In this document: piece after piece, positions 1 to 41,775 of the stretch
How positions within the stretch are numbered: the stretch's first letter is position 1
Layout of the letters: the number at the start of each line of letters is the position of its first letter
IMG/VR virus record: IMGVR_UViG_3300017727_000026
Span: 1 to 41,775 of that record
Direction: 5' to 3' (one strand)
Length of the DNA: 41,775 bases
Source: a virus
Notes under the pieces: generated by a model
What the model was told of the DNA's origin: nothing
Databases searched by the model: none
Seen by the model: the letters and a program-made list of their open reading frames with translations, nothing else
Position numbers and translations under genes: made by a program

Positions 1-111
1 AGAACCCGCGAAGATTTCGCGACTAAAGAAGAGCTACGTGAAGACATAGATAGAGTGCTTGAAGCACTTCATCGAGTAGAAGATAAATTAGATCGAGTAT
101 TAAGCAGGTAA
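1..111 (+). CDS. C-terminal part of a small coiled-coil protein
   Basis: The reading frame is open from base 1 to TAA at 109-111 (36 codons visible). It is charged and heptad-like, ending in the residues EDKLDRVLSR, so a coiled coil is likely. If the two window ends are joined, the frame continues back to an ATG at 41767, giving a complete 39-residue protein. I recognise no family. It lies directly upstream of the lysis genes with 3 bases between stop and next start, so it is probably co-transcribed with them. Function unknown. Confidence 0.6.
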   Translation, partial: RTREDFATKEELREDIDRVLEALHRVEDKLDRVLSR

Positions 112-114
112 AAA

Positions 115-579
115 ATGGATCCAATTAGTGGCGGACTTGCTGGTCTCGCACTAGTTCAAAAATCTGTAGAATTTATAAAATCGAATATAAATACAGTAAA
201 TGACATACGTGACATCGCCAGCACAATAGACTCTGCGTTTGCCGGCGAGAAACAAATACAAAAAGAGCGCTTCGGCACAAAATCAGTAATAGGCCAACAT
301 AAAGATGCAGCTACTTCGGTTATTGACGCGAAGCTAGCGCAGGAACAACTCCATGAGCTTTCTGTATTAATCGATAATCGTTTTGGTTTCGGCACGTGGA
401 GACAGATAATCAACGAAAGAGCAAAGCGCATTGCAGACGAAAAAGAAGCAATACGTGCAGCAAAGCAAAAAAAGAAGAAGGAGCGAGAACAATTTCAGGA
501 AAATCTAAAAATTTTATCCATAACAATCGGCTGCGCCGTAGCCGTAGCTTTAGGCCTGATATTAGTTATCGTTATGTAA
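115..579 (+). CDS. membrane-anchored coiled-coil protein of the lysis region
   Basis: 154 residues. The N-terminus (MDPISGGLAGLALVQKSVEF) resembles a conserved hypothetical protein I recall from marine podoviruses. The middle is charged and helical. A Lys/Arg/Glu-rich stretch at about 105-130 precedes one hydrophobic segment at about 132-154 that ends the protein, so it is probably a tail-anchored membrane protein. It sits just before lysozyme and holin, and a lysis role (spanin-like or accessory holin) is an inference from position only. A Shine-Dalgarno is not obvious; the ATG follows the previous stop by 3 bases. Confidence 0.7.
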   Translation: MDPISGGLAGLALVQKSVEFIKSNINTVNDIRDIASTIDSAFAGEKQIQKERFGTKSVIGQHKDAATSVIDAKLAQEQLHELSVLIDNRFGFGTWRQIINERAKRIADEKEAIRAAKQKKKKEREQFQENLKILSITIGCAVAVALGLILVIVM

Positions 580-587
580 AGGACGCT

Positions 588-1001
588 ATGAATATTGATG
601 CACTAGTAAAAGATCTTCGTAGACACGAAGGCATGAGAAATTTTCCGTATAAATGTACGGCTGACAAGCTGACTATTGGTATCGGTAGAAATATTCAAGA
701 CGTCGGCATATCAGATGACGAAGCTGATTATATGCTTAAAAACGATATACAAAGGGTACAGGAAGATTTAGATCGCAACGTATTATATTGGCGCGAGTTC
801 CCAGAGCCAGTGCAGCGCGCACTAGCAAACTTTGTATTTAACGTAGGCATCACACGCGCTTTGAGATTCAAGCGTATGTGGGCTGCACTACAAGAGCTTG
901 ATTTTGACACGGCAGCTGAAGAGCTACTAGACAGTAAATACGCTAGCCAAGTTGGAACACGAGCTAATGAACTAGCTAATTTAATACGGAGTGCAACATG
1001 A
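588..1001 (+). CDS. endolysin, GH24 (T4-type) lysozyme
   Basis: 137 residues. It should cleave the beta-1,4 bond between N-acetylmuramic acid and N-acetylglucosamine in peptidoglycan at the end of infection. The GH24 signature is clear: RHEG near residue 10-13 (catalytic Glu), Cys nine residues later where T4 has Asp20, and Thr fifteen residues after the Glu in LTIGIGRN. This is the E-8aa-(D/C)-5aa-T triad in its Cys form. The start at 588 has AAGGA six bases upstream; the longer open frame starting at 396 lies inside the upstream gene and lacks this support. No signal peptide is seen, so export depends on the holin. The stop overlaps the holin start (ATGA). Confidence 0.92.
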   Translation: MNIDALVKDLRRHEGMRNFPYKCTADKLTIGIGRNIQDVGISDDEADYMLKNDIQRVQEDLDRNVLYWREFPEPVQRALANFVFNVGITRALRFKRMWAALQELDFDTAAEELLDSKYASQVGTRANELANLIRSAT

Positions 1002-1384
1002 TACAGGCGCTTTTAGGTGTCGCCGGTAATATTGCCGGGGCATATATGGAAACTCGTCGCATAAAAACTGAAGCAAAAAGCAGAATTAACGAAGCTAAGA
1101 CGATAGCAAAAATTAAGCAAATTGAGCACGAAGCAACTTCAGCAGCAGACTATGACATCGAGGCACTAAGGCAAACACAGTATAGCTGGAAAGACGAAGT
1201 AGCTTTAGTTGTCGTGCTTGCGCCCTTCGTAGGCAGCTTTCTTCCGTGGACACAAACTTATGTCGCACAGGGTTGGAAACATTTAAACGAGCACGCTCCT
1301 GATTGGTACACCTATGCGTTTCTCGGAGCGATAGGCGCTAGCATGGGCATCCGCTGGGCTGTATCACAGTTTGGACGCAAATAA
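998..1384 (+). CDS. holin, 3-TM phage/GTA holin type
   Basis: 128 residues. The N-terminal half is an amphipathic, charged helix rich in Lys, Glu and Ala. The C-terminal half has two hydrophobic segments, about 68-85 (ALVVVLAPFVGSFLPW) and about 107-122 (AFLGAIGASMGIRWAV), the arrangement of the GTA_holin_3TM family (PF11351). A short N-terminal hydrophobic stretch (IQALLGVAGNIAGAY) could be the third. It would form the inner-membrane hole that releases the endolysin encoded directly upstream, with which it overlaps by 4 bases. The assignment rests on motif pattern and position. Confidence 0.8.
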   Translation: MIQALLGVAGNIAGAYMETRRIKTEAKSRINEAKTIAKIKQIEHEATSAADYDIEALRQTQYSWKDEVALVVVLAPFVGSFLPWTQTYVAQGWKHLNEHAPDWYTYAFLGAIGASMGIRWAVSQFGRK

Positions 1385-1406
1385 CTAATTCAATCCCTTT
1401 CAGACG

Positions 1407-1452
1407 CAAAAAACACTGCTCCATGGTTCACACTGTGGACCGGTGTTTTTTG
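1407..1452 (+). terminator. hairpin terminator closing the lysis module (possibly bidirectional)
   Basis: The arms CAAAAAACAC (1407-1416) and GTGTTTTTTG (1443-1452) are perfectly complementary over 10 bp. A second stem lies inside (TCCA at 1420-1423 with TGGA at 1436-1439). The T6 on the right and A6 on the left suit termination in both directions. It lies between the holin stop and the integrase start, where the late transcript would be expected to end. Confidence 0.75.
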
Positions 1453-1473
1453 GTTTTAAGGAAAGGAATCAAA

Positions 1474-2310
1474 ATGAAACTGTCTAAACTTAACGATAGA
1501 TGTATCGAACCTTTGTGGAAAGACTGCAAAGGTTTCAATATATTTAAGTCACAATTAAGTCGTGCGGTGAAGTATCTTAATGATCCTGATATCAACGAGA
1601 TTAATACAGAGATGATAGATAACTTCGTCATCCAGTTAGAAAATACTATATCGCACAAAGGCAAACCTCTCACGAACAGCACAATTAATCGAAACTTAAG
1701 TGTGCTTCATAGCGTATTAGATTACGCTTACAAGCGTGAGTGGCTTGAAAAAAAGCCGCACTTTACCTGGAAGACTGAAAATCAGCATAGAGTGCGGTGG
1801 CTTACAGACAAAGAGGAGCATGACTTACTACGAGTTATGCAAGAACGCATTAACAAATGCACAAATCCTCTAAAACTGCACATGTACGAGCAAGCTCGCG
1901 CAGCAGTCATTATCTTGACTGATACTGGCTTGAGGCGGGGGGAGCTATTAAATTTGCAACCTGACAATATTGATGGAGACTGGTTACGTCTCTGGAAAAC
2001 TAAGACAGGTAAACCGCGGTCGGTCCCTATGACCCCGCGAGCAAAAGCTCTTGTAAACGAGTTTGTACCGTTTATCATAGAAGACTGGCGTCTATATTAT
2101 TTTTGGTGTCGTGCCAAAAAGGACATTGGTCTTGAACATGACGAACAGTTTGTACTGCACACGTTAAGACATAGCTGTGCAACTCGTTTGTTACGCAAGA
2201 CGAAAAACATAGCTATGGTGCAAAAGATGTTGGGTCATTCTAAAATTCAAACAACGCTACGTTATGCGCATATTGATGATGATGACCTATTTGAAGCGGT
2301 GAACTCCTAA
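1474..2310 (+). CDS. int: tyrosine site-specific integrase
   Basis: 278 residues. It catalyses integration of the phage genome at a host tRNA gene through a covalent phosphotyrosine intermediate. The catalytic set is complete: R154 in GLRRGE, H229 and R232 in HTLRHS, H255 in LGHS, and nucleophile Y264 in TTLRYAH. Residues 1-90 form a SAM-like core-binding domain. The start at 1474 has AAGGAAAGGA upstream and begins just after the terminator; the open frame extends to 1423 but that part lies in the hairpin. The attP-like tRNA fragment follows within 60 bases. It makes the phage temperate, although no repressor is recognisable in the window. Confidence 0.95.
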   Translation: MKLSKLNDRCIEPLWKDCKGFNIFKSQLSRAVKYLNDPDINEINTEMIDNFVIQLENTISHKGKPLTNSTINRNLSVLHSVLDYAYKREWLEKKPHFTWKTENQHRVRWLTDKEEHDLLRVMQERINKCTNPLKLHMYEQARAAVIILTDTGLRRGELLNLQPDNIDGDWLRLWKTKTGKPRSVPMTPRAKALVNEFVPFIIEDWRLYYFWCRAKKDIGLEHDEQFVLHTLRHSCATRLLRKTKNIAMVQKMLGHSKIQTTLRYAHIDDDDLFEAVNS

Positions 2311-2366
2311 ATTCAAATTAGAGTTCATGGTGGCGACACGGTATCCAAAGTAAACGTAAAGTTTTA

Positions 2367-2433
2367 CAGCTGGATAGAGTACTTGACTACGAATCAAGGG
2401 GTCGGGAGTTCGAATCTTCCCCGGTGCGCCACC
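2367..2433 (+). other. attP: attP core: 3' portion of a tRNA-Arg(ACG) gene
   Basis: This is a truncated tRNA. The D-loop is AGCTGGATA (2368-2376). The anticodon stem CTTGA (2382-2386) and TCAAG (2394-2398) encloses loop CTACGAA with anticodon ACG. A 5-nt variable loop follows. The T-stem GGGAG (2404-2408) and CTTCC (2416-2420) encloses TTCGAAT. The 3' acceptor strand CCGGTGC, discriminator G and encoded CCA (2429-2431) complete it. The 5' D-stem and 5' acceptor strand are absent: bases upstream of 2367 do not pair. A tRNA 3' end beside a tyrosine integrase is the standard attP arrangement, and integration would restore a whole host tRNA-Arg gene. The repeat GGTGGCG (2328-2334) is complementary to CGCCACC at the right edge. 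Confidence 0.88.
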
Positions 2434-2631
2434 TTTTCACACAATCAGACATTTTCAGATCACACAGCTAGATAGTCGCACTATATATCGGCTTTAGTGT
2501 TTCTTGTATTTACATACGAACCAACGACAAATTGATGCATCGGCGTCAATATGCCGCTGGCTTTTGTGTGCACTAAAAAGCCGCTCTTTAGTGAACACTA
2601 GTCAATCACTATTATTTTTTTGGGGGCAAAC
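2434..2631 (+). promoter_or_regulatory. leader of the RNA polymerase gene with a 12-bp inverted repeat
   Basis: The spacer between attP and the RNA polymerase start has no gene. It holds one strong dyad: GTGTGCACTAAA (2566-2577) against TTTAGTGAACAC (2587-2598), 11 of 12 positions paired around a 9-nt loop. A T-rich run follows at 2615-2621, 16 bases after the stem, just before the Shine-Dalgarno GGGGG (2622-2626). It could be an operator or an attenuator controlling entry into lytic growth. No convincing sigma70 promoter could be picked by eye. Any integrase arm sites could not be identified. Confidence 0.4.
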
Positions 2632-5127
2632 ATGCTGACTGAAGAACTTATGCTTGAAGACGGTGCGGAAAGGTACCGAAAACAGCAAGAACAAATTAAA
2701 GCTGCAGGTATCTTAGGATCTGTAGAAACTAAATTAACTGCAGCCACGATGGCCGAGGTTTGTAAGTGCCTGAATCAAGACTTAGAATTTACAACACCAA
2801 TAAATAAAAAACCATTTTGGTTTTATCCGCTTAAGACTTTAGATAATGGAGTGTCGGCGTACATAGGCTTAAACCAAGCGTTTAGTGCTGTCGGTCAAGA
2901 CACAGATGTTACGAATACGTGTATACAAATTGGAAAACAAGTTGCCATCGAGCTATGGGCTTTAGATCTACAAGCAAAAGACGAAGCTCTTTTTAAAAGA
3001 ATTTTCCGTATGGCAACGAAAAACCATAATTCTCAGAAGCATAGACTGAAAGCGATGTCAGCAGTTGCTGGTCGTGAAGGTTACCCGAGAGAAATTTGGG
3101 AAGCAGAGCAAAACATTAACGTAGGTTCTGCAGTTCTTAATGCAGTTATTCGCGGATCAGGCTTATTTGAAATATATGATAAGCCTAAAAAACAATACTT
3201 CACAAAAGCGTTAGGTCTTACAGAGGTCGGTCAACAATTAGTAGCTGATCTAGGCGATCAAGCACAATGGATGTATCCGTGTTTTAGACCAATGTTAGCT
3301 AAACCTCGACAATGGGAAGACTTTGACACAGGTGCTTATCACGACGCTAGAATTAGTTCACTTGTTCCTTTAGTACGTAAGGCGAGTAAAAATCAGCAGC
3401 AGTTGATACAGACTCGCTTAGCTTCAGGAAATTTAGATTGTGTCTTAAAAGCATTGAATTTGATCCAAGAAACTCCGTTTATGATTAATAAGCGTGTTCT
3501 TGATGTTGTTATTCAAAGTTACGATGACAAAGCAAAGATTACTAAATTTCCTAAAGCGACAAAACTCAAGGTCGAAAAGAAAACTAGTAATTGGGACGAA
3601 CTTGATTACGAAGAACGCAAACATATCAAGAAGCAGCGAGAAGCAGTAATACTACAAAACCGTGCGGTTGATGCCGACATGGTAAATTTTCGAGCTGATA
3701 TTGAAATTGCTAAGGAATTGTTGAAGCACGATAAGTTTTATCTGCCTCATAACTTGGATTTTCGTGGTCGTGTATATCCTATACCGTCATTTAACCATCA
3801 ACGAGCTGATTTTGTGAGATCGCTGTTCATGTTTGCCAACGGCAAAAAATTAGGACCAGACGGATCTTATTGGCTAGCTGTTCATGTCGCTAATTGTGGC
3901 GATTTTGACAAGATTAGTAAAAAATCTTTTGATGAACGCGTTGCATGGGTAAACGAAAATCAAAATTTAATATACGCAATAGCAAGAAAACCAGGCTTAA
4001 CGAAAAAGTTTTGGCATAACGCTGATAAACCGTTTTGCTTTCTTGCGGCGTGCATTGAATTTGCTGGCTACATGGAAGAAGGCGAAGACTACGTTTGTCA
4101 CTTGCCTCCAGCCATGGATGGAGCAAATAGCGGCGTGCAACACTATAGCGCCGCACTTAGAGACCGCCAAGCCGGTCGGCTCGTAAATCTGACAAATGAA
4201 GAGCAGCCACAAGACGTATACCAAGAAGTTGCGGACCTGGTGAACGAAACCATTAACAATGATTTTGAACATCCTGAAGCAGAACAATGGTTACAATTTG
4301 GCGTAACTCGCAAAGTTGTTAAGCGTAATGTTATGACATTTGCTTACTCAAGCGAGCAGTTTGGATTTAGGAAACAAATCATCGAGGACTTAATGGAACC
4401 TCTTCGTAAAGATGTTCTTGAAGGTTCACTTGATACACACCCTTTCGGTGAAGACAACGGCTCAAAAGCAGCAGGCTACCTCGCAGGTCGAGTATGGCGT
4501 TCTGTTACTGATGTTGTTGAAAAAGCTGCCGAGGGTATGAAGTTCATACAAAATTGTGCTGCAGTGTTAGCTCACGAGCGTAAGCCTTTAATATGGACTT
4601 CGCCAATAGGCTTGCCTGTTGTGCACCACTATGAGACGTGGGACATAAACAGGGTACGTATATTCTTATACGACAAGGAGATTATTCCTTCTGAAGCGAG
4701 TAAAAATAGCAAGGTCAATCGGGACGGAGACGTCTACAACTGCATCATGCTTAATTTACGAAGCAAGCCTACAGGTAAGATTGATAAAACTAAGCAACGC
4801 AATGCTGCTGCGCCTAATTTTATCCACTCGCTAGACGCCTCACACTTGATGTACAGCGTGCTAGCAGCACACGAGGATCACGGCATAAATGATTTTATGT
4901 TGATCCACGATAGTTTTGCTACGCATTGTGACAACACAGCACAATTTGGTCACGTTATTCGTGAACAGTTTGTTGCTATGTACGAGCAATACGATGTTTT
5001 CCAAGATTTGTATGACGGATGCTACAAGGCACTTGCTGCCGATTCTGTCGATAAATTAACGATGCCACCTCAAAAAGGCGAGTTGGACATCGCGGAAGTC
5101 ATAAAAAGCAAATACGCATTTAGCTAA
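2632..5127 (+). CDS. T7-like single-subunit DNA-directed RNA polymerase
   Basis: 831 residues (T7 gp1: 883). It transcribes phage genes from phage-specific promoters without host sigma factors. All key motifs are present: DFRGRVYP near 376 (DxxGR), MDGANSGVQHYS with catalytic D496, KRNVMTFAYSS with K564 and Y572 at the same 8-residue spacing as T7 K631 and Y639, NFIHSLDASHL, and LIHDSF with catalytic D760 (T7 D812). The ATG at 2632 is preferred over an in-frame TTG at 2620 because GGGGG precedes it by 5 bases. It is the first gene after attP and heads the early block. Its likely promoters are the 24-bp repeats of the 15-20 kb region. Confidence 0.97.
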   Translation: MLTEELMLEDGAERYRKQQEQIKAAGILGSVETKLTAATMAEVCKCLNQDLEFTTPINKKPFWFYPLKTLDNGVSAYIGLNQAFSAVGQDTDVTNTCIQIGKQVAIELWALDLQAKDEALFKRIFRMATKNHNSQKHRLKAMSAVAGREGYPREIWEAEQNINVGSAVLNAVIRGSGLFEIYDKPKKQYFTKALGLTEVGQQLVADLGDQAQWMYPCFRPMLAKPRQWEDFDTGAYHDARISSLVPLVRKASKNQQQLIQTRLASGNLDCVLKALNLIQETPFMINKRVLDVVIQSYDDKAKITKFPKATKLKVEKKTSNWDELDYEERKHIKKQREAVILQNRAVDADMVNFRADIEIAKELLKHDKFYLPHNLDFRGRVYPIPSFNHQRADFVRSLFMFANGKKLGPDGSYWLAVHVANCGDFDKISKKSFDERVAWVNENQNLIYAIARKPGLTKKFWHNADKPFCFLAACIEFAGYMEEGEDYVCHLPPAMDGANSGVQHYSAALRDRQAGRLVNLTNEEQPQDVYQEVADLVNETINNDFEHPEAEQWLQFGVTRKVVKRNVMTFAYSSEQFGFRKQIIEDLMEPLRKDVLEGSLDTHPFGEDNGSKAAGYLAGRVWRSVTDVVEKAAEGMKFIQNCAAVLAHERKPLIWTSPIGLPVVHHYETWDINRVRIFLYDKEIIPSEASKNSKVNRDGDVYNCIMLNLRSKPTGKIDKTKQRNAAAPNFIHSLDASHLMYSVLAAHEDHGINDFMLIHDSFATHCDNTAQFGHVIREQFVAMYEQYDVFQDLYDGCYKALAADSVDKLTMPPQKGELDIAEVIKSKYAFS

Positions 5128-5148
5128 AAACAAAACAAAGGAAAGCTA

Positions 5149-5313
5149 ATGTCTCAAGATGAGCGCGAGCAGCTCATCAATAAGGCTGTTCGCCTAATAC
5201 ACGAAGACACAGCGATCCCACTTGATTTGTTAGCCGAGCTGGACAGGTACGGTGTTCTCCTTGCCGACCTGTTCAGTGAGGCAGCAAGTTCAGTGACTCG
5301 TTGTGATTATTAA
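5149..5313 (+). CDS. small acidic hypothetical protein
   Basis: 54 residues, start ATG at 5149 with AAGGA 8 bases upstream, stop TAA at 5311. It is helical and acidic (MSQDEREQLINKAVRLIHED), with a Leu-rich centre, and carries no motif I recognise. Its position between the RNA polymerase and the SSB, in the same direction and with small gaps, places it in the early operon, where T7-like phages often encode small host-modulating or polymerase-modulating proteins. That role is only a positional guess. Confidence 0.6.
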   Translation: MSQDEREQLINKAVRLIHEDTAIPLDLLAELDRYGVLLADLFSEAASSVTRCDY

Positions 5314-5336
5314 TAATAATAAAAAAAGGTAGGCAA

Positions 5337-5864
5337 ATGAGTAAAACTCAAATTGTTACGCCAAAGGGCACGGCACAGTGGCCTTGGCTCATCAATCCTG
5401 ACACCAAGTTTGATGACAACGGAAAATATAAAACAGATATTTTATTTTCTAAAGACGATGCAAAAGATCTTATGTCGAAATGCAAGGAGTTGTTCCTTGA
5501 TGAGTTCGGAGAGTCTGGCATCAAGGCTGCTAAGTGGCCTTTTTCCGTCGATGATGAAAGCGGCGGAGTACGGTTTAGAGCTAAATCAAGCAATAAACCA
5601 GCCTTGTTCGATAGCCAAGGCCAAGTGATTAAGGGAATCCTTAACGTTGGTACTGGATCGACAATTAAAGTTGCAGGTGTGCTGTCTACGTACAGCGCAG
5701 GCGGCAACACAGGTGTCACAATGTACTTAAATGCGGTGCAAGTTATAGACTTAGTAGAGTTCGGATCAAACGCGTTTTCAGCTGAAGACGGTGGGTACGT
5801 TCACACTGAGCAACAGGTTAAAGTTAGCGATGAGCAAACCGACGACCCGTTCGCAGACTTTTAA
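5337..5864 (+). CDS. single-stranded DNA-binding protein, T7 gp2.5-like
   Basis: 175 residues (T7 gp2.5: 232). It would coat ssDNA at the fork and contact the polymerase and primase-helicase. The fold follows the SSB-like family of marine podoviruses: an N-terminal beta-rich OB region with conserved aromatic residues (AQWPWLINPDTKF) and a strongly acidic C-terminal tail ending DDPFADF, the hallmark by which gp2.5 proteins bind partners. A terminal Phe is the classical feature. AAAGGTAGG precedes the ATG. The 3' end overlaps the endonuclease gene by 35 bases, so the two are translationally linked. Confidence 0.85.
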   Translation: MSKTQIVTPKGTAQWPWLINPDTKFDDNGKYKTDILFSKDDAKDLMSKCKELFLDEFGESGIKAAKWPFSVDDESGGVRFRAKSSNKPALFDSQGQVIKGILNVGTGSTIKVAGVLSTYSAGGNTGVTMYLNAVQVIDLVEFGSNAFSAEDGGYVHTEQQVKVSDEQTDDPFADF

Positions 5865-6252
5865 GTTTATTAAATTTACAAACGGCTACAGATCGGGCCT
5901 AGAGGCTAACGTTGCAGAGCAATTGGCAGAAGCCGGTATAAGTTTCGAATATGAGACACAAAAAATCTCATACTGTATAGACGCAAAATACATACCGGAT
6001 TTTATTTTGCCTAATCAAATTATTGTTGAGTGCAAAGGCAGATTTACGTCAGAAGATCGGCGCAAAATGCGTTTGGTAAAAGAGCAAAACCCAGAACTAG
6101 ATATACGTTTTGTGTTTACTCGCAGCAGCTCAAAAATAAACAAGGGCTCTAAAACAACCTATGCCGATTGGTGTAGCCGTTACGGATTTAAGTATTCAGA
6201 TAAATTAATTCCGGAGGAATGGTTGAATGAAAAAAACGAACAACCTAATTGA
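5830..6252 (+). CDS. endonuclease I, Holliday-junction resolvase (T7 gp3-like)
   Basis: 140 residues (T7: 149). It resolves branched DNA and helps degrade host DNA. The catalytic residues match T7 in identity and spacing: E25 in YRSGLE, D57 in YIPDF, and E67 and K69 in VECKG, the PD-(D/E)xK core (T7 E20, D55, E65, K67). The internal ATG at 5830 gives a length typical of the family and removes a 13-codon extension that lies inside the SSB gene. It overlaps the SSB gene upstream and the next small gene downstream. Confidence 0.93.
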   Translation: MSKPTTRSQTFKFIKFTNGYRSGLEANVAEQLAEAGISFEYETQKISYCIDAKYIPDFILPNQIIVECKGRFTSEDRRKMRLVKEQNPELDIRFVFTRSSSKINKGSKTTYADWCSRYGFKYSDKLIPEEWLNEKNEQPN

Positions 6253-6421
6253 CCACCTTAAACGAGGTAAAAAGGTAACGCGTATTATTGCAATGCACGA
6301 GTTTGATGTTCAAAACCTGACAGCTATGATTAGCAAATTACGTCAGCGTGGCATGAACATCAATCGCTACGAAAGAGTTGACACTCGTGGCACAAAATAC
6401 AGCGAATACTTTTTAGCGTAA
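6227..6421 (+). CDS. small helix-turn-helix (HTH_39-like) protein
   Basis: 64 residues. The pattern KKVTRIIAMHEFDV followed by LTAMISKLRQRGMNI is that of short winged-helix proteins of the HTH_39 type, with a recognition-like helix near 30-45 and a C-terminal beta hairpin (RYERVDTRGTKYSEYFL). It is basic and could bind DNA; the target is unknown. It starts inside the endonuclease gene (26-base overlap, GGAGGAATGG just upstream) and is the last gene before a strong terminator, so it ends the early transcript. It is the only HTH candidate on the + strand and so a weak candidate for a regulator. Confidence 0.7.
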   Translation: MKKTNNLIDHLKRGKKVTRIIAMHEFDVQNLTAMISKLRQRGMNINRYERVDTRGTKYSEYFLA

Positions 6422-6435
6422 GGGGAGAAGAGCAA

Positions 6436-6464
6436 GGGATCGGCTTAGGCCGGTCCCTTTTTTT
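6436..6464 (+). terminator. intrinsic terminator after the early operon
   Basis: GGGATCGGC (6436-6444) pairs with GCCGGTCCC (6449-6457) over 9 bp with one T-G wobble and a TTAG loop, followed by T7 (6458-6464). It separates the RNA polymerase, SSB and endonuclease genes from the nucleotide-metabolism cassette. Confidence 0.92.
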
Positions 6465-6478
6465 CTTTAATAATAAAA

Positions 6479-7249
6479 ATGATAAATACAAATACTGTAT
6501 GGCAGCGAGCGCTCATGCAGACGCTGCAGCAATATGAGCACATATCAAAGCCCAGAGGTTTTGAGGTGCGTGAAGTCCTCGGTTACAACTACAGAACCGA
6601 TTTAGAAAAACCAATAATAGGTATTGAAGAACGTAAATTGAATTATTCATTTATGTTCGCAGAAGCACACTGGATCAATAGTGGTTCAAACAACTACGAT
6701 TACATAACTAAATATTTGCGAGACTACGGCAAATATTCAGACGATAAATACACATACAATGGCGCTTATGGTCCAAAAGTAATTGACCAAATTAGCTGGG
6801 CAGCAGCCGAGCTAGCTAACGATAAAGACTCGCGCAGAGCTTATATCAACATTTGGCGAGAGCGCCCTGGCGAGTCTGCTGACATACCGTGTACGTGCGG
6901 TGTTCAGTTTATAATTCGAGCAGGTAAGTTAAACGTATTAGTCAACATGCGCAGCCAAGACGTTGTTTTCGGCATGCCTTACGACATCTTTACGTTTTCT
7001 ACACTAGCCTATCATATGCAAATGTTACTCTGGACGCACCACGACATTGGTGTTCGTCTTGGTCGGCTTTATGTAAGAGCCGGATCGATGCATATTTATG
7101 AGCGGCATTATGAAGACGCCGCACTATGGATAAAGGCACCTCAAAACAACAATAATGAAGCAGAGGCAGCACTCAATGCGGCGCGCGACACAGTACACCC
7201 AAATATTTTTATAAGTAATTTGGACGCCGCTGCAGCTGATTTACAATGA
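6479..7249 (+). CDS. ThyA-family enzyme with Asp at the base-specificity site, putative dCMP hydroxymethylase
   Basis: 256 residues. It aligns with thymidylate synthase through E62 (E. coli E58), the stretch VIDQISW to DSRRAYINIW, nucleophile C138 in IPCTCGVQF (C146), R158 and D161 in MRSQD, and H205/Y207 in MHIYERH. The position of E. coli Asn177, which reads the pyrimidine, is D169 (MPYD). Asp there is the hallmark of T4 gp42 and other dCMP-specific members, and Asn-to-Asp mutants of thymidylate synthase turn to dCMP. The predicted reaction is methylene-tetrahydrofolate-dependent hydroxymethylation (or methylation) of dCMP. The start lies 14 bases after a T7 terminator tail with no clear Shine-Dalgarno. 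It overlaps the next gene by 4 bases (ATGA). Confidence 0.8.
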   Translation: MINTNTVWQRALMQTLQQYEHISKPRGFEVREVLGYNYRTDLEKPIIGIEERKLNYSFMFAEAHWINSGSNNYDYITKYLRDYGKYSDDKYTYNGAYGPKVIDQISWAAAELANDKDSRRAYINIWRERPGESADIPCTCGVQFIIRAGKLNVLVNMRSQDVVFGMPYDIFTFSTLAYHMQMLLWTHHDIGVRLGRLYVRAGSMHIYERHYEDAALWIKAPQNNNNEAEAALNAARDTVHPNIFISNLDAAAADLQ

Positions 7250-7740
7250 TTATTATCGAAGGTCCAGACTGCACTGGTAAAACGACTTTAGCAAAAAAAT
7301 TTGGCGGTCAGTATTTTCACTGTTCTTATGGTGATCGATGGGACATTGAAATGTACCATAGACTTATCGCTCATACGGCAGGGAAATTAGAACAAATCGC
7401 GAACGTTCCTTGTGTGATTGATAGGCTATGCTTAAGTGAAGCTGTTTATGGATCGCGCTTTCGTGGTGGTCCGTCATACGACACAAAAGAATTAATGAGC
7501 GAAATTATTGCAGCTTACAATCCTACGTTGATTTTATGCACAGCTGATCCGCACGAAGAATACAACAAAATAAAACGGGCTGAAATGTTTGAAACAGTTG
7601 ATGGCTTATCAGAGCTTTATCAGTCGCACGTAGCCACAGGCAAATACGGCAAATGGTGGACATATGACTACCGTCAACAAGATGCTCGCGAATTTATAAA
7701 AACAATAAACGGAGTGAACAATGAGCACGATAGTAGCTGA
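7246..7740 (+). CDS. P-loop deoxynucleoside monophosphate kinase, thymidylate-kinase-like
   Basis: 164 residues. Walker A is GPDCTGKT at residues 6-13 right after strand MIIIE, and IDRLCLSEAVYG near 66 matches the DR-x-x-x-S motif of thymidylate kinases. The lid region near 105-110 (NKIKRAEMF) is short. It should move phosphate from ATP to a dNMP. Because it overlaps the ThyA-like gene upstream and the MazG-like gene downstream, a role in phosphorylating the product of that enzyme is likely, as T4 gp1 phosphorylates hydroxymethyl-dCMP. It is shorter than cellular Tmk (about 210). Confidence 0.8.
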   Translation: MIIIEGPDCTGKTTLAKKFGGQYFHCSYGDRWDIEMYHRLIAHTAGKLEQIANVPCVIDRLCLSEAVYGSRFRGGPSYDTKELMSEIIAAYNPTLILCTADPHEEYNKIKRAEMFETVDGLSELYQSHVATGKYGKWWTYDYRQQDAREFIKTINGVNNEHDSS

Positions 7741-8122
7741 CATTTACGCGCTGCAAGCTAAATACGGTTTTCAAAAAGAAAAACTAACACTCGACAAGCT
7801 GCATTTGCGTTACGACATGATGAAAGAAGAATTAGGCGAATATGAAAGCGCCTTAGAATTTGGCAACCCAGAAGAAGCCGTAGACGCACTCATAGATTTA
7901 ACAGTTTTTGCTTTAGGCACACTCGCCATTGCCGGCGTTGATATACAGCAGGCGTGGGACGAAGTGCACGATGCAAACATGTCAAAAATAAGAGGCATTA
8001 AACCTACACGTCCAGACACTGGAGGTTGGGATTTAATAAAGCCCGAAGATTGGAGAGCACCAGATCATGACGGAAACACAGGATTCATCGACGACGCATT
8101 TTTTGAAACACGTTCCATGTGA
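7721..8122 (+). CDS. MazG/PRA-PH-like all-alpha NTP pyrophosphohydrolase
   Basis: 133 residues. The metal-binding pattern of all-alpha NTP pyrophosphatases is visible: E36-E37-x-x-E40 in KEELGEY, then E52 and D55 with D59 in EEAVDALID, then VHDANMSKIRG. Enzymes of this class cleave dNTPs to dNMPs plus pyrophosphate. In this neighbourhood it could remove unmodified dCTP, as T4 gp56 does, or act as a housecleaning MazG as in cyanophages. It overlaps the kinase gene (20 bases) and the primase gene (56 bases), so it is strongly coupled to both. Confidence 0.78.
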   Translation: MSTIVADIYALQAKYGFQKEKLTLDKLHLRYDMMKEELGEYESALEFGNPEEAVDALIDLTVFALGTLAIAGVDIQQAWDEVHDANMSKIRGIKPTRPDTGGWDLIKPEDWRAPDHDGNTGFIDDAFFETRSM

Positions 8123-9689
8123 AGCGTGCGGCAGCAGCGACGCAAATTCTTTGTATTCGGACGGTCACACTTACTGTTTTTCTTGTCACACATACAGAGG
8201 GAACGAAGATGAAGCACAACAAATATGCGAAGGCACTATGTTCGAAGATATACAGAAAACGAGTAGTACGCAGCACGAAAACTTATATGCGCAAGGGGAA
8301 ACGCGCCCGCTTAAAGCAAGAGGTGTTACGGCAGATACAGCCCGTCACTTTGGCTATCGAGTGGGTGCGTCAAGACATCTCGCGCCTTATTACCGTAACG
8401 GAAAAATGGTTGCTGTCAAAACGCGTGGTCAAAACAAAGACTTCTCAATTGTCGGAGATGGCACAAATTTGCCTTTCTTCGGTCAGCAAATTCAAAACAA
8501 AGGTAAAAGACTTTTTGTCTGTGAAGGCGAAATAGATGCCATGAGCCTTAGCCAAGCGCTAGGCAATAAATGGCCTGTTGTAAGTGTTCCAGGGGGCGCC
8601 CAGAGTGCAGCTAAGGCTGTAAGGCGCGAGCTAGAATGGCTGCAACGGTTTAATGAAGTTGTCTTTATGTTTGACAACGACGAGCCTGGGCGCACTGCTG
8701 CAAAAGAGTGCGCCGAAGTGCTTGAGCCCGGCAAAGCACATATCGCTAGTTTCGAACTCAAAGATGCTAACGACATGCTTAAAGCTGGTCGTATTAAAGA
8801 TCTGGTCACAGCAGCGTGGAATGCGCCGCAGTACCGACCTGATGGAATAATCGCTGCCAATAATACATGGGAAGTGGTGAGCAGCAAGGAAGCAGCGCCT
8901 TGCATCGAGTACCCTTTCGACAAGCTAAATAACATAACAAGAGGCTTGCGACAGGGCGAATTAGTAACGGTCACGGCAGGATCTGGGATTGGCAAGTCCG
9001 CCTTCGTCCGTGAATGCGCTCACCATCTTCTAACACACGGAGAAAAAGTTGGATATATTGCACTTGAAGAAAGCGTCAAACGATCTGCGTTGGGACTTAT
9101 TGGCATTGAACTCAATAAGCTGCTCCACACGCAGGAACACAAGGTCGAAGACAAGGAACTTAAAGCTGCCTTTAATAAAGTTTTCAAAAACGAAAACTGC
9201 TATTTTTACGATAGTTTTGGCAGCTGCAGTATTGATAACATAATTAATAAGATCCGTTATCTTGCTAAAGGTCTCGATTGCAAATGGATCATACTTGACC
9301 ACATTTCGATTGTAGTAAGTGGGCTAGACATAGCCGATGAGCGCAAAGCTATCGATGTTTGCATGACACGGCTCCGCACACTTGTTGAAGAAACAGGGGT
9401 GGGCCTGCTGTTAGTGAGTCACCTAAGGCGGCCTGAAGGCAATAAAGGCTTTGAGGATGGTCTACAGGTGTCTCTAAACAGCCTCAGAGGCAGTCATAGC
9501 ATTGGTCAGTTATCAGACCTTGTTATTGCTTTAGAACGCGACCAACAATCAAACGAAAAAAACAGAACAATAGTACGCGTCGTTAAAAACAGATTTACAG
9601 GCGACACTGGCGTCGGCACAGAGCTTACTTACAGCCAAGACACAGGTCGTTTGCGAGAATATGTGTTTGATGACTCCGTACCATTTTAA
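8067..9689 (+). CDS. primase-helicase, T7 gp4-like
   Basis: 540 residues (T7 gp4A: 566). It unwinds DNA 5' to 3' as a ring and makes RNA primers. Domains in order: a zinc-binding module with C18, C21, C37 and C40; a TOPRIM primase core with E153 in CEGEIDAM and a later FDNDEPG; a linker near 250-275; and a DnaB/RecA-type helicase with Walker A GSGIGKSA (K310) and Walker B KWIILDHIS. VSHLRRP and SLRGSHSIGQLSD match the later helicase motifs. The start lies 56 bases inside the preceding gene. The 12-base gap to the polymerase gene indicates one operon. Confidence 0.95.
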   Translation: MTETQDSSTTHFLKHVPCEACGSSDANSLYSDGHTYCFSCHTYRGNEDEAQQICEGTMFEDIQKTSSTQHENLYAQGETRPLKARGVTADTARHFGYRVGASRHLAPYYRNGKMVAVKTRGQNKDFSIVGDGTNLPFFGQQIQNKGKRLFVCEGEIDAMSLSQALGNKWPVVSVPGGAQSAAKAVRRELEWLQRFNEVVFMFDNDEPGRTAAKECAEVLEPGKAHIASFELKDANDMLKAGRIKDLVTAAWNAPQYRPDGIIAANNTWEVVSSKEAAPCIEYPFDKLNNITRGLRQGELVTVTAGSGIGKSAFVRECAHHLLTHGEKVGYIALEESVKRSALGLIGIELNKLLHTQEHKVEDKELKAAFNKVFKNENCYFYDSFGSCSIDNIINKIRYLAKGLDCKWIILDHISIVVSGLDIADERKAIDVCMTRLRTLVEETGVGLLLVSHLRRPEGNKGFEDGLQVSLNSLRGSHSIGQLSDLVIALERDQQSNEKNRTIVRVVKNRFTGDTGVGTELTYSQDTGRLREYVFDDSVPF

Positions 9690-9700
9690 CGGAGAGCATC

Positions 9701-11419
9701 ATGAGATTAGTTTTCGACATTGAGACAGACAATTTTGTCGACTCAATGACAAAAATCCATTGCATTGCCGTACAAGATTTAGACTCGGATTTTACTAAAA
9801 GCTACAAGCCAGACGAAATAGATGAAGCTATTAGCACGTTAGCAAATGCTGATGTGCTTATCGGCCACAACATCATCGGCTTTGACTTAAAAGCTATTAA
9901 GAAAATTTATCCTGATTTTGTCGAAAAAAATGTAATCGACACACTAGTTATTTCACGCCTTGTATATCCCGGCTTGAAAGACAAAGACTTTATAGATAGG
10001 CATCACGGCATGCCTCTGAAGCTATATGGCAGCCACAGCTTGAAAGCATGGGGCCATAGGCTATCAGAATATAAAGATGATTATGAAGGCGGCTTTGAAG
10101 AGTACAACGACGACATGCTCAAATATATGGAGCAGGACGTAGTCGTTACTCGCAAGTTGTACGATAACTTAATTGAAAAACAGCCTGCGAAACATGCGCT
10201 GCGAGTCGAACATGACATTGCTTATGTTTGTGCAGACATCGAAGAAACAGGTTTTGCATTTGACAAAGAAGCAGCCGCAGAGCTTTACGGTGAACTAAGC
10301 CAAAAGCGCGACGTGATTAGCAATAAAATGGCTGAGACGTTTGAGCCGAAAGTTATTCAACTAAAAACTAAAACAAAAGTAATACCTTTTAATCCGTCAT
10401 CACGGCAGCAAATCGCTGATGCACTCATTAATAAATACAACTGGAAGCCGAAGCATTTAACTCCAAAAGGCAGTCCGAAAATTGATGAGAACATTCTTAA
10501 CGACCTTGATTATCCAGAAGCACAAATGCTTTCCGAATATTTCATGTTGGAAAAGCGTTTGGCAATGTTGGCAGATGGCGATCAGGGTTATTTAAAGCTG
10601 GTCGACAAAAACAGTTTACTTCGAGGAAGGTATATACCAAATGGAGCAGTCTCTGGACGAGCAACTCATTTCGGACCAAACATGGCACAGGTGCCAAGCA
10701 TGCGGCTGCCATTCGGTAAGGAAATTCGCAGCTGCTTTACCGTGCCCGCTGGTTGGCGACTCGTCGGTGTTGACCTGTCCGGTCTCGAACTCCGATGCCT
10801 CGCACATTATGCAAGCCATTGGGACAATGGAGCATATACAAAAGCCGTGTTAGACGGTGACATTCATACTAGCAACCAAGAAGCAGCAGGCTTGCCAACA
10901 CGTGATAGTGCGAAGACATTTATTTATTCGCTAATTTACGGTGCAGGCGATGCAAAGCTAGGCGAGGTTATTGGCAAAGGCCGAGATGCCGGTAGAGCAA
11001 TACGAGAAAAGTTCTTTGCTAGCATGCCGGCGATTAAACAACTTCGTAACGCAGTAACAGAAAAATACGAAACACAAAACCACTTGCTTGGGTTGGACGA
11101 GCGCAAGCTCTTTCCACGCAGTTCGCATAGTGCACTCAACATTTTATTGCAAAGCGCAGGAGCCGTTATATCGAAACAATGGCTCATAAACGCGCGTAAA
11201 GACCTGAAAACAAAGGGCTTTTCGCATGGTTGGGGCGCAGATTATGTGTTCAGTGCTTGGGTTCATGATGAAGTTCAAGTGGCAGTACGCGAAGGAATTG
11301 AAGAAGATGTCGGTAATATCATTAGAAGAAGCGCGCAAAAAGCGGGCGAAGACTTTGAATTCCGGTGCAGAATTGACGCCGACTTTAGTGTCGGATGCAG
11401 CTGGGCAGCAACCCACTGA
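9701..11419 (+). CDS. family A DNA polymerase with 3'-5' exonuclease domain
   Basis: 572 residues (T7 gp5: 704). Proofreading motifs are Exo I FDIETD (D6, E8) and Exo II GHNIIGFDL. The polymerase domain has motif A GVDLSGLELR (D358), motif B with KTFIYSLIYGAG, and motif C WVHDEVQV (H522, D523). The residue at the E. coli Pol I 762 position is Tyr (Y409), as in T7, a choice linked in the marine virus literature to fast lytic replication. This phage also carries an integrase. GGAG precedes the ATG. It replicates the genome with the helicase and SSB above; the thumb region is short compared with T7. Confidence 0.96.
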   Translation: MRLVFDIETDNFVDSMTKIHCIAVQDLDSDFTKSYKPDEIDEAISTLANADVLIGHNIIGFDLKAIKKIYPDFVEKNVIDTLVISRLVYPGLKDKDFIDRHHGMPLKLYGSHSLKAWGHRLSEYKDDYEGGFEEYNDDMLKYMEQDVVVTRKLYDNLIEKQPAKHALRVEHDIAYVCADIEETGFAFDKEAAAELYGELSQKRDVISNKMAETFEPKVIQLKTKTKVIPFNPSSRQQIADALINKYNWKPKHLTPKGSPKIDENILNDLDYPEAQMLSEYFMLEKRLAMLADGDQGYLKLVDKNSLLRGRYIPNGAVSGRATHFGPNMAQVPSMRLPFGKEIRSCFTVPAGWRLVGVDLSGLELRCLAHYASHWDNGAYTKAVLDGDIHTSNQEAAGLPTRDSAKTFIYSLIYGAGDAKLGEVIGKGRDAGRAIREKFFASMPAIKQLRNAVTEKYETQNHLLGLDERKLFPRSSHSALNILLQSAGAVISKQWLINARKDLKTKGFSHGWGADYVFSAWVHDEVQVAVREGIEEDVGNIIRRSAQKAGEDFEFRCRIDADFSVGCSWAATH

Positions 11420-11648
11420 CAATGATCGTCAAGCGATGGAAATACTTGGCAAAGCACATTTTGAAGGATTTACAACAAAAAGCGACGTAGCACGAGAGCA
11501 TGCAGATGTAGTTGCAATGCTAGCTTGCTGCGGTCTGATAACGACAGGTGTAGCTAACGATTGGACAAACTTTTGGAAGATTACACCCCCCGGGCTGCAG
11601 TTCTTGTGTGACATCCTACAGGAAATAGACGATGAAAAAGAAGAGTAA
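11307..11648 (+). CDS. hypothetical protein between DNA polymerase and exonuclease
   Basis: 113 residues from ATG 11307, which has AAGGA 10 bases upstream; the open frame extends further upstream but only inside the polymerase gene. It overlaps the polymerase gene by 113 bases and the exonuclease gene by 17. The N-terminus is basic and helical (LEEARKKRAKTL). The rest has a compact, possibly winged-helix-like pattern (GKAHFEGFTTKSDVAREHAD, CCGLITTG). T7-like phages often carry small ORFs here (gp5.5-5.7 region). No function assigned. Confidence 0.65.
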   Translation: MSVISLEEARKKRAKTLNSGAELTPTLVSDAAGQQPTDNDRQAMEILGKAHFEGFTTKSDVAREHADVVAMLACCGLITTGVANDWTNFWKITPPGLQFLCDILQEIDDEKEE

Positions 11649-12384
11649 AACACTGCTTGTCGATGGTGACATGGTGGTTTTTCAAGCAGCTGCTGCATCT
11701 GAAGTTGAGGTGCGATGGACAGATGATGTTCACACGCTTCATTCAAAATTTGATGATGCAGTAGACCTGTTTGACAATTGGCGAAACAAAATGAATGACG
11801 TTTTTGAGTCAGACAATTTTATATTTGCCTTTTCAGATAAAAAGAATTTTAGAAAAGAAGTCGATGAAACATATAAGAGCAACCGTAAAAAGAGTCGAAA
11901 GCCTCTGTGTTACTCAGCTCTTAAAGATTATGTTTGCGCTAAATACCGAGCGCACATCTGGCCTACTCTTGAGGCTGACGATATATTGGGCATACTTGCA
12001 ACGTCGGGTGAACATAAAGATTGCGTCATCATATCAGACGACAAAGATCTTCTTAGTATTCCTGCGATGGTATATCGGCTTGATACTCTTCATAACATCG
12101 ATCGTCCTACTGCCGATTATAATTTCTTTGTTCAGTGCCTTGTCGGTGATGCAACAGATGGTTACAAAGGCTGCCCAGGCATCGGTGCAAAACGCGCCGA
12201 AGCTATATTTGAAGGCGGTGCAGACTGGTCAAAAATTGTGGCTGCATACGATAAAGCTGGGCTTAATGAGTCAGCCGCACTTATACAGGCTAGGCTCGCA
12301 CGCATACTCCGTAGCGAGGACTATGACACTAAAAATAAAAAGGTGAAGCTATGGAAGCCGAAGAAGACAAAATCAAACCAATAG
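11632..12384 (+). CDS. 5'-3' exonuclease, T7 gp6-like FEN/PIN family
   Basis: 250 residues (T7 gp6: 300). It removes RNA primers and makes 3' overhangs for recombination. Metal-binding acidic motifs are LLVDGDMV (D11, D13), LEADDILG, and VIISDDKDLL. A helix-hairpin-helix-type region, GDATDGYKGCPGIGAKRA, follows as in flap endonucleases. AGGAAATAG precedes the start. It overlaps the gene before by 17 bases and the DUF3310 gene after by 34 bases, so it belongs to the continuous replication operon. Confidence 0.93.
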   Translation: MKKKSKTLLVDGDMVVFQAAAASEVEVRWTDDVHTLHSKFDDAVDLFDNWRNKMNDVFESDNFIFAFSDKKNFRKEVDETYKSNRKKSRKPLCYSALKDYVCAKYRAHIWPTLEADDILGILATSGEHKDCVIISDDKDLLSIPAMVYRLDTLHNIDRPTADYNFFVQCLVGDATDGYKGCPGIGAKRAEAIFEGGADWSKIVAAYDKAGLNESAALIQARLARILRSEDYDTKNKKVKLWKPKKTKSNQ

Positions 12385-12674
12385 TAGGCGAAAGACACGA
12401 AGATTTTCTACGTCGTCTAGCACGGGCTGCTAATCCAGATAACAGAAAACAAAAAAACACCGATCCGGTAAGCAGACCAGCACATTATAATATTGGCGGC
12501 ATTGAGCCAGCCGAGTTTATGGAAAGTATTGGTATTGCCGAAGATTATTATGCAGGCAATATCATCAAATATGCGTCACGTTACAAACACAAGAACGGTC
12601 TTGAAGACATCAAAAAAGCAAAGCAATACTGCAAAATGCTGATTGAGTTATTGGACAGTTCAGACGCAAATTAA
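12351..12674 (+). CDS. DUF3310 protein (T7 gp1.7-like)
   Basis: 107 residues. The C-terminal 75 residues carry the DUF3310 pattern: PAHYNIGGIEPAEFMESI, then AGNIIKYASRY and KNGLEDIKKAKQYCKMLIE. T7 gp1.7, which contains this domain, is a nucleoside monophosphate kinase, so a role in nucleotide supply is plausible but not shown by the sequence. The N-terminal 35 residues are charged and probably disordered. AAGGTGAAG precedes the start. It is the last gene of the replication operon; its stop lies inside the promoter-like element that follows. Confidence 0.85.
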   Translation: MEAEEDKIKPIVGERHEDFLRRLARAANPDNRKQKNTDPVSRPAHYNIGGIEPAEFMESIGIAEDYYAGNIIKYASRYKHKNGLEDIKKAKQYCKMLIELLDSSDAN

Positions 12675-12689
12675 GACACTTATTGGGAC
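12665..12689 (+). promoter_or_regulatory. rightward copy of the phage promoter repeat
   Basis: The sequence CGCAAATTAAGACAC then TTATTGGGAC closely matches the repeat found eight times on the minus strand at 16.5-20.3 kb (CGCAAATTTTTGC, then one variable base, then CTTAATGGAC), with one extra G. A T7-class polymerase would start at the GGGA near 12685-12688. It overlaps the DUF3310 stop. It is the only good + strand copy found by eye and would drive the structured RNA, and with read-through the membrane protein and nrdJ genes. Confidence 0.6.
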
Positions 12690-12862
12690 TAATGATCTCC
12701 ATATCATTAGTTTTGTCCGGGCTGCCTCAGGCTTATGTCTGAGGCAGTTCGTACACTATTGGCAGAGCGATGTGCATGTGGAGACTGGCACGCGTTTTGT
12801 CGGGGTGTAAATCCCCATACACATAGGCCCCCTGTAGCAATAGTTACAGGGGGCATTTTTTT
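12685..12862 (+). ncRNA. candidate phage small RNA between promoter repeat and terminator
   Basis: About 178 nt from the predicted +1 to the terminator T-tract, without a credible ORF (the only ATG, at 12735, lies in a hairpin loop, lacks a Shine-Dalgarno and its frame reads through the terminator). Stems seen: ACTAATGAT (12688-12696) with ATCATTAGT (12703-12711); CTGCCTCAG (12722-12730) with CTGAGGCAG (12739-12747); GGGG (12802-12805) with CCCC (12813-12816) around the T-loop-like 7-mer TGTAAAT; ATGTG (12770-12774) with CACAT (12820-12824); and the terminator stem. It could equally be a structured 5' leader controlling the downstream genes. Confidence 0.5.
12827..12862 (+). terminator. strong intrinsic terminator upstream of the membrane-protein gene
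   Basis: GCCCCCTGTA (12827-12836) and TACAGGGGGC (12845-12854) form a perfect 10-bp stem with an 8-nt loop, followed by A and T7 (12856-12862). It lies 13 bases before the next ATG, so the membrane-protein and nrdJ genes depend on read-through, anti-termination or another promoter. Confidence 0.93.
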
Positions 12863-12875
12863 AAGAGAGCGAATA

Positions 12876-13130
12876 ATGACAAGAATGATAAAAAAGGTTA
12901 CGCCAACACATACGTTTGATTGGTGGCTGAAGTGGGTCTCTACCGCTTTTATTATGGTCGGTTTGTCGATACGTGCAGCTGACTACCACACCGTTTTAGA
13001 CATGGCACTTACACTTAATGGCACCATCGGATGGCTCATTGTAGCCGTCATTTGGCATGACCGTGCAATAATGATTATGAACGCAGCAGCGGCTGCATTG
13101 CTCGTTATGGGCATACTAACTCGTTTATAA
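12876..13130 (+). CDS. small membrane protein
   Basis: 84 residues. The start at 12876 is chosen because AAGAGAG lies 6-12 bases upstream; the longer frame from 12735 would translate the terminator hairpin. Three hydrophobic segments are visible: about 18-33 (WVSTAFIMVGLSIRAA), 45-62 (LNGTIGWLIVAVIWHD) and 64-82 (IMIMNAAAAALLVMGIL). The N-terminus is basic, so probably cytoplasmic. I recognise no function. It sits between a terminator and nrdJ, and similar small membrane proteins are common in marine phages. Confidence 0.75.
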   Translation: MTRMIKKVTPTHTFDWWLKWVSTAFIMVGLSIRAADYHTVLDMALTLNGTIGWLIVAVIWHDRAIMIMNAAAAALLVMGILTRL

Positions 13131-13171
13131 GCCGCACTTTAGACCCTAGGGTCCTACGGAAAACAACAACA

Positions 13172-15082
13172 ATGACACTAAATAATAATCCCGAGACTCT
13201 GTATCAAGAGTTTATCCATAAATCTAGGTATGCAAAGTACCTAGAAGATCACCAAAGACGAGAGCACTGGACCGAGACTGTCGATAGATACATTAAGTAC
13301 ATCAAGTCCCATGTGCCGAAATCAGTACACGAGCATGTCGATGAGGCACGCCAGTACATTGTCGCTAAAGAAGTAATGCCATCCATGCGTGCCTTAATGA
13401 CCGCAGGTGAAGCATTAGATCGAGACAACACCTGCGGCTACAATTGCAGCTATTTACCAATCGACGACGTCAAAGCCTTCGATGAGACTATGTTTATTCT
13501 CATGTGCGGCACAGGCGTCGGCTTCAGTGTTGAGCGCCAATATGTAAGCAAGCTACCTGAGATCCCCGAGACACTCTATGACAATGACATCACTATTGTT
13601 GTTAGAGACAGCAAAGAGGGCTGGTCTAAAGCCTTCCGGCAGCTCATAGCATTGCTCTATAGCGGTGAGGTGCCTAAATGGGACACAAGCCGCGTAAGAC
13701 CTGCAGGTGCACGTCTCAAAAAGTTTGGCGGCAGAGCCTCAGGACCTGAGCCGCTAGTCGAACTATTTGAATTTACAGTAAACCTATTTAAACAAGCCGC
13801 AGGACGCAAGCTAACCTCCGTCGAGTGCCATGACCTCATGTGCAAGATCGGCGAGGTTGTAGTGGTCGGTGGTGTCCGCCGGTCAGCAATGATTAGCCTG
13901 TCTAATCTGACCGATGATCGCATGCGCCATGCTAAGTCAGGCGAATGGTGGCACCAGAACGGCCAGCGTGCCTTAGCGAACAACAGCGTTTGCTATACCG
14001 AGAAACCTGATGTAGGTGCCTTTATGCGCGAGTGGGTATCACTATATGACTCACACTCAGGCGAACGAGGTATCTTCAACCGTGTTGCGTCTCAAAAGCA
14101 AGCTGAGCAGTTTGGCGGCAGAGACTCGAATTATGACTTCGGAACTAATCCGTGCAGCGAGATCATCTTGCGTCCGTATCAGTTCTGTAACCTCACTGAG
14201 GTCGTAATTCGGCCCGACGACACTAAAGATACTCTCAGAGATAAAGTCAGAGTCGCCAGTGTCCTCGGGTCTATTCAATCTACTTTTACGAACTTTCCGT
14301 ACCTTCGGAAGATTTGGCAAAAGAACACAGAGGATGAGCGTCTGCTAGGTGTTTCACTCACAGGCATATTAGACAGCCCATTGACTGCTGGTCAGTCAGA
14401 GGAGGCGTCTAGAGAGCTCCCTGAGCTGCTTGAGTCACTTAGGGACATTGCCCGCAAGACAAATAAGAAGATGGCCAAGGCACTCAAGATAAATGAGTCC
14501 GCTGCGATCACTTGCGTTAAACCGAGTGGCACAGTGTCTCAACTGGTCGACAGTGCGAGCGGCATCCATGCTCGTCATAGTAAGTATTACCTGCGGACTG
14601 TCCGGGGCGATAATAAAGATCCGCTTACACAGTTCTTAAAAGATGCGGGGGTGCCTGCGGAACCATGCGTCATGAAAGGTGATACAACAACGGTATTCAC
14701 ATTTCCTGTAAAAGCACCTGAAGTGTGTATCACTAGACACGATATGACAGCTATGGAGCACTTAGAGCTCTGGAAAACATATCAGGTGTATTGGTGTGAG
14801 CATAAGCCATCTATCACTGTGTCTGTTACCGAGGATGAGTGGCCTGAGGTCGGTGCCTGGGTATGGAATAACTTTGACATCGTAAGTGGCATCAGTTTCT
14901 TGCCGTACGATGGCGGTACATATAGACAAGCACCGTATCAGGAAACAGATCCTGACACGTACAATGAATACAAAACAATTATGCCTACGACGATTAATTG
15001 GGAAGCTCTAATAGAGCATACTGATGAGACTGTCGGAAGCCAAGAGCTCGCCTGTGCAGCAGGGAGCTGTGAGATACAGTAA
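13172..15082 (+). CDS. nrdJ: adenosylcobalamin-dependent (class II) ribonucleoside-triphosphate reductase
   Basis: 636 residues (Lactobacillus RTPR: 739). It reduces ribonucleotides to deoxyribonucleotides with vitamin B12. Conserved elements: the N-terminal cysteine region NTCGYNCSYL (C88, C92), NPCSEIILRPYQFCNLTEV with thiyl-site C328 and C339 at the same 11-residue spacing as RTPR C408 and C419, and the C-terminal shuttle pair C628/C633 (CAAGSC). No intein is seen. The gene uses GAG and CTC/CTG codons more than its neighbours, suggesting separate acquisition. It lacks a clear Shine-Dalgarno. The 9-mer CCTAGGGTC occurs on both sides (13145 and 15100). It raises dNTP supply and makes replication depend on cobalamin. 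Confidence 0.95.
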   Translation: MTLNNNPETLYQEFIHKSRYAKYLEDHQRREHWTETVDRYIKYIKSHVPKSVHEHVDEARQYIVAKEVMPSMRALMTAGEALDRDNTCGYNCSYLPIDDVKAFDETMFILMCGTGVGFSVERQYVSKLPEIPETLYDNDITIVVRDSKEGWSKAFRQLIALLYSGEVPKWDTSRVRPAGARLKKFGGRASGPEPLVELFEFTVNLFKQAAGRKLTSVECHDLMCKIGEVVVVGGVRRSAMISLSNLTDDRMRHAKSGEWWHQNGQRALANNSVCYTEKPDVGAFMREWVSLYDSHSGERGIFNRVASQKQAEQFGGRDSNYDFGTNPCSEIILRPYQFCNLTEVVIRPDDTKDTLRDKVRVASVLGSIQSTFTNFPYLRKIWQKNTEDERLLGVSLTGILDSPLTAGQSEEASRELPELLESLRDIARKTNKKMAKALKINESAAITCVKPSGTVSQLVDSASGIHARHSKYYLRTVRGDNKDPLTQFLKDAGVPAEPCVMKGDTTTVFTFPVKAPEVCITRHDMTAMEHLELWKTYQVYWCEHKPSITVSVTEDEWPEVGAWVWNNFDIVSGISFLPYDGGTYRQAPYQETDPDTYNEYKTIMPTTINWEALIEHTDETVGSQELACAAGSCEIQ

Positions 15083-15088
15083 TTGCAT

Positions 15089-15145
15089 CAGGGGGGCAGC
15101 CTAGGGTCAAATGAAAATGATTTTGATTCCTAGGACGCTCCCCTG
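15089..15145. terminator. long imperfect hairpin between convergent nrdJ and leftward island
   Basis: CAGGGG at 15089-15094 pairs with CCCCTG at 15140-15145, continued by CCTAGG (15100) with CCTAGG (15129) and an inner TCAAAT-ATTTTGA stem. No T-tract follows, so it may act as an mRNA 3' end barrier or processing site rather than a classical terminator. The remaining spacer to 15229 shows another CCTAGG and AT-rich sequence, but no gene. Confidence 0.5.
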
Positions 15146-15229
15146 TCATTCCTAGGCATGCTCTAAAAACAAAATGAAAACGGTTTTCGCACGGCTCATT
15201 TTTCTATTAAAAAATTTTTCGTTTATATG

Positions 15230-15260
15230 AAAAAAAAGGCCGAGCTTTCGCTCAGCCTTT
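15230..15260 (-). terminator. intrinsic terminator of the leftmost leftward unit
   Basis: On the minus strand, AAAGGCTGAGC, loop GAAA, GCTCGGCCTTT followed by more T. The same hairpin is repeated at 18172-18202 and 19969-20000. The stop codon TGA of the last gene lies inside its stem. Confidence 0.9.
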
Positions 15261-15443
15261 CTCGTTCTTGTGTTGACGATATTCTCGCTCTTGTGCTCTG
15301 TCCCATACGTCACAAAATCTTACGAGATATGCTCGTTGATCTTCAGTAATGTCTCCGAACATTTGCTGTTCGAGAGCACACGCATGTTCGAGACCATGCT
15401 TGTCGTAAAAGTTGTTGAGTATGTCCGTTAGGTAATTAAGCAT
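15252..15443 (-). CDS. small hypothetical protein (end of leftward unit 1)
   Basis: 63 residues. The ATG at 15443 lies inside the end of the preceding gene with GAGG 8 bases upstream, so translation is coupled; the longer open frame to 15599 lies in that gene and is not supported. It is mainly helical and charged (MFGDITEDQRAYLVRFCDVW, then QEREYRQHKNEKG). The stop lies inside the terminator stem. No family recognised. Confidence 0.65.
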   Translation of the reverse strand: MLNYLTDILNNFYDKHGLEHACALEQQMFGDITEDQRAYLVRFCDVWDRAQEREYRQHKNEKG

Positions 15444-15768
15444 TACGCTTAACCTCAACGTAGTTACAATTTTCGTCCTGCTTATATTTCGGAGCAGGTT
15501 TGCTGACATATTCCAAAACCTTTTGAAAGTCGTCTGTATTAAACTCCGGCGTTTCGATACCAAGACCGTTGCCATAATTCTCAAAGACGATAACGCCAAA
15601 TCTTTCCATCGGTTTTAATTCCCTTTTGTCAGGGTCAGGATGATCGATGAAAATTTGCCATCCATTAAATGAGTACGAAGGGCAAGCGTCGTTAGCAAAT
15701 CCTTCGTATACCCACGTTTTTGGAATTATATCGACAACGTCAGATAAACATTCTTCGAAAAAAGTCAT
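15436..15768 (-). CDS. hypothetical protein of leftward unit 1
   Basis: 110 residues from ATG 15768, which overlaps the upstream stop (ATGA). It looks like a compact alpha/beta protein with many aromatics (WVYEGFANDACPSYSFNGWQ, MERFGVIVFENYG). There is no membrane segment and no recognised motif. The next gene starts inside its last codons. An accessory early or anti-host function is possible from context only. Confidence 0.7.
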   Translation of the reverse strand: MTFFEECLSDVVDIIPKTWVYEGFANDACPSYSFNGWQIFIDHPDPDKRELKPMERFGVIVFENYGNGLGIETPEFNTDDFQKVLEYVSKPAPKYKQDENCNYVEVKRNA

Positions 15769-16124
15769 GACTTCACGTCGTCCCAACACCAATCGGCATT
15801 TTTAAATGAATACATACCGTAAGGATTTGGATCAATAAGTGCTTCGATTACATCAGACATAAATTCGTGAAGATTTTCAACTTCACTGTCTTTCCAATCG
15901 TGTGAAGTCATATCTTTCATATATTCGAAGTCGTTAGTTTTAAGATCTTTAACAAACCTACGAAACTCTTCTTTGCCGAACATAGGCATCGCCCAGCCGT
16001 TCCAACGATGTTTAGGATTATGCCAACCTTGGTAAGGTCGAACTGAACCAAAATCGTCGCCGCAAACAAACTGAGCTCTGACGTATCCATCAAATTTGAG
16101 CTTTTGTTTAACGAACTTATTCAT
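15765..16124 (-). CDS. hypothetical protein of leftward unit 1
   Basis: 119 residues; the start at 16124 has GGAGG 7 bases upstream (the frame upstream belongs to the preceding gene). It is rich in Trp, Phe, Asp and Lys (GWHNPKHRWNGWAMPMFG, KNADWCWDD), acidic towards the C-terminus, with no membrane segment. It may be distantly similar in style to the following gene product (both Trp/Tyr-rich and soluble), but I cannot assign a family. Coupled to the next gene by ATGA. Confidence 0.7.
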   Translation of the reverse strand: MNKFVKQKLKFDGYVRAQFVCGDDFGSVRPYQGWHNPKHRWNGWAMPMFGKEEFRRFVKDLKTNDFEYMKDMTSHDWKDSEVENLHEFMSDVIEALIDPNPYGMYSFKNADWCWDDVKS

Positions 16125-16125
16125 G

Positions 16126-16311
16126 TTACGCCTCCTCTTCTTCGTACAGTGACACACTCTCTCTGTCTTCCGTAGAGACGCCCACTTTGTCTGCAAGTTT
16201 GTTTAGTGTCTCTTTGCCACTAGACGACATACGGTCATATTCCCAGTAAAGGTCGGTGACCCACTCTTGCAATTGTGGTAGACGTAATGTTAGTTCACGC
16301 TCGCCAGCCAT
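16126..16311 (-). CDS. small acidic hypothetical protein of leftward unit 1
   Basis: 61 residues starting MAGERELTLRLPQLQEWVTD. The start at 16311 overlaps the end of the previous gene by 17 bases and has GGAG 7 bases upstream. It is helical, with an acidic C-terminus (SLYEEEEA). No family recognised. It is second in a five-gene unit running leftward from the repeat at 16521. Confidence 0.65.
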   Translation of the reverse strand: MAGERELTLRLPQLQEWVTDLYWEYDRMSSSGKETLNKLADKVGVSTEDRESVSLYEEEEA

Positions 16312-16498
16312 AACGCATCTCCTCATCAGTGACATCCGAAACACAAGCACGCATAAATTTGTCGAGCTTAAATTGCGGATTGTCGTCTTTGAAATAAGAT
16401 GCAAGATGACTTGCAAGATCGAGTTTAAATTCGCGAGGCATATTAGCTTCTCGAATATGTTTCGATATATTGATAAAATGTTTTCGTGATAGACCCAT
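16295..16498 (-). CDS. small hypothetical protein, first gene of leftward unit 1
   Basis: 67 residues. The start at 16498 (MGLSRKHFINISKHIREA) has GGAGG 6 bases upstream in the conserved leader that follows each promoter repeat. It is helical and basic at the N-terminus, with many Phe and Asp further on (ASHLASYFKDDNPQFKLDKF). No motif recognised. Confidence 0.7.
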   Translation of the reverse strand: MGLSRKHFINISKHIREANMPREFKLDLASHLASYFKDDNPQFKLDKFMRACVSDVTDEEMRYGWRA

Positions 16499-16520
16499 AT
16501 CAACCTCCATCGTTAGTTAA

Positions 16521-16544
16521 GTCCACTAAGGGCAAAAATTTGCG
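16521..16544 (-). promoter_or_regulatory. phage promoter repeat 1
   Basis: Minus strand: CGCAAATTTTTGCCC then TTAGTGGAC, followed by a leader TTAACTAACGATGGAGG that supplies the Shine-Dalgarno. It lies about 12 bases from the previous unit's terminator. The predicted start is at GGAC. Confidence 0.75.
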
Positions 16545-16555
16545 CTCGAAATAAA

Positions 16556-16588
16556 CGAAAAAAAGAGGCGAGCCCGTCGGCCCGCCTC
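16556..16588 (-). terminator. intrinsic terminator of leftward unit 2
   Basis: GAGGCGAGCC (16565-16574) pairs with GGCCCGCCTC (16579-16588) with one mismatch and loop CGTC. The A-run at 16558-16564 is the T-tract of the minus strand. Confidence 0.9.
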
Positions 16589-16611
16589 GTATGCGTGGTC
16601 TTGGGAGGGAT

Positions 16612-16710
16612 TCACTCACGCATATTGTTTCGTACAATAAATGCTAGAAACACAATTGAAAAAACGGTTAGTGCTATAGCGGCTACGACTAGCCACTTAA
16701 TTAGTCTCAC
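16612..16710 (-). CDS. 32-residue single-helix membrane microprotein
   Basis: GTG start at 16710 overlaps the TGA of the preceding gene (GTGA). The product RLIKWLVVAAIALTVFSI continuing VFLAFIVRNNMRE has a hydrophobic core of about 20 residues with a basic N-terminus and charged C-terminus, so one transmembrane helix. Too short for family recognition. It is the last gene before a terminator. The tight coupling and coherent transmembrane composition argue that it is real. Confidence 0.55.
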   Translation of the reverse strand: MRLIKWLVVAAIALTVFSIVFLAFIVRNNMRE

Positions 16711-17069
16711 GTTGCATCAACAAGTATGAAGTCGGTAATTTCTTCGTCTTCGATATCTTGCAAGAGACAGCCATCGTCTAGCTCATCATCGCTGCAGCTA
16801 GCTTCAACCGTTACGTAATTATCAAACTGTTGAACATGCTCGCTAAGAATAATGTCATCTTCGAAGTCGGTGCCAGGAGGCACTCTAACTCTCGCAGTGA
16901 AATTAACCGTAGCTTGACAATAAAGTTCACGAGTATGCCATGTCGTCTTATCAATGACATATTGAATAAGTTCGGCCCACGCCGAGTTAGCACTGTCGTT
17001 TACGCTTGCTGCATGAATAGCATCAAGCATTCTTTCGCCTACATCGGTAGGCCACTTAATTTCACTCAT
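16707..17069 (-). CDS. acidic hypothetical protein of leftward unit 2
   Basis: 120 residues from ATG 17069 (MSEIKWPTDVGERMLDAIHA), which has GAGG 6 bases upstream and overlaps the previous gene by 8 bases. Two upstream in-frame ATGs lie inside that gene and lack a better site. The C-terminal 45 residues are very acidic (CSDDELDDGCLLQDIEDEEI). A DNA-mimic-like role is conceivable but cannot be shown. No motif recognised. Confidence 0.68.
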   Translation of the reverse strand: MSEIKWPTDVGERMLDAIHAASVNDSANSAWAELIQYVIDKTTWHTRELYCQATVNFTARVRVPPGTDFEDDIILSEHVQQFDNYVTVEASCSDDELDDGCLLQDIEDEEITDFILVDAT

Positions 17070-17280
17070 CGTCAACCTCATTTCGTACAAGATTAATTAC
17101 ATGGCCGAAATTATCGTCGAACACTTTGAGTAAATGATTATAGTCTGACGACATCATATCTTTACTGATTTCCTCGATCTCATCTCGCGATAAGCCGAGT
17201 TGTCTGCCGTATGATCGCGCATGCCCGATAAGAGCAAACGCATTGCCGTCAACACCGTTTAAGTTTAGTTCAATAGACAT
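17062..17280 (-). CDS. small hypothetical protein, first gene of leftward unit 2
   Basis: 72 residues, start 17280 with GGAGG 6 bases upstream in the conserved leader. The sequence MSIELNLNGVDGNAFALIGH then ARSYGRQLGLSRDEIEEISK suggests a small helical protein with a helix-turn-helix-like rhythm near 25-50, but no family is recognised. Acidic C-terminus (NEVDDE). I recall similar MSIELNLNG... proteins as hypotheticals in phages and bacteria, but no function. Confidence 0.7.
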   Translation of the reverse strand: MSIELNLNGVDGNAFALIGHARSYGRQLGLSRDEIEEISKDMMSSDYNHLLKVFDDNFGHVINLVRNEVDDE

Positions 17281-17300
17281 CGTTACCTCCATAGTAGTTA

Positions 17301-17324
17301 GTCCACTAAGGGCAAAAATTTGCG
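17301..17324 (-). promoter_or_regulatory. phage promoter repeat 2
   Basis: Minus strand CGCAAATTTTTGCCC then TTAGTGGAC, identical to repeat 1 across all 24 bases. The leader TAACTACTATGGAGG follows. Confidence 0.75.
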
Positions 17325-17350
17325 CTTGTAAGCAGCGCACGTTTAAAATG

Positions 17351-17379
17351 AAAAAAAGGCCGAACTTACGTCCGGCCTT
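17351..17379 (-). terminator. intrinsic terminator of leftward unit 3
   Basis: AAGGCCGAAC (17356-17365) pairs with GTCCGGCCTT (17370-17379) around TTAC with one mismatch; A7 at 17351-17357 gives the minus-strand T-tract. The stop of the last gene (TAA) is in the loop. Confidence 0.9.
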
Positions 17380-17530
17380 CTAATTCGAGTGCAATGATTA
17401 ACAAGCATATTCGCTCGTACATCGTTAACTCTGTGTCGCCATCATCGACAACCTTACTATCACGTTGCTGCGAGGGCAGATTTTCGATTTGGTGTTTGAG
17501 ATCATACGCAATAATAAGATTATTGTTCAT
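17366..17530 (-). CDS. small hypothetical protein (end of leftward unit 3)
   Basis: 54 residues from ATG 17530, which overlaps the previous stop (ATGA), to a TAA at 17366-17368 inside the terminator loop. Helical and charged, with a hydrophobic C-terminal stretch (YERICLLIIALELEGRT). No family recognised. Coupling and placement support it. Confidence 0.58.
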   Translation of the reverse strand: MNNNLIIAYDLKHQIENLPSQQRDSKVVDDGDTELTMYERICLLIIALELEGRT

Positions 17531-17730
17531 GATATTTTCGCCACTCTTGGAATTTTTACTATCGTTTTCTCTTTGATACGCTCTTGCGCTTTAGCTTTCG
17601 CGTACTGAAAATCTACGCTGGCGTCACTCATAGCTTTGCTACGAGCATCGTCTTCGTCTTTAGCAAAAACTTTGACATCGATGCGCTGTACTTCTTCGAA
17701 GCGCACAATAAAATTCGGCTTCTTAGACAT
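17527..17730 (-). CDS. small basic hypothetical protein of leftward unit 3
   Basis: 67 residues. The start at 17730 (MSKKPNFIVRFEEVQRIDVK) is preferred over ATG 17739 because AAGGCGG has better spacing to it. One short beta-rich N-terminal part is followed by a Lys/Ala/Glu helix (AKDEDDARSKAMSDASVDFQ). Overlaps the gene before by 8 bases and the one after by 4. No function assigned. Confidence 0.65.
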   Translation of the reverse strand: MSKKPNFIVRFEEVQRIDVKVFAKDEDDARSKAMSDASVDFQYAKAKAQERIKEKTIVKIPRVAKIS

Positions 17731-18112
17731 ATTGCACATCCGCCTTGATATTATATTTTTTATAAATATCTTCGTGCACTAGTTCCGTTGTGTTTGGTTC
17801 GAGTGCAAACGGTATCTGTCGTATGCCATTAGGCTTTATCTGTTCAACGACCCACGCAGCATTGTGGCTGGTCGGTTCGATTTGGTGATGATCACATAAA
17901 AATAAAAACAGTTTTTCCTTGTCGTCTGTACGCAAGGTCACCTCTAAATGACCCATTTGATGACGTACAACACGAACAAAGAATTGTTCTGCCATATGTA
18001 CAAATCTCTCGATTTGATATTTTAGCTCTTTTTCGGTCTCGTGTAATTCTACATCGAGATCTTCTCGCGGATCGATAACATCAATCTTTGTATGGTAAGA
18101 TAAATAAGACAT
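17723..18112 (-). CDS. hypothetical protein, first gene of leftward unit 3
   Basis: 129 residues, start 18112 with GGAGG 7 bases upstream in the conserved leader. Charged N-terminal helix (EDLDVELHETEKELKYQIER), then an alpha/beta region with many His (VVRHQMGHLEV, FLCDHHQIEPTSHN). His clusters could bind metal, but no known signature is complete. Function unknown. Confidence 0.7.
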   Translation of the reverse strand: MSYLSYHTKIDVIDPREDLDVELHETEKELKYQIERFVHMAEQFFVRVVRHQMGHLEVTLRTDDKEKLFLFLCDHHQIEPTSHNAAWVVEQIKPNGIRQIPFALEPNTTELVHEDIYKKYNIKADVQYV

Positions 18113-18133
18113 AAATAACCTCCGTCGTTGTTT

Positions 18134-18157
18134 GTCCATAGAGGCCAACAATTTGCG
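18134..18157 (-). promoter_or_regulatory. phage promoter repeat 3 (divergent copy)
   Basis: Minus strand CGCAAATTGTTGG then CCTCTATGGAC. The CGCAAATT block and the TATGGAC start region are kept while the middle differs. The leader AACAACGACGGAGG follows. Confidence 0.65.
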
Positions 18158-18171
18158 TCCAAGCTTTAACG

Positions 18172-18202
18172 AAAAAAAAGGCCGAGCTTTCGCTCAGCCT
18201 TT
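18172..18202 (-). terminator. intrinsic terminator of leftward unit 4
   Basis: The same hairpin as at 15230-15260: minus strand AAAGGCTGAGC, GAAA, GCTCGGCC, then T8. Confidence 0.9.
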
Positions 18203-18204
18203 AA

Positions 18205-18378
18205 TTATTGAGTACGAGTGACCTTATCTCGTTCACAGATCATGTCGAAAATATCGTCTTCGTCTTCGCTATCACAGCGATAACAAATCCAACAAGGTTT
18301 TCGCAAACCAATGTGCTCGAAAAATGACCCTGATCTTTCGTGTTCTAATGCGCCACATGCGTCACAAGTTTCCATCAT
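18205..18378 (-). CDS. zinc-ribbon-like small protein
   Basis: 57 residues, with two Cys-x-x-Cys pairs: CDAC at residues 5-8 and CWICYRC at about 29-35. This suggests a zinc ribbon, followed by a very acidic stretch (DSEDEDDIFDM). Two adjacent ATGs (18378 and 18375) are possible starts; GGAG lies 4 and 7 bases upstream respectively, and the first overlaps the previous stop. Zinc-ribbon microproteins in phages often bind nucleic acid or host proteins; the target here is unknown. Confidence 0.65.
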   Translation of the reverse strand: MMETCDACGALEHERSGSFFEHIGLRKPCWICYRCDSEDEDDIFDMICERDKVTRTQ

Positions 18379-18848
18379 ACGTCTCCGTTATGATAGAGCT
18401 TATGTGCACGCTTAAGTGCGCCGTGAACATTAGGCGAGTCTAAATTGACGACGGTAAAACCTGCTTTAGGCTTTAGTTCGTCAGACAACTTGCCGTCAAA
18501 CACGATCAATTTTTCGTACTCTTCCATAGTACGTCTACAATTGGCGTACTCATATTCGTCTGTTTGACCAATAATCAATGCTTTACCCGCAAACGTTTCG
18601 CCTGGCACCTTTCGGCCGTTAGGATAAACAAACGAGAAATATCTCGTGTCGTCTTTCATAAGGCCATTATCATCGACCCACAAAATGTCTGCTATTTCGA
18701 TATTATCGATTGGTCTACGAGCTACGAACATACAGTCCATTAACTCGTACATTTGATTAAGCATTGAGTCGTTTAAGTCGAGTGCAACTGGCTTGATCGT
18801 TCTTTTAAACGGATCAACCAGCACGGCTGAAATATATTTATAAGCCAT
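18375..18848 (-). CDS. hypothetical protein of leftward unit 4
   Basis: 157 residues from ATG 18848 (MAYKYISAVLVDPFKRTIKP), with AGGTGA 4-9 bases upstream. The upstream extension of the frame overlaps another small gene and is unlikely. It looks like a soluble alpha/beta protein (NIEIADILWVDDNGLMKDDT, FAGKALIIGQTDEYEYA, FDGKLSDELKPKAGFTVVNL). I recall similar proteins as hypotheticals in proteobacterial phages and plasmids with this MAYKYISA-type start, but no function. Confidence 0.7.
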   Translation of the reverse strand: MAYKYISAVLVDPFKRTIKPVALDLNDSMLNQMYELMDCMFVARRPIDNIEIADILWVDDNGLMKDDTRYFSFVYPNGRKVPGETFAGKALIIGQTDEYEYANCRRTMEEYEKLIVFDGKLSDELKPKAGFTVVNLDSPNVHGALKRAHKLYHNGDV

Positions 18849-18856
18849 GCTATCAC

Positions 18857-18955
18857 CTATATCGAAAACGCAATGAACATCATCGCGTACGCCCATAAAA
18901 TGACTATCGCTGCACCAGCAACGTACTTTGATATTTCGAAAAATTCGGACAACAT
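18857..18955 (-). CDS. 32-residue single-helix membrane microprotein, first gene of leftward unit 4
   Basis: Start ATG 18955 with GGAGG 5 bases upstream in the conserved leader, stop TAG at 18857. The product MLSEFFEISKYVAGAAIVIL then WAYAMMFIAFSI has an amphipathic N-terminus and one hydrophobic helix. The ideal Shine-Dalgarno directly behind a promoter repeat makes expression likely. Function unknown. Confidence 0.62.
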   Translation of the reverse strand: MLSEFFEISKYVAGAAIVILWAYAMMFIAFSI

Positions 18956-18977
18956 ATAAACCTCCATCGTTAATTAA

Positions 18978-19001
18978 GTCCATTAAGTGCAAAAATTTGC
19001 G
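18978..19001 (-). promoter_or_regulatory. phage promoter repeat 4 (consensus copy)
   Basis: Minus strand CGCAAATTTTTGCAC then TTAATGGAC, with leader TTAATTAACGATGGAGG. Confidence 0.75.
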
Positions 19002-19066
19002 CTCTAAATGAGCGTGCGTTTAAAATAAAAATGAATTAGAAGCAGACGAAAAAAGCTCGACGAAAC

Positions 19067-19098
19067 AAAAAAAAAAGACCGAGCTATCGCTCGGCCTT
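19067..19098 (-). terminator. intrinsic terminator of leftward unit 5
   Basis: GACCGAGC (19077-19084), loop TATC, GCTCGGCC; the A10 run at 19067-19076 is the minus-strand T-tract. Bases 19050-19080 resemble those before the next terminator (19300-19326), a short repeat. Confidence 0.88.
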
Positions 19099-19123
19099 CT
19101 AATATTCATGATCGTGATTCACC

Positions 19124-19210
19124 TCAATGCAATATTGCTAAGGCAAATACGAGGCCTACAAATGTACCGTAAATGATTGCCGATCCATAAAATAAAAATT
19201 CTTTAAACAT
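19124..19210 (-). CDS. 28-residue single-helix membrane microprotein
   Basis: ATG 19210 has GGAG 6 bases upstream, again in the leader after a promoter repeat. The product MFKEFLFYGSAIIYGTFVGL then VFALAILH is nearly all hydrophobic, one transmembrane helix. It is alone between its own promoter and terminator, which argues for a dedicated function. The longer open frame to 19420 runs through the promoter and the neighbouring terminator and is rejected. Confidence 0.55.
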   Translation of the reverse strand: MFKEFLFYGSAIIYGTFVGLVFALAILH

Positions 19211-19231
19211 TTCGCTCTCCATAAATGAATT

Positions 19232-19255
19232 GTCCATAAATGGTTGAAATTTGCG
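19232..19255 (-). promoter_or_regulatory. phage promoter repeat 5 (divergent copy)
   Basis: Minus strand CGCAAATTTCAACC then ATTTATGGAC; ends conserved, middle changed. Confidence 0.62.
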
Positions 19256-19313
19256 TTTGAAATAAAACGAAATAAAAATGAATTTAGCGTACGCAAAAAA
19301 ACTTCGGCGAAAC

Positions 19314-19348
19314 AAAAAAAAAGACCACACGCCTTTCGACGTGTGGCC
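19314..19348 (-). terminator. intrinsic terminator of leftward unit 6
   Basis: GACCACACG (19323-19331) pairs with CGTGTGGCC (19340-19348) with one mismatch; A9 at 19314-19322 gives the minus-strand T-tract. Confidence 0.9.
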
Positions 19349-19353
19349 TAATT

Positions 19354-19827
19354 TTATGCGATGGATTTCAAAATCGCATTTGTGTGCTTTTTCGCAATTT
19401 CGCGAGCTTCGACTTCCCATGGCAAGTTGACATAATCATCGTGTCCTTTTGGCGCACCAAATGTTTCGCCTTCGAATTTGTACGTTTTGCCTTTTTGGCT
19501 AAGTCGTTTTGACTCATATTGCGACGCATGTGCGAGTTCGTGCACAATTGTGTTAACTTTCGACTTTAAGTCAAAATTTTTGCAGTCAATTTCGACTGTT
19601 TTATTCGCATTATTAAAATTGCCATAACACTTTAAGCCCTTTTTTTGGCGAATATTGCGAAAGTGCAATTTAATATTTGACTTTACGCCAAGGCGCTCTT
19701 TTGCCAAGTCGAACGCTTTAATTAATTGTTCGCTTTGACTTTTAAAATTTTCGCGAATGTCTTTGACATCGCAAAATACTGAGCCTGTGACGGTCGTATA
19801 GTCGTTCAATATAATAGTTTTCGGCAT
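19354..19827 (-). CDS. zincin-like metallopeptidase domain protein
   Basis: 157 residues. The zinc motif HExxH is clear: H96-E97-L-A-H100 in IVHELAHASQYE, with a candidate third ligand E138 or E140 in NLPWEVEAREIA, the glutamate-zincin arrangement also seen in SprT-like and ImmA-like proteins. Residues 50-90 form a beta region (IKLHFRNIRQKKGLKCYGNF). GGAG precedes the start by 9 bases. It is alone in its unit behind two tandem promoter repeats. Its base composition is AT-richer than the replication genes. A role in cleaving a host or phage protein is an inference. Confidence 0.75.
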   Translation of the reverse strand: MPKTIILNDYTTVTGSVFCDVKDIRENFKSQSEQLIKAFDLAKERLGVKSNIKLHFRNIRQKKGLKCYGNFNNANKTVEIDCKNFDLKSKVNTIVHELAHASQYESKRLSQKGKTYKFEGETFGAPKGHDDYVNLPWEVEAREIAKKHTNAILKSIA

Positions 19828-19855
19828 AATAAATCTCCATAATTTTTGTCCGAAT

Positions 19856-19877
19856 TAAAGCAAAATAATTATTGCTT
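19856..19877 (-). promoter_or_regulatory. inverted repeat in the leader of the zincin gene
   Basis: AAGCAA (19858-19863) and TTGCTT (19872-19877) form a dyad around AT-rich sequence. It begins where transcription from repeat 6 should start, so it would form a 5' hairpin on that transcript or act as an operator. Confidence 0.4.
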
Positions 19878-19898
19878 CATTAAGGGCCAAATTTTGCG
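19875..19898 (-). promoter_or_regulatory. phage promoter repeat 6
   Basis: Minus strand CGCAAAATTTGGCCC then TTAATGAAG. The GGAC start bases are altered, so it may be weak. Confidence 0.55.
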
Positions 19899-19931
19899 TG
19901 CGAAATAATAATAAATCGCAAATAAAATTGA

Positions 19932-19955
19932 CTCCATTAAGTGCAAAAATTTGCG
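19932..19955 (-). promoter_or_regulatory. phage promoter repeat 7, tandem with repeat 6
   Basis: Minus strand CGCAAATTTTTGCAC then TTAATGGAG, one base from the consensus copy. It lies 57 bases upstream of repeat 6 and drives the same zincin unit. Confidence 0.72.
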
Positions 19956-19968
19956 TGCGAAAAAAACG

Positions 19969-20000
19969 AAAAAAAAAGGCCGAGCTTTCGCTCAGCCTTT
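19969..20000 (-). terminator. intrinsic terminator of leftward unit 7
   Basis: Third copy of the AAAGGCTGAGC, GAAA, GCTCGGCC, T8 hairpin (minus strand), 14 bases from promoter repeat 7. Confidence 0.9.
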
Positions 20001-20007
20001 GTGCCAA

Positions 20008-20205
20008 TTATTCGGCACTTTCAATCATCATTTTAATTTGATTTCTTATATTATCGCCAATATTTTGGCAGTCATTTGTGTAGTCCAAATCGTATTCGTT
20101 TGCCATTTCGCTCACAAATCGACCAATGTCCATTTGCAACTCTTTAAATAATTCGTTTGCAAATTCGTTTATTACAACATTTTGATCTTTCAAAAATCTC
20201 GACAT
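20008..20205 (-). CDS. small acidic hypothetical protein, only gene of leftward unit 7
   Basis: 65 residues, start 20205 (MSRFLKDQNVVINEFANELF) with GGAG 10 bases upstream. Strongly helical and acidic (VSEMANEYDLDYTNDCQNIG). The frame upstream to 20280 lies in the leader and is rejected. No family recognised. It stops 8 bases before its terminator. Confidence 0.65.
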   Translation of the reverse strand: MSRFLKDQNVVINEFANELFKELQMDIGRFVSEMANEYDLDYTNDCQNIGDNIRNQIKMMIESAE

Positions 20206-20293
20206 TTTAAAAACTCCAAATTTAAATTTTGTCCAAATAAATTGGAACGAATGGCGACAGTCTGCATCACTGGTCGGCACGCCATACCATTCG

Positions 20294-20317
20294 TTCCATT
20301 AAGTGCGAAAATTTGCG
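20294..20317 (-). promoter_or_regulatory. phage promoter repeat 8, rightmost copy
   Basis: Minus strand CGCAAATTTTCGCAC then TTAATGGAA. The leader to the gene at 20205 is longer (about 90 bases) than in other units. Confidence 0.68.
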
Positions 20318-20620
20318 TTTGAAAATTTTAATTCGTATTTTTGTATAAATGCAAAATGCCAATAAACGAAATCCAATTCGTTCAATATTCGATTTAATAT
20401 TTATTAATATTCGTTTTGCAATTAGATATTTTATCTAATCATTGAACGAATTACATTTTATTCAATTTAAATTTAAAAACGTTCGTTTAATTAGGCTCCA
20501 TTTGAGCATAAACGAAATATAAAATCGAAATGAATGACATTTCGAAAATGTCGGTTATTGTTGTTGTTTGTAGTTTCTTACAAACTTCGTCCCCCATAAG
20601 AAAAACACCGAGGAACTACC
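20318..20620. other. AT-rich palindromic spacer between leftward and rightward gene blocks
   Basis: No gene is seen. Nested inverted repeats are: AATTCGTTCAAT (20375-20386) with ATTGAACGAATT (20441-20452), perfect over 12 bp; inside it ATTAGAT (20421-20427) with ATCTAAT (20433-20439); then GACATTT (20536-20542), loop CGA, AAATGTC (20546-20552); then GTTTGTA (20566-20572), loop GTTTCT, TACAAAC (20579-20585). It is the most AT-rich stretch and separates divergent transcription, so it may hold the late promoter, a replication origin or both. None can be proven by eye. Confidence 0.5.
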
Positions 20621-21349
20621 ATGGCCCTTGAAAGCGGTACATTTATTGACGCGTTAAACGTGTCTAACCCAACTAATACGGACTCGGTGTCTGAAGCCGA
20701 CAACCACATCCGTTTAATTAAATCTACTATAAAGGCGACTTTTCCAAACCTGACTGCAGCCGTAACCCTTACGGCAGCTGAAATAAACGCCCTCCAAGGC
20801 CTCCAGACGCTCGTAGGACAGCTTACTGCTCCTGCTGGGACCCGTATGCTGTTCCAGCAAAGTGCTGCACCGACGGGCTGGACTATAGATACTTCGCATA
20901 ACGACAAAGCATTGCGAGTAGTGTCAGGTTCCACAAGTACAGGTGGCAGCGTAGCTTTTTCTAGTGCGTTTACGAGCCATACGCCTGCAGGTTCGGTGTC
21001 GACAACACTTAGTGGCAACACCGGTTACCTCACACTTACTGCTGCACATCTGCCAGCTCACCGTCACTTTATTGCTGCAAATATCACAGGTAACGCTTTA
21101 GGTACACTAACAGCATCAAACTCAGCGCGCCGTGGCGGTCACCAAGAGCTTGCCTCTAATAACTCCGAAGACTACCACTTGGGCGGTGCTGGCTCTAATG
21201 ACGCAACCATAGGTCGTACGTCATCTGTGGGTAGCAACAGCGGCCACAGACACAGCATATCAGGGACTTTTGCCGGAACATTTAGCGGAACAGCTATAGA
21301 CCTAAGCGTCAGCTATGTAGATGTGATAATCGCCCAAAAGGACGCATAA
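20621..21349 (+). CDS. tail fibre / collar-type structural protein
   Basis: 242 residues. The N-terminus (MALESGTFIDALNVSNPTNT, then EADNHIRLIKSTIK) is typical of proteins that attach to a tail or fibre and is often seen in marine phages. The C-terminal half has the fibre-tip pattern AAPTGWT, then LRVVSGS and GGSVAFSSAF, then AHLPAHRHF and SGHRHSISG, as in T4 gp12/gp37-like receptor tips where His residues hold metal ions. GAGGA precedes the ATG. It is the first gene of the rightward late block. Probably a host-recognition protein. Confidence 0.8.
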   Translation: MALESGTFIDALNVSNPTNTDSVSEADNHIRLIKSTIKATFPNLTAAVTLTAAEINALQGLQTLVGQLTAPAGTRMLFQQSAAPTGWTIDTSHNDKALRVVSGSTSTGGSVAFSSAFTSHTPAGSVSTTLSGNTGYLTLTAAHLPAHRHFIAANITGNALGTLTASNSARRGGHQELASNNSEDYHLGGAGSNDATIGRTSSVGSNSGHRHSISGTFAGTFSGTAIDLSVSYVDVIIAQKDA

Positions 21350-21643
21350 ATGCAAATTGAAGTAGAGCCAAATTGTCCAATAGATTCGTTCAAGCCGTGT
21401 CGTAAAACAGCATGCGCCTGGTTTACGCAGATCAGAGGTACAAACCCAAATACTGGTGAAGAGGTTGATGAGTGGGGCTGCGCAGTAGCATGGCTCCCTT
21501 TAATGCTCATCGAAAACTCTAAACAGTCACGGCACACAAGTGCTGCAGTAGAGAGCTTTAGAAACGAAGTCATAAAAAACCAACAAGAGAGCTTACAAGA
21601 ACTTGGAAAACAGTTCGACAGATCAATAATCGAAAGTAAGTAA
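21350..21643 (+). CDS. conserved hypothetical, Cys-containing protein
   Basis: 97 residues, starting immediately after the previous stop, with AAGGAC upstream. Four Cys residues lie in the first 50 (PNCPIDSFKPCRKTACAW, DEWGCAVAW), so metal binding is possible; the rest is a charged helix (SFRNEVIKNQQESLQELGKQ). Similar small proteins occur near tail genes of marine podoviruses, as I recall. No function assigned. Confidence 0.7.
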   Translation: MQIEVEPNCPIDSFKPCRKTACAWFTQIRGTNPNTGEEVDEWGCAVAWLPLMLIENSKQSRHTSAAVESFRNEVIKNQQESLQELGKQFDRSIIESK

Positions 21644-21644
21644 C

Positions 21645-23294
21645 ATGATGAATTTGCCGGTGCGCAAAGCAGGGCAATACGGTGTCATCACTGACATTAA
21701 TCCGTATGACTTGCCACCCAACGCATACTCAAATGCGAACAACGTGTTGTTTGACGAGGACAAAGTTTTAAGAGCTCCGGTGTACAAAAGATTATTTAAT
21801 GTTGCCGGCCAAGCCGCAAGTGAAACAGGCCTAGTATCAGCATTTAGTTATACTAACGAGATTGATGGTGCTGTACCGGTATTAGGTTTTACGAATAACG
21901 ATATTAAAACCTACAACAACGGAGTTGAAGCCGACGTTACACCTACAGGCAAAACAACAGCTACGCTAACTAAGCCTTATACCCACGCTCAGTTGTCTGG
22001 ATTATCTCTTATTGGCCGTGAGTCAATGAAGCCTTATATCCGCGACTTAACAAGTAGTGCAGCATACGCTTTGCTTAGTGTAGGCGACTGGCCTGCTAAC
22101 GACACAGCACGATCATGGAGAGCTTTTAAAGATTTCTTTATTGCTCTCAATGTCAACGAGTCAGGTACGCAAAAAGACACAATGGTCAAGTGGAGCGATG
22201 TTGTTCAGTTCCGTGCTAACCCAGCGTCAGGTGTCGTATGGACTGCAGGCGCTAGCAACTCCGCTGGCAGCAACATCTTGGCGCAGATGCGCACCGGTAT
22301 TGTTGATGGTTCAACGCTTGCTAACAGCTTCGTTATATATAGTGAAACCGAGTCAGTACTTATGGACTTCACAGGTTCGGCAGATGTCTTCAGCTTTAAA
22401 AATCTGTTTGATGATGATGGTGTTATTAATGCGAACTGCATAGCGAGTACCGGTAAAGAGCACTATGTGTTCGGTAACAAAGACATCTATATGCATAACG
22501 GCATTACGAAGAAGTCAGTTGCGCAGGGTCGCGTGCGGCGGCGCATATATCAAGGCATGTCGGAAGAAAATAAAGAAAAATGCTTTGTGCATTTCGATAA
22601 ACGACTAGACCTTATTTACTTTTGCTACGTATCTAACGAGTCAGACATTGGCTTCGTTGGTACTAACTACTGCAACAGAGCAGCGATTTATAATGTTCGA
22701 TATAATACTTGGTCTTTTGTTGACCTCCCAAACGTTTTTGGCGGCGGCTTAGTTAACATTTCATTGGCTGACCAATCATACGCAGCATCAACACCAGGCT
22801 ATAATACAACAGATAGTGCCTACGAGACGTTTGAAGACAGCTCCCCTCGCTCCTCTTTCTTTGCTAGCGCGCGTATGGATACAGTTGGCTTGACCTCTGG
22901 GCGCATTTACGCACCTGATTTACTGCTTGATGGGCTAATTCAGGCCAATGCCGAGCCTGAGACACTAAAACCAGCCTTTATTGAGCGATTAGGACTTGAT
23001 CTTGATGAAACTCAGGCGCCGTTGCGCAGCTACAAGAACATTTTAGCGTTTATACCGCAGATAACTACGATTTCAGGTGAAGATCCGGTAACTGTAAGCC
23101 TAGGCGCTACAGACTTACCGTATGTAACTGACCCTAACTACCAAACCGTGGTGTCATTTGCACCATCGAGTGCTCACAAGATAGACTCGCGTGCTGCAGG
23201 CAGGCTTATTGCGTTCCGTGTAACGGAGTCTGCAGGTAAATACTTCAACTACTCCGGTGGTGATTTTGAAATATCGATCACGAGTACGAGGTAG
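21645..23294 (+). CDS. virion structural protein (possible tail stabilisation protein)
   Basis: 549 residues, beta-rich with no membrane segment. The N-terminal NLPVRKAGQYGVITDINPYD then LPPNAYSNANNVLFDEDKVL is typical of tail or head-completion proteins of marine podoviruses, and resembles in style the P22 gp10-like stabilisation proteins. Repeating Tyr/Trp-containing beta blades (NVRYNTWSFVDLPNVFGGGL) suggest a propeller-like fold. ATG at 21645 or 21648. It lies with fibre and ejection genes, so a role at the tail hub is likely. Annotation by context and style only. Confidence 0.6.
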   Translation: MMNLPVRKAGQYGVITDINPYDLPPNAYSNANNVLFDEDKVLRAPVYKRLFNVAGQAASETGLVSAFSYTNEIDGAVPVLGFTNNDIKTYNNGVEADVTPTGKTTATLTKPYTHAQLSGLSLIGRESMKPYIRDLTSSAAYALLSVGDWPANDTARSWRAFKDFFIALNVNESGTQKDTMVKWSDVVQFRANPASGVVWTAGASNSAGSNILAQMRTGIVDGSTLANSFVIYSETESVLMDFTGSADVFSFKNLFDDDGVINANCIASTGKEHYVFGNKDIYMHNGITKKSVAQGRVRRRIYQGMSEENKEKCFVHFDKRLDLIYFCYVSNESDIGFVGTNYCNRAAIYNVRYNTWSFVDLPNVFGGGLVNISLADQSYAASTPGYNTTDSAYETFEDSSPRSSFFASARMDTVGLTSGRIYAPDLLLDGLIQANAEPETLKPAFIERLGLDLDETQAPLRSYKNILAFIPQITTISGEDPVTVSLGATDLPYVTDPNYQTVVSFAPSSAHKIDSRAAGRLIAFRVTESAGKYFNYSGGDFEISITSTR

Positions 23295-23296
23295 TT

Positions 23297-23467
23297 ATGG
23301 CTTACAACACAATACGCGAACCATACATACGTACCTTGCCGCCAGAAGACGAAGAATCACGGCTTGAGTACATCAACGAAGAATTAAGAAAATTAGAAAC
23401 AACTCTCGACAGAATAAACTCTCTGTTGACGGAGATAGATAACCGGCTTGTCGGTGGAGGATTATAA
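23297..23467 (+). CDS. small coiled-coil protein
   Basis: 56 residues, MAYNTIREPYIRTLPPEDEE followed by a heptad-like helix with regular Leu and Ile (INEELRKLETTLDRINSLL). The stop overlaps the next start (TAATG), so they are coupled. Probably a small virion or chaperone-like component; no family recognised. Confidence 0.65.
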   Translation: MAYNTIREPYIRTLPPEDEESRLEYINEELRKLETTLDRINSLLTEIDNRLVGGGL

Positions 23468-24408
23468 TGTTTGGCAGTTTTTTCGATAAAGGCAGCTCCC
23501 ATCACCAGGACCCGTTAGCTCAGGAAGGTTTCGATCTATATAAAGACCAGCTAAATCAGCTATCGCCAGGTCTTATGAGTATGCTGCAGGGTGTCGTGCA
23601 AAACCCATACTACCAAGGCGACCTTTCAGCATCTGTCGACCCATACATGTCAGAAGCCTACGGCATGATAGGCGATTACACCAACAACATGTTCGGCAAC
23701 TCACAAGCTATGATGGATAATATCCTTGGCCAAATGGGTCAGTTTGACAATTACGGTCAAATGCTAGCCGACTACAATACTCGTATATCTGATCCAAACG
23801 CAGCATTTGATTACGCTAACCAGTTTGCAAATAGTGGCATGGTCAATGATATGATCGATGCTGCATCTACTGATGTAACCCGCAACTTGTACGAAAACAC
23901 TTTGCCTGGTCTTGATCGCGCTGCAGTCATGAGAGGTAACACTAATAGTAACCGAACAGGTATTGCTGAAGGCATAGCTACCCGTGGCGCCGCTGATCGT
24001 ATAGCAGATATTGGCGCGGGAATTCGCAACAACATGTTTGGTCAAGGTATAAACCAATTTAATAAAGGCTCGGCAGCAGAGCTTGCTGGCTTACAACAAA
24101 TGGGCAGTGCTTACAACAACATGGCAGGTCTATACAACAATGCCTTTACAATGGGCGGCAACGCTCTTGATGCAATGTACGGCATGGGCAACAGCATGAT
24201 GGGTATAGACCAAGCTGCACTTGATCGCCTCTACGGTGATTACCAGTACGGTACGTCATTGCCATTTGATTTGTTCGGCAAATATATGAATCCGTACGCA
24301 AACATGTCTAGCTTCTCAGGCAAAGGTAATTTCCAAGAGCAGCCAAGTGATGCAGATAACGTCGCACAAGCACTCAAAATTGGTAGCACAGTAGCAGGAT
24401 TTTTCTAG
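23467..24408 (+). CDS. internal virion / ejection protein, Gly-Asn-Met-rich
   Basis: 313 residues, rich in Gly, Asn, Gln, Met and Ala with long helices (MSEAYGMIGDYTNNMFGNSQ; GMGNSMMGIDQAALDRLYGD). Low-complexity helical proteins of this type lie before the large ejection proteins in podoviruses (compare T7 gp14), and form the channel that passes DNA through the outer envelope. No catalytic motif. It directly precedes two further ejection-type genes. Confidence 0.7.
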   Translation: MFGSFFDKGSSHHQDPLAQEGFDLYKDQLNQLSPGLMSMLQGVVQNPYYQGDLSASVDPYMSEAYGMIGDYTNNMFGNSQAMMDNILGQMGQFDNYGQMLADYNTRISDPNAAFDYANQFANSGMVNDMIDAASTDVTRNLYENTLPGLDRAAVMRGNTNSNRTGIAEGIATRGAADRIADIGAGIRNNMFGQGINQFNKGSAAELAGLQQMGSAYNNMAGLYNNAFTMGGNALDAMYGMGNSMMGIDQAALDRLYGDYQYGTSLPFDLFGKYMNPYANMSSFSGKGNFQEQPSDADNVAQALKIGSTVAGFF

Positions 24409-24417
24409 GAATATAAA

Positions 24418-25755
24418 ATGGGACTTTTTGATTTTATGCGAGGGTCTGGTCGGCTTTCGCAAGGGCCAACTCGACCTCAGTTGTACCAAACTGAGACGTA
24501 CACGCCGCAAACGAGCAATAATGTGAAGGCTGCATTGAATGATCCAAATGCCCCTCAGTATATAACCGCGAACCGTATGACACTTAACCGTCCAGGCACA
24601 ACTGGTGGACCCGTTCAAGTCAACCCGCTGCCACCAATGCCTCAACAGCGTCAAACAAATGCACTTACCGATGCAGCAACTTACATGAAGCAGGTCGATG
24701 AGTTTTCAAAGTTTAGTAATGCACCACTTAGCGACAAACTTATGGCACTCAGCAGCGCATTTAGCAGCACAACCGCTGACGACAATTACATGAAGGATTA
24801 CGAACAAGGTATACGCGACAGATTTACTGAGCGGCGCACTCAAGAAGTAGAAGCTCGGCGCAAAGACTTCGGCGACATACAATATGTAGGCGACGCAAAT
24901 ACAGGCAAGCTGATGCGTCAGAACAAAACTACAGGACAGCTTGAAGACGTAACAGACCAGTATCCTCCAAGCGTAATTGATGCGTTTAAAGCTCAATTTA
25001 AAGCTAAAGAATTTAAAGGACAAGTATTAGATCCGCGAACAGGCGGACTTATTAGTCCAGCAGACGCAGCACGCGATAAGAAATTTGTTGAAGGCCTTGT
25101 AAAAAATCCTACAACAAATATGGCACAGGATATTAGTGAGCTAGGGCTTGTTTTACAACAGCTTAAATCACCGGATGGTGGTGACTTAACTGGACTAAGT
25201 TTTACTAGTCCGATTGACTCCGTAGCTAGGTTGGTAGACTCGCAAGGCGACCTGGGCTTGCGTGCTATGGTCGACACTAAAAGTAAGGACATGCAGGACA
25301 TTGTTAACCGAGTTACGCAGCAGTCTTTGCGAGTAACTCTTGGTGCACAATTTACCCAACGCGAAGGCTTTATGCTGATCCAAAGAGCGTACGATGTACG
25401 CTTGCCACCTGAAATGAACGCAAGACGTATTGCCGTTGCAAGAGAAGCATCGAAAATGCTTAGAGAAGAGCGGCTAGCACAAGAAAAATATTTCAATGAG
25501 AATAGAACACTTGCTGGCTACGTTTCACCAATCGCTTCTTCACTAGAACAAATGAACCAAAGGATACAGGCGGTTTATGCGCAGAATAGTAGCGACTTTG
25601 GCGATGAGTACAAACAGGCTCAAAACGATTTAAGAGAAATCGGTGGCACGGTTTCACTTCAAAGGCCCTCTGAAAACACGACGCCTAACAATCAAACAGC
25701 AACTGATCCTGTGCTTGAAGAGATTTTAAAACAATATCCAGAGAAAAACAAATAA
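24418..25755 (+). CDS. internal virion / ejection protein
   Basis: 445 residues, Pro/Gln-rich first 90 residues then mostly helical and charged (RDRFTERRTQEVEARRKDFG; VTQQSLRVTLGAQFTQREGF; LPPEMNARRIAVAREASKML). Its position between the 313-residue and 1714-residue ejection proteins matches the T7 gp14-gp15-gp16 order. AGGAA precedes the start. No enzyme motif seen. Possible DNA-transfer or core protein. Confidence 0.7.
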   Translation: MGLFDFMRGSGRLSQGPTRPQLYQTETYTPQTSNNVKAALNDPNAPQYITANRMTLNRPGTTGGPVQVNPLPPMPQQRQTNALTDAATYMKQVDEFSKFSNAPLSDKLMALSSAFSSTTADDNYMKDYEQGIRDRFTERRTQEVEARRKDFGDIQYVGDANTGKLMRQNKTTGQLEDVTDQYPPSVIDAFKAQFKAKEFKGQVLDPRTGGLISPADAARDKKFVEGLVKNPTTNMAQDISELGLVLQQLKSPDGGDLTGLSFTSPIDSVARLVDSQGDLGLRAMVDTKSKDMQDIVNRVTQQSLRVTLGAQFTQREGFMLIQRAYDVRLPPEMNARRIAVAREASKMLREERLAQEKYFNENRTLAGYVSPIASSLEQMNQRIQAVYAQNSSDFGDEYKQAQNDLREIGGTVSLQRPSENTTPNNQTATDPVLEEILKQYPEKNK

Positions 25756-25764
25756 GGCTAAAAA

Positions 25765-28700
25765 ATGGCTACACTGCAGCAAATCGAGTCTGCATTACTT
25801 GCCGCGCATGAAGCTGGTAATGTCGAACATGCGACTGCGCTGGCAAACGCGTACCGCGAGATGCAAGGACAGCAAACCGCTATTGTACCCAACGCCGAAC
25901 CTGATGGACCACTTGCTTACGGTGTAGACCTTGCACAAGAACGTGTCGGTAAAACATTTAAGGCTGTTGGTGAGCTTACTGGTTTTGAAGGTTTAGAACA
26001 AACTGGCCAAAATATTATCGACCAGCAACAAGGAGACATTGCTCGAGGCAACTATCAGCCTGAATACAATTTAACACTCGACCAAGCGTTCAGGCAAGGC
26101 AAGCTCGGCGGTTTTACATTAGAAAAGCTGCAGGAAAACGCAGCCAGCACAGGCGGTAGCCTTGTTGGTGCTTTGGGCAGTGCTGTTGCTGTTGCCTTTG
26201 GCATGCCTATTACAGCTGCCGTAACCACGCTCGGCACGCTTGGTTTTTCTATATCTCAAAATATTGGCGAAGCAGTATCAGAACAAGAAGCTAAACTTGA
26301 CGGTGAATACTCGCCTGGCACATCAGTTGCTGTTGGTACAGTAGCAGGTCTGCTTGACCTCGTTGGTGCCAAAGGTGTTATCCCAACCGACGCCCTTGCA
26401 AAGATGACGATAAACGAGATTGTCGAAACACTCGGCAAGAAAGGCTACTACGAAGCTGCTACTGAATTTACGAAGAAAATATTAAAAAAGACTGCAATTG
26501 AGGGCACTACAGAAGCTGGACAAGCTGGCTTGGTTACAGCTGGTGCTGCCTATGAAGGGGCTGATTACACTACTGAAGAAGTTATACGCAACCTCGGAAC
26601 TGAAGCCTACTTTGGCGCCATCATGGGTGGTGGCGTTGCTACTACACTCGAAGGCGCAAAAGGCGTTAAAGCTGTTGCAGATCCTGTCATCGAGCCAGTT
26701 GTTGCAAAGCTCACACCCGACACCATGCGAAACATTCACGGTGGTGACACAGAGGCAATGGCTGACGTTACACGCGACATAGTTCAAATGGACAGTGTAA
26801 ATCCTGAGCGCAGCACCGGTAATTTACAAGATAACGAAGCAACAATAGACGACCTTCACACTGACTACATGGCTGAGTTTAACGAGCGCATTGCACAGGC
26901 TCGTAAAGCAGGCAAAATTAATGACGGCAACAGAGCAGCTGTTAATGCGGCGGCTAAGCGCGCAAAAAACAAAGTTAAAAACGAAAGCAACACAGCTGAC
27001 ATTGAGCTGCTCAACGACATTGATCCTCAGTTAGGTGCCCTTGCCCGTAAATTTAATATTATTACGAGATTTAGTAAGCTAGGCGTGCAAGGTGGTGTGT
27101 CGCAATACACAGACTTTTTTAATCCTCTTACAGTTTTGCGCAGTGTAGGCAAGCTAGCCCGACGACAAGCGGCAATACAAGCTGGTGTCTCTACCGGTAT
27201 TGCTATGTACGCGCCAGCAGGCTCTGCATCACTTTATGTTGGCGGCAGAGCGATTGATGCTGTTACAGGCAGCCGCAACCGCGTTAAGAAAGCCATCAAA
27301 AAATATGGCGACGCTCCAGGTATTGCACGTCCTGATGGCGTGTCAGCAACTGAAGCTACAGCAGGCTCGACTACAACACAGCAAACTGCGTATGGTGGCA
27401 AACCTGTTACTGAAGCATTAGACGAGACTAAGCAAAACATCGCCCCAGATCCGATTTCACCGCAGGGTGTCATGGAAGGCAACACAGGTCTTGATCGTGC
27501 AACTGTAGCAAAGCTGCTTCGCGTATTAGCCAAAGCTAAGCCTGCACTAAACAAATCGATACAAGAGTATCATCGTTCGGTTGCTATGCGCGGTGGCAAA
27601 GTTTCTGGCCTGTATCCACTTATCGCTGAAGTTAAGAAAGCTGCAGCTGCACAAGGTATTGAGTTTGATACAACGTCCCCAACTGGCCCAGCTGCTGGCC
27701 AAAACCAGCAAGGCGACATCAGAAACCCTATTGCTTACCAAGCTACTGTCGACGCAGCGTTAGCTACTCTTAAAAACGCCGTGGACAACGCTCCGACACC
27801 TGAAATTGCGGCAGTTGCCTTGAAAGTGGCGGCAGCTAAATCACGGTCGTTAAAGAAAGCGATTGTAGCTGAAGCAATTAATGCTTTCCCCGAGAACAGC
27901 ACATACATCAAAGCCGTTATCGATCCGTTAACAGAGTTTGGCCCGCAAGAAACAGCACAAGAGTCAAGGTTTGACGGATCTGCATTTCTCGATGAAAGCC
28001 GCACTATTGATCCACGCGAAACTAAGTTTAACGATACTGATCGCTTAGGTTTAATTGCTAGAGCTTTAGGCAAAGGTTTTAAGGTCGTACTCAACGCAAG
28101 TGACGACGCTTATTATCGCCGCCAAGAGCTTATTACGCTTTCACGTGATGCTGACCGCACAGCGGTTTTACACGAAATATTTCACGCAGTAGAAGACAGA
28201 CTCTCAGAAAAAGAGATGTCTATTATTCAAAACCATCCGACATACCGCGACATATTGCTCGAGGTGGTCGACATGTACCCTGAGCTTTCGATTGCAGCCC
28301 AGCGCCTAGAGGCGATGGCTGAGACATCAGCTCGTTTACAAAACAGCCGCAAAGATGGCGACGGCGTGGTTAATTACGCCTTGTCGCGGATCAAAGGCTT
28401 AATTGAAGCATTTAAAAATCTGATCGACGGTAAAGGCTTTAACACAGTAGATAGTGTACTTGACGAAATTTACACTGGTAAAGCGTACCAGCGTAGCATC
28501 AACGAGGCATACCACGATCTGCTTGTGCCGACTGTGCAGTATGCAAAGAGCGACAAGCCTGGCGGTCCGATGGTAGCAAAACGCTTGAAGCTACTTGATA
28601 AGGTCGAGGAGCAAGCTAAACAGCTGCCCACGCTAGAGCCAAAAGTTAACAAAGCCTTTGATGCTAAGATCGCAACAATTGCCAATAACCTCGGCATACC

Positions 28701-30909
28701 TGGCATCGACGCTACAACGTTAAATATGATCTTGCGTCGCATTACACCAGGCGTCGACATAGGCATGATAGCTACAGATTATTTACGTGCTATCAACGTA
28801 CTCGACTCTGAAGGCAGAATTATTGGCGAAGACGTTAATAAAGATAATTACGAAGACTTTATTAATCCTTATCGCGACAACTTTATCATACTGCTAAAGG
28901 CGCTGCAGGAAGCCGATATAATTGGTGACTTTGGTCTTGCCTTTAGAACTAGCGCAGGGGGGCGCCTGTATCCAGTGCACACGCTGGACTTCACGGATCC
29001 TGACATTGCAGCTAAAGCTGAGCTTAACAACGTTAATAAGTTCAAGAACCGTGCAAAATCTGAGCCCTATACTGACGCTCAAATCAACGACCATCCGCTC
29101 GGCAGCTATGAAAACACACGTGAGTTCATATTACGTGAACAGCAACAAGGTCTCGTCATCAACGATAAAATATTTGAGATGATGGACAAGATGCAGTCCA
29201 CGCCACAAACTCACCGCGGTCTTGATTTGATATTTAAAAAAGACGGCACTACGGATAGCGCTTACACGCTCGCAAGTGCCGAAGCGATTAAGCAGCACAA
29301 AGATAACCAAAAAGAAACAGGCATGAGCCCTGTGTTTATGAGACGTCGTGCACAAGATCGTTTGCGCGTTGATACACTCAACGGAAGTGCGTCGTATCAA
29401 GGTAAAGCCGGTAAAGCTATTTGGGAGTTTCCTAACTGGACGCCTCTCGGCGCAACTGGTTTTGAACAGATGCTACACAGCATGCGCGATCACTTTGGCT
29501 TGTCTAATGAGCTGCCATTTGATCAGCGCGTAGGCTTTTTGTTCGGCACAGTTCGTGACTACATGAAACTTGCTGGTCGACCTGAGAGTGACAAGATACC
29601 GGAAAATGTCTTAGACATGCCGCTGATTGACTACATCGTAAACCAGTACGGTCAAGACGGTAGTTACATCTACTCGCACACTCGTGGTGGCACACCAAAG
29701 ATATTCTTAGACAAACAAAGCGGCACTACACTTTACCAAATGAACCATGCCGTTTTTGATGTGGCAGATCATGGTTTTGAAATACAGCGAGCTGCTATTG
29801 AATTAGGTCGTATGCGCGCTTTCTTAGAAGGCAAAAATCCTAAATTTAAGAAAGTGCCTAGCTCTGAGTTGTTTCAGTTAGACGACGTACAAGCCGAGCT
29901 TGAAGGTTTTAGAAGTGCATATCCGACATGGTTTGATGGCACATCATCATCTTACCAGCTTCACGCAGTACTAACTGGCGACGCTGGCTTAGCCGCAGCT
30001 ACGAACCTTACAGACTTTGATCCATCAGCGCCTGCAAGCGATTTATATCGCCCTGGTGCAAATGTAGTTCAAGGCATGTATCAGCTGCCGTTTAGCAAAG
30101 CTCGTAAAATTAGTAAGAAGTTTTTGGCAAACAGGCGAAGCTACGGTCAGGTTAAATTGACCGCACAAAAGTCTGGTGCCGACGAACTAGCAAAGCAAGT
30201 AGAAGATTTTGGCGATTATGACAGCGACCAAGCTGTAAAAGAAGTCGTCAAAAATATTCAAAACCAGCTTGAGCTAGAGTTCGATACTAATTTCCCTGGC
30301 GCAGCGCTTGCTGAAGGTATTTCACGAGCTATAGCCGGTGAAGTACAGAATATGCTTGGTGACGATGGCTTTGCTGTTCGTGTTCCTTTGCCTGATGGTG
30401 ACGTTGCTGTCTACACAGGCAAGCTGCCCGACAGTGCAAAGCGAAGAGTTACTTGGACACTTGACGAAAATGGCAAAGACGGAACTGAACGTCGCGTAGG
30501 TGTAGGTGTATACCAGCCTAAACTAGCGATTACAGGTTTTGCTGCTTTCCTTAACCACTCACTCGATGCGTACGTGCAACGAGAGATGGCAAAACGCCTG
30601 CGTGACTCTGGTGTAGAGCATTTTATGCATACACACGACGCGTTCGCAGTGCCTGCAGCTAATGCAGAGCAAATGCGGCAGGTTTATCACGAAGTACTCA
30701 CGGAAATAGCTAAGCAAGACATTTACGCTAAAATACTAGAAGCAAATGGTCTTGATCCTGACAGCATGGTCGTCAAATTCAACAAAACCACAGAACAAGG
30801 TCCTGTAAAAATCGAAATACCGATGCGCCAAGTATTGGAAACAATACACAAAGAAAAAATGAAAACTTTTGGCGACGGTGTTCCCGTGAATTTTTACGCT
30901 TTGAGTTAG
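25765..30909 (+). CDS. giant ejection protein with a C-terminal T7-class RNA-polymerase-like domain and HExxH motif
   Basis: 1714 residues. Residues 1-35 match the start of large podoviral internal proteins. Residues 120-180 and 245-300 are Gly/Ala-rich and hydrophobic, suited to membrane insertion. H803-E804-I-F-H807 is an HExxH zincin motif. The C-terminal third has single-subunit RNA polymerase motifs: SAGGRLYP (1063-1070, DxxGR-like), FDGTSSSYQLHAVLTGD with D1391 (motif A), KKFLANRRSYGQ with K1452 and Y1460 at the T7 spacing of 8 (motif B), LNHSLDAYV (1596-1604), and HTHDAF with D1625 (motif C). It aligns with the phage's own polymerase around these blocks. I infer a virion-packaged RNA polymerase injected with the DNA, analogous to N4 vRNAP. 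Confidence 0.8.
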   Translation: MATLQQIESALLAAHEAGNVEHATALANAYREMQGQQTAIVPNAEPDGPLAYGVDLAQERVGKTFKAVGELTGFEGLEQTGQNIIDQQQGDIARGNYQPEYNLTLDQAFRQGKLGGFTLEKLQENAASTGGSLVGALGSAVAVAFGMPITAAVTTLGTLGFSISQNIGEAVSEQEAKLDGEYSPGTSVAVGTVAGLLDLVGAKGVIPTDALAKMTINEIVETLGKKGYYEAATEFTKKILKKTAIEGTTEAGQAGLVTAGAAYEGADYTTEEVIRNLGTEAYFGAIMGGGVATTLEGAKGVKAVADPVIEPVVAKLTPDTMRNIHGGDTEAMADVTRDIVQMDSVNPERSTGNLQDNEATIDDLHTDYMAEFNERIAQARKAGKINDGNRAAVNAAAKRAKNKVKNESNTADIELLNDIDPQLGALARKFNIITRFSKLGVQGGVSQYTDFFNPLTVLRSVGKLARRQAAIQAGVSTGIAMYAPAGSASLYVGGRAIDAVTGSRNRVKKAIKKYGDAPGIARPDGVSATEATAGSTTTQQTAYGGKPVTEALDETKQNIAPDPISPQGVMEGNTGLDRATVAKLLRVLAKAKPALNKSIQEYHRSVAMRGGKVSGLYPLIAEVKKAAAAQGIEFDTTSPTGPAAGQNQQGDIRNPIAYQATVDAALATLKNAVDNAPTPEIAAVALKVAAAKSRSLKKAIVAEAINAFPENSTYIKAVIDPLTEFGPQETAQESRFDGSAFLDESRTIDPRETKFNDTDRLGLIARALGKGFKVVLNASDDAYYRRQELITLSRDADRTAVLHEIFHAVEDRLSEKEMSIIQNHPTYRDILLEVVDMYPELSIAAQRLEAMAETSARLQNSRKDGDGVVNYALSRIKGLIEAFKNLIDGKGFNTVDSVLDEIYTGKAYQRSINEAYHDLLVPTVQYAKSDKPGGPMVAKRLKLLDKVEEQAKQLPTLEPKVNKAFDAKIATIANNLGIPGIDATTLNMILRRITPGVDIGMIATDYLRAINVLDSEGRIIGEDVNKDNYEDFINPYRDNFIILLKALQEADIIGDFGLAFRTSAGGRLYPVHTLDFTDPDIAAKAELNNVNKFKNRAKSEPYTDAQINDHPLGSYENTREFILREQQQGLVINDKIFEMMDKMQSTPQTHRGLDLIFKKDGTTDSAYTLASAEAIKQHKDNQKETGMSPVFMRRRAQDRLRVDTLNGSASYQGKAGKAIWEFPNWTPLGATGFEQMLHSMRDHFGLSNELPFDQRVGFLFGTVRDYMKLAGRPESDKIPENVLDMPLIDYIVNQYGQDGSYIYSHTRGGTPKIFLDKQSGTTLYQMNHAVFDVADHGFEIQRAAIELGRMRAFLEGKNPKFKKVPSSELFQLDDVQAELEGFRSAYPTWFDGTSSSYQLHAVLTGDAGLAAATNLTDFDPSAPASDLYRPGANVVQGMYQLPFSKARKISKKFLANRRSYGQVKLTAQKSGADELAKQVEDFGDYDSDQAVKEVVKNIQNQLELEFDTNFPGAALAEGISRAIAGEVQNMLGDDGFAVRVPLPDGDVAVYTGKLPDSAKRRVTWTLDENGKDGTERRVGVGVYQPKLAITGFAAFLNHSLDAYVQREMAKRLRDSGVEHFMHTHDAFAVPAANAEQMRQVYHEVLTEIAKQDIYAKILEANGLDPDSMVVKFNKTTEQGPVKIEIPMRQVLETIHKEKMKTFGDGVPVNFYALS

Positions 30910-30917
30910 AGGAAAAA

Positions 30918-31064
30918 ATGACTGCAAGAAAAGGTCTTTACCACAACATTAATAAACGGAAAAAAGCTGGCACAAGCCGCTCTAAGAAAAAATCTACGAT
31001 TAGTAATAAAGCTTACGCAAATATGAAAGCTGGTTTTCCAAAGAATAAAAAGAAAAAGTCTTAA
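30918..31064 (+). CDS. small basic protein, conserved in marine phages
   Basis: 48 residues, about one third Lys or Arg (MTARKGLYHNINKRKKAGTS, ending PKNKKKKS). GAGG 6 bases upstream; TAATG overlap with the next gene. The MTARKGLY start is typical of a tiny basic protein I recall near terminase genes of cyano- and pelagiphages. It may bind packaged DNA; no direct evidence. Confidence 0.75.
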   Translation: MTARKGLYHNINKRKKAGTSRSKKKSTISNKAYANMKAGFPKNKKKKS

Positions 31065-31306
31065 TGGCTAAAATAAGAAAAACGACCAAAGGCAAAGGTC
31101 GTAATTTTCTTACGGTAAAAGAAGGCGCTGGCATGACAGCAGCTGGTCGCCGTAAGTACAACAGGAAGACCGGAGGCAAATTAAAGCCTCCGGCTCCTAA
31201 TCCTAAAGGTAAAAAAGATAAAGCACGTAAAAAGTCTTTTTGTGCGCGTTCACGTAGTTGGACAGGCGAAAGAGGCAAAGCAGCGCGTAGACGTTGGAAG
31301 TGCTGA
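31064..31306 (+). CDS. small basic protein, DUF6321-like
   Basis: 80 residues, strongly basic. The conserved blocks FLTVKEGAGMTAAGRRKYNR, then GGKLKPPAPNPKGKK and KKSFCARSRSW with RRRWKC at the end, are those of a small marine-phage family I recall as DUF6321. Two Cys residues in the C-terminal half might bind metal. It sits just before the terminase genes. Confidence 0.8.
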   Translation: MAKIRKTTKGKGRNFLTVKEGAGMTAAGRRKYNRKTGGKLKPPAPNPKGKKDKARKKSFCARSRSWTGERGKAARRRWKC

Positions 31307-31315
31307 GAGAGCAAA

Positions 31316-31711
31316 ATGAAACCATACGAAATTTACGAGCAAGTTTTACTAAACTTCGATCGCATGTGGAACGATCCTCGTTTTACACAGCAAGCTAAAG
31401 TTGACATGGCCCAGGAGTGGGTCCGCGCTTTGCCTCCTATTTCTCTTGTTAATCCTGCGTCGACAACATATCGCGCAGTTAGCGAGGCAATTAAACAAAC
31501 GGTTGAGGAGGCTGTTAAAAATGAAAAAACCCCGAGCCTCTATGAACTCAAAGAGCAAGAGGCTGAAAGCAACACCGCAGATCAAAGCAGCATGGACGGA
31601 AAAGAACATGCACATGCATCCGATAAAACGGATGAAAGCAGAGGGCGGCGAAAGGTGGCAAAAGCACCTGGAGCACCTGCGAAGCGTGGGCGCAAAAAAT
31701 CATCGGCCTAA
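31316..31711 (+). CDS. hypothetical protein upstream of and overlapping the small-terminase gene
   Basis: 131 residues. The N-terminal half is folded in appearance (YEIYEQVLLNFDRMWNDPRF); the C-terminal half is low-complexity and charged, ending RKVAKAPGAPAKRGRKKSSA. Its last 190 bases overlap the next gene in another frame. Either the overlap is real (overprinting) or the true functional part is only the N-terminal half. GAGAG lies 7 bases upstream of the start. Confidence 0.55.
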   Translation: MKPYEIYEQVLLNFDRMWNDPRFTQQAKVDMAQEWVRALPPISLVNPASTTYRAVSEAIKQTVEEAVKNEKTPSLYELKEQEAESNTADQSSMDGKEHAHASDKTDESRGRRKVAKAPGAPAKRGRKKSSA

Positions 31712-32051
31712 AGGTCTGCCTGATGGCTGGGGTCGACAACGTGAAGAATTAGCAACTGTTCGTAAAGATATTCGTAAGAAAGCAGAACAAAAGGTCATTG
31801 AAATGCAAGAAGAAGGCATAATTCCAAAAGACGACGATATAGCTTGTCGCGCGGTACAAGTGCTACTTGAGATCGCTGAAGGACCCGACGCTGCTGCTGC
31901 TAAAGCAGGTGCTGCAAAAGCGCTGCTTGAATTTACGAAGCAAAAACCAACTAACAAGGTTGAAGTTAAAGCAGTTGCCGAAGAATGGTTAGCAAGTTTA
32001 GATGACGACAAATCAGAAAGCGAAGATAGTTCGCAAGAAACTGCTGAGTGA
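31521..32051 (+). CDS. terS: putative small terminase subunit
   Basis: 176 residues from ATG 31521, preceded by GAGGAGG 8 bases upstream. The first 60 residues are basic, and the rest is helical with an Ala-rich segment (AEGPDAAAAKAGAAKALLEF) and an acidic tail (EEWLASLDDDKSESEDSSQE). Size, basic N-terminus, acidic C-terminus and position right before the large subunit, overlapping it by 50 bases, suggest TerS, which recognises phage DNA for packaging. No decisive motif, so tentative. Confidence 0.6.
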   Translation: MKKPRASMNSKSKRLKATPQIKAAWTEKNMHMHPIKRMKAEGGERWQKHLEHLRSVGAKNHRPKGLPDGWGRQREELATVRKDIRKKAEQKVIEMQEEGIIPKDDDIACRAVQVLLEIAEGPDAAAAKAGAAKALLEFTKQKPTNKVEVKAVAEEWLASLDDDKSESEDSSQETAE

Positions 32052-33579
32052 TTTTGAGTTTTATGCAAAGAACGCTTTGCTTATAAGAACAAAAGACGGC
32101 GATACAACGCCGCTTAGCTTGAATACGGCACAAAAACAATTGTTAACTGCCGTACAAAAACAATACAAAGAAGAAGGCAAAATACGCGTCATTATTCTTA
32201 AAGCTAGACAAATGGGCTTATCAACGTTTGTTGGTGGTTGGCTTTATTACTGGCTTTCACAGCGCAAAGCACAGCGTGGCTTAGTTGTTACTCACCACGC
32301 TGACAGCACTAGAGCGCTGTTTGATATGACACGGCGTTACCACGAAAACTGTCCTGAACCAGTGAAACCTCAGACAAAATATTCATCGCGCCGTGAACTT
32401 AATTTTAATGTTTTAGACTCATCATACGTTGTTGCGACTGCTGGTGGTGAGTCGGTAGCACGCGGTGAAACTATTACCGTCGCACACTTGTCAGAACTTG
32501 CGTTCTGGTCGCCATCAACAGCTGATGAAAACTTTAACGCAATAATGCAAGCGATACCTAACAAACCGAACACTGCGGTGTTCATTGAATCAACTGCTAA
32601 CGGCGTATCAGGTAAATTTTACGATTTATGGAAAGGTGCTTGTGAAGGCACAAACGGTTTTCTACCGGTATTTTTACCGTGGTACATACAAGAGGAATAT
32701 CAAGAGCCATGCCAGCAAAATGTGGAACTAAGTCCGGACGAAGAAAGACTAAAAAAAGAGCATCATCTTACGGTGGAGCAACTCGCGTTTCGAAGAAAAA
32801 AAGTAGCACAAAACGGGCTTGACCTTTTTAAGCAAGAATACCCTTCAAACGCTGATGAAGCGTTCCTGACATCAGGGCGCCCTATATTCAACCCAGAGCA
32901 GCTTGTGCGCATGCTAGAGACTGCGGAGAAACCTGTTGGTCGCTATGCATTAGAGAATGATGAGTGGCAACCTCACGCGCGTGGTGAGCTAACTCTTTAT
33001 GAAGAAGTAGTGCCGGGCGAGACCTACACAATAGGTGCCGACGTTGCTATGGGTATACGAGGCGGCGACTTTTCAGTTGCGCAAGTATTAGACGGCAAGA
33101 AAAAATTAGTTGGCTGTTATCGAGCACATGTACATCCTGACTTTTTCGCAGATGTACTGTTGCGTTTAGGCGAATTTTTCAACGACGCTTATATAATATG
33201 TGAAAGCAACTCTCACGGCTTGCTCACATGTACTCGTCTTTATAAAGATTACGACTATGCAAACTTTCATACAGAAATTGTAGTCGACAAAATTAGTGAC
33301 AAAGAAACTGTAAAGCTAGGCTTTGCAACAACGGCAAAATCAAAACCATTAGCAATAAACGAGCTGCGCGCCTCTTTGCGTATGGACGAAATGCTAATAC
33401 ACGACAAGGTAACATTGCGCGAGCTGCTTACTTATATTGAAACAGAAACAGGTGCGATGGAAGCTGAAGCAGGCTGTCACGACGACTGCGTAATGGCATT
33501 AGCATTAGCGAATTATGCCCACCAGCAAGGCTGGGAACCACTGAATACATACGATAACTATTACAGCGAGGCCATATAA
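32002..33579 (+). CDS. terL: large terminase subunit (ATPase and nuclease)
   Basis: 525 residues. It drives DNA into the prohead and cuts it. The ATPase motif is LKARQMGLST (66-75, Walker A variant), with VAHLSELAFW (Walker B region) and IESTANG (coupling motif). The nuclease domain has D347 in GADVAMGIRGGDFS and D494/D495 in CHDDCVMA, the RNase H-like metal site. The start at 32002 lies within the preceding gene and lacks a strong Shine-Dalgarno; no better in-frame start exists before the ATPase motif. The stop overlaps the portal start (TAATG). Confidence 0.94.
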   Translation: MTTNQKAKIVRKKLLSDFEFYAKNALLIRTKDGDTTPLSLNTAQKQLLTAVQKQYKEEGKIRVIILKARQMGLSTFVGGWLYYWLSQRKAQRGLVVTHHADSTRALFDMTRRYHENCPEPVKPQTKYSSRRELNFNVLDSSYVVATAGGESVARGETITVAHLSELAFWSPSTADENFNAIMQAIPNKPNTAVFIESTANGVSGKFYDLWKGACEGTNGFLPVFLPWYIQEEYQEPCQQNVELSPDEERLKKEHHLTVEQLAFRRKKVAQNGLDLFKQEYPSNADEAFLTSGRPIFNPEQLVRMLETAEKPVGRYALENDEWQPHARGELTLYEEVVPGETYTIGADVAMGIRGGDFSVAQVLDGKKKLVGCYRAHVHPDFFADVLLRLGEFFNDAYIICESNSHGLLTCTRLYKDYDYANFHTEIVVDKISDKETVKLGFATTAKSKPLAINELRASLRMDEMLIHDKVTLRELLTYIETETGAMEAEAGCHDDCVMALALANYAHQQGWEPLNTYDNYYSEAI

Positions 33580-35609
33580 TGGCACACGAATTTAAAGCAA
33601 TTACTCAAGACGAGCTACTTCAGCTTGTGCAAGAAGAGATCCGAGGTTCAATCGGATACTCTGATGGCGATATGAGTAACGAGCGTCAGGAGATACTTCG
33701 CTACTATCATGGCGAACTACCTGAACGACAAAGCAACGGGAACAGCAGCTACGTATCACAAGATGTGTATGATGGCGTTGAAGGTCTCAAGGCTTTGCTG
33801 CTCGAAACATTTAGCGCCGGGACCGACGTAATTCAGTTTGCGCCACAAAACGGCGATGACGTTGCAAAAGCTCGTGTTTGCACTGCTTACACAAACTACA
33901 TCATCCATCGCCAGAACGACGGTTTTAGTATTTACCGTGACGTTTTGCACGACGCCCTCATCGCACGTAATGGCGTAGCAAAAGTATATTGGGACCAAGC
34001 TGAGGAAGTTATCGAGGAAGAGTTTGAAGATCTGTTGCCTGACGAGATTGATGCGCTTTTAGCAGATCCAAAAGCAGAACTTTCAAACTTAAACGATGTC
34101 GACGGCAGATTTAGTGGCACGCTACGAATTACTAAAAATAAATCACAAATCCGCATTGAGGTCGTACCGCCAGAAGAATTTGTAATAAGCCCAATGTCAC
34201 AGCACATGAACGATGGCTTTGTTGCTCATAGACGTATCATGCGCAAAGCTGATTTGCTTGCGATGGGCTTTGATCCTGATCTTATTGACGAGATTGGCAG
34301 CGAGGAAGATCCGCTTGGTGAAAATTATGCTGAGCGTTATTACCGACACGAACAAACTGGTCCGTCAAAATTATCGCCTGATGAACTTAATAACCAAGAG
34401 CAGATGCAAGAGATCGTAGTATACGAGTCTTATGTTGAAGCTGATATGGAAGGTGATGGCCTTGCGCGTCTGTACAAATGTATAAGCGCCGGCAACACAG
34501 TTCTTGACTGCGAGCAAGTTGATAGACGACCGTTTATCTGCTTTGCAGCCATACCTACATCACACACATACTACGGCGAAAATTTTGCGTATAAACTTGT
34601 GCCTACACAAAATGCGCGAACAGCACTTATGCGGTCTATTCTTGACCACGCTGCCGTAACAACGAACCCACGCTACTTAGTTAACAAAGGTTCCTTAACT
34701 AATCCTCGCGAGCTGTTAGACAATCGCCTTGGCGGTATTGTTAATGTAACTCGCCCTGACGGTGTAGTGCCGTTATCACAAAATCCGCTAAACCCATTTA
34801 TATTTCAAACAATACAGGCGCTCGAAGATGACGCTGAAAATACAAGTGGTATTAGCAAGCTATCGCAAGGTTTAAATAAAGATGCTGTTAGCAAGCAGAA
34901 CTCTGCTGCAATGGTCGAAAACCTTGTTTCACTGTCACAACAACGAAGCAAAATTGTTGCGCGTAATTTCGCAAACAACTTCTTAAAACCACTGTTTATG
35001 GAAGTTTACAGACTTGCTGTTGAAAACGAAGATGAAGAAAAAATAGTCGACGTTGCCGGTGAGTATGTTGCGATAGCACCATCGGAGTGGGAACAACGCA
35101 AAGATGTTGAAGTGTCGTTTAAGCTAGGCTACGGCGAGCAAGAACGAGAAGCACAAAAATATCAAGCGCTACATACCGCACTTACACAAGATCCAGGCGT
35201 ACAGCCATTTTATAGCCCGCAAGGTCGCTATGCAATGATCCGCCAGATTATGCTCAGCGCAGGCATCAAGGATGTCGACACATATTTGTTGCCACCTGAG
35301 AAAGTGCAGCCACCCCAGCCCTCCAAGCAAGAGCAAATGCAACAGCAATTGCTAATGAAACAAATCGAGCTTGAAGAGCGCAAGGTCGCACTGGCTGAGC
35401 AAGAAGCTGCTTTGAAAGCACGCATGGAAGAACGCAAGTTCGGTCTGCAAACTCAAGAAGCACAACTGCAAGCAGCAGCCAAATACAGCGAAGAAGAGCG
35501 TCGTGACTTCGATTCAGAAGTACGCGCAGACATCGCATACAAAGAGCTTGAGCTTGCAGAAAAATCAGAAGACGAAAACCGCACAACGGTAATTTCGCCA
35601 AACGCATAA
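33579..35609 (+). CDS. portal protein
   Basis: 676 residues, about the size of P22-type portal (725). It forms the dodecameric DNA entry ring at one capsid vertex. The family is indicated by the N-terminal region (EILRYYHGELPERQSNGNSS, VYDGVEGLKALLLETFSAGT), the conserved GENFAYKLVPTQNARTALMR block near 335 and VTRPDGVVPLSQNP. The last 110 residues are a Gln/Glu/Lys-rich coiled coil (MQQQLLMKQIELEERKVALA), a barrel-type extension. Directly downstream of terL. Confidence 0.88.
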   Translation: MAHEFKAITQDELLQLVQEEIRGSIGYSDGDMSNERQEILRYYHGELPERQSNGNSSYVSQDVYDGVEGLKALLLETFSAGTDVIQFAPQNGDDVAKARVCTAYTNYIIHRQNDGFSIYRDVLHDALIARNGVAKVYWDQAEEVIEEEFEDLLPDEIDALLADPKAELSNLNDVDGRFSGTLRITKNKSQIRIEVVPPEEFVISPMSQHMNDGFVAHRRIMRKADLLAMGFDPDLIDEIGSEEDPLGENYAERYYRHEQTGPSKLSPDELNNQEQMQEIVVYESYVEADMEGDGLARLYKCISAGNTVLDCEQVDRRPFICFAAIPTSHTYYGENFAYKLVPTQNARTALMRSILDHAAVTTNPRYLVNKGSLTNPRELLDNRLGGIVNVTRPDGVVPLSQNPLNPFIFQTIQALEDDAENTSGISKLSQGLNKDAVSKQNSAAMVENLVSLSQQRSKIVARNFANNFLKPLFMEVYRLAVENEDEEKIVDVAGEYVAIAPSEWEQRKDVEVSFKLGYGEQEREAQKYQALHTALTQDPGVQPFYSPQGRYAMIRQIMLSAGIKDVDTYLLPPEKVQPPQPSKQEQMQQQLLMKQIELEERKVALAEQEAALKARMEERKFGLQTQEAQLQAAAKYSEEERRDFDSEVRADIAYKELELAEKSEDENRTTVISPNA

Positions 35610-35618
35610 GGAAGCAAA

Positions 35619-35867
35619 ATGAAGGAGCAAGACATCATTGAGCGTGGAACTGCTGCGGAGTTTCTATTAAAAGACGAAACTTTTCAACGCACAGTCCAAC
35701 GCTTAATCGATCAAAATATTAACATTTTTCTAAATAGCACGCCCACAGAAAACGACGTACGCGATATTGCGTACCATACGACGCGTGCACTTTCAGACAT
35801 TGTTAATACATTAAAACAAGAAGCGCTGATGAAAGCGCAGATCATGGAGCAAAATGATAATGAGTGA
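35619..35867 (+). CDS. small hypothetical protein between portal and scaffold
   Basis: 82 residues, helical and acidic (MKEQDIIERGTAAEFLLKDE; VRDIAYHTTRALSDIVNTLK). AAGGAAG lies upstream. It overlaps the scaffold start by 14 bases. Its place suggests a head-assembly accessory role, but nothing in the sequence shows one. Confidence 0.7.
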   Translation: MKEQDIIERGTAAEFLLKDETFQRTVQRLIDQNINIFLNSTPTENDVRDIAYHTTRALSDIVNTLKQEALMKAQIMEQNDNE

Positions 35868-36876
35868 GACTACTAAAAGCGTCCCTCAGACCGAAACTGA
35901 GCAGCAGCCAACAGTGACTGCTGCCGTTAATGCATTTCTTGATAAATGGGAAGACTCTCCTACCGAGACATCAGAACCAGTATCAGAAAGCGAAGCCGAA
36001 GTTGCAGATACAAGCGATGAGCAACTCGAAGCTACTCAAGATCAAGAGGCAATCGAAGAAGTTGCTGACCTTGGTGAAGAAGAATTAGTCTACGAAGATG
36101 AAATAGTCGACAGCGAAGAAGTCCAATATGAGACGGCTCCAGACGATTATGTAACACAAATCAAAGTAGGCGAAGAACTTCACGAAGTATCAGTTGCAGA
36201 TTTAAAACGTCTGTATGGTCAAGAAAAATCGCTAACACAAAAATCACAACAAGTTTCAGAACAACGCAAATCTCTTGATACAGAGCTTGAACGAACACAA
36301 GCAGCTTACGGAGTGCTACTACAAAAAGCGCAAGAAAAACTTCAGCCGTACACTGAAGTAGACATGCTCGTTGCGTCCAAACAAATGAACGACGACGAGT
36401 TTGCTCAATTGCGCAAAGAAGCACAGTCTGCTTATGACGAGTACAACTTTCTTGCTCAAGAGGCAGGTAAATTCCACGAAAATCTCAAGCAAGCCCGCGA
36501 AAAGGAAATCGCAAAACAGGCTGCTGAGGCACACAACACGTTAAAAGCTGACATACCTGAATGGAACGAAGATTTGTACAATGCAGTACGCGACTGGGGT
36601 GCAACACAAGGTTTAGACCGTGATGCACTTAATAATCTAGTCGATCCTGCTGCAATCAAAGTTTTACTTAAAGCAATGAAGTACGATCGGAGTAAGAAGG
36701 TGGCAGTTAAAAAACGTGGTGCAGCACCTCGCAAGGTAATTAAACCTGGTGCGTCCGCTCCTGCACAAACAAAACAAGCGCGAGCCGGTCGGCAAGCTAT
36801 GGAAAAGCTAACGAAAACTGGCAGCACGCAGGATGCAACAAACGCATTTTTACAACGTTGGTCTGATGGAGCTTAA
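35854..36876 (+). CDS. scaffold protein
   Basis: 340 residues (alternative ATG at 35860). It guides capsid assembly and leaves before maturation. Classic features: a very acidic N-terminal third (EEVADLGEEELVYEDEIVDS), a long coiled coil at about 130-240 and a basic C-terminal part (RSKKVAVKKRGAAPRKVIKP). The motif NAFLDKWED near residues 26-34 reappears as NAFLQRWSD at 330-338, the very C-terminus, so the two ends carry the same short motif. Lies directly before the capsid gene. Confidence 0.85.
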   Translation: MIMSETTKSVPQTETEQQPTVTAAVNAFLDKWEDSPTETSEPVSESEAEVADTSDEQLEATQDQEAIEEVADLGEEELVYEDEIVDSEEVQYETAPDDYVTQIKVGEELHEVSVADLKRLYGQEKSLTQKSQQVSEQRKSLDTELERTQAAYGVLLQKAQEKLQPYTEVDMLVASKQMNDDEFAQLRKEAQSAYDEYNFLAQEAGKFHENLKQAREKEIAKQAAEAHNTLKADIPEWNEDLYNAVRDWGATQGLDRDALNNLVDPAAIKVLLKAMKYDRSKKVAVKKRGAAPRKVIKPGASAPAQTKQARAGRQAMEKLTKTGSTQDATNAFLQRWSDGA

Positions 36877-36899
36877 CTTTCTAATACAAGGACCTAAAC

Positions 36900-37844
36900 A
36901 TGGCTACGTATCAAACATATACGCAGGTTGGTCTGAAGGAAGACGTCAGCGATATTATTTCAAATATTTCGCCAACAACGACGCCTTTCCTAAGTTCAAT
37001 CGGCACCGAGAGTGTTCATAACACTCTTTTTCAGTGGCAAGAAGATTCGCTTGCCTCGACTGCAGAAAATGCAGAAGTTGAAGGCTTTACGGCTAGCAGT
37101 GCAACACTGTCGCCAACCACAATGCGTTCAAACCACACACAAATTCAATCGAAAACCGTAAAAATCTCCGGCACTAACGATGCTGTAGATGCTTACGGAC
37201 GCGCACAAGAAACCGCATATCAACTTTCGAAGAAAGCTGCTGAGTTTAAGCGAGACATTGAATTTAACTTGGTTGGTGACCGTACAACTGGTGGCAACAA
37301 TGCTGCTGCTGGTAACGCCACAACTGCTCGGTTTACAGCAAATATTCACGGTAATGACGCCGGATCAGCTGCTGTTATTAACTCTGCCGTTATCGAAGAT
37401 GTAGGTACTTCTGGTACTGCTGCAGCCCTAACGGAACAAGACATCCTGAACCTTGGCGACAAGCTATATGACGAAGGAGCAACAGCTTCAGTGCTTATGA
37501 TTAAGCCAGCTGACTCTTTGGTCATTGCAGGATTTACACGTTCTGCTGTTGGCTCAGGTAACGCTCGTCAAGAGCACTTTGTTAACGGTGGTCGCACATT
37601 GATGAACGTGGTTGACGTTTATATTTCGCCTTACGGTGAATATCGCGTTGTTATGAACCGCTTTATCAAAACATCGACCGCACTTCTTTACGATCCGGAG
37701 AACTGGAAAATTTGTGAGCTTCGCCCAATGACGCGCGAACTGCTTGCTAAAACCGGTGATGCGGATACTCACATGATGGTAACCGAATACGGTCTGAAGC
37801 ACGCTAATTACAAGTCTTCAGGCATGCTCCGTTACATCAGCTAG
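36900..37844 (+). CDS. major capsid protein, DUF5309 / SU10 MCP type
   Basis: 314 residues. It should form the icosahedral shell with an HK97-like fold. The pattern GLKEDVSDIISNISPTTTPF, then NHTQIQSKTVKISGT, then ELRPMTRELLAKTGDADTHM is that of the SU10-like capsid family (DUF5309). AAGGA lies 9 bases before the start. A strong hairpin follows the stop, as Tphi follows gene 10 of T7. The adjacent scaffold supports the call. Confidence 0.9.
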   Translation: MATYQTYTQVGLKEDVSDIISNISPTTTPFLSSIGTESVHNTLFQWQEDSLASTAENAEVEGFTASSATLSPTTMRSNHTQIQSKTVKISGTNDAVDAYGRAQETAYQLSKKAAEFKRDIEFNLVGDRTTGGNNAAAGNATTARFTANIHGNDAGSAAVINSAVIEDVGTSGTAAALTEQDILNLGDKLYDEGATASVLMIKPADSLVIAGFTRSAVGSGNARQEHFVNGGRTLMNVVDVYISPYGEYRVVMNRFIKTSTALLYDPENWKICELRPMTRELLAKTGDADTHMMVTEYGLKHANYKSSGMLRYIS

Positions 37845-37850
37845 GTAAGT

Positions 37851-37890
37851 GTGCCCGCGGGGATTTTGCTCTCCTTTGCCTCGCGGGCAC
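37851..37890 (+). terminator. hairpin after the capsid gene
   Basis: GTGCCCGCG (37851-37859) and CGCGGGCAC (37882-37890) form a perfect 9-bp stem around a 22-nt loop. No T-tract follows, so it may act as a leaky terminator or mRNA 3' stabiliser that raises capsid expression over downstream genes. Confidence 0.65.
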
Positions 37891-37910
37891 CTCTACCTAA
37901 AAGGATAGAT

Positions 37911-38207
37911 ATGACAAAAATTATTGATAGTGATTTTACAATCAAACAAGAAGGTGACGACCTTTTCCGCGTCACCAAACAAAACATACCAGCATCATTT
38001 TTAAAGCAACTGCACGACGAAAAACATGAGTCAAATGGCGTTACAGCTAGTGGCGAAATGGTCAAGCTCGCAAGCATACCAGTAGCAGTAGTCGAACACA
38101 TGCAACGCGAAGGCATTGACGTTTATAAAGCTCCAATTAAGGACATTATTAAGTGGCTTAGAAATCATGACATGGATGGATTTTTAACGAGCACTAAGAG
38201 ATTATAA
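37911..38207 (+). CDS. hypothetical head protein
   Basis: 98 residues from ATG 37911 with AAGGAT 4-9 bases upstream; the frame upstream to 37851 lies in the hairpin. Mixed alpha/beta composition (DSDFTIKQEGDDLFRVTKQN; SIPVAVVEHMQREGIDVYKA). It overlaps the adaptor gene by one base (TAATG). Proteins of this position are often head completion or decoration factors; no evidence here. Confidence 0.7.
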   Translation: MTKIIDSDFTIKQEGDDLFRVTKQNIPASFLKQLHDEKHESNGVTASGEMVKLASIPVAVVEHMQREGIDVYKAPIKDIIKWLRNHDMDGFLTSTKRL

Positions 38208-38860
38208 TGGCCACTTTTGCAGAACTCAAAGCAGACGTAATTAACTTGATTAACCGTACTGACTGCACCGACACGCTGTCAGGAACATTTGTAAATCAAG
38301 CTATACGAAATATCGCGCGTACTCTGCGTATACCATCGTTGGAGTCAAAGTACACGGCAACAGTCGGTACATCTGCGCAAACGGTGTTTAATACAACGAC
38401 ACAAGAATTATCAATACCAGGTGATTTTCTTGAAACTGTTTATCTGTATACAGACGATAGAATTTTACAAAGAGTTCCGCTGCGTCAATTTATAGAGCTG
38501 ACAGGATCTGTGCCTTCTAGTGGCAAGCCTAGATACTACACACGTATTCAGAATAACTTTGTAGTAAAGCCCGCCCCTGATGCAGGAACTGTGATTAACC
38601 TAATTTATCACAGCGATCCGGCTGTCCTAACAAACAACACCGACACTAATATTTTGTCTATTGTATCTCCTGATCTCGTTGTCTATGGCGCACTATTATA
38701 TGCGTGCGACTATTTTAACGATCAGCGCAAAGAAGAGTTTGGCAAGACATACTCTGGTATTTATCAAGCTGTCGAAGATCTAAATAATTCTACCGATATG
38801 GCAACTAGTGACTCAGCTATACAGCCGAGCTTTAACTACGAACCAGATCTTTTTAACTAA
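38207..38860 (+). CDS. head-tail adaptor protein (SU10-like)
   Basis: 217 residues. It should bind the portal and join it to the tail. The N-terminal ATFAELKADVINLINRTDCT, then FVNQAIRNIARTLRIPSLES, and the beta region IPGDFLETVYLYTDDRILQR are typical of podoviral adaptor proteins paired with DUF5309 capsids. The C-terminal helix contains ALLYACDYFNDQRKEEFGKT. Location after the capsid agrees. Confidence 0.75.
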   Translation: MATFAELKADVINLINRTDCTDTLSGTFVNQAIRNIARTLRIPSLESKYTATVGTSAQTVFNTTTQELSIPGDFLETVYLYTDDRILQRVPLRQFIELTGSVPSSGKPRYYTRIQNNFVVKPAPDAGTVINLIYHSDPAVLTNNTDTNILSIVSPDLVVYGALLYACDYFNDQRKEEFGKTYSGIYQAVEDLNNSTDMATSDSAIQPSFNYEPDLFN

Positions 38861-38869
38861 GGTAAAAAA

Positions 38870-41158
38870 ATGTCGAAAAGTAGTGTGTTTCAGTCAGTAT
38901 CTGTGACTGAAAGTGATCTGCCGAATTTGCTCACACAAGTTCAAACAAGTGAAAATAATGCGGCAAACTCGGCTGCTGCCGCTGCAACAAGTGCGGCGTC
39001 AGTAGGTACTTCCGCATCAGACGCTACAACTGAAGCGTCTAACGCAGCAAACTCTGCGACTGCTTCTGCTAACTCAGCCAGTACTTCAGCCGCTTCTGCA
39101 TCGGCAGCGGCGGCTTCAGAAAACAATGCTAGCACACACGTTACAACTGCCAGCGGACACGCAACAGGGGCAGCTAATTCGGCTACATCGGCAACAAACA
39201 GTCAAGCTGCAGCAACTCAAAGCGCAACTGACGCTGCTTCGTCGGCAACCAACGCTGCTACTTCGGCAACTAATGCAGCAACTTCTGAAACAAATGCGGC
39301 GACATCTGCATCTGCTGCTTCGACATCTGCATCTGCTGCGTCGACATCAGTTACTAACGCGGCAGCCGAAGTTACTAAGGCGGCAGCCGAAGCTACAGCC
39401 GCAGCAGCTTCTGCGACGGCGGCAGCTGCTTCAGAGTCTGCTGCCTCAACATCGGAAACAAATGCACAAACACATTCAAACACTGCGTCGGGTCACGCAA
39501 CTACAGCGTCAACGCAGGCAACAAATGCTGCCACCTCAGCAACAGCCGCCGCAACATCAGAAACAAACGCAGGAACACAAGCAACCAACGCAGCAACTTC
39601 AGCGACCGCTGCAGCAGGCTCAGCGACAAATGCCGCTACTGCGCAAACAGCAGCAGAGTCCGCCAGAGACTCAGCGCTAGCAGCTTTTGATAATTTTGAC
39701 GACCGCTATTTAGGAGCAAAGACAAGCGATCCTAGCACCGATAACGACGGAAACACTCTTGTTGCAGGCACGCTCTATTTTAATAGCAGCACAAGCACAA
39801 TGATGCTTTACACAGGCTCAGCCTGGGTTGCCGCTTATGTTTCCGGTGGTAGCTTTGCTGCGTTGTCCGGCGCAACCTTCACAGGTGACGTTACTGTTCC
39901 CAACCTTATTACCGCTGGTAACGTCGATGGTCGTGATGTTTCTGTCGATGGTACTAAGCTCGACGGGATTGCAGCCAATGCCACAGCCGTAAGTAGCCTA
40001 ACTGATCTCAGCATTAGCGACGGTACTAACGGCCAGGCTCTCAAGACCGATGGTAGCGGCAACTTTAGCTTCGGTGACGTTACTTCAAGTGTTGCCTTTG
40101 CTGACATCACAGGTAAGCCCACAACACTTTCGGGCTACGGCATAACGGATGCGGTAGCACAACTAGCTGATACCTCATCTCCAAACTACCAAACACCATC
40201 AAGTCGGCGTGTTGATCCGAATGGTGATAATCCAACAAACGAACATTACGCAATTACAACATTTGGGAACGGCAGTAATGTAACTGGGCAGCTTGCCGCT
40301 CACTTCCAAACAGGCCAGCTATACAGTCGTGGCTACAACAGTTCGTTTTCAACGTGGCGCAAGATTTGGAATGACCAAAACGATGGCTCTGGCTCCGGTC
40401 TGGATGCTGATCTGCTTGACGGCTACCACGCTAGCACTACTCGTAACTCAGCAAACACAATTCCAATTCGCAATAGTAGCGGTTATCTCGATTTAGGTTG
40501 GATTAACACGACTAGTGGCGCAACTACAAATACCATCAACAAGATTTATTCTTCCAACGATGACTACCTTAGATATGTAACTCCGGCGACATTCCGCGCA
40601 CAGGTAATCAGTAATCAAACTATAAACGAAATATATAATGACGGCTGGTATCGAACTAACGGAGCTAGAGGCTGGTACAACCAGACCTATGGCGGCGGTA
40701 TTTACATGACCGACTCCACTTATGTGCGTACCTACGGAAGTAAGCAGCTATATGTTAATACGCACATTAAAGCCGCCTCAAACGTGTATGCATACTGGTC
40801 TGATGATCGCCTAAAAACAAAGATAGGCAACATCGACAATGCACTGGACAAAGTTCAGAGCCTTTCTGGCTTTACATACACCAGAAACGATGTCGCCAAG
40901 AGCCACGGATTCGATGGTGATGAAGTAGAGGTAGGCGTATCCGCTCAACAAGTAAAAGCCGTGCTACCTGAAGCAATACATCTAGCTCCCTTTGATGAGA
41001 AAGTCGAAGATGATGGGACTATCGTGTCGAAGTCCGGTGAGGACTATATGACAGTTGATTACCCAAGGCTTGTTCCGCTGCTCATCGAAGCTATCAAAGA
41101 ATTAAAAGCTGAAGTCGATGAGTTGAAAGCGGGGTGTTGTCATGCCGCTACAGACTAG
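38870..41158 (+). CDS. tail fibre with Ala-rich repeat shaft and C-terminal S74 chaperone domain
   Basis: 762 residues. The N-terminal 30 residues attach to the tail. Residues about 25-265 are an Ala/Ser/Thr/Asn repeat shaft. Residues 275-620 are the receptor-binding region (GSFAALSGATFTGDVTVPNL; GSGSGLDADLLDGYHASTTR). The end is an intramolecular chaperone, peptidase S74 type: SDDRLK with S644 and K649 (Ser-Lys dyad), then VGVSAQQVKAVLPEA and a coiled coil ending in ELKAEVDELK. This domain trimerises the fibre and then cuts itself off. Start with AAGG upstream; overlaps the next gene by 17 bases. Confidence 0.92.
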   Translation: MSKSSVFQSVSVTESDLPNLLTQVQTSENNAANSAAAAATSAASVGTSASDATTEASNAANSATASANSASTSAASASAAAASENNASTHVTTASGHATGAANSATSATNSQAAATQSATDAASSATNAATSATNAATSETNAATSASAASTSASAASTSVTNAAAEVTKAAAEATAAAASATAAAASESAASTSETNAQTHSNTASGHATTASTQATNAATSATAAATSETNAGTQATNAATSATAAAGSATNAATAQTAAESARDSALAAFDNFDDRYLGAKTSDPSTDNDGNTLVAGTLYFNSSTSTMMLYTGSAWVAAYVSGGSFAALSGATFTGDVTVPNLITAGNVDGRDVSVDGTKLDGIAANATAVSSLTDLSISDGTNGQALKTDGSGNFSFGDVTSSVAFADITGKPTTLSGYGITDAVAQLADTSSPNYQTPSSRRVDPNGDNPTNEHYAITTFGNGSNVTGQLAAHFQTGQLYSRGYNSSFSTWRKIWNDQNDGSGSGLDADLLDGYHASTTRNSANTIPIRNSSGYLDLGWINTTSGATTNTINKIYSSNDDYLRYVTPATFRAQVISNQTINEIYNDGWYRTNGARGWYNQTYGGGIYMTDSTYVRTYGSKQLYVNTHIKAASNVYAYWSDDRLKTKIGNIDNALDKVQSLSGFTYTRNDVAKSHGFDGDEVEVGVSAQQVKAVLPEAIHLAPFDEKVEDDGTIVSKSGEDYMTVDYPRLVPLLIEAIKELKAEVDELKAGCCHAATD
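38945..39680 (+). repeat. degenerate tandem repeats coding the fibre shaft
   Basis: The DNA repeats units of roughly 18-24 bases coding variants of NAATSAT and SASAAST (for example GCAACTTCTGAAACAAATGC near 39280). They form the low-complexity trimeric shaft. The length is likely to vary between relatives through slippage or recombination. Confidence 0.8.
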
Positions 41159-41642
41159 TGGAACAATATCGCTCAACGATATACACGTTGAAGCTGGTGG
41201 CTCATCCGGCAGTCAAGCAAGTCTTAATGACGCCGATATTCGTGCGCTCATTGGTAAATCATCAGGCGCACAAATGGGGTTTTCGGAGTGGTATGGGGCA
41301 TCAGCCAATTGGACAGCCACTGTTACCATCGGCATTTTATCAGCAGGTAAACTCAATGTTTATGGCTACAACGCAGGGACCTATGGCTCTATCAGTGACA
41401 CGACTATCAATAGTTTTGGTAATCGTACTATCAACTCTGTGTTTTGGAACGGGTCCTCCGCTGGCGTTACTATACCAGGAGCGCCTAATAGCGGATGGAC
41501 GAGGTTTATAATACACAGCACTAGTTTTTATAGAACTCAGGCAACTCATTTTAACTCAAGTACCGGAATGTGGCTTTGGAGTACAACAACAAACCCGTTT
41601 GCGGCTATATCAGGGACTAGAACAGTTCAGATGATAATTTAA
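41142..41642 (+). CDS. tail-associated structural protein
   Basis: 166 residues. The N-terminus MPLQTSGTISLNDIHVEAGG then SLNDADIRALIG is a well-recognised start of fibre-associated proteins in marine phages. The rest is a beta-rich, Ser/Thr/Gly/Trp-containing domain (WTRFIIHSTSFYRTQATHFN) that could bind receptor or carbohydrate. It overlaps the fibre gene by 17 bases and is probably produced with it. Confidence 0.78.
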   Translation: MPLQTSGTISLNDIHVEAGGSSGSQASLNDADIRALIGKSSGAQMGFSEWYGASANWTATVTIGILSAGKLNVYGYNAGTYGSISDTTINSFGNRTINSVFWNGSSAGVTIPGAPNSGWTRFIIHSTSFYRTQATHFNSSTGMWLWSTTTNPFAAISGTRTVQMII

Positions 41643-41651
41643 GGAAGTCAT

Positions 41652-41775
41652 ATGGCAGAAATAAGAGAAGCCGGACGCTCCGGCACAAGAACAAATTGGA
41701 CATTCAGTTTTGTGCGTGAGATTGGCGAGACAGGTGTTCATGTCAGCTACATTCTGAATGAGAACTATGCGTGTG
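41652..41775 (+). CDS. partial small hypothetical protein at the window end
   Basis: It opens at ATG 41652 (MAEIREAGRSGTRTNWTFSF) with AAGGAAG 6 bases upstream and runs off the window after 41 codons. If the ends are joined, it stops after 49 codons at a TAA near base 24-26 of the window, overlapping the coiled-coil gene that then starts at 41767. Beta-rich, unknown function, next to the tail genes. Confidence 0.6.
   Translation, partial: MAEIREAGRSGTRTNWTFSFVREIGETGVHVSYILNENYAC

Follow-up and report, generated by a model that had tools for sequence, protein, structure and literature searches.

In phage N4, gp50 is a giant protein that belongs to a set of three ejection proteins, has an HExxH domain, and transcribes the early genes once it has been ejected (PMC12633501). 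Fusion to a zincin-like peptidase is described as a constant feature of N4-like RNA polymerases (PMC5512222), and the giant virion RNA polymerase has been called unique to Schitoviridae (PMC12633501). Phage P23-45 has an RNA polymerase for early genes that is fused to a virion protein, and a second, non-virion RNA polymerase (PMC10770324). We analyzed a stretch of viral DNA of 41,775 nucleotides (IMG/VR record IMGVR_UViG_3300017727_000026, here called the window), in which an earlier note had proposed a second single-subunit RNA polymerase within the C-terminal third of a giant ejection protein. Like N4 gp50, this protein is a giant member of an ejection set, combines a single-subunit RNA polymerase domain with an HExxH zincin-like domain, and provides the phage with its second single-subunit RNA polymerase (PMC12633501, PMC5512222). 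It also resembles the tail-tape-fused enzyme of P23-45 and the giant virion RNA polymerase of crAss-like phages, in which a virion protein is fused to an early-gene RNA polymerase, but those enzymes are of the two-barrel (DPBB) type and unrelated to the T7 fold of the domain described here.

The giant protein and its operon

Three genes follow one another here; the first has a match to a DNA ejection protein family, and the third encodes the giant protein.

23467..24408, + strand, upstream DNA ejection protein (PHROG 4287)
24418..25755, + strand, second upstream operon protein of unknown family, placed by position
25765..30909, + strand, giant open reading frame of 1714 amino acids that ends the ejection-protein operon; homologues found in related contigs
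25765..27981, + strand, N-terminal region (residues 1-739), fast-evolving, with hydrophobic stretches near residues 127-161 and 187-207
27982..28599, + strand, zincin-like metallopeptidase-like region with HEIFHAVE at residues 803-810 (28171-28194)
28600..30906, + strand, single-subunit RNA polymerase domain (residues 946-1714), identified by Pfam/PHROG, hhalign, and a model searched with Foldseek

Family searches with the product of 24418..25755 gave no matches. The motif HEIFHA[VI]E is invariant across all relatives of the giant protein; the zincin-like region has no family match, and its assignment comes from the motif alone. Residues 1-739 are probably the ejection or membrane part, a function that is inferred. 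None of the ejection-protein families in Pfam and PHROG matched the N-terminal half, and an HMM of this half showed no homology to N4, HTVC021P, HTVC106P, phiM5, or Venkman (T7 gp16 itself was outside the test set). The protein occupies the same place in the ejection operon as T7 gp16, which to our knowledge has no polymerase domain, but it has no gp16 family match, and the label 'gp16-like' used in the earlier note finds no support in the sequence.

Packaging of the giant protein in the virion is inferred from the position of its gene in the operon only, without virion proteomics. The protein could instead be a soluble RNA polymerase, late or early, that was fused by chance downstream of the structural operon and is not packaged, and the absence of homology between its N-terminal half and known ejection proteins speaks for this. 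We regard this as improbable, given that the gene shares the structural operon with the PHROG ejection protein, that in phiM5, which has a related structural module, the structural block closes according to its record with three internal virion proteins that were detected in particles, and that N4, crAss-like, and P23-45 phages all have giant fusions of virion protein and RNA polymerase (PMC12633501, PMC10770324).

About 30 metagenomic contigs in IMG/VR carry the same fusion, with complete homologous open reading frames of 1714-2012 amino acids (stop to stop). Conservation within the protein is highest in the RNA polymerase part (58-98% identity over full-length matches), and the N-terminal part drifts. 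No isolated phage in our collection has the fusion; annotated records matched only in stand-alone RNA polymerase genes (E up to 10), and low-scoring tblastn matches within 50,697 phage records fell almost all into annotated RNA polymerase genes, the rest being in unannotated records or hypothetical genes. A search of bacterial genomes yielded no relative of the giant protein, and a literature search, with incomplete coverage, found no description of a fusion of T7-type RNA polymerase and ejection protein like this one. In BFVD, the model of a viral protein of 1463 amino acids (A0A7S5FRK7) matches the RNA polymerase domain (TMq 0.57); this protein is possibly another fusion because it is too long for a normal phage RNA polymerase.

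The RNA polymerase domain

The domain had been placed at 28950-30700. It is present there but is larger, extending from about residue 946 to the C-terminus (28600-30906). Profile searches, in which the absence of a match would have refuted the proposal, all detected it: Pfam RNA_pol matched the giant protein with E=5.8e-9 and 35.7 bits (curated cutoff 22), two PHROG RNA polymerase families matched (E=1.4e-11), and profile-profile comparison with 52 T7-like RNA polymerases by hhalign gave a Prob of 93.9 and E=1.6e-7. Because the Pfam score exceeds the cutoff, PHROG RNA polymerase families match, and Pfam RNA_pol is detected in 14 of 14 relatives, the signal is well above chance. The domain is about 20% identical to T7-like RNA polymerases and contains the following conserved segments.

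29359..29367, + strand, R1199/R1201, probable counterpart of RGR in T7 DFRGR
29932..29964, + strand, motif A FDGTSSSYQLH (D1391, Q1398); columns match in 47/47 T7-like RNA polymerases
30106..30147, + strand, motif B KISKKFLANRRSYG (K1448, K1452, Y1460, G1461); Y column 47/47, T7 K-to-Y spacing of 8
30376..30450, + strand, VRVPLPDGDVAVYTGKLPDSAKRRV, aligned by hhalign to the PDG strand preceding the T7 specificity loop; G column 45/47
30553..30576, + strand, NHSLDAYV (H1598, D1601), corresponding to T7 VHSQDGSH; 47/47
30628..30645, + strand, motif C HTHDAF (H1624, D1625); 47/47
30889..30906, + strand, NFYALS, counterpart of the FAFA 'foot' of T7, at the C-terminal end of the giant protein

The residues and spacings read from the sequence in the earlier note are present, with Q1398 following D1391 (+7), Y1460-G1461 following K1452 (+8), H1598 in NHSLDAYV, and H1624 and D1625 in HTHDAF. 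D1391 and D1625 match the catalytic aspartates D537 and D812 of T7, and K1452, Y1460, and G1461 match the Lys-x7-Tyr-Gly of motif B (T7 K631, Y639, and G640). In a MAFFT alignment, D1391, Q1398, Y1460, H1598, D1601, H1624, and D1625 lie on columns that are identical in 47 of 47 T7-like RNA polymerases. These residues, together with R1199, R1201, R1255, D1426, and Y1428, are invariant in an alignment of 64 rows (17 fusion-family sequences and 47 T7-like RNA polymerases). The domain retains almost every residue that does not vary across the superfamily. The automatic alignment gapped the motif B lysine, and the spacing of K1452 was checked by eye; within the fusion family K1448 is invariant and K1452 nearly so. 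The reading of SAGGRLYP (R1067) as DxxGR had to be given up because R1067 varies among the relatives, with V in several of them. Instead, R1199 and R1201 align to RGR, although neither the D nor the G of DxxGR is conserved. RPOL_N, the N-terminal promoter-binding domain of T7 RNA polymerase, was not recognized by Pfam in P0001/P0002 and was found in the stand-alone RNA polymerase; it is not required for the catalytic domain to belong to the superfamily.

YALS forms the C-terminus of the giant protein in all complete relatives. The phage's own stand-alone RNA polymerase ends in YAFS and the T7 enzyme in FAFA, and the termini of the 47 T7-like RNA polymerases are alike (FAFA/YAFA/YAFS). The foot of T7 RNA polymerase lies near the active site and the enzyme is sensitive to alterations there (PMC10110463), from which we infer why the polymerase has been placed at the C-terminus of the fusion.

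AlphaFold with 22 family sequences alone produced a model of little use (pLDDT 55), the best PDB matches of which were already single-subunit RNA polymerases. With the 64 rows (17 family sequences and 47 T7-like RNA polymerases) the model reached pLDDT 84 and pTM 0.81. A Foldseek search of the PDB with this guided model agreed with the proposed fold, as all 50 matches listed were T7-type or mitochondrial RNA polymerases (best E=3e-15, TM ~0.5) and none of them had a DPBB fold. As 47 rows of its alignment were T7-like, the guided model is supportive of a single-subunit RNA polymerase fold without being evidence separate from the homology itself, and the active-site geometry is unmeasured.

Enzyme derivatives with a structural role are known from some phages, and the partial conservation of DxxGR would be compatible with a degenerate, non-catalytic polymerase fold retained for DNA binding or genome pulling. 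This appears very unlikely to us: all or nearly all relatives retain both catalytic aspartates, the motif B lysine and tyrosine, the motif C histidine, and the foot, and the catalytic core has a dN/dS of ~0.03, determined against L001, the sole relative close enough to measure. The profile matches, the invariant catalytic residues, the foot, the purifying selection, and the model guided by T7 homologues thus agree with the proposal of a second T7-class RNA polymerase within the giant protein. Judged by sequence and model, its C-terminal domain is a single-subunit RNA polymerase of the T7/mitochondrial type, whose catalytic activity is inferred. It shares motifs A, B, and C, the PDG and HSLD segments, and the C-terminal foot with T7 and T7-like RNA polymerases, but differs from them in its position behind an ejection/zincin part of 945 amino acids, in the lack of a recognizable RPOL_N, and probably in its promoter.

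Two classes of predicted promoters

Both RNA polymerases are present in every sufficiently complete relative, and hence co-occurrence cannot separate them. Two promoter motifs were found in the genomes. The class 2 motif, TTAAGAAGCCGCACTTTAGAG, is of the T7 type and precedes the gene of the stand-alone RNA polymerase and the RNR gene in several genomes.

2620..5127, + strand, stand-alone T7-like RNA polymerase (Pfam E=1.3e-103), kept in relatives
2573..2593, + strand, predicted class 2 promoter upstream of the stand-alone RNA polymerase gene, weaker match
13124..13144, + strand, predicted class 2 promoter upstream of the RNR gene, same place in relatives

One contig that had been left out of motif discovery has class 2 sites at both expected places. 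The class 2 matrix, built solely from this phage family, picks phi1.1A and phi1.1B of T7 at their annotated positions, indicating that class 2 fits the stand-alone T7-like RNA polymerase. Class 2 was not found around other T7-like RNA polymerases, which is expected if each such enzyme has its own promoter. The genome is mosaic, with a T7-like replication and RNA polymerase module as in Pelagivirus HTVC021P and a portal and capsid of the HTVC106P/phiM5/LUZ24-like kind. A segment of the RNR gene (14129-14355) is 73-79% identical in DNA to Streptomyces phages, and the tail fibre gene contains 21-nt (7-amino-acid) repeats (39014-39660).

The class 1 motif, ACGCAAATTTN5CTTTATGGAC, occurs in eight copies of 25 bp, only before the leftward early genes (cluster at 15.1-20.6 kb).

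16521..16545, - strand, predicted class 1 early promoter (motif match, as for the next seven)
17301..17325, - strand, predicted class 1 early promoter
18134..18158, - strand, predicted class 1 early promoter
18978..19002, - strand, predicted class 1 early promoter
19232..19256, - strand, predicted class 1 early promoter
19875..19899, - strand, predicted class 1 early promoter
19932..19956, - strand, predicted class 1 early promoter
20294..20318, - strand, predicted class 1 early promoter
16565..16588, - strand, intrinsic terminator a short distance upstream of a predicted class 1 promoter
17354-17381, 18177-18202, 19073-19100, 19322-19349, and 19975-20000, further intrinsic terminators near class 1 sites

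The eight sites lie on one strand within 3.8 kb and score 30-40 bits with a matrix made from the window, the next best site scoring 14.6. With a matrix rebuilt from the whole family they score 26-36 bits, and the highest-scoring remaining sites of the window reach 20 and 18; no site above 20 bits appeared when the window was shuffled 200 times. Every relative with an assembled early region has class 1 sites of its own, and G001-G006 have two to seven each at the same position (G006 is partly assembled there). We found 18 stretches with the exact sequence CGCAAATTTN5CTTTATGGAC in 2.9 million viral contigs, all in contigs with genes of this phage family. The portions of HTVC021P, N4, HTVC106P, and phiM5 that were read contained no site, and there was none above 25 bits in 1.06 Mb surrounding other T7-like RNA polymerases. 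The single match in bacterial genomes is not accompanied by any gene of this phage family and is probably due to chance. An early leftward protein (19354-19827, - strand) contains VHELAHA (HExxH) and has weak, sub-threshold matches to metallopeptidase families.

Because class 2 fits the stand-alone enzyme, class 1 is left to the virion RNA polymerase, an assignment made by elimination and without direct promoter data. This lack of data leaves room for a real virion polymerase that acts mainly as a motor or non-specific starter during DNA entry, with class 1 being served by the stand-alone RNA polymerase or a host sigma factor. We consider this rather unlikely. The stand-alone enzyme would be expected to use class 2, which matches true T7 promoters and precedes its gene, and a host sigma factor is disfavored by the lack of -35/-10 geometry in class 1, the spacing of which is unfit for sigma-70, and by the frequent location of the sites directly behind terminators.

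A tRNA gene segment adjoins the integrase gene at 2368-2433; it comprises about three-quarters of the gene (3' side with CCA end, anticodon ACG read by eye). This segment is probably attP, which points to a probably temperate phage with a tRNA-Arg gene as its possible integration site. Since the phage has an integrase and an attP-like segment, and since repressors can bind to repeated sites that share one orientation, class 1 could consist of asymmetric operators (for example the stoperator-like sites bound by the repressor of a temperate phage), with host promoters driving the early genes. Against this, the sites lie directly after terminators and at a fixed short distance from the ribosome-binding site and start codon; a Shine-Dalgarno sequence and start codon follow most class 1 sites by 17-28 nt, and many sites are closely preceded by an intrinsic terminator. 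Sigma-70-like sites are barely above expectation (20 versus 14.3, sd 3.7), and the TTTATGGAC of class 1 resembles the start region of single-subunit RNA polymerase promoters. We therefore give the operator explanation little credence and favor class 1 as the early promoters of the virion RNA polymerase.

An N4-type hairpin promoter was rejected, as the GCAAA/TTTGC palindrome of some class 1 sites is not conserved; 37% of 43 sites fold into a stem, versus 21% of shuffles (RNA energy parameters). In G002, G003, G004, and G005, a class-1-like site on the + strand lies before the integrase gene, with a terminator hairpin immediately behind the site. The window retains the ACGCA start and the hairpin at 1398-1450, and the remaining class 1 motif is absent. 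The site is possibly an attenuated early promoter of the integrase.

Comparison with N4 and proposed order of transcription

The giant protein would work like the virion RNA polymerase of N4, a function that is inferred, but it is not a member of that group by sequence, motif C, or promoter type. There is no detectable sequence match between the two (hhalign Prob 0.1 against a single N4 sequence; PHROG 2206 not hit), and motif C has FD in N4 and HD here. The RNA polymerase is central in N4, with the HExxH domain after it, whereas here it is C-terminal with a free foot and the HExxH domain comes before it. The early promoters are hairpins in N4, while class 1 lacks a conserved stem, and the genome is 42 kb instead of about 70 kb.

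We infer that the virion most likely contains the giant protein and ejects it before the DNA, that the N-terminal part would contribute to the channel across the envelope, and that the zincin-like domain may process the protein. As inferred from the partition of promoters, the polymerase domain would then start transcription at the eight class 1 promoters without host RNA polymerase, and the stand-alone T7-like RNA polymerase would take over at the class 2 promoters. We think it likely that an ejected virion RNA polymerase serves the class 1 early genes and the stand-alone enzyme the class 2 genes in this way, with activity, packaging, and promoter assignment all inferred. The role in early transcription suggested in the earlier note, likewise inferred, gains independent support from the dedicated early-gene promoter class, which is restricted to this phage family. 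With the early cluster in the middle of the map and the ends of the genome undetermined, entry of the early genes before the others is not shown; G001 is broken elsewhere than the window, within the RNA polymerase gene.

As class 1 resembles ordinary compact promoters and not N4 hairpins, the virion enzyme may act directly on double-stranded DNA. A genome in which each of two T7-type RNA polymerases has a promoter of its own would also supply a new orthogonal polymerase-promoter pair. With somewhat more confidence than doubt, we propose that in a lineage of small temperate podophages a T7-type RNA polymerase was recruited into an ejected protein independently of N4, giving a two-polymerase cascade with dedicated double-stranded early promoters in which neither stage needs the host RNA polymerase. 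If true, these 42-kb phages would provide a second, separately derived case of a giant virion RNA polymerase besides Schitoviridae, one in which the enzyme is C-terminal and its T7-type foot is left free.
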